Below are positions 1 to 64,000 of a stretch of 64,000 nt of DNA, piece by piece. A model generated the notes under the pieces. It was not told the origin of the DNA. It saw nothing but the letters and a program-made list of their open reading frames with translations, and searched no databases. Position 1 is the first letter of the stretch. Each line of letters starts with the position of its first letter. The DNA lies in the NCBI RefSeq assembly GCF_035918015.1, contig NZ_CP109132.1:744001-808000 (forward strand), given 5' to 3'. Both the position numbers and the translations under genes were made by a program. Source of the stretch: Streptomyces sp. NBC_01754. Its GTDB lineage: Bacteria > Actinomycetota > Actinomycetes > Streptomycetales > Streptomycetaceae.

Positions 1-3000
1 GCTCGGACAGCGGTGCGTCGTCCATGTGCATGGCCGCGTGGACGATGCCGCGCAACAGGTGTCCTGTGGCGTCCACGGTCTCGATCACCCGGCGCAGTGC
101 GGTCTCGTCGGTGACGTCGACGGCGTGGGCGGTGGTGTGTACGCCACGGTCGGTCAGCCGCCGGAGCAGGGCGGGTGCCTCGGGGGTGCCGGGTCCGCGG
201 CGTGAGAGCAGGGCCAGGTGCCGGGCCCCGTGGTCGGCCAGCCAGTGGGCCGTGGCGGCGCCGAGTCCGCTCAGCCCGCCGGTGATCATGTAGGTGCTGT
301 CGTTGTCGAGGACGAGGGTGCCGGGGGCGGGCTCGACGAGGACGGGTTCGTCCAGGGGGTCGAAGCTGATGACGACCTTGCCGGTGTGCCGGGAGTGCTG
401 CAGGAGGTGGAAGGCCTCCTCGACGCGGGCTGCGGGGTAGACCGTGTGGGGCAGCGGCCGGTAGGAGCCGCAGCTGATCTGCTCGTCGAAGACCGAGACG
501 AGACGGGAGCGCAGGGCCGGGGACTCCATGACGGCATCGAGGTTGAAGGCGGTGAAGGTGAGGCTGCGGTGGAAGGGGCGCAGCGTCATCGGGTTGTTGA
601 GGTAGATGTCCCTCTTGCCGAGTTCGATGAACCGGCCGTTGGGACGCAGGAGGTCGAGGTTGTGGGCGATGGCTTCGCCGCTGAGGGAGTTCACCACGAC
701 GTCCACGCCCTGGCCGCCGGTCAGTTCCCGTACCCGCGGGACGAAGTCCAGGCTGCGGGAGTCGAGGACGTGTTCGGCGCCGAGCGTGCGGAGCAGGTCC
801 CGCTTGGTCTCCGTACCGGCGGTGGCGAGGACGCGGGCGCCCTGGTTGCGGGCGCATTGCAGGACGGCCAGGCCCACGGCTCCGGCTCCGCCGTGGACGA
901 GTACGGTCTCCCCGGGGCCGAGGCAGGCCTGGTTGACCAGGGTGTGATGGACGGTCAGGAAGGCGACGGGGAAGGTCGCCGCTTCCGCGAAGCCCATCCC
1001 CTCGGGGATGCGGACCACGGCGGCGGCGGCGGTCGTCGCGTGGGAGGCGAGGGCAGCGGGCACGAGGCCACAGACCCGGTCGCCCGGCTTCAGGCCGTGC
1101 ACACCTGGTCCCACCGCGCGTACGAGGCCGGCGCCGTCCGTGCCCAGCCCCCGGCTGAGGGGGCTGTTCTCCACCGCTTCGGGCGGCAGCAGGCCGTTGG
1201 CCCTCATGGGGTCGCGGTAGTTCAGAGCCACGGCCCGCATCTCCAGGGCCACCTCGCCGGGCCCGGGTTCGGGGATGTCGGTCTGCCGCCAGAGCAGCCG
1301 TCGGTGCAGGCTCGGGTCGCGGGCTTCCAGAATGAACGGCGTGCCGGCGGGCGTGGCGGGGGGCTCGTCCCGCGCGTGCTGGACCTGCCGGGGCACGAAA
1401 CGGCCGTGCGCGGTCAGGACGATCTCGTCCTCCTGGGCGCTCTCGTCGCCGTCGGCGGCGAGGAGTTCCCCCGCAAGACGGTGTGCGTCGGCGGCCGTCG
1501 CCCCGGTGCGTTGCCAGGACAGACGTCGCACGCGCAGGTCGGGGCGCTCGTTGGCGAGTGTGCGGCAGGCCGCCCAGACGGCCGCGTCGTCCGGATGCGT
1601 GGGCCGCTCCGGGGCCGGGAACAGGCCGGTCGGGCGGGTGACGAGCCACAACTGGGGGCTGGTACGGCCGTGGAGGCTGTCGCAGGCTGCGGTCAGGGCG
1701 CGCAGGAGGGCCGCTCGACGGGTGGTCAGGGCGACGGTCTGCCGAGGTGCGGGCTCGGCGAGCAGCAGGACGACGCGCGGCTCGCGGTCGGTGGTCAGCG
1801 CCTCGGCCCAGGCGTCGGCCTCCTCGGAGGCGGCGACGACGGTGGCCTCGCCGAGAAGCACGGCCAGGGCCCGCGCGGTCGGCATCTCGGTGCCGTCCTC
1901 GACGGCGACGATCCAGGAGGCTCCGGGAACCGGTGTCGGTACCCCGGTCTCGGCGGCATGGCCGCGGGTGGCCGCGGCGAGGAGCACGGAACGGTCCTCG
2001 GGCCCGGTCCGCACCGGATCGGGGAAGCCGCAGCGGCGCAGCAGCGGTACCCACTGCTCGCGGGCGATGATGCGGGAGGCGGGGCGCAGGGAGTGGTCGC
2101 CGCGCTCCCAGAAGTCCTCCACCGTGCCGAACAGCAGGGCGTGGAGCTGAGCGTGGTGCTGTTCGGTGGCCAGCAGGTGTCCGCCGGGGGCCAGCACGGT
2201 GTGCAGACGCCGCAGCGTCGCGGCGACGTCATGGGTGGCGTGCAGGGCGTCGCCGGCCAGGACGAGGTCGAAGCCGGCTCGGGGCAGACCCTGGCCGGTC
2301 AGGTCGGTGTTCAGGTCCAGGGTGCGGTGGTCGACGAAATCGTGGCCGCTGAAGCGGTGTTCGGCGCGGGTGAGACCGGCGCCGGTGGCGGCCGCGCAGG
2401 TGTAGCGGGTCCGGTCGGCCGGCAGCACGGGCAGTGCGGCGGCTGTCAGCGCGCAGGTGGTCGCGCCGACTTCCAGGACGCGCAGCGGGCGGTCTGCGGG
2501 CCACCGGGCGACGATGTCGCCGAGAACGGCCTGCACGGCGCGGTGGGTGAAGCGGTGGGCGGGGCCGGTCTCGCGGAGCTGGTCGTACGCGCTGTCCCCC
2601 TGCGGCAGGAGCTCGTGTGCGTCGACGCGGCCCCGCACCACGTCGGCCAGGTGGCGCAGATGCCGGTTGAGGAGCAGTGTCTCGGAGCCGAAGGCGGGGT
2701 GGTCCTCCACCAGGCCGCGCAGCAGTGTCCCGGGACGGAGCTCGGTGTCGGTCAGCTGCCAGGCCGCCTCTCCGACCGGCCGGGCCAGGCCGTGCTCGAC
2801 CAGCAGCGGCATCATCAGCCGCACCAGCCGGCGGTGCTGGGACCGCAGGCCTCCGCTGACCAGGTCGGGCATCGAGAACGGGACCGCCGGGTCGGCGAGA
2901 AGGCCGTGCAGCGTCTCGGCCCAGCAGTGGGCTCCGGTCTGTTCGGCGGCGGCGACGAACCGGTCGTGGCCGCAGTCGTCGAGCGCGGCGCGTGCGGCGG

Positions 3001-6000
3001 TGATGCGGGGCTCAGCGGCGCACACCACCTCGGCGGGAGTGGGAAGCGGAGAGGGGAGGGCGGGGGCGCCTGGGTGCGGGGCGGCCCGCAGAACCGTGCG
3101 CTGGACGGCCAGGGGGGTGTGCTCCGTCATTCCGCCGCGGCGGGTACGGCAGCCGTCGATCTCGACGGTGACCGTGCCGTCCGCGTCGGCGTAGGTGATG
3201 TCCCAGCAGATCTCGTTGGCGCTGCGGCCGCGGCGGCGCAGATGCACGATTCCGGTGGATGCGGGGGTGCGCCACACGCGTACGGACCCGAACACCGTCG
3301 GCAGGAAGCCGGCGGATTCCGCTGTGAGTTCGGACAGGGCCACGGTGGCCTGCAACGGTGCGTCGAGCAGTACCGGGTGGGCGGTGTAGGCGTCGGCGGG
3401 GTGCCGGAGGCGGTAGGAGACCAGTACCTCCGCCTCGCCGATGTCCAGGTGCTCGATGAGCTGGAAGGCCGGCCCGCAGTTCAGTCCGACGCGGTGGCAC
3501 GTCCGGTAGAAGTCCGCACCGTCGAGGGCGTCGTGGCAGCGCGCTCGCAGAGCGTCCGTGTCGAGGGGAGGCGGTGCCGTGCCGAGCAGGGTACGGACCT
3601 GGGCTCGTACGGCGGGCCGGCACTCGCCGCCGTGTTCTTCGCGGACGCTGATGGTCAGGGCGCCGTCGTCGGGGGTGACGGAGGTCTGCAGGGCGATCGG
3701 TGTCGGGTCCGGCCAGGGCAGCGCCAGTGGGCGGCTGATCTCCAGATGGCGTACTTCGACCGGGCGTTCCATGGCGCGGTGGCCGGCGCTCAGAGCCATC
3801 TCCACGTAGGCGGCGGCCGGCATGAGTACGTCGTCCCCGATCTTGTGGTCACCCAGCCAGGGCACCAGCTGGGGTTCGACGGTGCCGTGCCATACGGGGT
3901 GCGGGGCGGGCATCCGCTCGCCCACCAGCGGGTGGTCGAGCGCGCCCGAGCCGCTGGTACGTGCGATGCGGTCCTGCGCGGTGCCGTGCCAGTACCGTTC
4001 GTGCTGCCACGGGTAGGCGGGCAGCTCGGCCACACCGCCGGGGCGGGGGAAGTGAAGCCGCCAGTCGGTGGTCGTGTCGGCGGCGAGCAGCGCGGCGACC
4101 GCGCCCGCGGTCTCGCGGAGGCCGTCCCCGTCCCGGTGCAGGGTCGGGACGTAGGAGACGTCGGTGTGGCGCAGGTAGGGGCGCAGTACCGGGTGCGGGC
4201 CGATCTCGACCACACTGCCGGTGCCCTCGGACAGCAGGTGGGTGACGGCCTCGGCGAAGCGGACCGGTTCGCGGACGTTACGCCACCAGTAGCGGGCGTT
4301 CAGTTCCGGCCCGTTCAGCGGTGTGCCGGTGACGGTGGAGACGAACGGGATTCGTGCGGTGCCGGGGGTGAGGTCTTCCAGAGCGGTGCACAGCGGTTCC
4401 TCGATGGGGTCCATGGCACGGCTGTGGAAGGCGTAGTCCAGGTCCAGCTCGCGGAAGAACACACCCCGTTCGGCCAACTCCCGCCCCCATGAGGCCAGTT
4501 CGCCGGCAGGGCCGGCGACGGTCACGGCCCGGTCGCTGTTGGTTCCGGCGATCTCCAGCGCGCCGTCGCAGCGCAGCAGTTCCTCGCGGGCCTGGTGCTC
4601 GGCCAGACCGACGGCGGCCATGCGGCCCCTGCCCGCGGTGGTGGCCTGGGTGCGGCTGCGTTCGGCGATGACCAGCGCCGCCTGTTGCAGGGTCAGGGCG
4701 CCGGAGGCGTAGGCGGCGGCGACCTCACCGACGCTGTGCCCGGCCACGGCACGCGGCCGCAACCCGTGTGAGGCCAGCAGCGCGGTCAGGCCGACCTGCA
4801 CGACGAACAGGGCGGGCTGGGCGACCTCGGTGCGCTGCCAGGTGGGCGGGGAGGGATGTGCCAGTTCCTTGGCCACCGACCAGCCCAGGTAGGGGGCGAG
4901 GGCGGCGTCGGCCTCCTCGACGGCCGCGCGGAAGACCGTCTCGTGCTCCAGCAGATCCGCGGCCATGCCCGGCCACTGCGAGGCGTTACCGGAATACACG
5001 AAGACGATGCCGCCTTGTGGGTTCCCTCGCACGATCGCCCCGCGGGCGGGCTCGGTGGCCGCCAGCCGCTCCAGCTGCCGGGCGGCGTCCTGCGGGTCGG
5101 CGGCCATGACCGCGGCACGGTGCGGGTGTGCGCTGCGCCGCACCGTACTGGTGTAGGCCAGGTCGTAGAACTCCTCGGGCCGCGCGCCCCGTAAGCGCTC
5201 CGCCATCCCGGTGGCCAGCTGCTTCAGCGCCTTGGGAGAGCGTGCGGAGACGACCAGGGGAAGCGGGCGGTGGCCCGGGGTCCGACCGGTGCCGGGCCGG
5301 GAAGTGGAAGGGGGCGGGGTCAGGACGGCGTGGGCGTTCGCTCCGCCGAAGCCGAAGGCGTTCACACCCACGGCCGCCGCCTGCCCCGGGGGCAGTGGGA
5401 CGGGCTCGACCGTCGGCGACAGCCCGAGGCCGTCGAAGTCGATCGCGGGGTTGAGCGGAAGGGCGTGCAACGACGCGGGGGCGACGCGGTGGCGCAGGAC
5501 CAGGATCGCCTTGAGCAGGCCCGCCATCCCGGAGGCGGGCTCCAGGTGGCCCAGATTGGTCTTCACCGAACCGACCGGCAGCGGACCGCCGCGCCGGTGA
5601 CGGGCCAGCGCCCGGCCGATCGCCTCGGCCTCCGCCGGGTCCCCGACCAGGGTGCCCGTGCCGTGGGCCTCGAAGTACACCAGGTCGTCCGCGCTGATGC
5701 CGGCTTCCGCGTAGACGGCCTCCAGCAGCGCCTCCTGGGCCTCGGCGCTGGGCACGATCATGCCGGTGCTGCGGCCGTCGGTGTTGTTGCCGGTGGCCGC
5801 GAGCACGGCGTGGACGCGGTCCCCGTCGGCCAGTGCGTCCTCGAGACGCTTGAGGACGAGCACCGCGCCGCCTTCCGCGCGGACGAAACCGTCGGCGTCC
5901 GCGGAGAAGGCCGCACAGCGTCCCCGCCGCGACAGCATGCCCGCGTAGGAGAACCCGGCGAAGGAGTAGGGGCTGCTCAGCACATTGACGCCGCCGACCA

Positions 6001-6604
6001 GCGCGACACGGCTGGAACCCTCGCGCAGGGTGCGGCAGGCGCGGTCCACCGCGACCAACGCGGAGGAACAGGCGGTGTCGATGGCCATGCTCGGCCCGCG
6101 CAGGTCGAAGGCGTACGACATCCGGTTCGCCGTGATGGAGAGCGTGGCACCGGGCATGGTGTGCGGACTCTTGTGGTCCTGGAGCAGGGTGAGCGTCGTG
6201 CCGTAGGCGGGGTCGGAGACCCCTACGAAGACGCAGGTGTCCGATCCCGCCAGCGACTCGGCGGGAATCGCCGCGTCGTCGAGCGCCTCCGCGGCCATCT
6301 CCAGGAGGAGTCGCTGCTGCGGGTCGATGTGCCGCGCCTCCGCGGGCGAGATCCCGAAGTAGGCGGCGTCGAAGGAGGCGACGTCCGTGAGGAACCCTCC
6401 GGCAGCGGTGTAACTGCGGCCCGGGCGTACGGCCCCCGGGTCGACCATCCTGTCCCTGGGCAGCCGGTCGGCGGGCATCTCACCGACCATGTCCTTCCCG
6501 TCACGCAGCACGGACCACAGTCCGTCCAGGTCGGTGATGCCTCCGGGAAGCCGGCAACCGACACCCACCACCGCTACGGACCGTCCACGCTGCCGCTCTG
6601 CCAC
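1..6604 (-). CDS. Highly reducing type I polyketide synthase, partial (C-terminus beyond the window)
   Basis: About 2200 residues are visible, starting at a GTG (6604-6602) behind a purine-rich GAGAAGG. Domains in order: KS with active Cys179 in DTACSSA; AT with Ser624 in GHSVGE and a YAFH specificity motif near 724; DH with His920; a C-methyltransferase-like region with its SAM motif near 1375; ER with HGGAGAVGLA near 1910; KR with TGGLSGLG near 2108, cut by the window edge. KS-AT-DH-MT-ER-KR is the order of iterative, fatty-acid-synthase-like reducing PKSs, so I infer repeated use to make a reduced acyl chain. An ACP probably lies off the left edge. Oddities: the DH motif reads HKIGDDVLMP (Asp where the family has Gly) and the MT motif reads VGATTC instead of a GxGxG loop. 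Codon 471 is TTA. The gene is divergent from the ole-like operon, which suggests one pathway. Confidence 0.93.
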   Translation of the reverse strand, partial: MAERQRGRSVAVVGVGCRLPGGITDLDGLWSVLRDGKDMVGEMPADRLPRDRMVDPGAVRPGRSYTAAGGFLTDVASFDAAYFGISPAEARHIDPQQRLLLEMAAEALDDAAIPAESLAGSDTCVFVGVSDPAYGTTLTLLQDHKSPHTMPGATLSITANRMSYAFDLRGPSMAIDTACSSALVAVDRACRTLREGSSRVALVGGVNVLSSPYSFAGFSYAGMLSRRGRCAAFSADADGFVRAEGGAVLVLKRLEDALADGDRVHAVLAATGNNTDGRSTGMIVPSAEAQEALLEAVYAEAGISADDLVYFEAHGTGTLVGDPAEAEAIGRALARHRRGGPLPVGSVKTNLGHLEPASGMAGLLKAILVLRHRVAPASLHALPLNPAIDFDGLGLSPTVEPVPLPPGQAAAVGVNAFGFGGANAHAVLTPPPSTSRPGTGRTPGHRPLPLVVSARSPKALKQLATGMAERLRGARPEEFYDLAYTSTVRRSAHPHRAAVMAADPQDAARQLERLAATEPARGAIVRGNPQGGIVFVYSGNASQWPGMAADLLEHETVFRAAVEEADAALAPYLGWSVAKELAHPSPPTWQRTEVAQPALFVVQVGLTALLASHGLRPRAVAGHSVGEVAAAYASGALTLQQAALVIAERSRTQATTAGRGRMAAVGLAEHQAREELLRCDGALEIAGTNSDRAVTVAGPAGELASWGRELAERGVFFRELDLDYAFHSRAMDPIEEPLCTALEDLTPGTARIPFVSTVTGTPLNGPELNARYWWRNVREPVRFAEAVTHLLSEGTGSVVEIGPHPVLRPYLRHTDVSYVPTLHRDGDGLRETAGAVAALLAADTTTDWRLHFPRPGGVAELPAYPWQHERYWHGTAQDRIARTSGSGALDHPLVGERMPAPHPVWHGTVEPQLVPWLGDHKIGDDVLMPAAAYVEMALSAGHRAMERPVEVRHLEISRPLALPWPDPTPIALQTSVTPDDGALTISVREEHGGECRPAVRAQVRTLLGTAPPPLDTDALRARCHDALDGADFYRTCHRVGLNCGPAFQLIEHLDIGEAEVLVSYRLRHPADAYTAHPVLLDAPLQATVALSELTAESAGFLPTVFGSVRVWRTPASTGIVHLRRRGRSANEICWDITYADADGTVTVEIDGCRTRRGGMTEHTPLAVQRTVLRAAPHPGAPALPSPLPTPAEVVCAAEPRITAARAALDDCGHDRFVAAAEQTGAHCWAETLHGLLADPAVPFSMPDLVSGGLRSQHRRLVRLMMPLLVEHGLARPVGEAAWQLTDTELRPGTLLRGLVEDHPAFGSETLLLNRHLRHLADVVRGRVDAHELLPQGDSAYDQLRETGPAHRFTHRAVQAVLGDIVARWPADRPLRVLEVGATTCALTAAALPVLPADRTRYTCAAATGAGLTRAEHRFSGHDFVDHRTLDLNTDLTGQGLPRAGFDLVLAGDALHATHDVAATLRRLHTVLAPGGHLLATEQHHAQLHALLFGTVEDFWERGDHSLRPASRIIAREQWVPLLRRCGFPDPVRTGPEDRSVLLAAATRGHAAETGVPTPVPGASWIVAVEDGTEMPTARALAVLLGEATVVAASEEADAWAEALTTDREPRVVLLLAEPAPRQTVALTTRRAALLRALTAACDSLHGRTSPQLWLVTRPTGLFPAPERPTHPDDAAVWAACRTLANERPDLRVRRLSWQRTGATAADAHRLAGELLAADGDESAQEDEIVLTAHGRFVPRQVQHARDEPPATPAGTPFILEARDPSLHRRLLWRQTDIPEPGPGEVALEMRAVALNYRDPMRANGLLPPEAVENSPLSRGLGTDGAGLVRAVGPGVHGLKPGDRVCGLVPAALASHATTAAAAVVRIPEGMGFAEAATFPVAFLTVHHTLVNQACLGPGETVLVHGGAGAVGLAVLQCARNQGARVLATAGTETKRDLLRTLGAEHVLDSRSLDFVPRVRELTGGQGVDVVVNSLSGEAIAHNLDLLRPNGRFIELGKRDIYLNNPMTLRPFHRSLTFTAFNLDAVMESPALRSRLVSVFDEQISCGSYRPLPHTVYPAARVEEAFHLLQHSRHTGKVVISFDPLDEPVLVEPAPGTLVLDNDSTYMITGGLSGLGAATAHWLADHGARHLALLSRRGPGTPEAPALLRRLTDRGVHTTAHAVDVTDETALRRVIETVDATGHLLRGIVHAAMHMDDAPLSE

Positions 6605-6755
6605 GTTCCCGCCTTCTCACGCCGATTGCAGACTTCGTGCGGATTGAAAGGCATCACGGGAGCGAAAGCCAACACCGGCCACTCGTTCGGGTGAAGGCCG
6701 CTCAGCGGGCGACTTTTCGGTCCGGCAGGCGGCGCGGCGCCGTTACGGTTGCGCG
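6605..6755. promoter_or_regulatory. Divergent promoter region between the PKS and the ole-like operon
   Basis: This 151-bp spacer is the only non-coding DNA between the two divergent arms, so promoters for both must lie here or inside the genes. On the plus strand a TACGGT at 6744-6749 lies 7 nt before the GTG at 6756 and no clear Shine-Dalgarno precedes that GTG. This would fit a leaderless transcript, but no good -35 box is visible. On the minus strand GAGAAGG precedes the PKS start. Confidence 0.4.
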
Positions 6756-7778
6756 GTGCCCGAACCCGCCCGTGCCCGCATCGCGGCCGTCGCCGCCCAC
6801 TTACCGACTCGTTACCGGACCATGGACGAGATCCGCGAGAAGATCGCCAAGAGCGGAGACTACGCTCCGCCACCCGGCCTACTCGAAGATCTCACCGGAG
6901 TGCGCGGAGTCCATGTGCGAGGAGACGGTGAGAACGCCTCCGACCTCGCCGTGGCAGCCGCCCGCAAGGCACTCGACGAGGCGGGCCTGCGGATCGGTGA
7001 CATCGATCTGCTGCTGTTCGCCGCTACCGCCGCGGACCTGATCGAACCCGCGACCTCACACCTGGTGGCCGCCAAGATGGGCGCCACCTGCCCGGTGTTC
7101 GACGTCAAGAACGCCTGCAACAGCGTCCTCAACGCCATGGAGACGGCCGCTTCGTTCATCGAGACAGGCCGCTACCGCACCGTCCTCATCGTCTGCGGAG
7201 AGGCCGGCTCCCTGGTGACGCGCTGGAACGTCCCCGACCGGCAGGCACTGCTCAGGGCCCTGCCCGGCTACACCGCGTCCGACGCCGGCGCCGCGATGGT
7301 GCTCACCGCCGGACCCGCGGGCGAGGACCGCCCCGGTATCACGGCGATGCGATTCGTCAGCAACTCCGCGGCCTGGGAAGCCTGCACCGTGTCCGGCGGG
7401 GGAACCATGCACCAGCGCTCCGTCCACGACGACCACACCACGCTGCGGCTGAACGGGGACCTGCGCCAGGGGTTGCTCGACGTACTTCCCGAAGCCCTCA
7501 CCGTTGCCGGGGACGAACTCGCCGCGGCACGTGCCGGCGCGTTCGTCGCCTTCCACCAGATCGCCATGCCGCAGTACCGGCAGATGCTCGACACGTTCTC
7601 CCTGCCCGAGAGGCTGTGCATGCCCGCGGTGGCCGAGCACGGCAACTGCGCGGCGGCCTCACTCCCTCTGCAACTGGTCAAGGCCCGGGAAGCCGACCGC
7701 GTGGAGGACGGGGACACCGTGGCGATGATCGGCTTGGCCAGCGGCTTCAGCTTCGGACTGGCCCTCGTCCGATGGTGA
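6756..7778 (+). CDS. oleA: OleA-like thiolase-fold condensing enzyme (KAS III family)
   Basis: 340 residues with the KAS III/OleA triad: Cys121 in KNACNSV, His267 in FHQIA and Asn297 in HGNCAA. OleA enzymes perform a head-to-head Claisen condensation of two fatty acyl thioesters to a beta-keto acid; ordinary FabH also has this triad. I prefer OleA because the next three genes are clear OleB, OleC and OleD types in overlapping order. The start is a GTG; leucine 16 is a TTA codon (6801-6803), so translation probably depends on the bldA tRNA. The stop overlaps the start of the next gene by 7 bp. Acyl donors are not determinable from sequence; the divergent reducing PKS and the downstream ACP suggest at least one acyl-ACP or PKS-bound chain. 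An alternative is a starter-unit or chain-releasing KAS III for the PKS. Confidence 0.8.
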   Translation: MPEPARARIAAVAAHLPTRYRTMDEIREKIAKSGDYAPPPGLLEDLTGVRGVHVRGDGENASDLAVAAARKALDEAGLRIGDIDLLLFAATAADLIEPATSHLVAAKMGATCPVFDVKNACNSVLNAMETAASFIETGRYRTVLIVCGEAGSLVTRWNVPDRQALLRALPGYTASDAGAAMVLTAGPAGEDRPGITAMRFVSNSAAWEACTVSGGGTMHQRSVHDDHTTLRLNGDLRQGLLDVLPEALTVAGDELAAARAGAFVAFHQIAMPQYRQMLDTFSLPERLCMPAVAEHGNCAAASLPLQLVKAREADRVEDGDTVAMIGLASGFSFGLALVRW

Positions 7779-8728
7779 CCACCCGGGCCGGCCGCGCCCC
7801 GGCTCTCACCGCGACGGAACGCGCCACCGCGCTGGAACGGCTGATGCCGGGCTACCCCGCACCCCGGCACTGGCGGCGTGTGCCGGCCACCGGGCAGCAC
7901 TACCTCGACGTCGGCTCCGGGGAGCCGGCGCTGTTCCTGCACGGCAATCCGTCATGGAGCTACGCCTGGCGCAAGCTGGTCGGCAGGCTCTCCCCGCACG
8001 CCCGTTGCCTGGTGCCGGACCTGCCCGGCTTCGGCCTGTCCCGGCACCTGAGGCCGGCCGCCGGGGTCCCGGACCCGTACCAGGTCCAGCTGGAACACCT
8101 GGACACCCTCCACCGGCACCTGGTGCGGGACGAGGGACTGCCCGAGCGGGGCTGGACGCTCGTCCTGCACGACTGGGGCGGTCCCCTCGGCATCGCCTGG
8201 GCTCTGCGGCACCCCGGGGTCGTGGCCCGTCTGGTCATCTGCAACACCGTGGCCTTCCCCTGGCCCGGCGACTTCCGGCTGCCGTTCTACCTGCGCTGGA
8301 TCCGCGACCGCCCGCTGGTGGCCGACGCCGTGCACCTCACCAACGGCTTCGCGCGCACCGCGGTGCGCGCCGGGGTCCACCGGCCACTGCGTCCGGCCGA
8401 GCGCCGGGCCTACCTCCGGCCAGTCGCCCGGCGCGCCGAGCGACTGGCCGTCACCGACGCCGTCCGTGCCATCCCGCGCGACCACACCGATCCCGTGTGG
8501 CGGCTGCTCGAACCTCCCGGCGACGACGCCGGCCCGACCGCGCTGCCCATGCTCATCGGCTGGGGCATGCGCGATCCGGTGTTCACCCCGGCCCTGCTGG
8601 AGGAGTGGGCCCGCCGCTGTCCCCACGCGGCCGTCCACCGTTTCCCCGAGGCCGGACACTTCGTGATGGAGGACGCGGCAGCCGAACTCGGGGACCACAT
8701 CAGTGACTTCCTGCGAGGAACCCGATGA
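7772..8728 (+). CDS. oleB: OleB-like alpha/beta hydrolase (haloalkane dehalogenase family)
   Basis: 318 residues from ATG 7772 (GTG 7775 is equally possible). An oxyanion-hole motif HGNPSW is followed by the nucleophile motif HDWGG (Asp134) rather than the GxSxG of esterases, and a late catalytic His lies in GHFVMED near residue 296. Asp nucleophile plus HDWGG is the haloalkane dehalogenase signature shared by OleB. OleB proteins decarboxylate beta-lactones to cis-olefins, so the end product here could be an alkene rather than a lactone. The gene overlaps oleA by 7 bp and oleC by 4 bp (ATGA), so translational coupling is likely. Whether the enzyme acts on a lactone rather than a halogenated compound is inferred from its neighbours. 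Confidence 0.82.
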   Translation: MVTTRAGRAPALTATERATALERLMPGYPAPRHWRRVPATGQHYLDVGSGEPALFLHGNPSWSYAWRKLVGRLSPHARCLVPDLPGFGLSRHLRPAAGVPDPYQVQLEHLDTLHRHLVRDEGLPERGWTLVLHDWGGPLGIAWALRHPGVVARLVICNTVAFPWPGDFRLPFYLRWIRDRPLVADAVHLTNGFARTAVRAGVHRPLRPAERRAYLRPVARRAERLAVTDAVRAIPRDHTDPVWRLLEPPGDDAGPTALPMLIGWGMRDPVFTPALLEEWARRCPHAAVHRFPEAGHFVMEDAAAELGDHISDFLRGTR

Positions 8729-10302
8729 CCACGACCGCCCCGGGCCTCATCGCCCGCCTGACCGACCAGCCCGACGCCACCGCGCTCATCCGCTGCCGTA
8801 AGGGGACCTCCCGGACGACCAGCCGCGGCCACCTGGTGCGGGGGTGCCACAGCACGGCGCAGGCCCTGTACCGGGCCGGTGTCCGGCCCGGCCACAAGGC
8901 CGTCGTGATGACCCGCGACGCGTACGACCTCACCGCCGTCGCGTACGCCCTGTGCTCTCTGGGCGCCGTACCCGTCCTGATCGAGCCGCGCGCCGAGGTG
9001 CGCCGCTGCCTGCGGGACATCGCGCCGGACGTGTTCATCGGCGAACCGCTGGCCCAGCTCGGACGCCAGGTCCTGGGGTGGGGGCGCCCGCACATCCGCA
9101 TCCCCCTGGTCACCGGACGGCCGCTGCTCGCTCCGGGCCGGCGTCTGGCGACCCGGGCGACGGGCGGCGGTGTCCCGGCTCCGCACCCGCGGGAACCCGA
9201 CGGTGACGCGTTGGCCGTCGTCGCCTTCACCTCCGGTTCCACCGGCCGTCCCAAAGGCGCGGAATACCGCTACGACACCCTGGCGGGACAACTCGACGCG
9301 CTCACCACGCTGCTGGCCCCCCGGCCCGAGGACGTACTCCTCGCGGGGTTCCTTCCGGTGGCGATGCTCGGCCCCCTCCTGGGCCTGACCACCCTCGTCC
9401 CGGCCGTGAACCACCTGTCCCCGGCACGCACCCCGCCGAAGGAACTCGTCGAGCCGATCCTGAGGCACCAGGTCACCAAGATCATCGCCTCGCCCGCCGT
9501 GCTCACCCTGATCGCCGGTCACTGCGCCCGCCACGGCATCACCCTGTCCTCGGTCCGGCAGATCCTCTCCTTCGGCGCCCCGCTGCGTCTTCCCCTCGCC
9601 GAGGCACTGCGCGAGGCCGTGCCGGACGCCACCGAGATCCTCAGCGTCTACGGCGCCACCGAATGCCTGCCCGTCTCCGCCATCGACGACCACGACCTGC
9701 GGGCCTCACGCATCCGGCCGCCGGCCGGGCAGACCGGTACGTGCCTGGGCAGGCCGCTGCCCGGTGTCCACCCCCGGATCCTGGACGCGGACCCCACGGG
9801 GCTCGGCGAGATCGCCGTCGCCGGCCCCACCGTGAGCCCCGGCTACCACGGACGCCCTGACGCGGACGCCGCCACGAAGAGCGTCACCAGCCGTGGCGTA
9901 CTGCACCGCACCGGAGATCTCGGCCGGCTCGACGACCAGGGCCGCCTGTGGTTCCTCGGCCGCAAGGCCCACCTGGTCACCGGTACCGGCTCCGCCCTGA
10001 CCACCGAGGACGTCGAGACCGCGGCCGACACCGCGCCCGGCATTCGCCGCACCGCTCTGGTCGGCGTCGGCACGGCCGGCTGCCAACTGCCCGTCCTGTG
10101 CGTGGAGCCCATGCCTTCCACCCCCCGGGCCGCCGCCCTGGCAGCCGTACGCACCGCTCTGGAGCGCCATCCGGAAGGACACCGCATCGACGTCCTGCTG
10201 CCGCATCCCGGCTTTCCCACCGATCCCCGGCACAACTCCAAGATCGACCGCCCACGGCTGGCGGACTGGGCCGCCGAGCGCCTGCGCGGGAGGACCCGAT
10301 GA
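8725..10302 (+). CDS. oleC: OleC-like AMP-ligase-fold beta-lactone synthetase
   Basis: 525 residues of the adenylate-forming superfamily. The P-loop SGSTGRPKG starts near residue 169, the A5 region reads YGATECLPVS near 309, and the C-terminal lysine motif reads RHNSK near 502. YGATE followed by LPVS, and RHNxK in place of the usual PRTxSGK, are what I recall as distinctive of OleC, which adenylates a beta-hydroxy acid and closes it to a beta-lactone instead of making a CoA ester. ATG 8725 overlaps the oleB stop and has GAGGAA 4 nt upstream. No carrier domain is attached, unlike NRPS or PKS loading domains. The plausible alternative is a fatty acyl-AMP ligase that loads the downstream ACP. 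Confidence 0.83.
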   Translation: MTTTAPGLIARLTDQPDATALIRCRKGTSRTTSRGHLVRGCHSTAQALYRAGVRPGHKAVVMTRDAYDLTAVAYALCSLGAVPVLIEPRAEVRRCLRDIAPDVFIGEPLAQLGRQVLGWGRPHIRIPLVTGRPLLAPGRRLATRATGGGVPAPHPREPDGDALAVVAFTSGSTGRPKGAEYRYDTLAGQLDALTTLLAPRPEDVLLAGFLPVAMLGPLLGLTTLVPAVNHLSPARTPPKELVEPILRHQVTKIIASPAVLTLIAGHCARHGITLSSVRQILSFGAPLRLPLAEALREAVPDATEILSVYGATECLPVSAIDDHDLRASRIRPPAGQTGTCLGRPLPGVHPRILDADPTGLGEIAVAGPTVSPGYHGRPDADAATKSVTSRGVLHRTGDLGRLDDQGRLWFLGRKAHLVTGTGSALTTEDVETAADTAPGIRRTALVGVGTAGCQLPVLCVEPMPSTPRAAALAAVRTALERHPEGHRIDVLLPHPGFPTDPRHNSKIDRPRLADWAAERLRGRTR

Positions 10303-11354
10303 AGGTACTGGTCACCGGGGGCAGCGGCTTCCTGGGTCTGGAGCTCTGCCGGCGGTTGACGGAGCGCGGCATCGCCACGTCCTCTCTCGCCCGCCGCCCC
10401 AGCACCGCGCTGGAACGGCTGGGCGTGCGGCAGCACCTGGGTGACCTCGCCGACGCGCACGCCGTCTCCCGCGCGGTCGCCGGATGCGACGCCGTCATCC
10501 ACAACGCCGCTCTGGCCGGGGTCAGCGGCCCGACGCGGCTCTACTGGGCCACCAATGTCGTCGGCACCCGCAACGTGATCGAACAGTGCCGTACCCACCA
10601 GGTGCGCAGGCTCGTCCACACCTCGACCGCCAGCGTCGCCTTCCGCCCCGGTGGCCTGGAGGGCGTCGCCGAGGACCTCCCTCGTCCTGACGGCCACCTG
10701 GCCGCCTATCCCCGGAGCAAAGCCGCTGCCGAGGCTCTGGTCCTCACGGCCCACAGCCCGGAGCTGGCCACCGTCTCACTGCGTCCGCACATCATCTGGG
10801 GCCCGGGCGACCCCCACTTCGCCCCCGCCCTCGCGCGCGCCGTACGGGCCGGGCGTCTGCTGATGCCCGGCGACGGCGGCAACCTCGTGGACACCACTCA
10901 TCTCCGCACCGCCGCCCACGCCCACCTCCTCGCCCTGGACCGCCTGCGACAGTCACCCGAGGCGGGCGGCCGGGCCTACTTCGTCAGCCAGGACGACCCG
11001 CGCCCCTTGCGTGAGATCGCCGGCCACTTCCTGCGTGCCGCGGGTATCAGCGCCCGCTGGTGCGCCGTCCCACCGCGTCTGGCGACGGCCGCGGCCGCCG
11101 TCAGCGACACATGCCTGCGCACGGTCCGCAGCCCGCGCACCCTGGCCCTGAGCCGCTTCCTGGTGGCGGAACTCCTGCAACCGCACTATTTCGACCTGAC
11201 CGCAGCGCGCCGCGAGCTGTCGTTCGAACCGCCGATCGGATTCGAGGCCGGCCTCGCGGAACTCACCCGGACCGCCCCGTCCGCCTTCGAGGGCAGCTCG
11301 AAGAAAGGAAGGACACCGTGCCCGAAACCTACGACACCCTCCGTTCCGTCCTGA
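10299..11354 (+). CDS. oleD: OleD-like NAD(P)-dependent reductase (extended SDR, 3-beta-HSD type)
   Basis: 351 residues with an N-terminal Rossmann motif TGGSGFLG and a catalytic YPRSK (Tyr-x-x-x-Lys) about halfway. The fold matches the 3-beta-hydroxysteroid dehydrogenase/epimerase group to which OleD belongs. OleD reduces the beta-keto acid made by OleA to the beta-hydroxy acid used by OleC. ATG 10299 overlaps the oleC stop by 4 bp. The 3' end overlaps the following ACP gene by 37 bp, longer than the other junctions, and the last residues are serine-, lysine- and proline-rich and probably unstructured. The order A-B-C-D with overlaps supports a single transcript. Confidence 0.82.
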   Translation: MKVLVTGGSGFLGLELCRRLTERGIATSSLARRPSTALERLGVRQHLGDLADAHAVSRAVAGCDAVIHNAALAGVSGPTRLYWATNVVGTRNVIEQCRTHQVRRLVHTSTASVAFRPGGLEGVAEDLPRPDGHLAAYPRSKAAAEALVLTAHSPELATVSLRPHIIWGPGDPHFAPALARAVRAGRLLMPGDGGNLVDTTHLRTAAHAHLLALDRLRQSPEAGGRAYFVSQDDPRPLREIAGHFLRAAGISARWCAVPPRLATAAAAVSDTCLRTVRSPRTLALSRFLVAELLQPHYFDLTAARRELSFEPPIGFEAGLAELTRTAPSAFEGSSKKGRTPCPKPTTPSVPS

Positions 11355-11578
11355 CCAGCTCCCTCCGTGTCCCCGACGACGTCATCCACCCCGGGGCCAC
11401 GCTGGAGCAACTGGGCCTGGACTCCCTGGCCCTGACGGAGCTGGTACTGATCCTGCACGAACGCTTCGCGGTCAGGATCAGTAAGGAGTACGCCCGTCCC
11501 GGCAGGACCGTCACCGAAGTCGCCGAACACCTCGACGCCCTGCGCGCGGGCGGCACGAGGACGGCGGCACCCTCATGA
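11318..11578 (+). CDS. Acyl carrier protein
   Basis: 86 residues from GTG 11318, preceded by AAGGAAGGA. The phosphopantetheine site is GLDSLALTE with Ser36, the usual position for a free-standing ACP. It begins inside the last 37 bp of the OleD-like gene and its stop overlaps the KAS II start (ATGA). Known ole clusters act on CoA-bound chains, so a carrier protein in this operon suggests that one condensation partner is ACP-bound, perhaps delivered by the KAS II or the divergent PKS. This is inference. Confidence 0.9.
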   Translation: MPETYDTLRSVLTSSLRVPDDVIHPGATLEQLGLDSLALTELVLILHERFAVRISKEYARPGRTVTEVAEHLDALRAGGTRTAAPS

Positions 11579-12801
11579 CGGCGCCCGTCGCCGTCACCGG
11601 TCTCGGTCTGATCACCCCGGGCGGAGAAGGCGCCGACGCCACCTGGAGCGCGGTCTGCCACGGCGTGGGCACCTCGGCCACCGACCCCGTACTCGCCGGC
11701 CTGCCCGTCGACTTCTCCTGCCGTGTGCCTCTCTCGTCCGACGCCCTGGACCAGCGCGTCGGACGGACCGCGTGGCGTATGTCTCGGGACGCGAAACTCG
11801 CGGTGCTCGCCGCCCGCGAGGCCGTACACGACGCCGGCCTCGATCCCCGGACCTGGAACGGCGCCCGGGTCGCCGTCGTCATCGGCCGCGGACTCGGAGC
11901 GGGCGCGGTGCACGAAGAACAGGCCAGGCGCCTGGAGGAACTGGGCGCCGACATGGTCTCGGCGCTCACCATCCCCCAGATCATCCCGAACATGGCGGTC
12001 GGCGAGGTCTCCATCGACCTCAAGGCCCACGGCCCCAGCCTCGCTCCGGCCACCGCCTGCGCCTCCGGCGCCACCGCCGTCGCCGTGGCCCGCGACCTCC
12101 TGGTCTCCGGTCAGTGCGACGTCGCGGTGGCCGGAGGCACGGAAGCGGCGATCAGCCGCTTGGTGACCACCGGCTTCTGGCGTCTGGGCTCCCTGTCCCA
12201 ACGCTCCGACGCGGTCACCGAGGCGTCCCGGCCCTTCGCCGCCGACCGTGACGGTTTCGTCATGGGGGAAGGCGCGGGCGTCCTCGTCCTGGAACGGGTG
12301 GAGCACGCCGCCGCTCGCGGCGCCCGCTCCCGCGCCCGGTTGGCGGGCTGCGGCAGCACCTCGGACGCCCACCACCCCACCGCGCCGGACCCGGGAGCCC
12401 ACGGTGCCGAGTCGGCCCTGCGCGCCGCGCTGGCACAGGCAGGGCTGGCCGCGCACGAGGTCGACCACGTCAACGCGCACGGCACCTCCACCCCGCTCAA
12501 CGACGCCGGGGAGGCCGCTCTGATCGCCCGCGTGCTGCCGCACCGCCCCAGCGTCACCGCGCCCAAGGGCGTGCTCGGCCACAGCCTGGGCGCGGCGGGA
12601 GCCGTCGAGGCGGCGCTGACCGTACTCGCCGTCGAGCACCGTACAGCGCCACCGATCGCCAACCTGCGAGCTCCGGCACCCGAGTTCGACATCGACTGTG
12701 TCACCGAACGGCCACGCGGGCAGGACATCCGCGTAGCCGTCAGCCATTCCTTCGGCTTCGGCGGCCACAACGTCGTCCTCGCACTGGTCAGGGCTTCCTG
12801 A
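11575..12801 (+). CDS. Beta-ketoacyl-ACP synthase II (KAS II)
   Basis: 408 residues with the full Cys-His-His triad: Cys162 in ATACASG, His302 in NAHGTS and His336 in GHSLGAAG, followed by FGFGGHN near the C-terminus. The active-site Cys rules out a chain-length factor, and no partner chain-length factor is adjacent, so this is not a canonical type II aromatic PKS pair. It most likely elongates a chain on the ACP encoded immediately upstream. It is the last gene of the six-gene operon; a large hairpin follows its stop. Confidence 0.9.
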   Translation: MTAPVAVTGLGLITPGGEGADATWSAVCHGVGTSATDPVLAGLPVDFSCRVPLSSDALDQRVGRTAWRMSRDAKLAVLAAREAVHDAGLDPRTWNGARVAVVIGRGLGAGAVHEEQARRLEELGADMVSALTIPQIIPNMAVGEVSIDLKAHGPSLAPATACASGATAVAVARDLLVSGQCDVAVAGGTEAAISRLVTTGFWRLGSLSQRSDAVTEASRPFAADRDGFVMGEGAGVLVLERVEHAAARGARSRARLAGCGSTSDAHHPTAPDPGAHGAESALRAALAQAGLAAHEVDHVNAHGTSTPLNDAGEAALIARVLPHRPSVTAPKGVLGHSLGAAGAVEAALTVLAVEHRTAPPIANLRAPAPEFDIDCVTERPRGQDIRVAVSHSFGFGGHNVVLALVRAS

Positions 12802-12807
12802 ACGGCT

Positions 12808-12847
12808 CGGCAGGCGCCCCGTCACGGGCGGATGACGCCGCCTGCCG
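12808..12847 (+). terminator. Probable terminator of the ole-like operon
   Basis: A 9-bp perfect stem (CGGCAGGCG at 12808-12816 with CGCCTGCCG at 12839-12847) encloses a smaller CCCG/CGGG hairpin. It lies 7 nt after the KAS II stop. There is no T tract, as is common for Streptomyces terminators. Confidence 0.45.
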
Positions 12848-13332
12848 GACGCGGACGGCGAGGTCTCGATCACCACGCGGCCGCCGGGGTACGTGCTGAA
12901 CACCGACGCCGCCGACGTGGACTCCGCGCTCTTCACCGAGCAGGTCACACGCGCCCGCCGACTGGAGGAGCACGGCGCCCCGGAGCAGACGGTGGAACGG
13001 CTGAAGTCCGCGATGACGCTCTGGCGGGGAGACTGCCCGACCGGCATGGACAGCGGCCCGCCGGGCAACCGGGCCCGTCAGCTCGACGAGGAACGGCTCG
13101 CCGCGCTCGAACCGCGCATCCGGATGGAGCTGGAACTCGGGCGGCACGACCGGCTGATCGGCGAGTTGCAGATGCTCACGCACGAGCACCCTCTGCGGGA
13201 GAGAGCAAGCGGTCAGCTCATGCAGGCCCTGTACCGGTCGGAGCGGCAGGCTGAGGCGCCGGACGTCTTCCAGACCGGGCGCTGCGGTGGTGACGGGACT
13301 GCCCCGCTCGTGCCTGGAGCTGGGCCCCGGGG
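12842..13332 (+). pseudogene. Remnant of a SARP/AfsR-type transcriptional activator (BTAD domain only)
   Basis: An open frame from about 12842 reads like the junction and bacterial transcriptional activation domain of SARP regulators: RPPGYVL, then a helical stretch ending AMTLWRG, then RMELELGRHD, then LMQALYRSERQAEA. The N-terminal winged-helix DNA-binding domain is absent, since the KAS II gene ends immediately upstream. Near 13270-13290 the expected end of the family moves into another frame, where LELGPG can be read, so a frameshift also occurred. I infer a dead pathway regulator. It may mark the old end of the biosynthetic cluster. Confidence 0.7.
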
Positions 13333-15600
13333 TCAGCCCGACTTCGGCGGTTTCTGCGCGTCGAAGGCGAAGAGGGTGTTCTGGGCAGCGGCCACGATCA
13401 CCGCCCGCCCCGCGACGGTCACGCGCGGGCTTGCGTCCTGCTCGCCCGTCAGACCGTCGGCCTGCGGGTCCGTTGACCACAGGTGTGTGCCGTCGTACGG
13501 CGACAGCGCGACCACCCGGCCGGTGGCCGAGCTGAAGTACAGCGCGCCGGCTCCCGCGACGGGACCCGACGCACCCTCCACGCCGGTCTGCCGCGACCAC
13601 TTCTCCTGGCCGGTCGCGGGGTCGAGCGCTGTGACGCGACCCGTCTGCCCGCTCACGTAGACGGTGCCGTCCGCCATGCCGGGCGTCCCCGCGTACGTCC
13701 TGGCCAGCCGGGAGTACGTGACCTTCCCCGAGGCGGGGTCGACCCGCGCCACCCCGTCGTAGCCGGTCTGCGCCGCTCCCTCCATGTGCCGCCGGAGGAG
13801 TACGAGACTGCCGTCGGCGACGCCCATCGGCACGGCGGGGCCGTCGACCGCGATGGGCCTGCCCAGGGCCCCCGAGTCACGGTCGACCGTGTACAGGGTG
13901 GGGTGGCGCACCTCCGAGGCGTCCACCTCCGCGTCCGTCGCGCACATCGCGAAGAGCTGCGGGCCCGCCGGGACGGGAGCACACTGCGTACGCGCGGGGA
14001 ACGACGACGTCCATGTGACCTCGCCGCTGGACGCCTCCCGGGCCTCGAAGCGGGAGTTGGAGGCGTCGACCGTCACGACGGCGGAGCCGATCACGACGGC
14101 GTCCCGAGTCCGGCCCGTGACGGCCGTCGACTGGGCGCCGGACGGCACGGACCACAGCTCCCGGCCGTCGTCCGCGTCGACGGCCACGACCTCGCTGGGA
14201 GGGTCCTGCGGGGCGTCCTGGGCGGCGAAGCGGTACCCGAGGACCGTGTCGGCGGTGGCGCCCACCAGGTGCATGCCCTGGACGGGGACGCCCGGACTCC
14301 TCACCGTCCACTCCCGCGAGCCGTCCAGCGCCCTGACACGGGTCGCGACAACTCCGCCGCCCCCGCAGAACAGCGCGTCGCCGCGCGCGAGGCAACGCAG
14401 TTCGTCGGGGATGTCCTCACGACCGCCCGGCACGGTCCTGCGCCACGGTCCGAAGCCGTCCGGAAGCGCGGCACCCCGCGCCGCGACGCTGCTGCTGCCC
14501 TCGCCGCCGCCGTTCCCTCCGAAGCCGCCGGCCTCCAGTACGGCGACTCCCCCGCCGATCGCCGCCACCGCCACCGCGGCCGCGAGCACAGGACGCCATC
14601 GGCGGTTCGGACGGCGGCCGACGGGAGTACCGGTGCTCTCCTTGTCGGGACCGTCGGGGACGGTGGCCGGGGCCGCGGGCGGGCCGGTGGCCGGGGCGAT
14701 CGGCGCCGGAGTGGCCGGCGTCGCGAGGTGATGCTGGGTGACCACATCACGGGTACGGCCCCCGACGGCCCCGTTCGTGCCGGTCCCGCCGAGATCGTCC
14801 GGCAGGTCCCGCAGCAGCACCAGAAGTTCGTCCGCCGAGGGGCGCCCCTCGGGATCCTTGTCCAGGCACGACTCGACGACCACGCGCAGAGCCACCGGCA
14901 CGTCGCCCAGCGTCGGCTCCTCGTGCACTACCTGATAAGCCGTCAGGTACGGGCTGTCCGCGTCGAAGGGCCCGTGGCCCGTCGCCGAGTACACCAGCAG
15001 CGTCCCCAGCGAGAAGACATCGGACCGCGGCCCCACACCACGCGGGTCGCGCAACTGCTCCGGCGACATGAAGGGCGGCGTACCGATGACCCGCCCCGTC
15101 ATCGTCAACGTCTGCTGGTCCACGGCCCGCGAGATGCCGAAGTCGATGACGCGCGGTCCCTCGGGCGAGAGCACGACGTTCGAGGGCTTCAGGTCACGGT
15201 GGACGACATCCACCCGGTGGATGTCGCGCAGCGCCTCCGCCAGCCCGATGGCGAGCCGCCTCAGCTCCGCTCCGTACAGCGGGCCCTTCGTGGCAATGTG
15301 CTGGGCGAGCGTGTCCCCCTCGATGTAGGTCGTCGCCATCCACGGCCGCTCGGCCTCAGGGGCGGCGTCGACCACCGCGGCGGTGAACGCCCCGCTCACC
15401 CGCCTCGCCGCCGCCACCTCCTGCCGGAAACGGATGCGGAACTCGTCGTCCCCCGCGAACTGCTGGTGGATCAGTTTGACCGCGACAGGCCGCCCCGAAC
15501 TCGTACGGGCCAGAAAGACCGTGCCCATGCCACCCGAGCCGAGCCGCGCCTCAAGCGGATAGCCGCCGATCTCGGCTGGATCACCCCCGCGCAGCGACAC
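13333..15600 (-). CDS. Membrane Ser/Thr protein kinase with PQQ-like beta-propeller sensor
   Basis: 755 residues from GTG 15600, chosen because GGAGG (15610-15614, complement) sits 9 nt upstream and the kinase fold begins shortly after; upstream in-frame starts have no support. Kinase motifs: GSGGMG at 21-26, VAVK near 42, HRDLKPSN near 134 and DFGIS near 154. A proline- and threonine-rich linker follows, one membrane segment of alanines and valines near 320, then an extracytoplasmic region with repeated blocks of the type TALDPATGQEKW, typical of PQQ-binding-like beta-propellers. This is the AfsK-like eukaryotic-type kinase layout; its substrate is unknown. The stop converges on the SARP remnant. 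SARPs are known targets of such kinases, so a former kinase-SARP pair is possible but not shown. Confidence 0.9.
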   Translation of the reverse strand: MSLRGGDPAEIGGYPLEARLGSGGMGTVFLARTSSGRPVAVKLIHQQFAGDDEFRIRFRQEVAAARRVSGAFTAAVVDAAPEAERPWMATTYIEGDTLAQHIATKGPLYGAELRRLAIGLAEALRDIHRVDVVHRDLKPSNVVLSPEGPRVIDFGISRAVDQQTLTMTGRVIGTPPFMSPEQLRDPRGVGPRSDVFSLGTLLVYSATGHGPFDADSPYLTAYQVVHEEPTLGDVPVALRVVVESCLDKDPEGRPSADELLVLLRDLPDDLGGTGTNGAVGGRTRDVVTQHHLATPATPAPIAPATGPPAAPATVPDGPDKESTGTPVGRRPNRRWRPVLAAAVAVAAIGGGVAVLEAGGFGGNGGGEGSSSVAARGAALPDGFGPWRRTVPGGREDIPDELRCLARGDALFCGGGGVVATRVRALDGSREWTVRSPGVPVQGMHLVGATADTVLGYRFAAQDAPQDPPSEVVAVDADDGRELWSVPSGAQSTAVTGRTRDAVVIGSAVVTVDASNSRFEAREASSGEVTWTSSFPARTQCAPVPAGPQLFAMCATDAEVDASEVRHPTLYTVDRDSGALGRPIAVDGPAVPMGVADGSLVLLRRHMEGAAQTGYDGVARVDPASGKVTYSRLARTYAGTPGMADGTVYVSGQTGRVTALDPATGQEKWSRQTGVEGASGPVAGAGALYFSSATGRVVALSPYDGTHLWSTDPQADGLTGEQDASPRVTVAGRAVIVAAAQNTLFAFDAQKPPKSG

Positions 15601-15998
15601 TCTTCCCGACCTCCCGTCCCCCGCGCACCCCTGCCACACGGGCCTGCTTACCTGTCTGGCACACAAACTAGCCGCAGGGCGGTACGCCGGAGCGCGGCGG
15701 GTGAGCAACAGGGAGCCCAGGGCGGCTCCCGTGCCGCACGCGGCGAAGCCCGCCAGGAGTACGGCGCGGCGTCGTCCCACCCGCGTCCGCGTCGAAACGC
15801 CGACGTCCGGGAGTCCGGGCCCCCTCGCCGGGAACAGCGGGTCCGGTCGGCACGGTTGCACCGACCGAGGGACCGGCGCCGCACGGGCGGGGAACACGGG
15901 AGCCACAAGGCCGTCCGCCCCACCAGGATCCGGTCCCAGGACCGCGGTACGCCCGCCGCGCCCACTCGGACCAAGACGTGTTTCCGCAGGAGGACTTC
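15601..15998. other. Intergenic region between divergent kinase and deacetylase genes
   Basis: About 400 bp with no convincing gene. It holds the Shine-Dalgarno sites of both neighbours and presumably their promoters. The kinase frame stays open upstream to about 15906, but that extension has no domain match and no ribosome binding site. Confidence 0.5.
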
Positions 15999-16835
15999 AT
16001 GACGACTGACCGGCCCTTGACGCTCATGGCCGTGCACGCCCACCCCGACGACGAGGCCACCGGAACCGGAGGGGTTCTCGCCCGGTACGCGGCGGAAGGC
16101 GTCCGCACGGTTCTCGTGACGTGTACCGACGGCGGTTGCGGTGACGGAACGGGAGGTGTCAAGCCGGGAGATCCCGGGCACGATCCGGCGGCCGTCGCCT
16201 TGATGCGCCGCCAAGAACTCAGGGCGAGCTGTGACGTCCTGAAGATCAGCGATCTGGAGACACTGGACTACGCCGACTCCGGAATGAGCGGCTGGCCGAG
16301 CAACGACGCTCCCGGGTCCTTCTGGCAGACCCCCGTGGAGGAAGGCGCCGCCCGACTCGCCGAACTCATGCGGCACTACCGGCCCGACGTGGTCGTCACC
16401 TACGACGAGAACGGCTTCTACGGCCACCCCGACCACATCCAGGCCCACCGCATCACGATGGCGGCGCTGGAGATGACCGCTCTGACGCCGAAGGTGTACT
16501 GGACGACGATGCCCCGCTCGTTGATGCAGCGGTTCGGGGAGACCATGCGCGAGTTCCATGAGGACATGCCGGAGCCGGATCCTGCCGAGGCCGCCGCGAT
16601 GGCCGAGATCGGCCTCCCCGACGACGAGATCACCACGTGGGTGGACACCACCGCGTTCAGCGGTCAGAAGTTCGACGCGCTGGCCGCGCACGCCAGTCAG
16701 GGCGAGAACATCTTCTTCCTCAGGATGGGCAAAGAGAGGTTCGGTGAGCTGATGGGCACGGAGACCTTCGTACGGGTCAAGGACGCCACCGGCGCGTCCG
16801 TACCCGAGAACGATCTCTTCGCCGGACTGCGCTGA
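15999..16835 (+). CDS. PIG-L / LmbE family zinc deacetylase
   Basis: 278 residues from ATG 15999, with AGGAGG at 15988-15993 and a 5-nt gap. The metal and catalytic motif AHPDDE lies at the N-terminus and the second motif GHPDH in the middle, as in GlcNAc-PI deacetylases, MshB and mycothiol conjugate amidase Mca. These enzymes remove an acetyl or acyl group from an amine using Zn2+. Length and the MAVHAHPDDE start resemble Mca/MshB, but sequence alone does not separate mycothiol metabolism from a sugar deacetylase of secondary metabolism. It is monocistronic; the next gene is broken. Confidence 0.85.
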   Translation: MTTDRPLTLMAVHAHPDDEATGTGGVLARYAAEGVRTVLVTCTDGGCGDGTGGVKPGDPGHDPAAVALMRRQELRASCDVLKISDLETLDYADSGMSGWPSNDAPGSFWQTPVEEGAARLAELMRHYRPDVVVTYDENGFYGHPDHIQAHRITMAALEMTALTPKVYWTTMPRSLMQRFGETMREFHEDMPEPDPAEAAAMAEIGLPDDEITTWVDTTAFSGQKFDALAAHASQGENIFFLRMGKERFGELMGTETFVRVKDATGASVPENDLFAGLR

Positions 16836-17127
16836 TCCGTGGAACCGTGCTGATCCGCCCGTCCGGCCTGGGCCCGGGGCCCGGAAACGCACGTCGGCCG
16901 CACGGAGCGGTCGAGCGGGTCACACACCCGGAGTCCTGTCCACGCCGGTTCCCCTCCGACAGCCCCGCGTCCAGGCCCTCACGACGGGAAGCCGGAACTC
17001 GGCGTGGCGAACAGGGCTCCTGGTGGCCCGCCGCGGCCACCGCCGGATCGAGGGTTCGGTTTCCCGAACCCCCGATCCGGGGGCGGGCACGATCGATCGC
17101 CGCGCCCCGCCCGCCGAGGATGAGGGC

Positions 17128-17910
17128 ATGGCTGAGACGGCAACAGACATCGAGACGGGGACCACCGCCCGGGCGGAGCGGCTGCACCGTGGGTACGGGC
17201 GCGGAGGTGCCGCCGTGCGGGCGTTGCGCGGGGTGCCGGTGGCCCTCGCACCCGGGACGTTCACAGCGGTGACGGGGCCGTCGGGTTCCGGCAAGACCAC
17301 CTTGCCGCACTGCCTCGCGGGGATGGACCGGCCCACTCGGGGCTCCGTCTGGTGGGGAGGTACCGAGGTGTCCCGGTAGCCCGAGCGGCGGCTGGCGGAA
17401 CCGCGGCGCAGCAGGGTCGGGTTCGTGTTCCAGGCGTTCGACCTGATGCCGGCGATGACGGTCGCGCAGAACGTCGAGCTTCCCGGCCGGCTGGCCGGGA
17501 AGCGGCCCGAGCGGGGCCGGGTGCTGGTCGCGCTCTTCCTCGCCGTCGCCACCATGACGCTGTTCGGCTCGCTGTTCGCCGCCGACGTCCCCGCGTCCGC
17601 AGCCGCCCGGAAGGCGGTCGAAGGGCCCGGATCGACGGTGATCGCCGGTGCGTTCGGTGAGATCGCCGTACTGATCGCGTTCTTCGTCGTGGTCAACGCG
17701 TTGGGTTTTGCCCTGCGCCGGCAGCATCGCGAGCTGGCCCTGCTGCGCACCGTCGCCCCGACGCCCCGCCAGGCGCGGCGGCTGGTCCGTGGCCAGGTCG
17801 TCGCGGCCACGCCGCTGGTCACGGCGCCGGGCTGGGTCGTCGGGGCGGTGGGGGCCCGTCTCGGGCTGCGTCCGCATGACGGTCGCCGGGGACGGGCGGT
17901 GGCCCCTATT
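17128..17910 (+). pseudogene. Broken ABC transporter (LolD/MacB-type ATPase joined to an FtsX-like permease fragment)
   Basis: From ATG 17128 the frame encodes an ATPase start with a Walker A GPSGSGKTT. It hits an in-frame TAG at 17377-17379, then continues in the same frame with VGFVFQAFDLMP (Q-loop region) and VAQNVELP. After about residue 130 the ATPase stops without signature or Walker B motifs, and a hydrophobic permease-like segment follows directly (VLVALFLAV, then FFVVVNALGFALRR and LALLRTVAPTP). So there is one nonsense codon plus an internal deletion that fused an ATPase head to a permease tail. The remnant fades out near 17900. Confidence 0.75.
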
Positions 17911-18023
17911 CTTGCCGGTGGTGACGACGAGGCGCTTGGCGATGTCGCGCAGACCACGCAGGGAAGACCGGGGAGAAACGTGGGACGCCCAGATCAGCGC
18001 AGGACAGGGATACCGTTGTTTTT

Positions 18024-18037
18024 TCGGTCCGTACCGA
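18024..18037. promoter_or_regulatory. Small inverted repeat upstream of the AraC gene
   Basis: TCGGT and ACCGA separated by 4 nt lie 26 nt before the AraC start, next to a run of six T. It could be an autoregulatory operator. The support is only symmetry and position. Confidence 0.25.
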
Positions 18038-18062
18038 GACGCCGAATGCCCCCGGGGCAGCG

Positions 18063-18860
18063 ATGATCAGGCCTGATGACCCCGACCGGATGACCACGGC
18101 CGGCGGGTGGCATGGCAGAACCCTGCTACACCCCGGTTGGCTGGCATTCACCGGCGCGGCCGGCGCCACCGACTCGCACGCCCATGCCGCCGTGCAGGTC
18201 CTCATGGTCACCCACGGCGTGGTGGAGCTGACCGACCCCCACCAAGTCCGCCGCCCGGTCCAGGCCGCCATCATCCCGACCCGCGTCCGGCACGCCCTGC
18301 ACGCCGCCGCGGGCGCACGAGCCACCATGCTCTACCTCGACCCCGCCGGCAGCGCGGGCCGCCGTCTGACCGCCCACCTGACCGGCCCGCACCACGACCG
18401 CCTCGAGCGATGGACGGCTGCCGCCCGCGCCCTGCTCCCACCCGCCGGCCTCCACGCGGCCGGCCCGACCGGCGATCCGGCGCGAGACCCGGCCACGCTG
18501 GTGCGTGGCTGGAGCACACCCGCCCGCGGTGGGCACCCAGCGCTGCAACACGCCGTGCGGGTGCTGCCACAGTTGCTGCACGGCCCGGTCCGGCTCACCG
18601 GCCTGGCCGGCACCGCCGGGATCTCGGCCAGCCGCCTCGGCCACCTGTTCACCACCGAGCTCGCCTTGCCGTTCCCCGCCTACCTGCGCTGGGCCCGGCT
18701 GCGCCGCGCCATCGAGCTGGCGGCGGACGGTGCCAGCCTCACCCAGGCCGCGCACGGCGCAGGCTTCGCCGACAGCTCCCATCTGACCCGCGTCACCCGG
18801 GAGATGTTCGGCCTGGCCCCTTCACACCTGCTCGCCGCCCTGCCCCGCATCACGCCCTGA
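18063..18860 (+). CDS. AraC-family transcriptional regulator
   Basis: 265 residues: an N-terminal cupin-like sensor (HAHAAVQVLMVTHG, then a conserved PTRVRHAL segment) and a C-terminal double helix-turn-helix in which ASRLGHLF and TQAAHGAGFADSSHLTR mark the two recognition helices. ATG 18063 is used; ATG 18090 is an alternative. It is followed after 80 bp by a co-directional membrane hydroxylase, its most likely target. The effector is unknown. Confidence 0.88.
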   Translation: MIRPDDPDRMTTAGGWHGRTLLHPGWLAFTGAAGATDSHAHAAVQVLMVTHGVVELTDPHQVRRPVQAAIIPTRVRHALHAAAGARATMLYLDPAGSAGRRLTAHLTGPHHDRLERWTAAARALLPPAGLHAAGPTGDPARDPATLVRGWSTPARGGHPALQHAVRVLPQLLHGPVRLTGLAGTAGISASRLGHLFTTELALPFPAYLRWARLRRAIELAADGASLTQAAHGAGFADSSHLTRVTREMFGLAPSHLLAALPRITP

Positions 18861-18940
18861 GCGCGGCCGGGCAGCGCCCCCGGCAAGGTCAGCGGATCCG
18901 TCCAAGTCCGCCGGCCCCCGTCTCCGTCAGCCTGGACGGC

Positions 18941-19822
18941 ATGTATCGCACCGTGATCCGCTACGGCTACGTGCCGTTCATGCTCCTCGGCGTCAACGGC
19001 GCCGGCATCGCCCTGGCCGACACCGGTGCCTCCGAGCTCTGGCTGCTCGGCCTGCTGCTCCTGGCCGTCGGCTGCTCGTTCGCCGCCGAACGCCTGCTGC
19101 CTTATGAGGACGGGTGGAACACCCCCCTGTCCGGGGACGGACGGCGCGACGTCGCGCACGCCTTCGTCAACGAGGGCCTGCTGCTCATCAGCGTGGCAGC
19201 CATCCCGCTGCTGGCCACGCTGGTCACGGTGGCCGACCTGTGGCCCCGATCCTGGCCATTCGCCGTACAGGTGGTGGCCGCCGTACTCATCGCCGATCTG
19301 GGGATCACCCTGGTCCACTTCGCCAGCCACAAGATCGGCGCGCTGTGGCGCTTCCACGCGGTCCACCACTCCGTCAAACGCTTCTACGGCCTCAACGGGC
19401 TGATGAAACACCCCCTGCATCAAACCCTGGAGACGAGTGCCGGGGTCGCCCCACTGCTGTTGATCGGTATGCCCATCGATGTGGCCTCCGCGCTCGCCCT
19501 GGCCGTGGCCGTGCAACTGCTTCTGCAGCACTCCAACGCCGACTACCGCGTCGGGGCGCTCAGGCAGGTCCTGGCCCTGAACGAAGGCCATCGGTTCCAC
19601 CACCTCAAATGGGCCGGCATCGGCGATGTCAACTTCGGCCTGTTCACCCTCGTCTGGGACCACCTCCTCGGCACCTTCTCCTATGACCCCACCCGCCGCT
19701 TTTCCTCCGACCACATCGGCATGGCCGCCAAACCGAACTACCCCACCGCCTACCTGGGTCAGCTGGCCGAACCCTTCCGTCCCTCGGGCGCCTGCACCTC
19801 CGAGCCGTCCCGGCCCGAGTAG
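18941..19822 (+). CDS. Sterol desaturase / fatty acid hydroxylase family membrane enzyme
   Basis: 293 residues from ATG 18941. Several hydrophobic segments are present, and the di-iron histidine motifs appear in order: HFASH (HxxxH), HAVHHS (HxxHH) and HRFHH (HxxHH). These are the signature of the fatty acid hydroxylase superfamily (ERG3/ERG25, CrtZ-like), which uses O2 at a membrane di-iron site. The substrate (lipid, sterol or carotenoid) cannot be told. The upstream AraC gene is 80 bp away on the same strand and probably controls it. Confidence 0.87.
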   Translation: MYRTVIRYGYVPFMLLGVNGAGIALADTGASELWLLGLLLLAVGCSFAAERLLPYEDGWNTPLSGDGRRDVAHAFVNEGLLLISVAAIPLLATLVTVADLWPRSWPFAVQVVAAVLIADLGITLVHFASHKIGALWRFHAVHHSVKRFYGLNGLMKHPLHQTLETSAGVAPLLLIGMPIDVASALALAVAVQLLLQHSNADYRVGALRQVLALNEGHRFHHLKWAGIGDVNFGLFTLVWDHLLGTFSYDPTRRFSSDHIGMAAKPNYPTAYLGQLAEPFRPSGACTSEPSRPE

Positions 19823-20013
19823 GGCAGCGGCGACATCGCGCCGGTCCTGACCGTGAGCGTCCGGCGGCTCAGGTCAGCCGCTCAACGAGTAACTGCGCCA
19901 TGGCGCGAAAGCGATCACCGGATCGTGTGTCCTGTACGGTGTCCGACCTTCCTTCCGGAGAACTCCCCCCAGGCTGGGGACGTCCGACTCAGGATCACGA
20001 AAGGACGTGTCCC

Positions 20014-20789
20014 ATGACCGCGGCCGTGCAGGATGCCACCGCTGAAAGCGGCGCAGCATGCCCTGATTCGCCGCCGAACGGGCCGGCCTGGACGCCGAGA
20101 CGGCGCCCCCGCCACTGCCGGCCCCTGCCTCCGTCGACGGCGGCCCCGGCCCCGGCCCCGACATGAGCTTCGGTGTTGTCGCCGTCGAAGCCGCCACCGA
20201 GCACTGCGGGCGACCGGTCCAACGGGCCCGGAACGCCTCACTCTCCCTCAACTCCCTGGTGTCGGGCGCCTTACTGACGAGCCTGCGCTCCGTGCTTCCC
20301 GTGTCGGACGGTCCGGCGCGGCTGCTGTGCACCACGGCGGTGGACATGCGCCGCAGACTCTCCCCGCCGCCGCCTGCCGAGGTCCTGTAATCCGCGGCGA
20401 CCACCGCCTCCGTCCGACTGGACGTGGACGAGCACGCCCACGCGGTCGAGGTCGGACACGATCTGTCCGCCCGGCTGCGCACCGATCTGGACAGCGGGGC
20501 AGCGGCGCTGGAACTGGCCGCCTTCCCCTACATGCTCGACCACCATCCACCCAGCCTGGTCATCACCAGCGTGGGAGTCATCACCGAACCGGACCTGCCG
20601 GAGAGGCTGAGGATCAAGAACGTGCGCATCGCCCCACTCGGCCACGTGCCGATGCTCTTCGCGGTCGTCGGCCGCTACCAGGGCCGCCTGACAGTCGACC
20701 TGACCTACGGCAGAGCCTGGTACACGGACACCCGGATCCAGACACTCGCCGACCGGGTATCCACCGCGCTGGAAGTCGTGGCCCGATGA
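20014..20789 (+). pseudogene. Decayed PapA5-like condensation-domain acyltransferase
   Basis: ATG 20014 has a good ribosome site (AAAGGACG), but the first frame ends within about 50 codons. A different frame (positions divisible by 3) then encodes a clear PapA/condensation C-terminal part: SLNSLVSGALL, then VDMRRRLSPP, then an in-frame TAA at 20388-20390, then RLRTDLDSGAAALELAAFP and HHPPSLVITSVGV. The N-terminal half with the catalytic HHxxxDG motif is missing. So the gene has an internal deletion that shifts the frame plus a nonsense codon. PapA proteins esterify polyketide-derived alcohols; the gene lies directly upstream of and co-directional with the single-chain PKS, whose product it may once have acylated. 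Confidence 0.72.
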
Positions 20790-20972
20790 CAGGGTCAGAG
20801 CCTGGTACCTCTTCGGCCGGCGGGTCCGGTTCCGTCGATGCCGAGGTGTTCGACCGGTGTGCCCGGACTCCTCGTCCGACGGGGACCGCAGGCGGACCAC
20901 CACCGCTCCCGTGCCCGGTGCGCCTATCGTGACCACCGGCAACTCCCGTATCCAGAGAAAGCGTTCATCCTG

Positions 20973-23900
20973 GTGACAGCGCACGTGACCGCCCTGCGTC
21001 CTCTGCCGGACCTGCTCCGCGAGCATGCCCGGCGCCTCGGTACCAAGACCGCCTTCCAGGACGGCCGTTGCGGTGTGACCTACGGGGAGCTGGAACTGCG
21101 GACCGGCCGGCTCGCGGGGCATCTCGTCGGCCTCGGTCTGCGTCACGGCGCGCGAGTGGCGATCCTTCTGGGCAGCCGGGTGGAGGCCGTCGAGAGCGTG
21201 CTCGCCGTCGTCAGGGCGGGCGCGGTCGGTGTGCCGATGGATCCGCGGAGCACCACCTCCGAGTTGGCGCACCTGCTGGACGACAGCGGAGCCCTGGTCG
21301 TCTTCACCGACCGGTCCTCCCTGGGCCAGTTGCTGCCGTTGCTGCCGGAGCGCCCCCGGCTGAGCGTGGTGCTCGTCCAGGACGCCGCTACGCGAGGCGG
21401 ATCCCCGGCAGCGGGGGCGAGTGGCGGCCCGGCCGACGAAGCAGGCATGTTCCGCTACGAGTCCCTGGCCGCCACCGAGCCGCCCGGGCCGGCTCCGGAC
21501 GACCTCGGGCTCGACGAGGTGGCCTGGCTCCTCTACACCTCCGGGTCGACCGGCCGGCCCAAGGGGGTGCTGTCCACCCAGCGCAACCGGCTGTCTTCGG
21601 TGGCGTCCGGCTTCGTCGCCGTCCTCGGCCTGACGGCTGACGACCGCCTGCTCTGGCCCCTCCCCCTTCACCACGCCCTGGGGCAGCTCCTGTGCGTCCT
21701 CGGGGTGACCGCGACCGGAGCGTCCGCCGTGCTCCTGCCGCGGTTCTCCGTGACGGACGTCCTGGGTGAACTACGACGGACCGACGCCCCGTTCACGCTG
21801 CTGGCCGGTGTCCCGGCGACGTACGCCAAACTCCTCGACGCCGTGGGCGACGGCGGGCTGGGGACGCCGGCGCTGCGTGGCTGCGTCAGCGGGGGCGCGG
21901 CCGCCACTCCCGCTTTCCAGCGGGCGTTCGAGGAAGTCTGCCGGGTTCCGTTCCTCGATCACTACGGAAGCACCGAGGCGGGGCCCGTCACCATGACGGC
22001 GCCGGGTGCCGCCCGGGTGGCCGGCTCCTGCGGCCGTGTGCTGCCGGGCATGCGGGCACGTATCGGCGACGGAGGCGGCGCCGAAGCCACGGGCGAGGGC
22101 GAGTTGTGGGTCTCCGGGCCCGGTGTCATGGCCGGGTACCACCAACGGTCCGACGACACCGCCGAGGTGCTGCGCGACGGGTGGTACCGCACCGGCGACC
22201 TGGCCCGGATCGACGAAGCCGGTGAGATCACCCTCACCGGCCGGGTCAGCGAGCTGATCGTCCGGGCCGGGAAGAACATCCATCCCTCCGAAGTGGAGGC
22301 GGTACTGCTGGCGCTGCCGGGAATCCAGGACGCCGCCGTCACCGGCCTTCCGGACGACGCGGTCGGGGAGATCCCGGCCGCCTATCTGGTCCCGGTGGAC
22401 GACGGAGTCCTGGACAGAGGGAAGATCCTCGCCGCGTGCCGGGAACGCCTCTCACCGTTCAAGGTGCCCGCCGCCCTCTACGAGGTGGACGCGATCCCTC
22501 GTACCGCCTCGGGCAAGATCAGGCGGTACGCGCTCGAAGAACTGTCCGCGCGCCCGCTGCCGTCCGGAGCCCTCACGCCGACTGATGCGGCGACGGTGGA
22601 CCTGACGACTCTGGTGCGGACCGAGGTCGCCGCCGTGCTCGGCTGCGCCGTGGACGAGGTCGAGCAGGGCATCGCGTTCCGGGACCTGGGGCTGGACTCG
22701 TTGACGTCGACGGTGCTGTGCACCCGTCTGTCGGCGGCGACCGGTCTCCCGCTGTCCGAGGCCGCGCCCTTCGACTTCCCCACCACGGCCGAGCTCGCCG
22801 CGCACCTTCGCTCGCGGCTCACCGGCGGGACGGCGACTGCCACGCCCAGCCGTCCGGAAGGGGCGGGCACCGACGAGGACCCCGTGGTCGTCGTCGCCAT
22901 GGCGTGCCGCTTCCCCGGCGGTGTGGAGACCCCCGAGGACCTGTGGCGGCTCGTCGAAGACGGCGTCGACGCCATCACCCCCTTCCCCACCGACCGGGGG
23001 TGGGACGTGGACGGGCTGTACGACCCGGACCCCGGGCGGTCAGGCCGTACCTACGTACGTGAGGGAGGCTTCCTGTCCGGTGTCGACCGCTTCGACCCGG
23101 CCTTCTTCGGGATCTCGCCCCGCGAGGCCCTGGCCATGGATCCGCAGCACCGGTTGCTGCTCGAAGTCGCCTGGGAGGCCTTCGAGCACGCGGGGATCGA
23201 TCCCAGCACGGTGCGTGGCACGCCCACCGGTGTGTACGCCGGACTCATGTACAGCGACTACGCCGACCGTCTCACCCGCACACCGGAACGGGTGGAGGGC
23301 TACCTCGGCATCGGCAACGCGGGCAGCGTCGCCTCCGGCCGTATCGCCTACACGCTGGGCCTGGAGGGGCCGGCGGTCACCGTGGACACGGCGTGCTCCT
23401 CGTCACTGGTGGCCCTGCACCTGGCAGCCCAGGCCCTGCGCAGGGGCGAGTGCTCGCTGGCGCTCGCCGGAGGCGTCACCGTGATGACGGCACCCCGCTC
23501 CTTCGTCGAGTTCAGCAGGCAGCGCGCGCTCGCCGCCGACGGCCGCTGCAAGGCGTTCGGGGCGGGGGCGGACGGCACCGGCTGGGCCGAGGGTGCGGGA
23601 ATGCTGCTGATGACCCGGCTGTCGGAGGCCCGACGGGCCGGCTACCCGGTCCTGGCCGTGGTGCGCGGTTCCGCGGTGAACCAGGACGGTGCGAGCAACG
23701 GCCTGACCGCGCCGCACGGGCCGGCGCAGCAACGGGTGATCCGTCAGGCCCTGGCCGACGCGCGGCTGGCACCCGCCGAGATCGACGCGGTGGAGGCGCA
23801 CGGCACGGGCACCCGGCTCGGTGACGTCATCGAGGCGGAGGCGTTCCTGGAGACCTTCGGACAGGCCGGTTCACGAGAACACCCGCTGTGGCTGGGCTCG

Positions 23901-26900
23901 GTCAAGTCGAACATCGGCCACACGCAGGCGGCGGCGGGTACGGCCGCCATGATGAAGATGATCCAGGCGATGGCACACGGCGTACTGCCGCGTACGCTGC
24001 ACGCCGAGGAGCCGAACCCCGGTGTGGACTGGTCGTCGGGTGACGTGTCGCTGCTCACCCGTCCGGTGCCCTGGCCCCGGACCGGGCGGCCCCGGCGGGC
24101 GGGTGTGTCGTCCTTCGGGATCAGCGGGACCAACGCGCATGTGGTGATCGAGCAGCCGCCCGTGGAGCGGCCTGGTGTCCCGGTCCGCCCGGAGACCGGG
24201 GCCACGGCCGACCGGCCGGCCGTGGCCCCGGTGACGGCCGTGCCCTTCCCGGTATCGGCGAGGAGCGCACCGGCACTGCGGGCGCAGGCTCGACGACTGC
24301 ACGCCCATGTGAGCGAACGCCCCGGTGCTGACCTGCTGGACCTCGGTTTCTCCCTGGCCACGACCCGTGCCCGTTTCGAGCACCGCGCGGTGCTGGTGGC
24401 CGGTGACCGCGCAGAACTGCTCACCTCGCTCGACGCGGTGGCCGAAGGCCGCTACCGGCCAGGCCTGAGCACGAGCGGCCCCCGTCCGGCGGGCCCGGTC
24501 GCCTTCGTGTTCACCGGGCAGGGCAGCCAACGGGCCGGCATGGGCCGGCAACTGTACGAGACCCATCCCGTCTACGCGCGTTCCTTCGACGAGATCTGCG
24601 CGCTGCTGGACCCGCTTCTCCCGAAGCCACTACGGGACGTGGTGTTCGCCGCCGAGACCGCCGGGAGCACCGACGCCGCCGAAGGCGGCGCGGGGAGCGC
24701 CGAGGGGACCGGGGGCTCGCGGACGGACGGGCTCCTGCACACGACGCGCTTCACGCAGCCCGCGCTCTTCGCTCTGGAGGTCTCCCTGTTCCGGCTGCTG
24801 GAGTCCTGGGGCGTACGCCCGGACATGGTGGCAGGGCACTCGGTCGGTGAACTGGCGGCGGCGCACGTCGCGGGGGTGCTGTCCCTCGCGGACGCCTGCA
24901 CCTTGGTGGCGGCACGTGGCCGTCTCATGGACAGGCTGCCCACCGGTGGGGCGATGGCCTCCGTACAGGCTGACGAAAGCGAGATGACCGCGTACCTCGC
25001 AGGCGGAGCGGACGGGGAGCGGGGCGTTGACATCGCAGCCGTGAACGGGCGATCCGTGGTGGTCTCCGGGGACGGACCCGCGGTGCTGGAGGCCGTCGCG
25101 CACTGGCGCGGACAGGGGCGCGAGACCACCCGTCTGCGGGTGAGCCACGCCTTCCACTCGGCGCACATGGAACCCGTACTCGAAGCCTTCGGCCCGGTCG
25201 CGCGGGGAATCAGCTACTCCGCTCCAAGGATTCCCCTGGTCAGCGCGGTGGCGGGCCGGCCCGCGACCACCGAGGAGATCTGCTCGCCCCGGTACTGGAC
25301 CGACCACGTACGCCGACCGGTCCGATTCGCCGACTCGGTGCGATACCTGCGGGAGCAAGGGGCCACGCACTTCGTGGAACTCGGCCCGGACAGTGTGCTC
25401 GCGGGCCTGACACGCGACTGCCTCTCCGGCCACCGCCCGGCCGAGGCGGACACGGCGACGGCCACGTCCGACGACGGCCGAGACGGTCCCGCGCCTCTGG
25501 TCGTCCCGACGCTGCGCGGCCCACGGCCGGAGGCCGACGCGCTGCTCAGCACCGTGGCCGCCCTCCACGCCCACGGGGTGGACGTGGACTGGCACGCGGT
25601 CTTCGCCGGGCGCGGCGCACGGCGCACGGCGCTGCCCACCTACGCGTTCCAGCGTGAGCGGTACTGGCTGGAGGCCGACCCGTCGGATTCCGCGGCGGAG
25701 CCCGACGCCGCGTCCCACCCGTTCCTGCGAGCGGTGACGACGACGGCTGACGACGACGGTCTGCTGCTGAGCGGCCGGCTGTCCCTGCGTGACCAGCCCT
25801 GGCTCGCCGACCACACGGTGCTGGACACGGTGCTTCTGCCGGCGACGGCCTTCGTCGACATGGCGATCCACGCCGGGGACCGGGCGGGAGCCTCCCTGCT
25901 GGAGGAACTGACGCTGACGGCACCGCTCGTGCTGACCCTCGACGAGACGGTCGAGCTCCAGGTGAAGGTGGCGCGAGCGGACACGGACGGGCGCCGCGCC
26001 GTGGTGTTCCACGCGCGGCCGCACGCTGCCGGACACGACGAGGGTCCTTGGACCCGCCACGCCTCCGGCGTCCTGAGCCCAGCGGACCTCGACCCTTCGC
26101 AGCCACGGACTTCCGCGGACGCACCGTCCCCGTGGCCTCCGGCGGGCGCCGTACCGCTGCCGCTCGGCACCGAGGCAGGCAGCGGTCTCTACGAGGAACT
26201 CGCGCACGGCGGGCTCCGTTACGGAGCGGCCTTCCAGGGCCTGCGGGCAGCCTGGCGCCTGGGCGACGACCTCCTCGCCGAGGTCGAACTCCCGGAGGAG
26301 GAACACACGAACGCCGCCCTGTTCACCCTGCATCCAGCTCTGCTGGACGCGGCTCTGCACGCCCTGACGCTGGGTCACCGACGCCCGGACGGCGACGCCG
26401 AAGCCGGCGCCGGCGGAACCGGGGCGGTGATGTCGCTCCCGTTCGCCTGGAGCGGTGTGCGGCTGTACGCGTCCGGCGCCCGCACGCTGCGCGTGCGGGT
26501 GTCCCGGGCAGAGGGGAACAGAGCCGGGCTGGAGCTGACCGACGAGGCCGGGGCCTCCGTGGCCACGGTGCGCTCGCTCGCCCTGCGGCCGCTGACCCGC
26601 GAGCAGTTGAGCGGCGTACGCGCACCGCGTGACGGTCTGTTCCGCCTGGACTGGACACGTCTGCCGGATCCCACCGCCCTGACGCCGGCGGAGCCGCCTC
26701 GGTGCGGGCTCCTGGGCGAGCCCGGTCCGCAACTGGGCGACGTGCTCCGGCAGTCGGGCCTCCGGACGGCGGTCTACGCGGATCCGGCCTCGGCGGCAGC
26801 CGACGCACCGGCCGTCGTGGTCGCCTGCCTTCCGCTCACCGGAGTGGACGGAGGGGACCGCGCGTCGGCCGCACACCGTTCGACCGGCTGGGCGCTGAGG

Positions 26901-29399
26901 CTCGTCCAGGGCTGGCTCGCCGAGGAACGGCTCGCCAACTCCCGTCTCGTCATCCTCACTTCAGGAGCAGTCACCACTGGAGCGGAGCCGGACGGAAGCA
27001 TTCTCGACAACGACGCCGCTCTCGTCCACGCGCCCGTCTGGGGGCTGCTCCGCTCGGCGCAGACGGAGAACCCGGGCCGCTTCTCGTTGATCGACGTCGA
27101 CGACCATCCCGGGTCCGCGGTCGCCCTGGTCCGAGCCCTGGCACGCTCCGAGCCGCAGACGGCCGTACGCCACGGTGTCGCGTACGTACCAAGACTGGTC
27201 CGCGCACCCCACGCGGCAACGGCAACGGCCGAGGGTGCGCCCCGTCGGCTGGACCCGGACGGCACCGTCCTGGTGACCGGGGGCTCCGGCTCCTTGGGCA
27301 TGGCATTCGCCCGTCATCTCGTGGTCGCGCACGGGGTGCGTCACCTGCTGCTCGTGGGGCGGCGGGGAGCCGATGCGCCCGGAGCCGCCGAACTGCGCGC
27401 GGAACTCACCGAGCGAGGCGCGGAGGTGACGGTGGCGGCCTGCGACGTCGCCGACCGGACCGCGCTCGCCGCGTTGCTCGCGAGCGTGCCGGAGGCACAC
27501 CCGTTGACCGGCGTGGTGCACACCGCCGGGGTGCTGGACGACGGCGTCGTCCCGGCACTCACCCAGGAACGGCTGGACCGCGTCCTGCGACCGAAGGTGG
27601 ACGCGGGCCTCGCCCTGCACGAGTTGACCCGGGGCAGCGACCTGGCGGTGTTCGCCCTGTTCTCGTCGGTGGCCGGGGTGTTCGGCTCCGGCGGCCAGGG
27701 CAACTACGCGGCGGCGAACGCGTTCCTGGACGCACTGGCACAGCACCGCAGGGCGCTCGGGCTGCCCGGCACCTCACTCGCCTGGGGGCCGTGGCAGCAG
27801 AGCGGTGGGATGACGGCCGGGCTCCGGGGCGCGGACCTGCGCCGGATGGCCCGTTCCGGTTTCGTCCCGCTGCGGACCGAGGAGGGCCTTTCGCTCTTCG
27901 ACACCGCGGTCGAAGGACAGGACGCCGCTCTCGTGGCCGCCCGTCTCGACCAGTCGGCGGCCGGGGCCTCCGGAGAACGTACGGCGCCGCTCTCCCGTGT
28001 ACCGGGCCGGGAGCCCGTACGGAGGCCCTCCGCATCGCTCACGGGTCCCGGCACCGAAGGCGAGGACTCCCTGCGCCGACGGCTGGCCGCCGTGCCCGCG
28101 GGCGAACGCGGTGCTCTGCTCCTCTCGCGGGTCCGCGCGGAAGCCGCCCTGGTGCTCGGCCACGGGGGTGGCGATTGCGCGGTCGAGGCGGACCGCGCGC
28201 TGGCGGAGTTGGGCCTCGACTCACTGGCCGCGGTCGAATTGCGCAACCGGCTCGCCTCGCTGACGGGGCTCGCCTTGCCGGCCACACTCCTGTTCGACTA
28301 CCCGACGTCACGTGGGGTCGCCGACCACCTGGAGGAACGCTGGTCCCAGGAGACCCCCGAAGCACCCAGCCCCTCGGCCGCTCCCGGCACCGCCGGTCCG
28401 GCGGCGGCCGGCGGGGCCCTGGACGGTGTCTCGCCCCGGTGGCAAGGTGGTGCGGCGGGAAGGGCTTCAGCTCCGGAGAGCACGGACGCCGACTCCTTGT
28501 CCGCGCTCTTCCGTACGGCGTGCGCCCGTGGCAAGGCGTGGGACGGGATGGCTCTCCTGACGATCGCAGCACGTTTCCGTGAGGTGTTCGACGCGACCGA
28601 GGCCCTCGGCTCAGCGCCCTCGGCCGTCGCCCTCGCGACAGGGGGCTCCGGGCCACGCCTGATCTGTTTCCCCGCCCTCAGCACGCTGTCAGGGCCGCAC
28701 GAGTACGCCCGCTTCGGGCCGGGCCTCCAGGGCAAGCGTCCGGTTTCGGTACTGCCGAACCCGGGGTTCCTGCCTCAGGAGCGACTGCCCGCCACACTGG
28801 CCACCTTCGTGGCGGCACAGGCCGCTGCCGTGCGCGCGTGCGCAGGCGACGAGCCGTTCGTCCTGCTGGGGCGCTCCGCCGGCGGATGGGTGGCGCACTC
28901 GGTCGCCGAGGAGCTCGAGAGCACGGGCATGATTCCGTCCGCCGTCGTCCTGATCGACACCTACCCCGGCGAGGAGGGCGGCCTCGGCGGCGACAGCGGC
29001 GACAGCCCCGCACTCTCGGCGATGACCGCCGGCATGCTGGACAACGCCGCGCGGTTCGCCTCAGCCGAGACCGACCGGCTCACCGCGATGGCCCGCTACC
29101 TGGAGCTCTACGCCGGCTGGAAGCCGACGGCCGTGGCGGCCCCCACTCTTTTCGTCCGGGCCGGAGACCGCCTGCCCGGCATCGAGGCGGCCGAGCCGTG
29201 GAGCCTGCCGCACTCCGAGATCACCGTGCCCGGTGACCACTTCACCGTTCTGGAGGATCATTCCCGCACGACCGCCCTCGCCGTCCACACCTGGCTCTCC
29301 GAGCACCGATCGGTGGCCACGTCCGGGCAGGCGCCGCACGGTGAACGGCTCCGCCCGTCACCGTGTACTTCATTGCTGGAGACGGCAGTTGACGACTGA
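20973..29399 (+). CDS. Single-chain type I PKS: CoA ligase-ACP-KS-AT-DH-KR-ACP-TE
   Basis: 2808 residues from GTG 20973 (GTG 20985 is possible; the frame is open further upstream without domain content). Domains: adenylating ligase with [10 protein letters not shown] near 188; ACP with Ser576 (GLDSLT); KS with Cys808 in DTACSSS; AT with Ser1290 in GHSVGE and HAFH, the malonyl-type motif; DH with His1614; KR with TGGSGSLG and Tyr2245, and an LDD motif (B-type); ACP with Ser2417; thioesterase with Ser2635 in GRSAGG and His2756 in GDHFTV. I infer that a free carboxylic acid is activated, extended once with malonyl-CoA, reduced to a beta-hydroxy or alpha,beta-unsaturated acyl, and released by the TE. 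The DH motif reads [10 protein letters not shown] (Asp for Gly), so dehydration is uncertain. No ER is present. Starter acid unknown. Confidence 0.95.
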
Positions 29400-29479
29400 C
29401 GTGACGAGTGACGTCGAGGACGGCGGAGAGGCCGAGCGGTGAGGGCGGTCTCCTGGCGGGATTCACGCGCGGAGTTCCG

Positions 29480-29700
29480 AAGACCGCTCAGGGTGAGCGC
29501 AAGCGGTTCTCCTCCGCGATTCCGCCGCCGTGGTGCCGTGGCCGCCGAAGATCGGGGCGGTGCTGCCACTGCTCTACCGGCCCTCCCTCCGGCGGCTTCG
29601 TGCCCGCACTCGATCAGTTCCCGGGCGGCGCGGCCGGGCTCTCGGCGGTGACGGTCACCCGGCTGACCCAGCAGTGACAGGGTGACCACGCCGCGTCCAT
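29480..29700 (+). mobile_element. IS256-family transposase remnant
   Basis: The stretch encodes pieces typical of the N-terminal part of IS256-type transposases in two frames: RFSSAIPPPW, then AVLPLLYRP in a second frame, then FVPALDQF and AAGLSAVTVTRLTQQ followed by a stop. The frame change, the stop and the absence of the catalytic domain mean it is dead. It fills the gap between the PKS and conservon 1. Confidence 0.55.
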
Positions 29701-29794
29701 GGACTGCGGCTCGCCAAGGTCGAACGGTGTAACGGCGCATGGGCGTCAACGCGCCATTCCCGACCGCCTGGTGTGACTGAAACGAATCGATGCC

Positions 29795-29823
29795 TCAACA
29801 ATCCCGGCCGGTTGTCCTACGCT
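29795..29823 (+). promoter_or_regulatory. Possible promoter of conservon 1
   Basis: TCAACA (29795-29800) and TACGCT (29818-29823) are 17 bp apart, a plausible -35/-10 pair about 100 bp before cvnA. The -35 box matches TTGACA at only four of six positions. Confidence 0.35.
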
Positions 29824-29835
29824 TTGCATGCTCTC

Positions 29836-29853
29836 AACCCCCGAACGGGGGTT
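29836..29853 (+). promoter_or_regulatory. GC-rich hairpin in the cvnA1 leader
   Basis: AACCCCC and GGGGGTT form a perfect 7-bp stem around GAAC, between the possible promoter and the cvnA1 start. It could fold in the 5' leader RNA; no function is known. Confidence 0.4.
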
Positions 29854-29925
29854 CGATGTGTCGTGAAAGGTTTCGCTTCTCGTGGTTGGCACCGGTGTCT
29901 GCAGGGTCGTCAGATCGGGACCGCT

Positions 29926-31443
29926 GTGGTGAGCCGACCGCTGAGGGAGCCAAGACGCGAGCCCGGTAGGAGCGCCGCCGTCGCCGGATGGGCCGTCACC
30001 CTGCTGGCCGCCGCCGGTGTGGGGTGGGTCGCCGTCACCGCGGACGCCGAGTGGCACCGGGCCCTCGCGGGGGCCTGTGCCGCGGCCGTCGTCCTGCTGA
30101 TCGCCCGCGTACTGCTCCTCACCCGGCGGCTGTCCACCGAGCGCGCACACCGTGCCCGGGAGGCCGGAGTGGCCACCGCCCGGGGCACCGAGGTGGCGCA
30201 TCTGGCCGTGGTACGCGTCCCGGCCATCGCCGAGCGACTGCACACCGGACAGCGACTGGACGGTGTGCCGGGGCCGATGGCGTCGCCGGAGGAGATCGGT
30301 GAGGAGTTCGCCCGGGCGCTGGACTCGGTCGTCGTTGCGCTCGGCTCGGACACGGCCGTGCACCGCGAGCGTGCGCTGCGCGACTCGGTGCAGGCCGCCT
30401 TCGAATCCGTGGCGCGCACCATGCACGTGATGGCGACCGTGCAGCAGCAGGTCCTGGACGAGGTCGAGCGCTCCATCGAAGACCCTCTTCTGATGGCGAA
30501 CGTGATGAAGGCCGACCACGCGGCTTCGCAGATGACCCGCAAGGCTCAGACGCTTCTGGTGATGTGCGGAATCTGGCCCGCCCGTCGGGAGACCCGACCG
30601 GTCTCGCTCTACGACTGCGTACGGGGCGCCCAGTCCCGGATCGTGGAGTTCGGGCGGATCGAGGTGCACGGCGGACAGACCCTGTACGCGGTGCCCCCGG
30701 CCGTGGAGGGGCTGATGCACTCCATTGCCGAGCTACTGGAGAATGCCACGGTGTTCTCACCGTCCAGTTCCCCCGTGGTCGTCAGCGTTCGGGAGGTGGG
30801 CGCCGGTGCGGTCATCGAGATCGACGACGCCGGGCTCGGGATGCCGCCGGACGTCCTGCACCAGGCCCTCGGCCAGCTTCGCGACGACCTGGACCTGACC
30901 CGCCTGGGCGCGGTACCCCGGCTCGGCCTGGCGTGTGTCGGGCGCTGGAGCCGGGAGCTGGGCTTCAACGTGGAGCTGAGCGGGTCTTCGGCGTACGGCG
31001 GCACACGGGCGGTGATGTTCGTACCGTTCCGGCTGCTGACCGACCCGCTGCCGAGGCCCGCCACGCACCGCCGCCCGGCGATCGAACCGGCCGAGCACGT
31101 GGGGCCTGTCGTCCCCCTGGCCGGCGTGCGCGACGACGCCCCCGAGCCGGCCGGCGTGCCCGCCCCGGCGACGGCCGGCCTGCCCCGGCGGCGCAGCCGT
31201 CGCGGTGCCACCCAGGCCACGACCGCCGCACGGCACTCGGCGCCCGACCCGCTGCCCGGTGCCGCGCCCGCCGAGCCCTGGACGCCGGAGGCGGCACGCG
31301 CCTCGATCACCAGTGTGGTGTCCGGGACGCTGCGTGGCCGGGCGGCCGTCGACGCGGACGGCGACACCGAACCGGCGTCGCCCCCGCACGGCGGACAGTC
31401 CCTGCCCAGTACCCCGCACGAGCACGCCGGAGGCCGACCGTGA
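29926..31443 (+). CDS. cvnA: Conservon 1 sensor histidine-kinase-like protein (CvnA)
   Basis: 505 residues from GTG 29926 (GTG 29929 also possible). Two membrane segments lie at the N-terminus (GWAVTLLAAAGVGWVAV, then AVVLLIARVLLL). A helical linker follows, then a GHKL ATPase domain with N box ELLENATVFS and G box DDAGLGM, and a proline- and alanine-rich tail. There is no clear phospho-acceptor His box. This is the CvnA member of the conservon signalling module, in which CvnA-D form a membrane-associated complex resembling a G-protein-coupled system. The stop overlaps cvnB by 4 bp. Signal unknown. Confidence 0.88.
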   Translation: MVSRPLREPRREPGRSAAVAGWAVTLLAAAGVGWVAVTADAEWHRALAGACAAAVVLLIARVLLLTRRLSTERAHRAREAGVATARGTEVAHLAVVRVPAIAERLHTGQRLDGVPGPMASPEEIGEEFARALDSVVVALGSDTAVHRERALRDSVQAAFESVARTMHVMATVQQQVLDEVERSIEDPLLMANVMKADHAASQMTRKAQTLLVMCGIWPARRETRPVSLYDCVRGAQSRIVEFGRIEVHGGQTLYAVPPAVEGLMHSIAELLENATVFSPSSSPVVVSVREVGAGAVIEIDDAGLGMPPDVLHQALGQLRDDLDLTRLGAVPRLGLACVGRWSRELGFNVELSGSSAYGGTRAVMFVPFRLLTDPLPRPATHRRPAIEPAEHVGPVVPLAGVRDDAPEPAGVPAPATAGLPRRRSRRGATQATTAARHSAPDPLPGAAPAEPWTPEAARASITSVVSGTLRGRAAVDADGDTEPASPPHGGQSLPSTPHEHAGGRP

Positions 31444-31883
31444 CCGGAACCATCACTCGACTCCCCGACCTGGGGTGGATGCTCCGCCCGCTTACCGAGA
31501 TTCCCGGCGTCCGGCATGCCGTGGTGGTGTCCGAGGACGGGTTACGTCTCGGGCACGCCTCCGCCGAGAACCTCTCGGGTCCGGTGGCCAGCCTGAGCGT
31601 CGCCGACGCGGAGTCGCTCTCGGCGGCCTGCGCGGCGATGACCATGACGGGCCGGTCCACCAGCGCGCTGCTGTTCGGTCGGGGTGCCGGGACGCGCCAG
31701 TTGATGTTGGAGACCGACCAGGGGTTTGTGCTGTTCACCCATGCCGGGGTGGGCGCGCACCTGGGGGTCGCCACCGATCTGGACGCTGACGTGGGCCTGG
31801 TGGCCCAGCAGATGCAGTTGCTGGTGGCGAAGATCGGCGCGCACCTGAGCAGTGTGCCCCGGGACGAGGCCGCCGCGACGTGA
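31440..31883 (+). CDS. cvnB: Conservon 1 roadblock/LC7 protein (CvnB)
   Basis: 147 residues from GTG 31440. LGWMLRPLTEIPGVRHAVVV followed by SEDG and a long central helix is typical of bacterial roadblock/LC7 proteins, which act as regulators or scaffolds for small GTPases such as the CvnD encoded two genes on. Overlaps of 4 bp on both sides imply translational coupling. One leucine (31542-31544) is a TTA codon, so expression may depend on bldA. Confidence 0.9.
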   Translation: MTGTITRLPDLGWMLRPLTEIPGVRHAVVVSEDGLRLGHASAENLSGPVASLSVADAESLSAACAAMTMTGRSTSALLFGRGAGTRQLMLETDQGFVLFTHAGVGAHLGVATDLDADVGLVAQQMQLLVAKIGAHLSSVPRDEAAAT

Positions 31884-32242
31884 CGACGGAGCGGCCTGAG
31901 GTGCCGAGGGCCTCGGCGATCCGCCCGTATGTCATCACACGCGGCCGCACGGAGTCCGAGGGCGAGCCGCTGTCCTGGGAATCCCTGGTGATGACGGCGG
32001 AGACAGCGTTCCCCTCCACCCTCCAGCCGGAGCACCTCGCCATCCTGAAGCACTGTGAGGGGCTCATCTCGGTCGCGGAGGTGGCCGCTCACCTCGGCCA
32101 GCCGCCGTCGGTCGCGCAGGTGCTGCTCTCCGATCTCCTCCGATGGGGGCTGATCGTGACCCGGCCGCCCATCCCGCCGGCCGAACGCGCCGATGTGACC
32201 ATGCTCAGAAAGGTCCTCCATGGTCTCGAAAGCTGCATCTGA
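31880..32242 (+). CDS. cvnC: Conservon 1 DUF742 protein (CvnC)
   Basis: 120 residues from GTG 31880. IRPYVITRGRT at the N-terminus and a winged-helix-like body (ISVAEVAAHLGQPPSVAQVLLSDL in two halves) identify DUF742. CvnC is an invariant conservon component of unproven biochemical role, presumably a partner of CvnB and CvnD. The 3' end overlaps cvnD by 23 bp. Confidence 0.9.
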   Translation: MTTERPEVPRASAIRPYVITRGRTESEGEPLSWESLVMTAETAFPSTLQPEHLAILKHCEGLISVAEVAAHLGQPPSVAQVLLSDLLRWGLIVTRPPIPPAERADVTMLRKVLHGLESCI

Positions 32243-32852
32243 AACCCCGGCCGGGGCCGGCCCGCCGCCCGCCGCGGCCGGCGGAAAGTACCTCGACTCG
32301 AACGTGTCGGGCGCGGCGAAGATCCTGGTCGTCGGCCCGCTGGGAGTGGGCAAGACGACGCTGATCGGTACGGTGTCGGAGATCGAACCGCTCTCCACCG
32401 AGGCGTCGATGACCCAGGCGGGCGTCCGGGTCGACCCGGACGTGGACAGCGGCAAGAAGACCACCACGGTCGCCCTCGACTTCGGCCGACTGACCCTCGA
32501 CGGCGACCTGGTCCTGTATCTGTTCGGCACGCCGGGCCAGCAGCGGTTCCTGCCGGCCTGGCAGGACCTGGCCAAGGGGGCGCTCGGCGCGCTCGCACTG
32601 GTGGACGCCCGGGACCTGGCGGCTTCTTTCGACGCGCTGGGCAATCTGGAGGATCTGGATTTACCCTTCGCGGTCGCCGTCAACGTCTTCCCGTGCGGCC
32701 CCCGACACAACGCCGACGACATCCGTACGGCCCTCGATCTGCTGCCCGACACCCCGCTGGTGACCTGCGACGCACGGGACCCGGCCTCATCGATCCGGGC
32801 ACTGATCGCTCTGGTCCGTCACCTCGTCCACGTCGCCACGGAGTCCTCATGA
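32220..32852 (+). CDS. cvnD: Conservon 1 small GTPase (CvnD)
   Basis: 210 residues from ATG 32220. The P-loop GPLGVGKTT is at 39-47 and the switch II region FGTPGQQRF near 101, as in the MglA-like Cvn GTPases. The guanine-recognition region reads NVFPCG; the sister protein in conservon 2 has NHFDGS, so this copy lacks the Asp usually found there. Leucine at 32661-32663 is a TTA codon. It overlaps cvnC by 23 bp and the P450 gene by 4 bp. CvnD is expected to be the switch protein, with effectors unknown. Confidence 0.9.
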   Translation: MVSKAASETPAGAGPPPAAAGGKYLDSNVSGAAKILVVGPLGVGKTTLIGTVSEIEPLSTEASMTQAGVRVDPDVDSGKKTTTVALDFGRLTLDGDLVLYLFGTPGQQRFLPAWQDLAKGALGALALVDARDLAASFDALGNLEDLDLPFAVAVNVFPCGPRHNADDIRTALDLLPDTPLVTCDARDPASSIRALIALVRHLVHVATESS

Positions 32853-34198
32853 GCACGCCGCACCCCACGGCCGGGCCGGCCGTCAGCTGCCCTGTGACCG
32901 GCGCCTCCGTCACGGCGGCCGCGCTGTACGGGCCCGACCTCGACGGCAACACGATGCCCGCACTGTACGAGGAACTGCGCGGCACACACGGCCCGGTGGC
33001 GCCGGTGTCCGTCGCCCCCGGCATCGACGCCTGGCTGGTCCTGGGCCACCGGGAACTGCTCCGGCTCACCCGCGAGGAACAGGATTTCTCACACGACCCG
33101 CGCCGGTGGAGCCGGCTGCGCGAAGGCCGGGTACCGACCGACTCGCCGATCCTGCCGATGGTCGGCTGGCGCCCCGCGCTGCTCTTCGCGGACGGGCAGC
33201 AGCACCGCAGGATGCGCATCGCGGTCTCCGACGCGCTGGCCGCGATCAACGGGCACGAGCTGCGCCGCAGCGTCCAGGCCACCGCCGAGGCACTGATCGC
33301 CGGATTCGCGGCGCACGGCGAGGCCGACCTCGTCGCCGCGTACGCGCGCACGCTGCCGATGCGGGTGATCGCCGGGCTGCTCGGGGTGGACGAACGGACC
33401 GGCCGGGAGCTGGTGGAGGCGGTGGCGGGCCTCGTGTCCGCCACCAGCGGGGCAGGGGACGCCAGCCGCAGGATGGGCGCCATCCTGCAGGGACTGATCG
33501 AGGAGAAGCGGCGGATGAGGGGCGACGACATCGTCTCGGCGCTGCTGCACCACCCGGCGCGGCTCACCGACGAGGAGGTGCTGCACAACCTGGTGGTCAT
33601 GTTCGTCGCAGGCAACCAGACCACGGTGAACTGGATCGCCACCACGCTGCGCGTCCTGCTCTGCGACCCCGCGCTGCGCTCCTCGCTGAGCGGCGGCCAC
33701 CTCAGCGTGGACGACGCACTCGACCTGGTCCTGTGGCGCTTCCCGCCCACCCAGAACTTCCCGGCCCGCTACGCCACCCGCGACATGAGGTTCGGCGGCC
33801 AGGACATCCGGGCGGGCGACATGCTGATCCTGGGCCTGGCAGCAGCCAACGCGGATCCAGAGGTCCTGCCGGCCGACGGCACCCCTGTGGTCGGCAACCG
33901 CTCCCATCTGGCATTCGGCGCGGGCCCGCACACCTGCCCCGCCCAGGACTCGGCTCGACTGATCACCCGGACCGCGGTCGACACGATCCGGCACCGCCTG
34001 CCCGACCTGGAACTGTCAGTCCCGGAAGCCGAGTTGAAGTGGATCAACTCGCCCTGGAGCAAGGGACTGGGCACGCTGCCCGTGCGCTTCGACTCGCCGC
34101 AGTTGCCGCAGGGCCCGGTGCCCTCCCAGGCGGCCGAGGCCCCCGCCCCGGCGTGGCCACACCGGAACGCGGTGCCGCCGCGGGCCCGGCCGCACTGA
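32849..34198 (+). CDS. Conservon 1 cytochrome P450, CYP157-like, lacking the EXXR motif
   Basis: 449 residues from ATG 32849. The heme loop is FGAGPHTCPA with Cys363. In the K helix the expected Glu-x-x-Arg reads VLWR (Val294, Arg297), so the usually invariant Glu is absent. The I helix reads AGNQTT, with Asn where an acid is usual. Loss of EXXR is a documented property of the CYP157 family, found in Streptomyces conservons beside CYP154-type P450s, and the same pairing occurs here. A conventional P450 follows. Substrate, and whether this protein is catalytic or structural, are unknown. Confidence 0.88.
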   Translation: MSTPHPTAGPAVSCPVTGASVTAAALYGPDLDGNTMPALYEELRGTHGPVAPVSVAPGIDAWLVLGHRELLRLTREEQDFSHDPRRWSRLREGRVPTDSPILPMVGWRPALLFADGQQHRRMRIAVSDALAAINGHELRRSVQATAEALIAGFAAHGEADLVAAYARTLPMRVIAGLLGVDERTGRELVEAVAGLVSATSGAGDASRRMGAILQGLIEEKRRMRGDDIVSALLHHPARLTDEEVLHNLVVMFVAGNQTTVNWIATTLRVLLCDPALRSSLSGGHLSVDDALDLVLWRFPPTQNFPARYATRDMRFGGQDIRAGDMLILGLAAANADPEVLPADGTPVVGNRSHLAFGAGPHTCPAQDSARLITRTAVDTIRHRLPDLELSVPEAELKWINSPWSKGLGTLPVRFDSPQLPQGPVPSQAAEAPAPAWPHRNAVPPRARPH

Positions 34199-34258
34199 CC
34201 CGTTCGGAGCTCGTCCTTCCTCGGCTTGTCTCTCCCCCTTCGAAGACCTGGAGCCCAG

Positions 34259-35506
34259 TTGAACACGTCACCGCTGAACCCCGCGGCCGACCGCCCGCAC
34301 CGTCTGGACCCGACGGGGGGCTGCCCGCACGCGGCCAACGCCCGGCTGCTGGCCCAGGGGGCGGTCACCCCGGTGGTCCTCCCCGGCGAGGTGCAGGGGA
34401 TGGCGGTGCTGGGCCACGACGCGCTGAAGGAATTCCTCGCGCACCCCGACGTCGCCAAGAACGCACGGCACTTCACAGCGCTCCAGGCCGGGGAGATCAC
34501 CGACGGCTGGCCGCTGAAGACGTTCGCCACGGTGCAGGGGATGACCACCGCGGACGGCGACGACCACCGCCGACTGCGGTCGCTGATGAGCAAGGCGTTC
34601 ACGGCCCGCCGGGTCGCAGAACTCCGCCCGTACGTGATGGATCTGACGTCCCGCCTGCTGAGCGGCCTGGAGGCGGCCGCCACCGAGGACGGCGTCGTCG
34701 ATCTGCGCGCCCACTTCGCGCTGCCGCTGCCGATGGGCGTCATCTGCGAGCTGCTGGGCGTGGACGAGGCCCACCACGACCGCCTGCACGACCTCTCCAA
34801 CCAGATCGTGGCCACGGACATCGGTCCGGCCGAGGCCATGGCGGCCAACCGGGAGATGGTGGAGGTTCTGAGCGCGGTCGCGGCTGCCCGGACGGCCGAT
34901 CCGGGGAACGACCTCACCAGCGCGATGATCGCGGCCCGTGAGGAGAGCGGCGACCGGTTCAGCCCGCATGAGCTGATCGGCACGCTGATGCTGACCATCA
35001 TCGCGGGGCACGAGACGACGCTGAATCTGATCACGAACGCCGTACGCGCCCTGTGCGCCCATCGGGACCAGCTGGACCTGGTCCTCTCCGGCGGGGCGAG
35101 CTGGGCTGACGTGGTGGAGGAGACCCTGCGCTGGGACAGCCCGGTCAGCTACTTCCCCTTCCGCTACCCGACCCGCGATCTGCCTCTGGACGGCACCGTG
35201 ATCCCGAAGGGCACCCCGGTCCTCGCGGGGTACTCGGCGGCCGGCCGCGACACGCGGGCCCACGGCCCGGACGCGGCACGCTTCGACATCACCCGCACCG
35301 ACAAGTCCCGCCATCTCTCCCTGGGACACGGCGCGCACTACTGCATGGGCGCACCTCTGGCCCGTCTGGAGAGCACCACGGCCCTGGAACAGCTCTTCAC
35401 CCGCTTCCCGGCCTTGGACCTCGCGGTTCCGGAGCCGGAACTGCCGCGCCACGCCTCGTTCGTGGGGAACAGCGTGCAGAAGTTGCCGGTGCGGCTGAAG
35501 GGGTGA
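34259..35506 (+). CDS. Conservon 1 second cytochrome P450, CYP154-like
   Basis: 415 residues from TTG 34259, chosen because GGAG (34250-34253) lies 5 nt upstream; the frame continues upstream without a better start. All P450 hallmarks are present: I helix AGHETT, K helix ETLR (EXXR intact) and heme loop LGHGAHYCMG. It lies 60 bp after the EXXR-less P450 and closes the conservon operon, matching the CYP157-CYP154 pairing of known conservons. Electron partners are not encoded nearby. Confidence 0.9.
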   Translation: MNTSPLNPAADRPHRLDPTGGCPHAANARLLAQGAVTPVVLPGEVQGMAVLGHDALKEFLAHPDVAKNARHFTALQAGEITDGWPLKTFATVQGMTTADGDDHRRLRSLMSKAFTARRVAELRPYVMDLTSRLLSGLEAAATEDGVVDLRAHFALPLPMGVICELLGVDEAHHDRLHDLSNQIVATDIGPAEAMAANREMVEVLSAVAAARTADPGNDLTSAMIAAREESGDRFSPHELIGTLMLTIIAGHETTLNLITNAVRALCAHRDQLDLVLSGGASWADVVEETLRWDSPVSYFPFRYPTRDLPLDGTVIPKGTPVLAGYSAAGRDTRAHGPDAARFDITRTDKSRHLSLGHGAHYCMGAPLARLESTTALEQLFTRFPALDLAVPEPELPRHASFVGNSVQKLPVRLKG

Positions 35507-36026
35507 GGGAGCACCGCTTCCCGCATGCCCACAGCCACCACATCGCACTCGACGTCACACTCAACGGCGGCGATGCCGTGAGCCGCGCGACGGTGTTCTC
35601 ATGTGACCGGCCGCAGAGGGCTGTCCCGTAATCCGCCGACCACCAAGCCGTCATCGAGGACGGCGCTCCCGGGCCACCGCGAAACGCAGGCCGGTCGCCG
35701 ACGGGTGGACGAGCAGGCGAAGCTCCTGGCAGAAACGGTGATCTTGGTCGAGATCCCCTCTGCCAGGAGCTTCGTCGTTGCGTAGGGCCCTCCAACTCGC
35801 GGTCACCGCAGCCGGCTCGGAAAGAGTTCACTGCCGTAGGCGGGAGAGTCGGTCGTCTTGCCGCTCATCCGGTCCTTGAGGTCGACCGGGCCCGGCCCGT
35901 TCCCGTCACCAGGGTGGGGCCTTCCCGTGGCCGCCGCACTGTCGCTGGACCGGTACGGCCGAAGGATCTGCACCGCTCCAGGGTTTTGGTGGCTGGGCTC
36001 GCGTCGTCACGAACGAAGAGTGCTGA
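35507..36026. other. Intergenic stretch between conservon 1 and the tnaA gene
   Basis: About 520 bp separating convergent operons. Apart from the 127-bp repeat at 35697-35823 I see no gene and no strong terminator hairpin. Confidence 0.45.
35697..35823 (-). repeat. 127-bp repeat, copy A (inverted relative to 43114-43241)
   Basis: Read on the minus strand it matches 43114-43241 over its length with scattered mismatches. Both contain a self-complementary core: GAAGCTCCTGG and CCAGGAGCTTC around a loop with GATCTTGGTCGA. Just past the core both read LVHPSA, like the start of IS5-type transposases, so these may be leader remnants of a lost insertion sequence. Confidence 0.75.
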
Positions 36027-37397
36027 TCAGTCGGACTTCACGGGCTCCAGTTTGATGCTGAAGTGTCGGAGGATCGGGGACTGGCCCGTAACCCGGTAGC
36101 CACGGACCGATTCAGGATTCTTCGCGATGTCCGCCAGGGTGGCGGCAACGTGGTCGTAGTGGCTGCGGGTGTAGACCCGTCGGGGGAGAGCCAGCCGTAC
36201 AAGTTCGTAGGGCGCCGTCTTGACAGGGTTGCCGTGCTCGTCCTCTTCACCGAGATACAGCGACCCCAGCTCCGCCGAGCGGATGCCTCCGCGCAGGTAG
36301 AGCTCGCAGACGAGTGCGGTGCCGGGGTACTGGTGCGGGGGGATATGGGGCAGGAGGCGTCCGGCGTTGACGTAGAGGGCGTGCAGACCGGCGGGTTCCA
36401 CGATGTCGACGCCGGCCTCGCGGATGCGTGCGGCGAGATAGGCGGTTGTGTCGGCACGCTCGGCGAGGTAGGCCGGCTCGGTCACTTCGACGAGGCCGCG
36501 GGCCATCATCTCGAGGTCACGTCCGGACAGACCGCCGTAGGTGGTGAATCCTTCGGTGGCGATGAGCAGACCGCCGCACCGCTCGGCGAGTTCGGCGTCC
36601 TTCAGGCCGATGAAGCCGCCGATGTGGACGATGCCGTCCTTCTTCGCGCTCATGACGCAGCCGTCGGCGAGACGGAAGGCTTCCTCGGCGACCTGGCGCG
36701 GAGTGCGGTCGGCGTAGCCGGGTTCGCGCTGGGTCACCAGCCAGGCGTTCTCCGCGAACCGGGCCGCGTCGAGGATCATCGGCACGTTGTGACGGCGGCA
36801 CAGTTCGGCGGTACGGTGCAGGTTGTCCATGCTGACCGGCTGGCCCCCGCCACCGTTGTTGGTGATGGTCATCAGCACGGCCGCAACGGGCGTCTGGTCC
36901 GCGTTCTCCAGGGCCTGTTCGAGGGCGGTCAGGTCGATGTTGCCCTTGAACGGAAAGTCGTTGTCGAGGTCCTTCGCCTCGGCGCAGGGCAGATCGTACG
37001 CCGTGCAGCCAGTCAGTTCCACGTTGGCGCGGGTGGTGTCGAAGTGCGTGTTGGACAGCACACTCGTACCAGGCCGCAGCAGCGAGGAGAAGAGGATGCG
37101 CTCGGCCGCGCGGCCTTGGTGGGCAGGCAGGATGTGGGGGTAGCCGGTGAGTTCGGAGACGACCTCGTGCCACCGGTAGAAGGAACGGCTGCCGGCGTAG
37201 GACTCGTCGCCCCGCATTCCTGCGGCGAGCTGGTCTGCGGAGATGGCACCGGTCCCGGAGTCGCTCAGCAGGTCGATGGTGACTTCGTCGGCCCGCAGAT
37301 CGAAGGGGTTGTAGGCGACCCGCTTCAGCGCGGCCTCGCGCTCCTCCCGGGTGGTGAAAGCAAGAGGTTCTACGACCTTGATGCGGTAGGGCTCCAC
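36027..37397 (-). CDS. tnaA: Tryptophanase / tyrosine phenol-lyase family PLP enzyme
   Basis: 456 residues from GTG 37397 with AGAAGGAA upstream. Family marks: HQGRAAE, TNNGGGGQPVSM and the PLP lysine in SAKKDG near residue 251, followed by IGGF. These enzymes cleave tryptophan or tyrosine to indole or phenol plus pyruvate and ammonia. The gene overlaps the DMATS prenyltransferase by 28 bp. Co-occurrence of tryptophanase with indole prenyltransferases is known in Streptomyces, where prenylated tryptophan is cleaved to a prenylindole. I therefore infer a prenyl-tryptophan substrate and prefer tryptophanase over tyrosine phenol-lyase, though sequence alone does not separate them. Confidence 0.88.
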   Translation of the reverse strand: MEPYRIKVVEPLAFTTREEREAALKRVAYNPFDLRADEVTIDLLSDSGTGAISADQLAAGMRGDESYAGSRSFYRWHEVVSELTGYPHILPAHQGRAAERILFSSLLRPGTSVLSNTHFDTTRANVELTGCTAYDLPCAEAKDLDNDFPFKGNIDLTALEQALENADQTPVAAVLMTITNNGGGGQPVSMDNLHRTAELCRRHNVPMILDAARFAENAWLVTQREPGYADRTPRQVAEEAFRLADGCVMSAKKDGIVHIGGFIGLKDAELAERCGGLLIATEGFTTYGGLSGRDLEMMARGLVEVTEPAYLAERADTTAYLAARIREAGVDIVEPAGLHALYVNAGRLLPHIPPHQYPGTALVCELYLRGGIRSAELGSLYLGEEDEHGNPVKTAPYELVRLALPRRVYTRSHYDHVAATLADIAKNPESVRGYRVTGQSPILRHFSIKLEPVKSD

Positions 37398-38626
37398 GTG
37401 ACTTCCTTCTGTGCGATGTGCGGGCTGACGTGGCCGACGGCCTGGTGCCCGAGGTCCAGGATGCTCTGGGTGCGTTGCGCAGGCGTCCAGCTGCCCCGCA
37501 GGTGATGCGCCTGCGGCTGCCGGACGCGGTAGGCCTCGGAACTCAGGTAGGCAGTGAGCCGGGGCGGCCGGTTGCGCTCGTACACCAGGGCCAGGTAGGC
37601 GATCAGCCCCACGCCGTCGGCGAGGGTTCGCTGTGTGAGCGCCCCCAGACTCCGGCTCAGGACGGTGGGGTCCATACCGGTCCGGGTCAGCAGGGCCGTG
37701 GCGCGGGCGAGGGCCTCTTCGTCGTCGCGTACGTAGTCGCGAACGGGAATGTGGAGCGTGAAGCCGCTCGGGTCGCTGTCGCCTTCGGTGAAGGAGTGGC
37801 AGGTGAGCGCAGGCCGCCGCACCAGCCGCAGGGTGTCGTTTCCGCCGCGCTCGGGCGGCTCGAGGGAGCCCGCGGCCGCGTGGAAGAAGTAGCGGATGTC
37901 TGCCGCTGTGGCTCCGGAGGTACGGCTGAGCGCGCAGGCATCATCGGCTGACATGCGCGAGTGCCGCACGTAGACCTTGATGCGGGGGGACGTCCAGGCT
38001 CCCAGGTCCAGAGCGAGAAACGGATAGCCGACCGCCGGGGGCAGTTGCTCGAAGGCCTGGCCGTAGCCGAGCCGCCGCAGTGCCTCGCGCACGGTGCGGG
38101 CCGCGCTTTCCGGTCCGGAGGCGGAGGGGTTCAGGTAGACCTTGACCCCTGGGACCCCTCCGGCACGCAGATCGAGCGCGTACCACAAGGCCAGGGGGCC
38201 CTGGGCCGCATCGGGGAAGAACAGGTCAGCGAGGGCGTCGAGTTGGTCGGTGGCGAAGCCCCAGCGGGCGCCCATTGCGCGGATGACCGCAAGCCCGGCA
38301 CGGCCACTGTCGACCATGTCGCTGTGGGCCCACCCGGGCTCCACGAGCACGCGCAGGGCCGGGGCGACGCCCGGAGCGCCGGCGAGGGAGAACTCGACGG
38401 GGGTGTGGTCATCGGAGAGGAAGGTGGGCGACGCCGGCGGCAGGGACAGCGGCCGGTGGGCGACGCCTGCGAGGGAGTCGATCAGGACCTGTCCGTACAG
38501 CTCGGTGTCCGCCTCGCTCAGGCCCACCGTGGCGCCCAGGCGCCGCAGTTGACCGAGTACGTGGTCGCCGAGCGTCGTCTCTCCGGGGCTGGTCGCCGGT
38601 ATGCCGGGGCCCGGAGGGAAGGTCAT
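37370..38626 (-). CDS. DMATS-type aromatic (indole) prenyltransferase
   Basis: 418 residues from ATG 38626. It resembles bacterial dimethylallyltryptophan synthases of the ABBA fold: PVEFSL, GPLALWYALDLR, KVYLNPSASG, then IKVYVRHSRM, then LHIPVRDYVRDDEEAL, and LTAYLSSEAY at the C-terminus. Length agrees with Streptomyces 5-, 6- and 7-DMATS enzymes. They transfer dimethylallyl from DMAPP to the indole ring of tryptophan without an essential metal; the ring position cannot be deduced here. The gene is translationally linked to the tryptophanase and lies downstream of conservon 2 on the same strand. A possible small ORF overlaps its start (ATGA). Confidence 0.88.
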   Translation of the reverse strand: MTFPPGPGIPATSPGETTLGDHVLGQLRRLGATVGLSEADTELYGQVLIDSLAGVAHRPLSLPPASPTFLSDDHTPVEFSLAGAPGVAPALRVLVEPGWAHSDMVDSGRAGLAVIRAMGARWGFATDQLDALADLFFPDAAQGPLALWYALDLRAGGVPGVKVYLNPSASGPESAARTVREALRRLGYGQAFEQLPPAVGYPFLALDLGAWTSPRIKVYVRHSRMSADDACALSRTSGATAADIRYFFHAAAGSLEPPERGGNDTLRLVRRPALTCHSFTEGDSDPSGFTLHIPVRDYVRDDEEALARATALLTRTGMDPTVLSRSLGALTQRTLADGVGLIAYLALVYERNRPPRLTAYLSSEAYRVRQPQAHHLRGSWTPAQRTQSILDLGHQAVGHVSPHIAQKEVTWSPTASRS

Positions 38627-38862
38627 CGTGTGCCTCGCACGTCGTGGCGCGAAACGCATCTGGACAGTGCGGGAGTACGGGGACGTGCTCCGCCGACAAG
38701 GGGGGAGACGCGGGCCGATCCGCTGCCGGGAGCAGCGGGTATTCGGTCCTGCGACTGGTCGGCGTCACCGTCCCCGCACGGGTTCCGCCTGCTGGGGGTG
38801 GTGCGCTGTGGGCCCGGTCGGGCGCTCGCGGATGGGGGCGCGGAGATGCCTGCGAGGTCCAC
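38623..38862 (-). CDS. Possible small ORF translationally coupled to the prenyltransferase
   Basis: 79 codons from GTG 38862, with AAGGAG (38868-38873, complement) 5 nt upstream, ending in TGA that overlaps the prenyltransferase ATG (ATGA). The start site is good and the overlap is suggestive. The protein is rich in Pro, Ser, Arg and Ala (for example ISAPPSASARPG) and I recognise no family. Codon use is only moderately typical. It may be a coupling leader ORF or chance. Confidence 0.33.
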   Translation of the reverse strand: MDLAGISAPPSASARPGPQRTTPSRRNPCGDGDADQSQDRIPAAPGSGSARVSPLVGGARPRTPALSRCVSRHDVRGTR

Positions 38863-38979
38863 TGTCTCTCCTTCATCTTGTGTCACTCCAAACACTCCGC
38901 GCCGTCCTACCCCGGAAGTTGATCTTTCATGCAGGCTACAGCAACTGCCTGTGTCACATGCATCACAGGGGGGTGTGGC
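38863..38979 (-). promoter_or_regulatory. Leader/promoter region of the prenyltransferase operon
   Basis: About 117 bp between the P450 stop and the small ORF. It is richer in A/T than its surroundings (TTGATCTTTCATGC-like stretches), as expected of a promoter, but I cannot assign a convincing -35/-10 pair. Confidence 0.35.
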
Positions 38980-40326
38980 CTACTGGCCCGTCAGCCACTT
39001 CATGAAGCTGCTCCAGCGCCCACCGTTGCCGGTGGGCTGCGGCGCCGCAGGCACGGGTGCGGCGGCGACGGGGGGTACCTGGTAGCGGGGCAAGGCCGTG
39101 GGCTCCGGTGCGGCCGCGGCGCGCGGGGTGACTACGCTGAACCGGACAGGCAGGGAGGCCAGGGCCCGGTTGAAGGGGCCGGGCCGCCAGGCGAGGCTGT
39201 CCGCGGGGACGGCGAGCTCAACGTCGGGCAGGGCGTTGAACAGCGTTTCCAGGCCCGTCAGGGCGATCAGCCTGGCCGGCTCCTTCGACGGGCAGGAGTG
39301 CGGGCCCGCGCTCCAGGCGAGGTGACCGCGGGTGTCGGCACCGCGGTCCGCGAGCGCCGTGTTGGCAGCGCCGAAGGACACCAGCACCAGGTCACCTGCG
39401 CGCACCTTGTCGCCGGCCACGTCCGTGTCGACCACCGGGTAATGGGGCGCATAGTTGGACATCGGCGCATTGCGCCACAGAGTGTCGTCCACAGCCTTGT
39501 CGAACTGCCCCAGGCGCGCGAACTCCTCGTTGGTCAGCATCGTGTAGAAAGCGTTGCCGATCAGGTTGCCCTCCGGCTCGCCGCCCGCACCGAGGAGCAA
39601 CACCAGCGTGTGCGCCAGTTCCTCGTCGTTCAGCTGCGCCGGATGCTGCATCAGGTAGGACGTGACGTCCTCCCCGGGCTGGGCGCGCTTCAGCGCCACC
39701 AGCTCGCCGACCGCTCCGAGCAGGACCTGGCTGGCCGCTTCGGCGTTGACTCCGTCGAACATGCCGGAGATGCCGAACAGCACCCGGTCACCGATCTCCG
39801 CCGGACAGCCGAACAGCTCGTTGAACACGTACAGCGGGAGCTGTTGGGCGTAGTCGCGGAGCAGGTCGGCGCTGCCGCGGGCGCTGAACTGGTTGATCAG
39901 GAACTGGGCTGCCTGGCTGACGATCCGGCTCAGCCGCTTGTCGCTGACTCGGGCGAAGGAATCGGTGATGGCCTGTCGCAGCCGCACATGCTCGGCGCCG
40001 TCGGTGAACATCGCGTTCGGCCGGTAGGCCAGCAGCGGCAGGACCGGGCTGTCGGGGCGGATACGGCCCTCAGCCAGTGCACGCCAGCGGCGTGAGTCCT
40101 TGCGAAAGGTCGTCGAATCCTGTAGCAGTTCCAGAGCCGCGTTGTAATCGGTCACCAGCGTCGCCTCCACGCCGGGGGCGATGGTGACCGGAGCAGTGGG
40201 GCCGAGCTCGCGCATGTAGCGGTAGTACGCGTGCGGATTGGCAGCGAACTCCGCGCTGTCCAGGGGTATGCGCTGCCCGGTGCCGTGTGCGGGGCAGCCG
40301 GGCGGAGGTGCAGAGGGGGTTGTCAT
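38980..40326 (-). CDS. Conservon 2 cytochrome P450 lacking the EXXR motif
   Basis: 448 residues from ATG 40326, overlapping the GTPase stop by 4 bp. The heme loop is SAGPHSCPSK with Cys345. The K helix reads DDTLWR (Thr282, Arg285), so EXXR is again broken, in the same xLWR form as the conservon 1 P450. The I helix reads LGAGGEPEGN, without the usual Thr. An alanine- and proline-rich tail ends WSSFMKWLTGQ, unusual for a P450 and possibly a docking segment. It is the last conservon gene; the prenyltransferase follows 350 bp later on the same strand. Confidence 0.86.
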   Translation of the reverse strand: MTTPSAPPPGCPAHGTGQRIPLDSAEFAANPHAYYRYMRELGPTAPVTIAPGVEATLVTDYNAALELLQDSTTFRKDSRRWRALAEGRIRPDSPVLPLLAYRPNAMFTDGAEHVRLRQAITDSFARVSDKRLSRIVSQAAQFLINQFSARGSADLLRDYAQQLPLYVFNELFGCPAEIGDRVLFGISGMFDGVNAEAASQVLLGAVGELVALKRAQPGEDVTSYLMQHPAQLNDEELAHTLVLLLGAGGEPEGNLIGNAFYTMLTNEEFARLGQFDKAVDDTLWRNAPMSNYAPHYPVVDTDVAGDKVRAGDLVLVSFGAANTALADRGADTRGHLAWSAGPHSCPSKEPARLIALTGLETLFNALPDVELAVPADSLAWRPGPFNRALASLPVRFSVVTPRAAAAPEPTALPRYQVPPVAAAPVPAAPQPTGNGGRWSSFMKWLTGQ

Positions 40327-40928
40327 GGGTGCTCCAGGTCGGCGCGCTCGTGCAGATAGCGGACCAAGGTGATCAGGGCGTCGACGGACGACTTCTCGTC
40401 GCGAGCGTCGATGGTGACGACAGGAGTGTCGGGCAGCAGGTCGAGTGCCACCCGGACTTCCTCCGGGGTGTGGACCGTACTGCCGTCGAAGTGATTGATG
40501 GCCACGGCGAAATCGAGGCCGTAGCTCTCGACCAGATCCATGACGTCGAAGGAGTCGGCCAGGCGCTCGGGGTCCACCAGCACCAGGGCGCCCAGCGCTC
40601 CGCGGGCCGTGTCGTCCCACAGACTCACGAAGCGCTGCTGTCCGGGGGAGCCGAACAGATACAGAACGATGCGCTCGCTCAGCGTCAGCCGGCCAAAGTC
40701 CAGGGCGACGGTGGTCGTGGCCTTTCCCTGAACCCCCTTGAGGTCGTCGACGCGCTCCGAGAGCGTCGTCATCCGCTCCTCGGTGGACAACGGCGTGATC
40801 TCGGAAAGTGAGCCGATCAGGGTGGTCTTGCCGACGGCGAAATGTCCGACGACCAGGATTTTTACTGCAGTCTGCTGTGCGCCGCTGGGCACATAGGCAT
40901 CCTCAGACAGGGAGAGCCTTGAGGCCAT
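40323..40928 (-). CDS. cvnD: Conservon 2 small GTPase (CvnD)
   Basis: 201 residues from ATG 40928. P-loop GHFAVGKTT near 28-36, switch II FGSPGQQRF near 94 and guanine-recognition region NHFDGS near 142 are all as expected for Cvn GTPases. It overlaps cvnC by 26 bp and the P450 by 4 bp. Compared with the conservon 1 copy its nucleotide site looks intact. Expected role: membrane-linked GTP/GDP switch regulated by the CvnA-C proteins. Confidence 0.92.
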   Translation of the reverse strand: MASRLSLSEDAYVPSGAQQTAVKILVVGHFAVGKTTLIGSLSEITPLSTEERMTTLSERVDDLKGVQGKATTTVALDFGRLTLSERIVLYLFGSPGQQRFVSLWDDTARGALGALVLVDPERLADSFDVMDLVESYGLDFAVAINHFDGSTVHTPEEVRVALDLLPDTPVVTIDARDEKSSVDALITLVRYLHERADLEHP

Positions 40929-41292
40929 CGAGCACCTCCTTGAGCAAGGCCTTGTTGGTGGGACGGGCCGAGGGCACCGGCGCCCGGGTCACGAGATAGC
41001 CCCCCTCGGCGAGGGAACTGAGCAGCACCTTGACCACCCCGAGCGGCAGCTGGGAGTGCGCGGCGATCTCAGCGACCGAGAGGTAGCCACTGGAGCACAT
41101 CTCCAGGATCTGCTGCTCCTCGGGCGAGAGCCGCTGGGGGCGCTGCTCCTCGTCGGTAGCCGTCGTAATGAGAGTGATGAGGGCGAACTCCCCTTCATCA
41201 GGCAGGTCACGGCCACGGGTGATGACGTAGGGCCGGACCAACTCTCCGGCCTCGGGAACGAACTCGAGGTCAGGACGGCCGGGTTCCGTCAT
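40903..41292 (-). CDS. cvnC: Conservon 2 DUF742 protein (CvnC)
   Basis: 129 residues from ATG 41292. VRPYVITRGRD and the helical segment SVAEIAAHSQLPLGVVKVLL identify DUF742. It begins 4 bp inside the cvnB stop and ends inside cvnD by 26 bp, the same overlap pattern as conservon 1. Confidence 0.92.
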   Translation of the reverse strand: MTEPGRPDLEFVPEAGELVRPYVITRGRDLPDEGEFALITLITTATDEEQRPQRLSPEEQQILEMCSSGYLSVAEIAAHSQLPLGVVKVLLSSLAEGGYLVTRAPVPSARPTNKALLKEVLDGLKALPV

Positions 41293-41687
41293 GAGGTGAC
41301 CGTGTCGCCGCGAAGGCCGGTCGACATCGCCTTGCCCAGCCGACTGACCAACTGCTGCATCCGATACGTGATGTCCTGCATGTCGACCTCGGCTGACGCG
41401 GCCACGGCAAGGTAGCTGCCGCCGCCCGCAGCGTTCAGGAACACCCAGCCTCCGTCGAACTCGATGAGGGTCTGGCGCCAGTTCGCTCCGTGCTCACCAC
41501 AGAAGAAGCTGACGGCCCGGCTGAGCGACTGCAGGCCGGAGACGGCGGCGGCCACCTTGTCGGCATCGCCCCTGCCGATCTCCGCAGTACGGGACATCTG
41601 GAGACCGTCGGCAGAAATCAGGACCGCGTGGAGAGCGTGCGGAATCTGCAGCGCGTCCTCAAGCATCCAGGACAGGTCGTCGCTCAC
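41289..41687 (-). CDS. cvnB: Conservon 2 roadblock/LC7 protein (CvnB)
   Basis: 132 residues from ATG 41687. DLSWMLEDALQIPHALHAV, then SADGLQMS and a C-terminal helix MQQLVSRLGKAM, are typical of CvnB roadblock proteins. It overlaps cvnA by 4 bp and cvnC by 4 bp. It is thought to modulate the CvnD GTPase. Confidence 0.92.
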   Translation of the reverse strand: MSDDLSWMLEDALQIPHALHAVLISADGLQMSRTAEIGRGDADKVAAAVSGLQSLSRAVSFFCGEHGANWRQTLIEFDGGWVFLNAAGGGSYLAVAASAEVDMQDITYRMQQLVSRLGKAMSTGLRGDTVTS

Positions 41688-42883
41688 GGGGCATCGAATC
41701 CTTCGTGTGAATCGGCAGCGGTATCACCTTCGGCAGCCGGTATCCCTGCATCTCGACCGCTGAGAGTGCCACGCTGAAACGCGCCCATGGCCGCCACCCG
41801 CGCTTCTGCTGACCGGGCCGGCGGCGCTTCGTCAGACCTGCCGCCGCCGTCCGGCACGAGCGCCATGCCGCGCTTGTTCCGTCGCCGGGGCAGCCCGCCC
41901 TCTGTCGCCGCGAGAGCCGAACCACGGCTCGCGGCGGTGGCGTTGACCGCTGGCGTGGAAGTGGGTGTCTTGGGCTCGGGCATCTCGGTCAACAACTCCT
42001 TCGGCACCATCACCACCGCGCGGACGCCGCCGTAGGGAGAGGTGCTGTCGATGGCGACCGTGAACCCGAACCGCGCACACAGGGCACCGATCACCGCGAA
42101 ACCGAACGCGGGAGGGTTGCCGAGCTCCGAGACGCTCACCGCAGACCCACTGGTCAGCAGAGCGGTTGCGTTCGTCCGTTCCTCCTCGCTCATGCCGACA
42201 CCGGCGTCGTCGATCACGACGCAGATGCCCCGGGGCACCGTCCGAACCTCGACCTCGACCACGGTGGACGGCTCGGAATAGCTGGTCGCGTTGTCGAGCA
42301 GCTCGGCCACCGTCAGCGCGATCGGTTCGACGGCACGGCTGGTCACCGCGAAATCGACCCGTGAGGCGATGTCGATGCGCTGGTAGTGCCGGATACGGCC
42401 TTGCGCTCCGCGGATCACATCATGGACCGATGCATCCTCCCGCTGCCGGCCGAGCCACCCACCGCACAGCACAGCGATGGACTGCGCACGCCGGTTGAAT
42501 TGCGAGTTCATGTGGTCGATATCCAGCATGTCCCGCAAAACGGTCGAGTCGCCGTACTTCTTCTGCAGCCCGGAGATGGCCCGCTGCTGCTCCGCGGCGA
42601 GGCCTTGAAGGGTCCGCATGGCCGACTTCAGTACGGTGTTTGTGGCCTCCTCCGCCTCGTCCTTGGCCTGGCGGACCACCTCGTCGTAGCCGCCGCGCAG
42701 CTCGGTGACGGTGGACCCGAGGTCAGCGACCCTGTCCTGCGATGCGGTCAGCTCACCTTGAAGGCCCTGCTTTTGACGACGTAGCGCCTTGATAAATTTT
42801 CGCTGGCGACTGATTACCGTGGCGGCGACAGCGACGCCGACGGCAAGCGCCCAGACTGTCGGATCCTGCCAAAAATTCGTCAT
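41684..42883 (-). CDS. cvnA: Conservon 2 sensor histidine-kinase-like protein (CvnA)
   Basis: 399 residues from ATG 42883, chosen because the single membrane segment (VWALAVGVAVAATVI) follows at once; the frame is open upstream without domain content and the ribosome site is weak. A long helical, probably coiled-coil region follows (residues 25-110), then a GHKL ATPase domain with N box ELLDNATSYS and G box DDAGVGM, then a proline/alanine-rich tail. It is shorter and has one membrane helix where the conservon 1 CvnA has two, so the signals they read probably differ. Confidence 0.88.
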   Translation of the reverse strand: MTNFWQDPTVWALAVGVAVAATVISRQRKFIKALRRQKQGLQGELTASQDRVADLGSTVTELRGGYDEVVRQAKDEAEEATNTVLKSAMRTLQGLAAEQQRAISGLQKKYGDSTVLRDMLDIDHMNSQFNRRAQSIAVLCGGWLGRQREDASVHDVIRGAQGRIRHYQRIDIASRVDFAVTSRAVEPIALTVAELLDNATSYSEPSTVVEVEVRTVPRGICVVIDDAGVGMSEEERTNATALLTSGSAVSVSELGNPPAFGFAVIGALCARFGFTVAIDSTSPYGGVRAVVMVPKELLTEMPEPKTPTSTPAVNATAASRGSALAATEGGLPRRRNKRGMALVPDGGGRSDEAPPARSAEARVAAMGAFQRGTLSGRDAGIPAAEGDTAADSHEGFDAP

Positions 42884-43113
42884 GTGACTCTCTATTGAGC
42901 GGCTGGATTCCAGCTCTCGAAATCTGTCCAAGCGGACCCTCGGCTGTGGGCAGACGCCACCGCCCGGAGAGCCCCTCTGGCTGTAGCCATGCCAAGGCGA
43001 TAGCTCACGTGGCATGTGCACGCGAGCGTATCACCGGATGATCATGAGGCTCTGTCAAGTCCGCCACGTCGTTGTCCCGCCGGCGAAAAACACACGTTCA
43101 TGTCCGTGTGCTC

Positions 43114-43241
43114 TTTCCGAGCTGGCTGCGGTGACCGCGAGTTGGACCGGTCTGCGCAACGACTAAGCTCCTGGTAGACGAGCTCTCGACCAAGATCACC
43201 CGTGTCTACCAGGAGCTTCGCGTGCTTGTCCACCCGTCGGC
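43114..43241 (+). repeat. 128-bp repeat, copy B (inverted relative to 35697-35823)
   Basis: Inverted partner of copy A. Its core TAAGCTCCTGGTAGAC and GTCTACCAGGAGCTT is strongly self-complementary. Downstream a decayed frame reads VLVHPSA, then PASRQALLLA in another frame, resembling the N-terminus of IS5-type transposases. Confidence 0.75.
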
Positions 43242-43379
43242 AGTGCCTTCCCGCCTCGCGACAGGCCCTGCTCCTGGCCCGCACAGATCCCGCGGATCGG
43301 GATCGCGCCGCCTTCACGCCGGACACCACCTGGCCAGGAAGCGGACACCCGCCAGTCTCACCCCGGTGAGCCTTGTAGC

Positions 43380-43412
43380 CGGAGGTTCGATCGCGTGTGG
43401 GGCCGTACCGTG
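43380..43412 (-). other. Short stretch resembling the 5' end of the recombinase gene
   Basis: On the minus strand CACGGTACG, CCCCACA and ATCGAAC recur here and at 45790-45826 in the same order, with an indel between them. It abuts the left target duplication of the IS701 element and may be the 5' scrap of a second, related recombinase gene. Confidence 0.45.
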
Positions 43413-44737
43413 CTAGTACTGCAACGACACTTCGTCATGTCCTCTGCGTTTGTAGTGGCTGATGCGAGCTCGGGCTTGGCTCTTTCTTCGCCATACGGAC
43501 CAGGCGAGTGCGTGCTGGAAGCCGTGGCGGAGGGGAAAGGAGATGCGGTTGAAGAGACGCCGGGCCTCATTCATGGTCACGGGTATGAGGGATCGCTCGC
43601 CATCGGTTTCGGGATCCCCCTTTTTGCCTCCGCTCGCAGGATGGCGAGGAAGGCGAGAGCGGCCATGGACAGAGTTATGTGCCGATACCACGCGGTATAG
43701 CCGCGGACTTGGTAATGATCGAGTCCGGTCTCGTTCTTCGCGGCCTGGAAGCATTCCTCGACCATCCATCGGGATCCCGCGATCCGCACGAGTTCCTCAA
43801 GAGGTGTTCCGGCCGGGAAGAAGCAGATGTAGTAGGCGATGTCCGTGGGGTCGGTGAGGCTGCGGCGTGCCAGCAGCCAGCGGTCCCAGCCCTCTTCGCG
43901 CCAGGGACGGATCGGGGCTGCCGCCCAGTCGTAAACCCTCGGCCCGTGAGCGCCGTTGCCACAGGTCAGAGGTTTCCACTCCTCGTCGGCAAGCCGGCTG
44001 ATCAGCTCGTGGGCGCGGGCCTGACCGAAGAATTTCATCGTGATGACCATCTGCGATTTCGGGACCGCCAGCACGTGAGGGATTTCGTGTTCTTCTAGCC
44101 ACAGCCGGATTCGGCTTGTCTGGCCGTAAACGGCATCAGCAGTTACCCAGCCGAACGGGATCCCAGCCTCCACTGCGCGTTGCAGCATGCGGAGTCCCAG
44201 GTCCGGTTTGGTAGCGAACTCGACATCGTCCTCGATACCGGCCGCCCGGCAGCGTTCACGGTCCGCCGTCCAGTCCTTCGGAAGGTACAGTTCGCGGTCG
44301 ATCAGGGCCCGCCCCTTCCCGGATCCGTAGGCCAGGAAGACGCCGATCTGGGAATTCTCAATCCGGCCGGCCGTCCCCGAGTACTGCCGGGCCACCCCCG
44401 CCGACCGGGTGCCCTTCTTCAGGAATCCCGTCTCGTCGAGGATGAGAATTCCCTGTTCGGGATCCCCAAGAAGTTCCACGACCGCGTCGCGGACATCGTC
44501 GCGCAGAGCCCCGGCGTCCCACACGTAGTGGTTCAGCACCCGCTGCATGCCCTGGGGACCGCCGTCACCGGCGGTCTCCGCCAGGGTCCAGCCGTTCTTG
44601 CGTTCCGTCTCGCTGAGCAGTCCCCGCAGGTAGGACACCACCCGCCGCCGCGACTCCACCCGCCCGAACCGGCCCGCGAACCGCGCCACGAAGTCACCGA
44701 ATACACCTGACCAACCGTCAGCTATCTCTGCCTGCAT
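43413..44737 (-). CDS. IS701-family transposase, with a -1 frame change near its C-terminus
   Basis: From ATG 44737, first frame 386 residues. DDE residues are recognisable: LDETGFLKKG, VTADAVYG and EECFQAAKNE. After AILRAEA the message has five A then five G (43609-43618, complement). The zero frame then ends quickly at 43577, while the -1 frame continues with KKGDPETDGE and MNEARRLF to a TAG inside the left CTAG duplication, giving about 430 residues, the usual family length. Either a mutation in the homopolymer inactivated the gene or ribosomes slip at A-AAA-AG. Confidence 0.85.
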
Positions 44738-44792
44738 GCAGCGATCAACGAGACAGCGCCCCCGACGTCACGGAGTGTCGTTGCAGTACTAG
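43413..44792 (-). mobile_element. IS701-family insertion sequence with CTAG target duplication
   Basis: The element spans 43417-44788. Terminal inverted repeats TACTGCAACGACACT (43417-43431) and AGTGTCGTTGCAGTA (44774-44788) are perfect over 15 bp, and CTAG flanks both ends (43413-43416 and 44789-44792), the target duplication expected for IS701. It encodes one transposase. Perfect ends and duplication suggest a recent insertion. Confidence 0.93.
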
Positions 44793-45850
44793 CGCGGTGG
44801 GGCGTCCTTCCACGTCTGGGCGTAGAGCCGCGTATGGCACTGCCCGCACATGGCGACTGTGGTCAACAGGTATTCGCGGTTGGAACGGCGGGTCCAGGGA
44901 GCCTTCCGGGAGAGGATGGCGTTCCTGAGCGCCTCGTGCGTGGCCCGGTCCCACAGCCCCTCGCAGAGCCGTACGGGGTGACCGTCCCCCCTGCCGAGGA
45001 CGGGCCTGTTGCGGTGCATCAGATACTCGAGGGTGGCTTCCGACAGAAGGATGTTCTTCAGGCTCTGCGGCGACCACGGTCGTCCACCTGCCGGCTTGCC
45101 GTACATCACGGCCAGGTGATCCGCGGGTGACGGTTCCCCGGCACGGTTGAGACGCGCGGCCTCGCTGCTGCAGGTGACGTTGTCCGGATCGGCCAGGATG
45201 CGACGGGCGACGTTCCGCAGCACTTCCGACGCATGCGGGTGCAGTTCGACCTGATCAATCCTCCCTCCCATCACATTCCGCACGTACTGAAAGCCGTACG
45301 ACGGCTTGCCCTTCGGACGGCCGGCGGCGCGGGTCTTGACGGTGGCGTCACGGTTCCTGCGCTGGATCGCGCGCAGTTCCATCTGCGCGCCCCATGTCTC
45401 CATGGTGAAACGGTTCTCGTCAGCGGGGTCGTCGAGGTTCCAGGCTCCGTCGTGCCCGTACGTGACGAGCATCTTCTTCTCGTCCCGCATCTTGTATCCG
45501 GCGTTCAGGCAGTCGACGACGTTGCGGCCCAGCCGGTCCACGGCGGCCGCGACGAGACCGTCGTAGGGGCCCCTCTCGTCCCGGAGCCAAGGGCCCAACT
45601 TCGGGCGGGACACGGGGTCGGTGGCTCCCGAGACCTCCCAGTCGTCGGCCCAGCCGATGATGTCCGCGCCAACGGACGCTGCGGCTGTGAGGACGTTCTC
45701 CCGCTGACGCTCAGGGGACGACGTCGCCAGCTTCACGCGCGACAGCCGCCGCACTCCGAGCAGGCATTTACCGCATCCATCGTAGGGACGTTCGATGGCA
45801 TGTGGGGCATGTGGGGGTCGTACCGTGCAAGATTCTCTCCGTTCGCGCAC
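44789..45850 (-). pseudogene. Serine recombinase, 3'-truncated at the IS701 insertion
   Basis: 353 residues from GTG 45850. It resembles actinomycete large serine recombinases: SSPERQRENVL, DDWEVSGATDP, VDRLGRNVVDC, then the recombinase domain (KPSYGFQYVR, AARLNRAGEPSP) and the start of a zinc ribbon (MCGQCHTRLY). The frame ends at a TAG inside the right CTAG duplication, so the rest of the zinc ribbon and coiled coil are lost. Joining both sides of the insertion still leaves this TAG in frame, so the truncation probably involved a further rearrangement, not the insertion alone. The catalytic Ser normally near the N-terminus is not obvious in this start. Confidence 0.7.
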
Positions 45851-45896
45851 GCATGGTACGGAGAATCGGCGGCACGACCCCTGGGAGCGATCTTGG

Positions 45897-46319
45897 TCAG
45901 CCCAGGAAGCTCAGCCGGACCTGACGGTTGCCGTTGGCAATGTTCGTGTCCACCAGGCAGACCGACTGCCACGTCCCCAGCTCCAGCCGTCCCGCGATCA
46001 CGGGCAGGGTGGCGTGCGGTGGTACGAGGGCGGGCAGGACGTGGTCGCGGCCGTGGCCCGGGTGGCCGTGCTGGTGGCGCCAGCGGTCGTCGGCGGGGAG
46101 CAGGTCCTTCAGGGCGGCGAGGAGGTCCTCGTCGCTGCCCGCGCCGGTCTCCAGGACCGCGATCCCGGCGGTCGCATGCGGGACGAAGACGTGGAGCAGG
46201 CCGTCCCTGCCGTGAGCGGCGCGGGCGAGGAACCGCTCACAGTCGGCCGTCAGGTCGGCGACCGTCTCCGTCTCTCCGGTGGTGATGCTCAGCAGATGTG
46301 TGGTGAAGGAATCAGGCAT
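45897..46319 (-). CDS. YjbQ family protein (UPF0047)
   Basis: 140 residues from ATG 46319. LHVFVPHATAGIAVLE, then RWRHQHGHPGHGRDH and LGTWQSVCLVD are the conserved segments of the YjbQ/UPF0047 family, with several clustered His residues that suggest metal binding. Some members have weak thiamine-phosphate synthase activity; the true role is unsettled. It is divergent from the flavin monooxygenase, about 90 bp apart. Confidence 0.88.
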   Translation of the reverse strand: MPDSFTTHLLSITTGETETVADLTADCERFLARAAHGRDGLLHVFVPHATAGIAVLETGAGSDEDLLAALKDLLPADDRWRHQHGHPGHGRDHVLPALVPPHATLPVIAGRLELGTWQSVCLVDTNIANGNRQVRLSFLG

Positions 46320-46411
46320 GGGCCCATTCTGGCTCGGTCCCGCACCGGGGAGTGGCCGCGACGGGGCCGGCCGTGGGGAAGATCCGGGCACCGGACACGG
46401 TTGGTAGAAGC

Positions 46412-47578
46412 ATGAACGACTTTGGGGCGCGCGAGATGGACGTGGTCGTGATCGGCGCGGGGCAGGCGGGGCTCTCGGCCGCCTACCATCTGCGGCGTAC
46501 CGGCTCCGAGCCCGACAGGGACTTCGTCGTGCTCGACCACGCGCCCCGGCCGGGCGGAGCCTGGCAGTTCCGCTGGCCCTCGTTGACGTACGGCAAGGTC
46601 CACGGCATGCACTCCCTGCCCGGTATGGAGCTAACGAAGGCCGATGACAGGCTGCCCTCGTCCGAGGTGATCGGCGCGTACTTCACGGCGTACGAGCGCC
46701 GCTTCGGGCTGCGGGTGCACCGGCCGGTCGACGTGAGCGCAGTACGCGAGGGCGGGGACGGCCGGCTGCTCGTGGAGACCTCGGAGGGCGAGTACGCCAC
46801 CCGTGCGCTGATCAACGCGACGGGTACCTGGGACCGCCCGTTCTGGCCGCGCTACCCGGGCCAGGAGAGCTTCCTGGGACGGCAACTGCACACCGCGCAC
46901 TATCAGGGGCCGGAGGAGTTCGCCGGGCTCCGGGTGGTCGTGGTCGGCGGCGGCGCCTCGGCCACCCAGCACCTGATGGAAATCGCGGAGGCCGCTTCGG
47001 CGACCTACTGGGTGACCCGCAGGCCCCCGGTGTTCCGCGAGGGGCCGTTCGGCGAGGAAGAGGGGCGTGCCGCCGTCGCGATGGTCGAGGAGCGTGTACG
47101 GCTCGGACTGCCGCCTCAGAGCGTGGTCAGCGTGACCGGGCTGCCGTTGAGCGAGGCCGTCCGGCACGCTCGTGAGCAGGGTGTGCTCGACCGACTCCCC
47201 ATGTTCGAGCGCGTCACCGAGAACGGGGTGGCGTGGGCCGACGGCCGCGAGGCAGCGGCGGACGTGATCCTTTGGGCGACCGGTTTCCGGGCCGCCGTCG
47301 ACCATCTGGCCCCGCTGAAGCTCCGCGAGCCCGGAGGTGGCATCCGCGTCGAGGACACCCGGGCCGTACGCGACCCGCGGGTGCATCTCGTCGGGTACGG
47401 GCCGTCCGCCAGCACGATCGGCGCCAACCGGGCCGGGCGTGCCGCGGTACGTTCGGTCGGGCGCCTGCTGAACCGCGCGGCCGCCCGGCCGGACCAGCAC
47501 CCTTCCGAACATCCGGCCACGGGACGGCGTGCCCGGCCGAACCACTCCCGAGTCCAGGGGGCGGCCACGCCGCGGTAG
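46412..47578 (+). CDS. Flavin-dependent monooxygenase / NAD(P)-binding oxidoreductase
   Basis: 388 residues from ATG 46412. FAD motif GAGQAGLSA lies at the N-terminus, NADPH motif GGGASATQ in the middle, and the late ATGFRA motif of flavin monooxygenases is present. It belongs to the YUCCA/FMO-like class that hydroxylates nitrogen, sulfur or activated carbon. Near the N-terminus PGGAWQFRWPSLTYGK fits the FAD-binding loop. Substrate unknown. The indole-prenylation genes lie 8 kb away and are not an operon with it, so a link is speculative. Confidence 0.85.
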   Translation: MNDFGAREMDVVVIGAGQAGLSAAYHLRRTGSEPDRDFVVLDHAPRPGGAWQFRWPSLTYGKVHGMHSLPGMELTKADDRLPSSEVIGAYFTAYERRFGLRVHRPVDVSAVREGGDGRLLVETSEGEYATRALINATGTWDRPFWPRYPGQESFLGRQLHTAHYQGPEEFAGLRVVVVGGGASATQHLMEIAEAASATYWVTRRPPVFREGPFGEEEGRAAVAMVEERVRLGLPPQSVVSVTGLPLSEAVRHAREQGVLDRLPMFERVTENGVAWADGREAAADVILWATGFRAAVDHLAPLKLREPGGGIRVEDTRAVRDPRVHLVGYGPSASTIGANRAGRAAVRSVGRLLNRAAARPDQHPSEHPATGRRARPNHSRVQGAATPR

Positions 47579-47590
47579 GTTCCGTCGGCC

Positions 47591-47622
47591 GCCCGGCCGC
47601 CCGGCCCCCCGGGCGGCCGGGC
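47591..47622. terminator. Bidirectional terminator hairpin
   Basis: A perfect 14-bp stem (GCCCGGCCGCCCGG with CCGGGCGGCCGGGC) around CCCC lies 12 nt after the monooxygenase stop. It separates it from the convergent ABC exporter gene. No T tract. Confidence 0.75.
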
Positions 47623-47766
47623 TCTGGTGGCTCAGGCCGCCTGGGGAAAGTGCGGCAGGAGGGGGAGCCAGCGTGGGCGTCGATCCCGCGTGGCGCTTCC
47701 ATGGGCTGGGCTCATGCCGTACCTGAGGCGGCCCGGATCCGCACGAGCGGGAACGTTCCCCGGTTC

Positions 47767-49575
47767 TCAGGTGACCGCCGCCGGGGCCATGACTCCGTCG
47801 CGGCTGATCAGTGCGGCGTAGCGGCCGCCCAGCTCGAGGAGTTCCTCATGGGTGCCGCGCTCGGCGGCGCGGCCGCCGTCCAGGACGACGATCTGGTCCG
47901 CGTCCCGGACGGTGGAGAGGCGGTGGGCGATGGTGAGGGTTGTGCGGCCCTTGGACAGGGCGTCGATCGCCTGCTGCACGGCGTGTTCCGTACGGGTGTC
48001 GAGGGCACTGGTCGCCTCGTCGAGGATCAGCACCGGCGGGTCCCGAAGGATGGTGCGGGCGATGGCGAGCCGCTGCTTCTCACCGCCCGAGAAGCGGTAA
48101 CCACGCTCCCCCACCAAGGTGTCGTAGCCGTCGGGCAGGGACGCGATGTGCTCGTGGATCTGGGCGGCGCGCGCCGCGGCCTCGATCTCCTCGCCGGTGG
48201 CGTCCGGTTTGGCGAAGCGGAGGTTCTCGGCAACGGAGGCGTGAAAGAGGTAGGTCTCCTGGGAAACCACGCCGACGGCCCGGGCGAGGGTGTCGAAGTC
48301 CAGGTCCCGGACGTCCACCCCGTCGAGGGTGACCCGACCCGCGGTGACGTCGTACAGCCGCGGCACCAGATAGCTGAGGGTCGACTTCCCCGATCCGGTG
48401 GGCCCGACGACCGCCAGGCTGTGTCCGGCCGGCACGGTCACGTCGATGCCGCTCAGGGTCGGACCGGCCTTCTCGTCGTAGCCGAAGGTGACGTCCTCGA
48501 AGGCGATCTCGCCCCGGACCTTCTCCAGCCGGACGGGCTTCTCGGACTCGGTGATGTCCACGTCGAGGTCGAGGTACTCGAAGATCCGCTGGAACAGGGC
48601 GAGGGACGTCTGCATCTGCACGCCGGTGGAGAGCAGGCTCACGGCCGGCCGGAAGAGGCCCTGCTGGAGCGAGACGAAGGCGACCAGCGTGCCGAGGGAG
48701 ACCGATGTGACGTCCGAGCGCAGGGTGAGACCGGCCGCCCAGTAGATGACGGCGGGCATGGCGGCCATGACGATGCCGATCGTCGACATACGCCAGCGCC
48801 CCGCCATGCTGGATCGCACCTCCAGATCGACCAGACGCTCCGACTCCTCGGCGAACGTCTTGGTGAGCGAGTCCGACCGTCCCATGGTGCGGCCGAGCAG
48901 GATGCCGCTGACCGAGAGCGACTCGGTGACCGTGGCCGCCATCGCCGCCATCTGCTTCTGGCGCTGGGTGGTGATCTTCTTTCGCTCCTGGCCCACCCTG
49001 CGGCTGATCCAGACGAAGACGGGCAGCAGGAGCAGCGAGACGACCGTGAGCCGCCAGTCCAGCGCCAGCATGGCGACCACGGTGGCGACGACCGCGGTGA
49101 GGTTGGAGACCAACGAGGTCGCGGTGGAGGTGACCGTCGCCTGCATGCCCCCGATGTCGTTGGCGATGCGGGACTGGACCTCACCGGTGCGGGTCCGGGT
49201 GAAGAAGGCGAGCGGCATCCGCTGGAGCTGGGTGTAGACCGCGGTGCGCAGATCGTGCATGACCCGCTGGCCGACCGTCGTGGAGATCAGGGTCTGGAGG
49301 ACTCCGAAGACGCTGTTCATCACCGCGGTGAGGATCATGCCGAGTGCGAGGAGCGTGAGCAGGCCCGTGCGACCTTGGGGAATCGCCGTGTCCAGGATCT
49401 CGCGCAGGAGGAAGGGCGAGGCGACCGACACCAGCGAGGAGGCGCCGACCAGCAGGCCGACCAGAGCGAGCCGACCTCGGTAGGGGCGGAAGAGGCGGAA
49501 GATACGGCGCAGTTCGGCGGGCGGCTGCCGACCGTCCCGGGCCGGCGGCGTCCACACGGTTTCGTCGGGTTTCAT
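47767..49575 (-). CDS. ABC exporter half-transporter (fused membrane and ATPase domains)
   Basis: 602 residues from ATG 49575 with AAGGAG directly upstream. An N-terminal six-helix exporter domain precedes an ATPase with all motifs intact: GPTGSGKST near 389, FSGGEKQ near 497, and LILDEATSALD. It should work as a homodimer exporting drugs or lipids. It is divergent from a MarR regulator 127 bp away, a classic arrangement for a regulated multidrug pump. Confidence 0.92.
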   Translation of the reverse strand: MKPDETVWTPPARDGRQPPAELRRIFRLFRPYRGRLALVGLLVGASSLVSVASPFLLREILDTAIPQGRTGLLTLLALGMILTAVMNSVFGVLQTLISTTVGQRVMHDLRTAVYTQLQRMPLAFFTRTRTGEVQSRIANDIGGMQATVTSTATSLVSNLTAVVATVVAMLALDWRLTVVSLLLLPVFVWISRRVGQERKKITTQRQKQMAAMAATVTESLSVSGILLGRTMGRSDSLTKTFAEESERLVDLEVRSSMAGRWRMSTIGIVMAAMPAVIYWAAGLTLRSDVTSVSLGTLVAFVSLQQGLFRPAVSLLSTGVQMQTSLALFQRIFEYLDLDVDITESEKPVRLEKVRGEIAFEDVTFGYDEKAGPTLSGIDVTVPAGHSLAVVGPTGSGKSTLSYLVPRLYDVTAGRVTLDGVDVRDLDFDTLARAVGVVSQETYLFHASVAENLRFAKPDATGEEIEAAARAAQIHEHIASLPDGYDTLVGERGYRFSGGEKQRLAIARTILRDPPVLILDEATSALDTRTEHAVQQAIDALSKGRTTLTIAHRLSTVRDADQIVVLDGGRAAERGTHEELLELGGRYAALISRDGVMAPAAVT

Positions 49576-49655
49576 GAGCTCCTTCGGCCGGGAGAGGAGG
49601 GGCGGAATCGGGTCAGGCGGGGACAGAGAAGCCGGACCGTTGGAGAGCATAGCTC

Positions 49656-49667
49656 ATAGTTACCTAT
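49656..49667. promoter_or_regulatory. Probable MarR operator between exporter and regulator genes
   Basis: ATAGTTACCTAT is palindromic at 10 of 12 positions and lies in the unusually A/T-rich centre of the divergent spacer. It overlaps the upstream edge of TATACT (49665-49670), a possible -10 box for the MarR gene. Autoregulation plus pump repression is the expected mode. Confidence 0.5.
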
Positions 49668-49702
49668 ACTCACAATGAACCAAGTCCTGTTATCGTTCCC
49701 GC

Positions 49703-50161
49703 ATGGATTCCCCCGACTCCGCACCCGACTCCGACGGCCTCCTGGCCGAGCAGCTGCTGCGGCTCACCCGCCGCCTCCAGCGCATCCAGAGCAGGCAGCT
49801 GGAGCCGATCGGCATCACCCCGGCCCAGTTCCGGCTCCTGCGCACGGTCGCGCACTACGAGGACCCTCCCCGGATGGCGGATCTGGCCCTGCGGCTCGAT
49901 GTCGTGCCGCGTGCGGTGACCACCCTGGTCGACGGCCTGGAGGCGTGCGGCCGGGTCCGTCGCGCACCGGACCCGACCAATCGCCGGGTGGTCCGCATCG
50001 AGATCACCGACGAGGGCAGGGCCGTGCTGCGTTCCCTGCGCAACGCGCGCAGGACCGCCGTGCAGGAGATCCTCACCCCTTTGACCACCGGGCAGCGTGA
50101 GGTGCTCGGTGGCCTGTTGACCGCTCTGGTCGACGGGATGCCGGAGCACCATCGCCGCTGA
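49703..50161 (+). CDS. MarR-family transcriptional regulator
   Basis: 152 residues from ATG 49703. The winged helix is evident: RMADLALRLDVVPRAVTTLVDGLEACG for recognition helices and PDPTNRRVVRIEITDEGRAVL for the wing, each part being the family pattern. It faces the ABC exporter gene across a shared promoter and presumably represses it until a ligand binds. A very stable hairpin follows its stop. Confidence 0.92.
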   Translation: MDSPDSAPDSDGLLAEQLLRLTRRLQRIQSRQLEPIGITPAQFRLLRTVAHYEDPPRMADLALRLDVVPRAVTTLVDGLEACGRVRRAPDPTNRRVVRIEITDEGRAVLRSLRNARRTAVQEILTPLTTGQREVLGGLLTALVDGMPEHHRR

Positions 50162-50241
50162 GGCGCGGGGCGCGGCCAGGGCATGGCCGTCACGGACCGT
50201 CGCCGACCGGCGTCAACGGCCCGATCCGCCTCGACGCATCG

Positions 50242-50283
50242 ACGACCAGGTAACAGGGCGAAAGCGCCCTGTTACCTGGTCGT
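50242..50283. terminator. Very stable bidirectional terminator hairpin
   Basis: A perfect 19-bp stem (ACGACCAGGTAACAGGGCG with its complement) around AAAG lies between the MarR gene and a convergent DUF2267 gene. It is the longest uninterrupted small hairpin I noticed in the window. Confidence 0.85.
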
Positions 50284-50455
50284 GCCGGTCCGCGCCGCCG
50301 TCGTCCCCTGCCGGACGCGGGCCGCGCGGAAACTGCCGTCGAGGACGGTGATCCGGACGGACCGGTGCGGCCCCGCCCGGCAGACCCTGGCCACCTCCTG
50401 CGGGCCCCTTCCGCCCCCGGCTCCCCCTTCGGGCTTCCGAGGACTTCCCAGGCCG

Positions 50456-50881
50456 TCAGCCCGTCTCGTCGGAGGCGCGGCCCGAGGGCAGCAGCTCTCG
50501 GATGTCCGCGGGCAGCGCCCCGGCCACGTTGTCCATGAGCTCCGGAGCCAGGGCGGCGTCGAGTACCTCCAGCACGGCGGCTGCCTCACGTACGGCCGCG
50601 TCCTCGTCCGTTCCGGCACGGGCGGCGATCCGCCCGGCGAACGTGGCCAGGCCGAATCGCTCGGCCGCAGGACTCGAAGGCCCGACGGCCGAGGAACCGG
50701 TCGCCTCCCGAACGGACGCGGCGAGTTCCGGCGGTAGCTGAGCGGCCATGTGGTCGGCGAGCCCGGACGGCAGCCGTTCACCCAGCGTGGCCAGCACGGC
50801 CCACGTCGCCCGCTCGGCCGGCCCTCGGCTCGGCAGCTGAGCCAGCGCCTGCACTTTTCCGATCATTTCGTCATGCTGCAT
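50456..50881 (-). CDS. DUF2267 domain protein
   Basis: 141 residues from ATG 50881, with a purine-rich GGAGGGAG upstream. Two helical repeats of the DUF2267 type are seen: ATWAVLATLGERLPSGLADHMAAQLPPEL, then AAVLEVLDAALAPELMDNVAGALPADIRELLP, each with the ERL.../LPxE pattern of the family. Function unknown. It is soluble, with no membrane segment. Monocistronic as far as can be seen. Confidence 0.8.
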   Translation of the reverse strand: MQHDEMIGKVQALAQLPSRGPAERATWAVLATLGERLPSGLADHMAAQLPPELAASVREATGSSAVGPSSPAAERFGLATFAGRIAARAGTDEDAAVREAAAVLEVLDAALAPELMDNVAGALPADIRELLPSGRASDETG

Positions 50882-51323
50882 GAGGTGATCTCCCTCCGCC
50901 TGGCGCGGTTCGGTGGCACGGTTGCGCGGCGCGCCCTCAAAGGCCCTGAGCGGTATGGGTTCGGTGCCGCCAGCGGCTTCCGGACAGGCGCCGGTTCGTG
51001 GGCGTTCTCCGCGTGCGCGATCACCTCACCGACTGCCCGGCCGCTCGGATCACCGTCTCGGTTCACCGGTAACGGGGGCCGGCGTCCGTGACGGTGCGAC
51101 ACCAGACGCGCCGACCGCTCTCGATCCGGTCACCGGCGTGCTCCTGTGCAAGCGTGCGGCAGGGAGTGAGCGAGGACCCCGGTGGCCACTGGCTGGCAAC
51201 CCCGTTCGCACGGGCCAGGCCGCCTCTTCGGTCAGCAGTCGGCGCGCCGTTCGGCGGCGTCCCGCCGCTTGTCCCGTTGACCACCGGGTCCGCGCGCGAG
51301 ACGCCGCCGGCCGGGCCTCGCCG
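50882..51323. other. Intergenic stretch without recognisable gene
   Basis: About 440 bp. Long open frames exist on both strands because of high GC, but none shows a ribosome site plus a recognisable product. It presumably contains the promoter of the DUF2267 gene. Confidence 0.4.
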
Positions 51324-51665
51324 TCAACGGTCGTAGTGGGTGGGCGGATAGGGGTCGCGGTCCTTGCGGGCCTGCAACTGGTCGGGCTTCATCTCGCCCC
51401 GCTTGACCTCGCGGTCGATCTCCGCCTTCTCCTCCCGGTAGGCGTCCGTGTCTTCGGTGGAGGTACGCGACGGTGTGTCGGTGGCCGGCGGGACGTTGTC
51501 GGGGTCGTAGTCGGTGACACCCGTATCCGCACGCTCCTGCTCGGTGCGCAGCTCCAGGGCCCTGTCGTCGGGGCGCCGCGGCATACCCCGGCTCCGGCCC
51601 GGCTCGTGAGGGGTCCGGCTCTGCGGGGTCGGACCCGACTCGGGGTCGCGGTCTGGCTTGGCCAT
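51324..51665 (-). CDS. Small hydrophilic, probably disordered protein
   Basis: 113 residues from ATG 51665 with a near-perfect Shine-Dalgarno AGGAGGAATC. The product is almost entirely charged and polar (MAKPDRDPESGPTPQ, then EEKAEIDREVKRGEMKPDQL, ending YPPTHYDR), with no hydrophobic core or cysteine. Similar small hydrophilic proteins of unknown function are frequent in Streptomyces; I recognise no family. Confidence 0.7.
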   Translation of the reverse strand: MAKPDRDPESGPTPQSRTPHEPGRSRGMPRRPDDRALELRTEQERADTGVTDYDPDNVPPATDTPSRTSTEDTDAYREEKAEIDREVKRGEMKPDQLQARKDRDPYPPTHYDR

Positions 51666-52463
51666 GATTCCTCCTGGAATCCCGCTACCACGGGCCAGGC
51701 GATGTCCAGCCGGTTGCCCGAGGGCACAGCGGGTACGACCGGCCGGGTATCGACAGTCCGCCATATACGGGACGAAAGAGTACGGACCTTCCCTGTCCAT
51801 CCTGACACCGCCAGGGCCTCTTCGCTTCGTGGCGTCGATCGGCGCCGCAGGCGTGCGTTCCGCCGTGACGGACGGGCCATCGCGTGCCCCGCGACATCCG
51901 GGGGATCGGTCTCGCCGGACAACCGAACCGCCGGACGACCGAACCGCCGGACAGCCGGACAGCCGGACAGCCGGACAGCCGGACAGCCGCACCGTCGACG
52001 CCCACAAGCGTCTGGTCCTGCTTCCGCCCGGCACCGCCCGACCTGGCTGGGCCCCCGTAGGCGGTGGCCGTCGGAACCCGTTGCTCGTGCGGCGGGGACA
52101 GTTCCCCGGTCGCTGTGCCGCCGACGCCAAGAGCCGAGCTGTCCGACCTGTTGGGTAGCCTGCGGATCGTGGAAATCGAACCGGGCGCCGAGGACTGGCC
52201 CGTGGGGGAGATCCCCTTCCGGCATGGGTTCACCGGGCCCGCGCCATCGGCGCGCGGCGGCAGCGCCCGCTCCGGAACCGGCCGTGACGAGGCGAAATAA
52301 TCGCTTGCCTCAAAGAGGGGCGAGAAGCGAACCTTGCACGGTTTACTCCCCTGATTCACCGTCCACTCCTCCTGATCCGCCGTCCACCCCCTGTTCCACC
52401 CGCTCCGCCTGTTCCACGAGATCCGTATGACGGATCTCCGCTCCTTCCGATCCTTGGGACGTC
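51666..52463. other. Long intergenic region upstream of the ABC exporter operon
   Basis: About 800 bp without a convincing gene. It contains an 8-bp tandem repeat (51915-51986) and, from about 52300, a more A/T-rich stretch likely to hold the promoter of the ABC operon. I cannot assign promoter boxes. Confidence 0.45.
51915..51986. repeat. Tandem repeat of an 8-bp unit with diverged 16-bp flank units
   Basis: Five perfect copies of CCGGACAG occupy 51947-51986, preceded by two related units containing CCGGAC and CCGAACCG at 51915-51946. The unit length is not a multiple of three and the region is non-coding. Confidence 0.9.
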
Positions 52464-54428
52464 ATGCAGATTCGCGATCTTCCGTACTCGGATCCCGGCG
52501 ATCCCGACGTCAGGTCGGGCCCACGTTTCCTCCTCTGGCTGGGCCGCGGTCAGCTCACCGGCCAGCTCAAGTCCCTCTCCTGGGGGCTGATGCACCATTG
52601 TGCGCTCGCCGGACTTCCGCTCGGTGTGGGGCTCGCGGTCCAGGCCGTCGTCGAGGGTTCCGGCCGCGGCCTCGTGTTCGCCGGGCTGCTCATCGTCGCG
52701 CTCGGCGTCCTCGTCTCGGTGGGCGACACCATGCTCCACCGGACGGCGGTCACCAACTGGATCACCGCGGCGGCCCGGGTGCAGCAGCTGCTGTCCCGTA
52801 AGACCGCGGAACTGGGGTCGGCGCTGACCCGGCGGGTCGCGGCGGGCGAGGTCGTCGCCGTCTCCACCGGTGACGTCGAGAAGATCGGCTGGTTCATCGA
52901 GGCCCTGTCGCGTTTCGCCGCGGCCGCGCTCGCCCTCGTCCTGATCTGCGTCTGGCTCGTCCTCTATCTGCCGTCCCTGGGCCTCCTGGTCGCGCTCGCG
53001 GCGCCCGCCCTCGCCCTCGCCGTGCTGCCGCTCCTCCCCCGGGCCACCCGGTGGGCGGACATCCAGCGCGAGAAGGCGGGTCACGCCACCGAGCTGGCCT
53101 CCGACACCGTGGCGGGCCTGCGCGTGCTGCGCGGAATCGGCGGCGAGGAGCTGTTCCTCGGCCGCTATCGGCGCGCTTCCCAGGAGGTCCGCAAGGCAGC
53201 CGTGCGCAGCGCCCGGATGTGGGCCCTCATCTCGGCTGTCCAGGTACTCCTTCCGGGCGTGCTGCTGATCGCGTTGGTCCGGTACGGGGCCACGCTGGTG
53301 CAGGACGGGCGCATCGAGGTCGGGCAGCTGGTGACCGTCTACAGCGCGGCGACGCTGATGCTCTTCCCGCTCCGGAACTTCGAGGAGATCGCCATGGCGT
53401 ACTCCTTCTCCCGGCCGTCCGCGCAGCGGGCCGTCCGGGTGCTGTCCCTGAGCCGCAGCACCCAGGCGTCGACGCTCGAGGCGATGGTCCCCGAGGGGGA
53501 CCTGTACGACCCCGTGACCGGACTGCTGGCGCCCCGGGGTCTGTTCACCGCCGTGGTCTGCGGCGACCCCGACGAGGCGGGCAGGCTGGCCGACCGGCTC
53601 GGCGGACACGCCGAGCCCGGCGGCGGACGGGCAGACGACACACGGGCAGACGACGGCACACGGACGCACGGCGGCGAAGAGGACGCCGACGACCGGGACT
53701 GCGGCGAGGCGGGCACGGCAGGGGCCGAAGGGGACCGCGCCGGGAGGCGCCGGATCCCGTCGGTGCTGCTCGGCGGTGTGGCCCTGGACGATCTGCCGCT
53801 CGGCTCGGCCCGGACCGCGGTCCTCGTGCAGGACAAGGACCCGGTGCTGCTCTCCGGGACGCTGCGCGAGCTGCTGGACGTACCGTCGCGAGGCACGGTC
53901 GCCCCGAAGGACGCGCTGGCCGCCGCGCAGTGCGCCGACGTGCTGGACGCGCTGGCCCAGGCGTCCGCCGACGCGGACGGCGATCCGATGAACACCCGGA
54001 TCACCGAGCGTGGGCGCTCCCTCTCCGGCGGCCAGCGCCAGCGGCTCGCGCTGGCGCGCTCCCTGGTCACCGATCCCGAGGCGCTCGTGCTGGACGAACC
54101 GACGTCCGCCGTCGACTCGCACACGGAGTCCCGGGTCGCCGCGGGTGTGAAGCGGCTGCGGGAGGGCCGGACGACGGTGGCGTTCTCCTCGTCCCCCTTG
54201 CTGCTGGGTCTCGCCGACCGGGTGGCGCTGGTACACGGCGGCCGGGTCGTGGCGACCGGTACCCACCAGGACCTGCTGCGCGACGAGCCGCGCTACCGGG
54301 CGGTCGTCACCCGGGAGACCGACGACACCATCGCGGCCCCGGCCGCCCAGGACGGACCGGACCGGCTCGCCTCGACCGACGCGTCGCGGACGGCCGAAGC
54401 CATCGAGGAAATCGAGGAGCGGGCATGA
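52464..54428 (+). CDS. ABC exporter half-transporter with degenerate Walker A (pair 1, subunit A)
   Basis: 654 residues from ATG 52464. The exporter membrane domain fills residues 1-330. In the ATPase the Walker A region near 363 reads VVCGDPDEAGRL and lacks the Gly-Lys-Ser/Thr, so it should not bind ATP productively. The signature LSGGQRQ near 520 and Walker B ALVLDEPTSAVD are intact. A Gly/Asp-rich insertion of about 40 residues follows the damaged Walker A. This is the non-catalytic half of a heterodimer whose partner is encoded next, with a 4-bp overlap. Confidence 0.92.
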   Translation: MQIRDLPYSDPGDPDVRSGPRFLLWLGRGQLTGQLKSLSWGLMHHCALAGLPLGVGLAVQAVVEGSGRGLVFAGLLIVALGVLVSVGDTMLHRTAVTNWITAAARVQQLLSRKTAELGSALTRRVAAGEVVAVSTGDVEKIGWFIEALSRFAAAALALVLICVWLVLYLPSLGLLVALAAPALALAVLPLLPRATRWADIQREKAGHATELASDTVAGLRVLRGIGGEELFLGRYRRASQEVRKAAVRSARMWALISAVQVLLPGVLLIALVRYGATLVQDGRIEVGQLVTVYSAATLMLFPLRNFEEIAMAYSFSRPSAQRAVRVLSLSRSTQASTLEAMVPEGDLYDPVTGLLAPRGLFTAVVCGDPDEAGRLADRLGGHAEPGGGRADDTRADDGTRTHGGEEDADDRDCGEAGTAGAEGDRAGRRRIPSVLLGGVALDDLPLGSARTAVLVQDKDPVLLSGTLRELLDVPSRGTVAPKDALAAAQCADVLDALAQASADADGDPMNTRITERGRSLSGGQRQRLALARSLVTDPEALVLDEPTSAVDSHTESRVAAGVKRLREGRTTVAFSSSPLLLGLADRVALVHGGRVVATGTHQDLLRDEPRYRAVVTRETDDTIAAPAAQDGPDRLASTDASRTAEAIEEIEERA

Positions 54429-56206
54429 CCGGCATCGCACCACCGGCGTACGACCCGGCCGCCCCGGAGTCGGCGACGACCCTGCCGGTCGGCACGTCCA
54501 CGACCGTACGCACGTACGTACGTTCTCTGCTGCGGCGTCACCGCAGGCCGTTCGCCGTGCTGATCTCGGCCAACGCGGTCGCGGTGATCGCCTCGATCAC
54601 CGGGCCCTACCTGCTGGGCGGACTGGTCGAGGATCTGTCCAACGGTGTCCAGGACCTCCGTCTGGAGCGCACCGTCGCGCTTTTCGCCGTGGCCCTGGTC
54701 GTACAGACCGTGTTCACCCGGACCATGCGGCTGCGCAGCGCGATGCTCGGCGAGGAGATGCTCGCCGACCTGCGCGAGGACTTCCTGGTCCGTTCGGTCG
54801 GGCTGCCCCCGGGCGTCCTGGAACGGGCCGGCACCGGTGATCTGCTCTCCCGGATCACGACGGACATCGACCGGCTGGCCAACGCGATGCGGGAGGCCGT
54901 GCCGCAGCTGGCGATCGGTGTGGTGTGGGTGGGGCTGCTGATCGGCGCGCTCACCGTCACCGCCCCGCCGCTGGCCCTCGCGGTGCTGATCGCGCTGCCG
55001 GTGCTCCTGGTGGGCTGCCGCTGGTACTTCCGCCGGGCGCCGTCCGCGTACCGTTCGGAGGCCGCCGGATACGCGGCGGTCGCAGCGGTGCTGGCCGAGA
55101 CCGTGGACGCCGGGCGGACCGTGGAGTCCCACCGTCTGGGGGCCCGCCGGGTCGCCCTGTCGGACCGGCGCGTCAAGGAGTGGACGGCGTGGGAGCGGTA
55201 CACGCTCTTCCTGCGCTCGGTGCTCTTCCCCGTCATCAACGCCACCTACGTGACGATCCTGGGCGCGGTGCTGCTGCTGGGCGGCTGGTTCGTGATCGAG
55301 GGCTGGCTCACCGTCGGGCAGCTGACGACGGGGGCCCTGCTCGCGCAGATGATGGTGGACCCGATCGGCCTGATCCTGCGCTGGTACGACGAGTTGCAGG
55401 TCGCCCAGGTGTCACTGGCCCGGCTCGTCGGCGTACGGGAGATCGACCCCGACGCGGGCGACGACCTGACCGGGCCGGACGGCCGTGAGGTCCGGGCGGA
55501 CGAGGTGCGCTTCGGCTACCACGCCGGTACGGACGTCCTGCACGGCGTGTCGCTGGACGTCGCCCCGGGTACGCGGGTGGCGCTGGTCGGACCGTCCGGC
55601 GCGGGCAAGTCCACACTCGGCCGGCTGCTGGCCGGGATCTACGCACCCCGCAGCGGCGGGATCACCCTCGGCGGCGCCGAGCTGTCCCGGATGACGGCCG
55701 AGCGGGTACGGAGCCATGTGGCCCTGGTCAACCAGGAGCACCACGTGTTCGTGGGCACACTCCGGGACAACCTCCTCCTGGCGCGTACGGACGCCGAGGA
55801 CGCCCAGCTGTGGGCCTCGCTCGCGGCGGTCGACGCGGACGGCTGGGCCAGGGCCCTGGAGAGCGGCCTGGACACCGAGGTCGGCTCGGGCAGCCTCTCG
55901 CTGACCCCGGCGCAGGCGCAGCAGATCGCCCTGGCCCGGCTGGTGCTGGCGGACCCTCACACGCTCGTACTGGACGAGGCGACCTCGCTGCTCGATCCAC
56001 GGGCGGCCCGGCACCTGGAGCGTTCCCTGGCGCGGGTGCTGGACGGCCGTACGGTGATCGCCATCGCCCACCGGCTGCACACGGCTCACGACGCGGACGT
56101 GATCGCGGTCGTGGAGAACGGCCGGATCACCGAACTGGGCAGCCACGACGAGTTGGTGGCGGCGGACGGCGCCTACGCGGCCCTGTGGCGTTCCTGGCAC
56201 GGCTGA
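54425..56206 (+). CDS. ABC exporter half-transporter with degenerate signature (pair 1, subunit B)
   Basis: 593 residues from ATG 54425. Walker A GPSGAGKST near 389 and Walker B LVLDEATSLLD are intact, but the signature near 494 reads LSLTPAQAQQ instead of LSGGQ. Its good Walker motifs complement subunit A's good signature, and its bad signature would face subunit A's bad Walker A. One composite site should therefore be active and the other dead. The C-terminus ends ADGAYAALWRSWHG, identical in subunit B of pair 2. Confidence 0.92.
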   Translation: MTGIAPPAYDPAAPESATTLPVGTSTTVRTYVRSLLRRHRRPFAVLISANAVAVIASITGPYLLGGLVEDLSNGVQDLRLERTVALFAVALVVQTVFTRTMRLRSAMLGEEMLADLREDFLVRSVGLPPGVLERAGTGDLLSRITTDIDRLANAMREAVPQLAIGVVWVGLLIGALTVTAPPLALAVLIALPVLLVGCRWYFRRAPSAYRSEAAGYAAVAAVLAETVDAGRTVESHRLGARRVALSDRRVKEWTAWERYTLFLRSVLFPVINATYVTILGAVLLLGGWFVIEGWLTVGQLTTGALLAQMMVDPIGLILRWYDELQVAQVSLARLVGVREIDPDAGDDLTGPDGREVRADEVRFGYHAGTDVLHGVSLDVAPGTRVALVGPSGAGKSTLGRLLAGIYAPRSGGITLGGAELSRMTAERVRSHVALVNQEHHVFVGTLRDNLLLARTDAEDAQLWASLAAVDADGWARALESGLDTEVGSGSLSLTPAQAQQIALARLVLADPHTLVLDEATSLLDPRAARHLERSLARVLDGRTVIAIAHRLHTAHDADVIAVVENGRITELGSHDELVAADGAYAALWRSWHG

Positions 56207-56224
56207 GCTCGTAGAGTACGCCGT

Positions 56225-57985
56225 GTGACGGACTCGCGCGTGGATCCCGGGACCCCGGACGGTCGCAGTGCCCTGCGCTACCTCTGGTGGCTGATCACCA
56301 GTCAGCTCCGCCGGATCGCCCTGGGTGCGCTGCTCGGCAGCGCCTGGATGGTCTGTCTGACGCTGCCGCCGTATCTGCTCTCCCGCGCCGTCGACGACGG
56401 GCTGGAACCGGGGCGGTGGTCCGCGCTGACCGGCTGGGTGGCGGCGTTGCTGGGCGTGGGGGTGCTGAACGCGTGGCTGGCGATCATGCGGCACCGCACG
56501 ATGACCAGGGTGCGGCTGGACGCCGTCTTCCGTTCGGTGCGGGTGGTGGTCAGACAGGCGACCCGGCTGGGCGGGGCACTGCCGCACCAGCTCACGGCCG
56601 GGGAGGTCGTCACGATCGGCTTCCGTGACGTCGCCGTCATCGCCAACACGCTGACCGTCACCGGCCCCGGTGTCGGCGCGGTCCTGGCCTACGGCGTCGT
56701 GGCCGCCCTGCTGCTGACGGTTTCGCCACTGCTGGCCGTGGTGGTGCTGCTCGGTGTGCCCCTGCTCGTCGTGGTGGTCGGCCCGCTGCTGGGGCGGTTG
56801 CAGGGCGCCGAGGCAGCCTACCGGGAGCAGGAGGGCGGGCTCGCCTCCCGTTTCGGGGACATCGTCGGGGGACTGCGCGTACTCAACGGCATCGGCGGCA
56901 AGGACGTGTACGCCGAGCGCTACCGGAGCGGCTCGCGGGCGTTACGGGCCCAGGGGTACCGCGTGGGCACGGTGACCAGCTGGATCCAGGCCCTCGGTGT
57001 CGGCCTTCCCACCCTGTTCCTGGGGGCCGTGACCTGGCTGGCGGCCCGGATGGCCGCCCAGGGGGAGATCAGTGTCGGCGAGCTGGTCGCGGTCTACGGC
57101 TACGCCGCGGTGCTGGTGGTACCGGTCTCGTTCTTCATCGAGGCCGGACACGACATCAGCCGCGGGCTCGTCGCCGCCCGCAGGGTCATCCGTTTCCTGG
57201 CACTGGAGTCCGATTCCGCCGACGGCGAGGCGGCTCGCGACGGGCCGGGGCCGCCGTCCACGCTGCACGACCCGGAGTCCGGCGTCGAGGTGGAGCCCGG
57301 ACGGCTGACCGCGCTGGCCGGCGCCCGGCCGTCGGAGTCCGCGGCCGTGGTGGACCGCCTCGGCCGGTTCACCGGATCGGCCGCCACCTGGGGCGGGATA
57401 CGCCTCGACGAGATCGTGCCGGCGCAGGTCCGACGGCGGATCCTCGTCGCGGACAACGAGGCCGATCTGTTCGCCGGGCCGCTCCGCGACGTGCTCAACG
57501 GCGCCTGGGACCGGGACGAAGAGGCCATCGGCCGCGGTGTCGAGGCGGCCTTGGCCCAGGACGTCGTCCGCGGCCTGCCGGCCGGACTCGACTCGCCCGT
57601 GGAGGCGCAGGGCCGCAACCTCTCCGGAGGCCAGCGGCAGCGCGTCCGCCTGGCCCGGGCCCTGCTGGCCGACCCCGAGGTGCTGCTGGCGGTCGAGCCC
57701 ACCTCCGCGGTCGACGCGCACACCGAGGCGGCGGTCGCGGCCCGGCTGCGCGCCACCCGGTCGGGCCGCACCACGGTCGTCACCAGCACGTCACCGCTGG
57801 TGCTGGATCAGGCGGACACCGTGTACTACCTGGTGGACGGCTCCGTCGCGGCCGTCGGCAGCCACCGTGAACTCCTGGACACACAGCCCGGCTACCGTCT
57901 CCTGGTGTCACGCGGCGTCGACGGCGAAGACAGTGACCGCCCGGACGAGGGAACCGTCCCGCCGCACCCGGAGGCTGTGCGATGA
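56225..57985 (+). CDS. ABC exporter half-transporter with degenerate Walker A and B (pair 2, subunit A)
   Basis: 586 residues from GTG 56225. Membrane domain first. The Walker A region near 362 reads LAGARPSESAAV and lacks the catalytic Lys, while the signature LSGGQRQ near 466 is intact. Walker B reads LLAVEPTSAVD, so the Asp before the Glu is Val, a further loss relative to pair 1. Leucine at 56942-56944 is a TTA codon, the only one I saw in this operon. The gene starts 18 bp after pair 1 and overlaps its own partner by 4 bp. Confidence 0.92.
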   Translation: MTDSRVDPGTPDGRSALRYLWWLITSQLRRIALGALLGSAWMVCLTLPPYLLSRAVDDGLEPGRWSALTGWVAALLGVGVLNAWLAIMRHRTMTRVRLDAVFRSVRVVVRQATRLGGALPHQLTAGEVVTIGFRDVAVIANTLTVTGPGVGAVLAYGVVAALLLTVSPLLAVVVLLGVPLLVVVVGPLLGRLQGAEAAYREQEGGLASRFGDIVGGLRVLNGIGGKDVYAERYRSGSRALRAQGYRVGTVTSWIQALGVGLPTLFLGAVTWLAARMAAQGEISVGELVAVYGYAAVLVVPVSFFIEAGHDISRGLVAARRVIRFLALESDSADGEAARDGPGPPSTLHDPESGVEVEPGRLTALAGARPSESAAVVDRLGRFTGSAATWGGIRLDEIVPAQVRRRILVADNEADLFAGPLRDVLNGAWDRDEEAIGRGVEAALAQDVVRGLPAGLDSPVEAQGRNLSGGQRQRVRLARALLADPEVLLAVEPTSAVDAHTEAAVAARLRATRSGRTTVVTSTSPLVLDQADTVYYLVDGSVAAVGSHRELLDTQPGYRLLVSRGVDGEDSDRPDEGTVPPHPEAVR

Positions 57986-59763
57986 CCCCCGCCGCACCAG
58001 GCCCCGCCGCGACCACCGGTTCCCGGCAGACGGAGCGGTCCCTGCCCGTCGCCGGGCCGCCGGAGGTGCGCCGGGCGGCCCTCCGGCTGATCCGGCGGGA
58101 CGGTCGCGCCTTCGCCGCCGTGATCGGCCTCAACGCACTGGCCGCCGCTGCCGGACTCGTCGGCCCGTGGCTGCTCGGCCGCATCATCGACGAGGTCGGG
58201 GCGGGAGCCTCGGTTGCCTCGGTGGACCGCCTCGCGCCGGCCATCCTCGTCTTCGCCCTGGCGCAGATGCTCCTGGTCCGTTACGCGGGCTACGCCGGGC
58301 ACCGCTTCGGCGAGCGGACCCTGGCGCGTGTCCGCGAGCAGTTCGCCGAGCGGGCACTCGCGCTGCCTTCCACGGTGGTCGAGCGGGCCGGCACCGGCGA
58401 TCTGCTGGCCCGCGGCACGACCGACGTCGCCGCGGTCGGCGCCACCCTCCGGGACGCCGGGCCGGAGCTCCTCATCGCCGGGGCCCAGGCGTTGTTCGTC
58501 CTCGGAGCGGTCTTCGCGATCGACCCGCTGCTCGGCGCGTGCGGGGTCCTGGGCCTGGCCGGCATCTGGTTCGCCACCCGCTGGTATCTGCGCCGGGCGC
58601 TTCAGGCGTACCTGGCCGAGGGAGCCGCCAACTCGAGGCTCGCGGAGCAGCTCGCGGCCACCGCCGCCGGTGCCCGCACCGTCGAGGCCCTCGGACTCCA
58701 GCAGCGCCGTGTCGCGGTCTGCCAGGAGGCGATCGAGACCTGCCGGAGCACCCGGAACCGGACGTTGTTCCTGCGCAGTGTGCTCTTCCCCGCCGTGGAC
58801 ATCTCCTACGTCGTTCCCGTGGCCGGTGTCCTGCTGCTCGGCGGGGTGCTGCACGGCCACGGCGTGATGAGCCTCGGCGCGGTGGTCGCCTCCGCCCTCT
58901 ATCTGCGGCAGCTCTCCCAGCCCCTGGACACCGTCCTGCAGCGGATCGAGCAGCTGCAGAGCAGCAGCGCGTCCTTCGCCAGGGTCGAGGGCCTCGGCCT
59001 GGCGACACAGGCACCGCCGGGCCGCTCCCCCGCACCGGCCGACGACCGGATCGACGTGGCCGGCGTGCACTACGCCTACGACGACGGGAACGACGTCCTG
59101 CACGGGGTCGACCTGAGCGTCCGGCCCGGCGAACGACTGGCGATCGTCGGTCCCTCCGGCGCGGGCAAGACCACGCTGGGCCGGTTGCTGGCAGGCGTGG
59201 ACTCCCCGCGCAGCGGTTCGGTGACCGTGGGGCGGGTGCCCGTCGCCGGACTCGCCCCCGACCAGCTGCGGCGGCATGTCGTCCTCGTCACCCAGGAGCA
59301 CCACGTGTTCCTCGGCTCGGTCCGGGACAATCTGCGGATCGCCTCCGCGCGCGCCACCGACGCCGAACTGCGTGCGGCGCTCGCCGCCGTCGGTGCCGAG
59401 TGGGCCGACGAGCTGCCGGAGGGCCTGGACACCGCTCTGGGGCCCGGAGGCCACCGGCCGGACGGCGCGCAGGCCCAGCAGCTGGCCCTGGCCCGCGTGG
59501 TGCTGGCCGACCCGCACACGCTGATACTCGACGAGGCGACCGCCCTCCTGGATCCGGGTACCGCCCGGCGCACGGAGCGCGCGCTGGCCGCGGTCCTCGA
59601 AGGCCGGACCGTCGTGGCCATCGCGCACCGCCTGCAGACGGCCCACGACGCCGACCGGGTGGCCGTGATGGAGGACGGCCGGCTCACCGAGATCGGCACC
59701 CACGACGCCCTCGTGGCGGCCGACGGCGCCTACGCCGCGCTGTGGCGCTCCTGGCACGGCTGA
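57982..59763 (+). CDS. ABC exporter half-transporter with degenerate signature (pair 2, subunit B)
   Basis: 593 residues from ATG 57982, exactly the length of pair 1 subunit B. Walker A GPSGAGKTT near 390 and Walker B LILDEATALLD are intact; the signature near 493 reads RPDGAQAQQ, not LSGGQ. Sequence and length likeness to pair 1 subunit B, including the C-terminal YAALWRSWHG, show that the two A-B pairs arose by duplication of a two-gene unit. Substrate unknown; such heterodimeric exporters usually carry peptides, drugs or lipids. Confidence 0.92.
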   Translation: MTPAAPGPAATTGSRQTERSLPVAGPPEVRRAALRLIRRDGRAFAAVIGLNALAAAAGLVGPWLLGRIIDEVGAGASVASVDRLAPAILVFALAQMLLVRYAGYAGHRFGERTLARVREQFAERALALPSTVVERAGTGDLLARGTTDVAAVGATLRDAGPELLIAGAQALFVLGAVFAIDPLLGACGVLGLAGIWFATRWYLRRALQAYLAEGAANSRLAEQLAATAAGARTVEALGLQQRRVAVCQEAIETCRSTRNRTLFLRSVLFPAVDISYVVPVAGVLLLGGVLHGHGVMSLGAVVASALYLRQLSQPLDTVLQRIEQLQSSSASFARVEGLGLATQAPPGRSPAPADDRIDVAGVHYAYDDGNDVLHGVDLSVRPGERLAIVGPSGAGKTTLGRLLAGVDSPRSGSVTVGRVPVAGLAPDQLRRHVVLVTQEHHVFLGSVRDNLRIASARATDAELRAALAAVGAEWADELPEGLDTALGPGGHRPDGAQAQQLALARVVLADPHTLILDEATALLDPGTARRTERALAAVLEGRTVVAIAHRLQTAHDADRVAVMEDGRLTEIGTHDALVAADGAYAALWRSWHG

Positions 59764-59897
59764 GCCTCGTGCCACGGCACCCTGGCACCCCGCACAAGAG
59801 GCGAAGTCCGTCGTGTGCGCCGAGGATGAGGAGTGACTGGCCCCGGATCCGGGGCAGGCGAGCGATGACCGCGTAACCCCGAGAAGGGACGCACACC

Positions 59898-61259
59898 GTG
59901 GCACGACCCAGGATTCTCGTTGTCGGCGCCGGCTTTGCCGGGATCGAGTGCGTACGTCGGCTGGAACGCAGCCTCGCCCCCGGTGAGGCGGACATCACGC
60001 TGGTCACCCCGTTCTCCTACCAGCTCTACCTGCCGTTGCTGCCCCAGGTCGCCTCGGGGGTGCTGACTCCGCAGTCGGTCGCCGTCTCGCTGCGGCGCAG
60101 CAGGCGCCACCGCACCCGCATCGTGCCCGGCGGGGCCATCGGGGTGGATCCCAGGGCCAAGGTCTGCGTCCTGCGCAAGATCACCGACGAGATCGTGGAC
60201 GAGCCGTACGACTATCTGGTGCTGGCCGCCGGCAGCGTGACCCGGACCTTCGACATCCCGGGGCTGGTGGAGAACGCCCGGGGCTTGAAGACGCTGGCCG
60301 AGGCCGCCTACCTCCGGGACCACGTCATCTCCCAGCTCGATCTGGCCGACGCCAGCCAGGACGAGGCGGAGCGGGAGTCACGGCTGCAGTTCGTCGTGGT
60401 GGGCGGCGGGTACGCCGGTACGGAGACCGCCGCCTGCCTCCAGCGGCTCACCTCCAACGCCCTGCGGCACTACCCCCGGCTGGACCCGAGGCTGATCAAG
60501 TGGCATCTGATCGACATCGCGCCCAAGCTCATGCCGGAACTCGGCGACAAGCTGGGGCTGACCGCGCTCGACATCCTGCGCCGGCGGGGCATCGAGGTGT
60601 CGCTGGGCGTCTCCGTGGCGGAGGCGGGTCCGGACAGGGTGACCTTCACCGACGGCCGGGTCCTGCCCTGCCGCACGCTGATCTGGACCGCCGGGGTCGC
60701 GGCCAGCCCGCTCGTCGCCACGCTGGACGCGGAGACGGTACGCGGCCGGCTCGCGGTGAGCCCCGAGATGTCGGTGCCCGGCACGGACGGCGTGTTCGCG
60801 CTCGGCGACGCCGCCGCGGTACCGGACCTGACCAAGGACGACGGGGCGATCTGCCCGCCCACGGCACAGCACGCCATGCGCCAGGGCCGCACGCTGGCCG
60901 ACAACCTCATCGCCTCGCTGCGCAACCGGCCGCTGCGGCCGTACGTCCACAAGGACCTGGGGCTGGTCGTGGACCTGGGCGGCCGGGACGCCGTGTCCAG
61001 GCCGCTGGGCATCGAGCTGAAGGGCATGCCCGCCCAGGCCGTGGCGCGCGGCTACCACTGGTCGTCGCTGCGGACCAGTGTCGCCAAGACCCGGGTGATG
61101 ACCGACTGGATGCTGAACGCGATCGCCGGTGACGCCTTCGTCCGTACCGGCTTCCAGGCGCGCAAACGGGCGACCCTGCGCGACTTCGAGTACACGGACG
61201 CCTATCTGACGCCCGAAGAGGTCCGCGCGCACACCGCTGCGGCCGTACTGCACGGGTGA
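59898..61259 (+). CDS. ndh: Type II NADH dehydrogenase (NDH-2)
   Basis: 453 residues from GTG 59898 with GAAGGGAC upstream. FAD motif VVGAGFAGIE at the N-terminus, NAD(H) motif VVGGGYAGTE near 170, WTAGV, and the late GDAAAVPD segment with PPTAQHAMRQG are the full NDH-2 pattern. It oxidises NADH and reduces menaquinone at the membrane without pumping protons. No membrane span is visible; NDH-2 binds the membrane through C-terminal amphipathic helices. It is convergent with the DNA ligase gene. Confidence 0.92.
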   Translation: MARPRILVVGAGFAGIECVRRLERSLAPGEADITLVTPFSYQLYLPLLPQVASGVLTPQSVAVSLRRSRRHRTRIVPGGAIGVDPRAKVCVLRKITDEIVDEPYDYLVLAAGSVTRTFDIPGLVENARGLKTLAEAAYLRDHVISQLDLADASQDEAERESRLQFVVVGGGYAGTETAACLQRLTSNALRHYPRLDPRLIKWHLIDIAPKLMPELGDKLGLTALDILRRRGIEVSLGVSVAEAGPDRVTFTDGRVLPCRTLIWTAGVAASPLVATLDAETVRGRLAVSPEMSVPGTDGVFALGDAAAVPDLTKDDGAICPPTAQHAMRQGRTLADNLIASLRNRPLRPYVHKDLGLVVDLGGRDAVSRPLGIELKGMPAQAVARGYHWSSLRTSVAKTRVMTDWMLNAIAGDAFVRTGFQARKRATLRDFEYTDAYLTPEEVRAHTAAAVLHG

Positions 61260-61314
61260 CACGGGTGGGCGGCCCGAGGACGAGAGCCCCTGCCGTGGGG
61301 GCCGGGGCGTGCCG

Positions 61315-62850
61315 TCACGTCCGGCGTGCGAGCACCGTCTCGACGGTGTCCGCCTCCTCGGGCGGCTTGTCCTCGCGGTGGCGCAGGACCCGGGCGAACC
61401 GGAGGGTGACGCCCGCCGGGTAGCGGGTGGAGGACTGGAGCCCGTCGTAGGCGATCTCCACGACGAGTTCGGGCCGGACGGTCACCACGTGCCCGTCGTC
61501 CCCGGTGGCGAGTTCCTGGAGACGCCGGGTCTGCCAGGTCAGCATCGTGTCGGTGAGGCCCTTGAAGGTCTTGCCCAGCATCGCGAAGGTGCCGTCCTGG
61601 CGGCGGGCGCCCAGGTGCAGGTTGGACAGCTTGCCGGTCCGCCGCCCGTGGCCCCATTCGGCGGCGAGCACCACGAGGTCCAGGGTGTGTACCGGTTTCA
61701 CCTTCAGCCAGGACGCGCCCCGACGCCCGGCGCTGTAGGGTGCGCCCCCGCCCTTGACCACCACGCCCTCGTGGCCCCGGGCCAGCGTCGCCTCGAAGAA
61801 GTCCTCGGCGGCCCGGCGTGCCGCCGTGTCCTGCGGATCGGCGACGGTGAGGCGCCGTACCCGCAGGGGCTCGGGGACCAGCGCGTCCAGTGCCGCGTGC
61901 CGTTCGATGGAGGGGAGGTCGATGAGCTCGCGCCCGTCGAGCGCGAGCACGTCGAAGAAGACCGGGACGACGGGGACGGCCGCGGCGGCGGTGGCGACGT
62001 CCCGCCGGGAACCCACACGCGCGGCGGTCTCCTGGAAGGGCCGGGGCCGTCCGTCCGCTCCGAGGGCGATCAGCTCGCCGTCGAGGACGAACCGCTCGCC
62101 CGGGAACCGGGCCACGGCCACGGCCGGCTCCGGGAGCCGGTCGGTGATGTCGTCGAGCGTCCGGGTGTAGATCCGCACCTCGGGGCCCTCCCGGTGGACC
62201 TGGACCCGGATGCCGTCGAGCTTCTCCTCCACGGCGCAGGGACCCAGTCTGTCGACGGCCTCGGTGACCGACCGGGCCGTGTGGGCCAGCATCGGCAGGA
62301 CGGGCCGGCCGACGGTGAGCCGGAACGCCCCGAGCGCCTCGGGACCGTCGGCGAGCAGGGCCCGGGCGACGGACTGGAGTGATCCGGCGAGCATGACGGC
62401 CCGGCGTACGTCTGCGGGCGGCGCCCCGGTGGCCGCGGCCAGGGCATCGGCGGCGACGGCCTCCAGGGCGCCCTGGCGCAGTTCTCCGGTGAGCAGTCCG
62501 CGCAGGAAGTGCTGTTCGTCGGCGGTGGCCGCGGCGAACAGCCGCCGCAGCCGCTCCTTGCGCGCCGCCTGGGAGCCGGGACCGGTCAGCGCCCCGATCC
62601 CGGTGAGCTCGGCGTCGGTCTCCGCCACCGTCAGTACGGGGGTGTCCGAGGGCTCCGGCGGACCGGACAGGGCGCTCCACCCGATGCCGAGCCGCCCCCG
62701 TGGGAGGCGGCCGGCCAGATAGGGGATGACGGTGGGGACGTCGTCGGGTCCGGTCTCCCGGAAGAGACCGGCCAGCAGGGCGACCTTCCGGGTACGGGCC
62801 GGGGCCGCGGCGACCTCCAGCGACACATGGGCGAGCCGGGCGAGCAGCAT
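61315..62850 (-). CDS. ATP-dependent DNA ligase
   Basis: 511 residues from ATG 62850. The N-terminal helical DNA-binding domain is followed by the nucleotidyl lysine in VEEKLDGIRVQ (motif I) near 220, then FVLDGELIA (motif III), FFDVL, EGVVVKG (motif IV) and the WLKVKP segment (motif V). The size and the N-terminal domain match the LigB/LigC-like ATP-dependent ligases that actinomycetes hold in addition to the essential NAD-dependent LigA, so a repair role is likely. No Ku gene is near. Confidence 0.92.
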   Translation of the reverse strand: MLLARLAHVSLEVAAAPARTRKVALLAGLFRETGPDDVPTVIPYLAGRLPRGRLGIGWSALSGPPEPSDTPVLTVAETDAELTGIGALTGPGSQAARKERLRRLFAAATADEQHFLRGLLTGELRQGALEAVAADALAAATGAPPADVRRAVMLAGSLQSVARALLADGPEALGAFRLTVGRPVLPMLAHTARSVTEAVDRLGPCAVEEKLDGIRVQVHREGPEVRIYTRTLDDITDRLPEPAVAVARFPGERFVLDGELIALGADGRPRPFQETAARVGSRRDVATAAAAVPVVPVFFDVLALDGRELIDLPSIERHAALDALVPEPLRVRRLTVADPQDTAARRAAEDFFEATLARGHEGVVVKGGGAPYSAGRRGASWLKVKPVHTLDLVVLAAEWGHGRRTGKLSNLHLGARRQDGTFAMLGKTFKGLTDTMLTWQTRRLQELATGDDGHVVTVRPELVVEIAYDGLQSSTRYPAGVTLRFARVLRHREDKPPEEADTVETVLARRT

Positions 62851-62903
62851 GCGGCCATGGTGCTACGGGCACGCGCGCGCCGCCCCTGGAACGGCTCCGG
62901 GCG

Positions 62904-63695
62904 TCAGACGAGGTCGAGCGCCACGACGCCGCCCACTCCCCCGAGCAGCATGAAGACCGGCATCAGCACCTTGACCTCGACCCAGCTGCCGGCCCGGAAG
63001 CGCATCGCCTTGGGCGGCCCGAGGGGGTACCAGCGCCTGCGGCCTATCGGTATGGGCCACAGGATCGGGCAGCCGGAGACGGTGAGCGCGTCACCGATGT
63101 CATGGACGAGGGCGCCGAGCACGATCGGCAGGCCGAGCCACAGGTACTCCTGGCCGGACCCGGAGAACAGCCAGGTGGAGCCCTGGCCCGGCTGGTCCAG
63201 CACCCCGGCCAGGATCCACGCGCCGGTGGCGCCGAGCAGCCACACCAGGACGTCGCTGGAGACCCGGGCCGCCCGCCACAGCAGCCCTTCGACGGCGAGC
63301 ACCAGATGGACGAAGAGGATGGCCAGGACCGCCCACCGGCCGCCGGTGATCGCCGCGAGGGAGCAGCCGCCGCCTATCAGCACCGCCCACAGCCAGGTGT
63401 GGGTCAGGGTGCGGTGGCCGCCGGTCCTGCGCGGGTCACCAGGCCCCTTGGTGGCCTTGTATACGGCGTAGGAGAGTTTGTCGACGACTTCGCAGACGGT
63501 CTTGGACACGGGTCCGAAGGACCGCGAGATGGTGGCGGACTTGTGGTCCAGGTCCGGGGCGAGCGCGGCACCGGCGCAGATCAGCGCCCCGACGACCAGG
63601 ACGGGCCAGGGCATCGCGTGGCCCGCGGCCGCGGCCGCGGCCCCCACCCCCAGCCAGGCCGCCGCTCCTGACAGCGAGTGTGCCGGTCCCATCAT
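62904..63695 (-). CDS. Membrane-bound metal-dependent hydrolase (YdjM / DUF457-like)
   Basis: 263 residues from ATG 63695. N-terminal PAHSLSGAAAW, then APDLDHK, then GGHRTLTHTW and VHDIGDALT are the conserved His/Asp sites of YdjM-like proteins, and at least five hydrophobic segments span the membrane. Members are annotated as metal-dependent hydrolases; some respond to DNA damage. Its proximity to a DNA ligase and a helicase is suggestive only. Confidence 0.82.
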   Translation of the reverse strand: MMGPAHSLSGAAAWLGVGAAAAAAGHAMPWPVLVVGALICAGAALAPDLDHKSATISRSFGPVSKTVCEVVDKLSYAVYKATKGPGDPRRTGGHRTLTHTWLWAVLIGGGCSLAAITGGRWAVLAILFVHLVLAVEGLLWRAARVSSDVLVWLLGATGAWILAGVLDQPGQGSTWLFSGSGQEYLWLGLPIVLGALVHDIGDALTVSGCPILWPIPIGRRRWYPLGPPKAMRFRAGSWVEVKVLMPVFMLLGGVGGVVALDLV

Positions 63696-63852
63696 CGCTT
63701 CTGCCCGCCCCCATCGTGATCCGGCCGCGTCCGCGGCCGGGCCGCCATCGCCTGCACACGGCGGCCGAGTTGAAGGGGGAAGCGTATCGTCCGTGATCTT
63801 TCCCCGGTCCGCCGGTTCCCGGATCGGGACGTGCGGCAGGCAAGATGGGGAT

Positions 63853-64000
63853 GTGACCCTAATCGATCAGCTGCCCCCGACCGCAGACCCGGACGCCCTC
63901 TTCGATGCCTTCTCGTCATGGACCGAATCGCAGGGCATCACCCTCTATCCGGCTCAGGAGGAGGCGCTGATCGAGGTGGTCTCCGGAGCGAACGTGATCC
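63853..64000 (+). CDS. Start of a DEAD/DEAH-box helicase, partial
   Basis: Only the first 49 codons are visible, from GTG 63853. YPAQEEALIEVVSGANVI looks like the Q-motif region of a superfamily 2 helicase, where a GSGKS P-loop would follow next. The C-terminus lies outside the window. Confidence 0.65.
   Translation, partial: MTLIDQLPPTADPDALFDAFSSWTESQGITLYPAQEEALIEVVSGANVI

Follow-up and report, generated by a model that had tools for sequence, protein, structure and literature searches.

A reducing polyketide synthase divergent from an oleABCD-ACP-KAS II operon in Streptomyces sp. NBC_01754, a candidate olefin pathway

We analyzed a 64,000-nucleotide stretch of the Streptomyces sp. NBC_01754 genome (NZ_CP109132.1, positions 744,001 to 808,000), hereafter called the window. 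It contains a single-module reducing type I polyketide synthase (PKS) gene divergent from an operon of OleA-, OleB-, OleC- and OleD-type genes. Judged from the sequences, the reading that we favor, with some reserve, is a dedicated olefin pathway supplied with its chain by an iterative PKS, in which OleA would join the PKS chain to a second chain. All seven genes were confirmed, as follows.

1 to 6604 in the window (3' end outside), minus strand: PKS, single-module reducing type I, KS-AT-DH-cMT-ER-KR-ACP, 2458 aa (Pfam, full reading frame, motifs)
6605 to 6755, no strand: 151-bp promoter region common to the two divergent units (16 intergenic regions aligned)
6756 to 7778, plus strand: oleA, OleA-type thiolase (predicted head-to-head condensing enzyme), 340 aa; Glu97, Cys121, His267, Asn297 (Pfam, NCBIfam, fold match, tree)
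7772 to 8728, plus strand: oleB, beta-lactone decarboxylase of the OleB type, from the haloalkane dehalogenase group of alpha/beta hydrolases; Asp133, Asp267, His295 (Pfam, NCBIfam)
8725 to 10302, plus strand: oleC, OleC-type beta-lactone synthetase (AMP-forming), 525 aa; SGSTG, YGATE, RHNSK (Pfam, NCBIfam)
10299 to 11354, plus strand: oleD, OleD-type 2-alkyl-3-oxoalkanoate reductase, 351 aa; Ser109, Tyr137, Lys141 (Pfam, NCBIfam)
11318 to 11578, plus strand: acp, stand-alone acyl carrier protein, 86 aa; GLDSL (Pfam, NCBIfam)
11575 to 12801, plus strand: kas2, KAS II (FabF-like); Cys162/His302/His336 intact (Pfam, NCBIfam, KAS II tree)

The gene order given in the original prediction was borne out, with the PKS on the minus strand and a six-gene plus-strand operon (oleA-oleB-oleC-oleD-acp-kas2) in which each gene overlaps the next. 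The motifs that it listed (OleA C121/H267/N297, YxxxK and others) were also correct when checked. The extent of the locus required adjustment; every gene lies where it had been placed, but the PKS runs past the window and the block stops at kas2, its last gene, after which a protein kinase gene follows. The opposite flank, past the PKS, holds an FG-GAP repeat gene and a CRISPR-cas locus of type I-E. Alignment of the 16 intergenic regions revealed a partly conserved near-palindrome, CACTCGTTCGGGTG, at 6680-6693. It was rejected as the operator of a regulon, as 12 matches with at most one mismatch were found genome-wide versus 9 for the reversed control, which is no excess.

The PKS gene starts at 6604, and its 3' end lies 773 bases outside the window (window position -772; genome C1:743229). 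KS, AT, DH, methyltransferase, ER and KR domains were detected using Pfam, and the C-terminus carries an ACP motif (DFGLDSLLGM); no thioesterase domain was seen in the full 2458-aa frame. The KS (DTACSSA/AHGTGT/NLGH), AT (GHSVGE and YAFH), KR and ACP (GLDSL) motifs were found, and Asp replaces Gly in the DH motif HxxxGxxxxP. One protein holds one KS-AT-DH-(MT)-ER-KR-ACP set, and this lone full module suggests that the PKS acts iteratively. The methyltransferase domain has GATTCA without the acidic residue of an intact SAM-binding motif; GAGTGG with TDVS occurs in only 3 of 28 PKS rows (L032, L035, L051), and the motif is degenerate in most of the 28. Because the domain is probably inactive, an unbranched chain would be expected. 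Thus, the methyl branching suggested earlier was unsupported, and a methyl-branched chain was discarded as the default.

The best NCBIfam model for OleA was PRK09258 (148 bits, under the curated cut-off), and the closest solved sequences were the X. campestris OleA entries. Glu97 corresponds to Glu117 of X. campestris OleA, aligning with the Gln position of chain 5vxf_A, named OleA E117Q. The Cys, His and Asn residues were aligned too, and all four are kept in 77 of 77 OleA rows. The predicted structure (mean pLDDT 89) matched X. campestris OleA best, with 26-28% identity to its chains in the fold alignments; FabH entries followed closely, and the fold alone does not discriminate OleA from FabH. 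In the tree, OleA-like proteins split from the 7 other KAS III proteins found in the genome with support of 100/99, and the head-to-head Glu is absent from these 7. The protein possesses the Glu and groups with Xanthomonas OleA, apart from the genome's KAS III group, instead of being a FabH-type starter KAS III; the tree proposed earlier as a check therefore left the OleA assignment standing. Membership of the OleA family and the conserved Glu suggest that the enzyme would condense acyl chains head to head, without decarboxylation.

The genes oleA, oleB, oleC and oleD are all present together. The best model for OleD was the OleD model NF042422 (326 bits; cut-off 580). For OleC, placed by family models only, PRK09274 ranked first (403 bits) and the olefin beta-lactone synthetase model NF045786 second (370 bits; cut-off 900). 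The OleC model and the second OleD model are named for Xanthomonas/Shewanella enzymes, and all OleA, OleC and OleD matches missed the curated NCBI cut-offs; we therefore read the three proteins as divergent members of their families. A close OleC (75%) occurs in S. ambofaciens ATCC 23877. The OleB residues, the Asp nucleophile, the acid and the His, are intact in 26 of 26 rows, and the Ser/Tyr/Lys of OleD are kept in 56 of 56. As far as sequence comparison can tell, Ole chemistry at this locus is very likely.

We examined the conservation of the pairing. The PKS lies divergently beside OleA, 147-236 bp apart, in 13 of the 13 close-OleA genomes among 295 genus-sample genomes searched. Of 78 OleA loci kept from the contig scan (best 80 of 222 relatives), the PKS divergently adjoins OleA in 33, counting L018, whose PKS frame is broken, indicating that the pairing is not due to chance. 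The PKS is thus retained beside OleA, which supports the original prediction of an Ole-type pathway tied to a reducing PKS. In the KS tree, OleA-linked PKSs formed one clade of 35 rows (34 linked and L184) against 31, with support of 100/98. This tree was made after adding 40 OleA-less places; it omits L191, L216, L221, L222, L224, L229, L230 and L234, as well as L018, L033 and the second PKS of L044 (KS start unrecognisable or too short). An earlier KS tree, from which L174 and L177 were omitted as copies of L036 and L032, likewise gave one OleA-linked clade.

Nine of the 33 PKS-OleA loci are without oleBCD behind oleA; OleC was found in 6 of these genomes, and the search returned none in 3. 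In 5 genomes with oleBCD not behind oleA, oleC is found some 4 kb or less from the 3' end of a PKS gene. OleA matches were also present in 3 plasmid records, one of them close (67%); this 2.8 Mb linear record holds the PKS and oleABCD, with no ACP/KAS II behind oleD.

Neither a thioester reductase nor a thioesterase was found within 2.5 kb of any of 32 OleA-clade PKSs, whereas one or the other was present at 20 of 40 related OleA-less PKSs. In 9 of those 20, the reductase occupies the divergent slot held by OleA here, suggesting that OleA probably unloads the PKS. The same search found neither enzyme at the other 20 of the 40, so the OleA-clade PKSs are not alone in having no release partner nearby. 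Reductase-linked single-module reducing PKSs of Streptomyces (e.g. L178-L182, L187, L211-L214) belong to the same family as the window PKS; those of L178-L182 and L187 are 56-63% identical to it over the best-matching stretch. Their PF07993-type reductase stands in OleA's place or elsewhere beside the PKS. We know of no product of these reductase-linked PKSs.

FabF was the best NCBIfam model for KAS II. Its triad is intact in 24 of 24 rows, and with Cys162/His302/His336 in place we take the protein for a condensing enzyme rather than a chain-length factor. Among the oleABCD loci with enough flank to judge, 7 have neither ACP nor KAS II, and a search of the rest of those genomes revealed no close KAS II. 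S. halstedii and S. griseoaurantiacus are examples of species with ACP/KAS II, and S. coeruleorubidus is an example of one without. OleA with ACP-KAS II also occurs without this PKS, and an acyl-ACP desaturase lies between ACP and KAS II in L039. An ancestral OleA-ACP-KAS II module was considered and dropped, as the KAS II tree gave it no support; in that tree, KAS II of the window type and KAS II of other OleA-ACP-KAS II loci are not sister groups. We tentatively propose that ACP and KAS II might supply the second acyl partner.

In the proposed pathway, the PKS, without a thioesterase or reductase for release, would assemble a reduced, unbranched acyl chain on its own ACP, presumably iteratively and from malonyl units. 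OleA would pick up this chain and couple it head to head, without decarboxylation, with a second acyl thioester drawn from the fatty-acid pool; in loci of the window type, this second chain may be elongated and presented by the stand-alone ACP and KAS II. As in the Ole pathway, OleD would reduce the beta-keto acid, OleC would close the beta-lactone and OleB would remove CO2, giving an alkene whose double bond is internal and probably cis and whose two arms differ. Use of the PKS chain by OleA is likely, and an olefin is the fairly probable end product. The original prediction had named a beta-lactone or an olefin; the olefin is the likelier, as the operon includes an OleB whose catalytic residues are intact, and this makes a final beta-lactone less likely. 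More speculatively, OleA may offload the iterative PKS and cross-couple its ACP-bound chain with a KAS II-elongated chain on the operon ACP. The products would be hybrid olefins in which one arm is a polyketide and the other, dissimilar arm a fatty acid. Within this PKS family, an exchange of release enzymes at a single promoter slot (thioester reductase versus OleA) would have changed the product class from aldehyde or alcohol to hydrocarbon.

A persisting beta-lactone, as with lipstatin and nocardiolactone, would imply that OleB is slow, differently used or protective. A lactone needs only OleA, OleC and OleD, and clusters without oleB yield lactones (PMC7064751); among the best 80 of 222 relatives there are also Streptomyces and Actinomadura OleA loci with OleC-/OleD-like genes and no OleB-like match. 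We nevertheless consider this outcome unlikely, since oleB lies within the operon and its checked residues are unchanged in all 26 rows. OleA could also be a PpyS-like or ketone-forming synthase, converting the PKS chain and a second chain into an alpha-pyrone, or into a ketone after spontaneous CO2 loss. The Glu base is common to PpyS and OleA (PMC4578411), and the lack of a detected OleC in 3 of the 9 genomes where the PKS has only oleA as its neighbor suggests that OleA and the PKS may exist without the rest; in the window, however, oleBCD overlap oleA and appear intact, which renders such a synthase improbable.

These same 3 genomes would fit two separate products made from a common promoter, as would L039 and L065, where OleABCD and KAS II occur without this PKS nearby. 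The invariable pairing in the genus sample (13/13), the single clade of OleA-linked PKSs, the lack of a reductase or thioesterase near them and the varying flanks among loci all speak against separate products, to which we assign a low probability. We give very little weight to the idea that KAS III, ACP and KAS II form a starter fatty acid synthase of what we take to be the RedP/RedQ/RedR-like family, with OleBCD and the PKS separate. ACP/KAS II pairs do stand beside KAS III proteins that look ordinary by eye in L195, L200 and L201, but the OleA here carries the Glu base and falls among OleA proteins rather than KAS III, and ACP and KAS II are absent from other PKS-OleABCD loci.

For the PKS-fed olefin pathway that we prefer, the nearest precedent is the Pfa (PUFA) synthase with OleABCD in Shewanella/Photobacterium (hentriacontanonaene). 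According to PMC6463001, a multidomain PKS/FAS likewise feeds the chain, OleBCD complete the olefin, the operons can adjoin, and the Pfa synthase ACPs were concluded to be OleA's chain source. That system uses 16:4 chains and a five-gene Pfa synthase (PMC6463001), unlike the actinobacterial genes described here, which comprise a single-protein KS-AT-DH-cMT-ER-KR-ACP PKS, a common divergent promoter, and ACP and KAS II within the operon. The original prediction, aware of no described system with this gene set, did not mention the marine Pfa synthase/OleABCD precedent (PMC6463001), in view of which the principle is less unprecedented.

Among the open PMC matches listed, we found no description of an actinomycete in which oleABCD accompany a reducing PKS, subscription journals and preprints being outside this scope. 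To our knowledge, the lipstatin and nocardiolactone clusters have no PKS partner of the window kind. They have actinomycete OleA-, OleC- and OleD-type enzymes in common with the window and, in the sections available of PMC7064751, are without oleB, which the window possesses; the lipstatin OleA is the LstA/LstB heterodimer. The OleABCD system of X. campestris has the four gene types in common with the window operon and is fed by fatty acyl-CoA, its gene region naming no PKS, ACP or KAS II in the same sections of PMC7064751; the window proteins show low sequence identity to it and score under the NCBI cut-offs. Jawsamycin/fuelimycin-type iterative PKSs were rejected as the nearest system, being described in PMC13389473 as having a KS-AT-DH-ACP architecture with a separate KR, a cyclopropanase and a TE (fuelimycin).

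If this reading is true, the locus would represent an actinobacterial pathway in which the chain of an iterative PKS is released through head-to-head condensation and ends up in a hydrocarbon. The set of seven genes is small and has natural variants, with or without ACP/KAS II and with the methyltransferase intact or degenerate; therefore, the source of the two OleA substrates (acyl-CoA versus acyl-ACP) would become directly testable. The comparison also suggests that one PKS family may change its product class through an enzyme swap at one promoter.

The window corresponds to positions 744,001–808,000 of contig NZ_CP109132.1 in a genome of 7.77 Mb. The PKS and the divergent operon are arranged as follows, together with a second PKS.

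6604 to −772 (beyond the window), minus strand: PKS, 2458 aa with the adjoining stretch
151 bp from the PKS, plus strand: oleA, oleB, oleC, oleD, acp and kas2, successive genes overlapping
20859–29399, plus strand: second PKS of another build (AMP ligase-ACP-KS-AT-DH-KR-ACP-thioesterase), 2846 aa

Pfam identified KS, AT, DH, methyltransferase, ER and KR domains in the first PKS. An ACP motif was present at its C-terminal end, and no thioesterase was seen in the full 2458-aa protein. An Rfam ASpks match (23832–23906) lies antisense to the second PKS. The end of the first PKS adjoins type I-E CRISPR-cas genes (Cas3, Cse1 and CT1975 by Pfam; positions 10815–18248 of the left stretch, L009). Beyond these genes, some 13 kb past the PKS end, is a PUFA-synthase-like cluster (C1:711645–730121; L210 5645–19988 and L009 1–6121). 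It encodes two large proteins (KS-AT-ACP-KR-DH, and KS with three FabA-like stretches), a PfaD-like protein, a thioester reductase and a wax ester synthase/DGAT-like protein.

We examined the identity of the Ole proteins. The top NCBIfam models were OleD for OleD and PRK09258 for OleA, and the olefin beta-lactone synthetase model ranked second for OleC. As these matches were below the curated cut-offs, the window proteins form a divergent branch. The solved sequences nearest to OleA were entries named X. campestris OleA, and Glu97 aligned with the position occupied by Gln in chain 5vxf_A (E117Q variant). According to the excerpted text of PMC4578411, and to the title of a paper cited in PMC7064751, this Glu deprotonates the bound acyl chain. 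The Glu, Cys, His and Asn were invariant in the window's OleA and in 76 relatives that are labelled OleA and are 280 aa or longer. A search with one Pfam family found eight KAS III proteins in the genome; the Glu was absent from the seven others, two of which are identical. These seven split from the OleA-like proteins, including X. campestris OleA, at 100/99 in a tree with several long end branches, flagged by the tool's warning. The predicted OleA structure (mean pLDDT 89) gave X. campestris OleA as the best PDB match. Because FabH entries were nearly equal in score, the OleA-type assignment is carried by the Glu residue and the tree. The genes for the two identical KAS III proteins (L004 and L005; C1:282071 and C1:7456455) are oppositely oriented, about 282 kb from either contig end, which suggests that the contig has long terminal inverted repeats.

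The residues checked were invariant in OleB (26 rows), OleD (56 rows) and KAS II (24 rows). OleC motif residues S170, E313, D398, R413 and K506 were conserved in all 64 rows; H503, part of RHN, was retained in 28 and Y181 in 27, with other residues or gaps elsewhere.

The tie between PKS and OleA is conserved, and the system is rare. An OleA scan of genome contigs, with the best 80 of 222 relatives kept, gave 78 distinct loci, 32 of which had a divergent PKS reading frame within 700 bp of OleA. In L018 the PKS was detected by tblastn with a broken frame, making 33 PKS-linked loci, all in Streptomyces records. oleB, oleC, oleD, acp and kas2 were all present in 12 of the 33 (11 and L018). Seven with sufficient flank retained oleBCD without acp and kas2 (L026, L028, L029, L030, L031, L035 and L051), five were cut by contig ends (L017, L022, L023, L025 and L027), and nine had oleA alone beside the PKS. 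A clear OleC (E below 1e-190) was found in six of these nine genomes; none stood out at that threshold in the other three (L032, L033 and L042). In five of the six, OleC lay beside a PKS 3′ end (directly in L038, L043 and L044, at about 3.5 kb in L036, and on a different contig in L037's genome); in L041's genome it was some 40 kb away. In L033 (1–3069), a 381-aa gene whose product resembles a TnpB-type transposon protein by eye breaks up the PKS beside OleA.

We also searched an even sample of 295 genomes of the genus, which includes the window's genome. OleA at 59% identity or higher occurred in 13 genomes (next match, 50%), and in all 13 a divergent PKS KS lay 147–236 bp from OleA, measured between matches. 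Among 41 near relatives, OleC at E 1e-60 was found only in the window's genome, plus one 40% match. Outside Streptomyces, Kitasatospora viridis has a close OleA (82%) and OleC (73%) in the protein database.

The PKS-ole genes move as a block. Only 13 of 78 pairs among 13 full-operon loci, window included, shared a flanking gene, and the loci formed six groups without a common flanking gene within the stretches compared.

ACP and KAS II look active from their sequences. A KAS II search covered 11 genomes. The controls L013 and L040 returned their own KAS II (88 and 90%), and L036's genome gave at most 62%. No close KAS II was found in the eight genomes of L026–L031, L035 and L051: the best matches were 54, 55, 49 and 46% in four, and four had no match at E 1e-90. 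OleA with ACP and KAS II also occurs without a nearby window-type PKS. L039 (6023–13843) carries the run oleB-oleC-oleD-oleA-ACP-acyl-ACP desaturase-KAS II without the window-type PKS. A Streptomyces cassette of OleA, ACP and KAS II without oleBCD recurs in L045, L056, L060, L069, L072, L073, L076 and L079, with AurF and MMPL genes Pfam-confirmed in L045 and similar by eye in several others. Since the KAS II tree set the window type apart from the KAS II of these loci, the OleA/ACP-KAS II pairing arose more than once or was reshuffled. The co-occurrence hints that ACP and KAS II may supply acyl-ACP to OleA.

A KS search at E 1e-150 gave 53 places in 36 of the 295 genomes, 13 linked to OleA and 40 not. 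All 40 were fetched; eight were unusable in the KS tree. The 66-row tree separated 34 OleA-linked PKSs and L184 from 31 others (branch 100/98), as a smaller one had done (33 rows versus 13, 100/99). To look for release partners, we compared the 2.5 kb on either side of each PKS, or as far as the stretch reached, with a single reductase (L179) and a single thioesterase (L178). Among the 40 places, 17 had a reductase and three more a thioesterase (20 of 40); Pfam confirmed five reductases (PF07993) and one thioesterase (PF00975), and the remainder rest on similarity. In nine places (L178, L179, L180, L181, L187, L211, L212, L213 and L214; L179 and L211 are near copies), the reductase was divergent from the PKS start, positioned as OleA is in the window. 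By the same search, neither enzyme lay within 2.5 kb of any of 32 different OleA-clade frames above 1500 aa, which include L184 and the second PKS of L044, neither itself beside OleA. As 20 of the 40 non-OleA places also had neither partner, the contrast is one of proportion. Our interpretation is that release enzymes have been exchanged within the PKS family. Two neighbourhoods carry an aldehyde dehydrogenase-P450 fusion (973–980 aa, Pfam) followed by an apparent ACP and AMP-ligase, adjoining OleABCD-KAS II in L065 and a paralogous reducing PKS in L190. In L176 (2053–6707), OleD lies between two OleB-like hydrolases, beside OleC and a PKS end.

The AT carries YAFH, which we take to be malonyl-type. 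KS, AT, ER, KR and ACP motifs were apparently intact in 28 rows; in the DH motif HxxxGxxxxP, Asp replaces Gly in the window protein and in several relatives. The window's methyltransferase has GATTCA as its SAM motif, which lacks the acidic residue; GAGTGG with TDVS was found only in L032, L035 and L051 among the 28 rows. With this motif degenerate, the chain of the window-type PKS should be unbranched. Because OleB is intact, the end product is likely an olefin.

According to the excerpted text of PMC6463001, co-expression of a Pfa synthase and OleA in E. coli without fadD yielded a 31:8 ketone, and its authors concluded that the OleA substrate is drawn from the ACP of the Pfa synthase; the Pfa and ole operons are adjacent in Photobacterium profundum SS9. 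That system shares its principle with the window but belongs to another lineage and uses another synthase. The excerpts of PMC7064751 name three gene contexts for the expressed OleA proteins, none with a PKS; one, OleA-glycosyltransferase-OleC-P450-OleD, resembles L048 by eye. Of the papers listed in our searches of the open-access literature, none describes this combination of genes in an actinomycete. The proposed mechanism is well supported at the enzyme-family level, and the seven genes form a genuine, conserved system that represents a variant of OleABCD.
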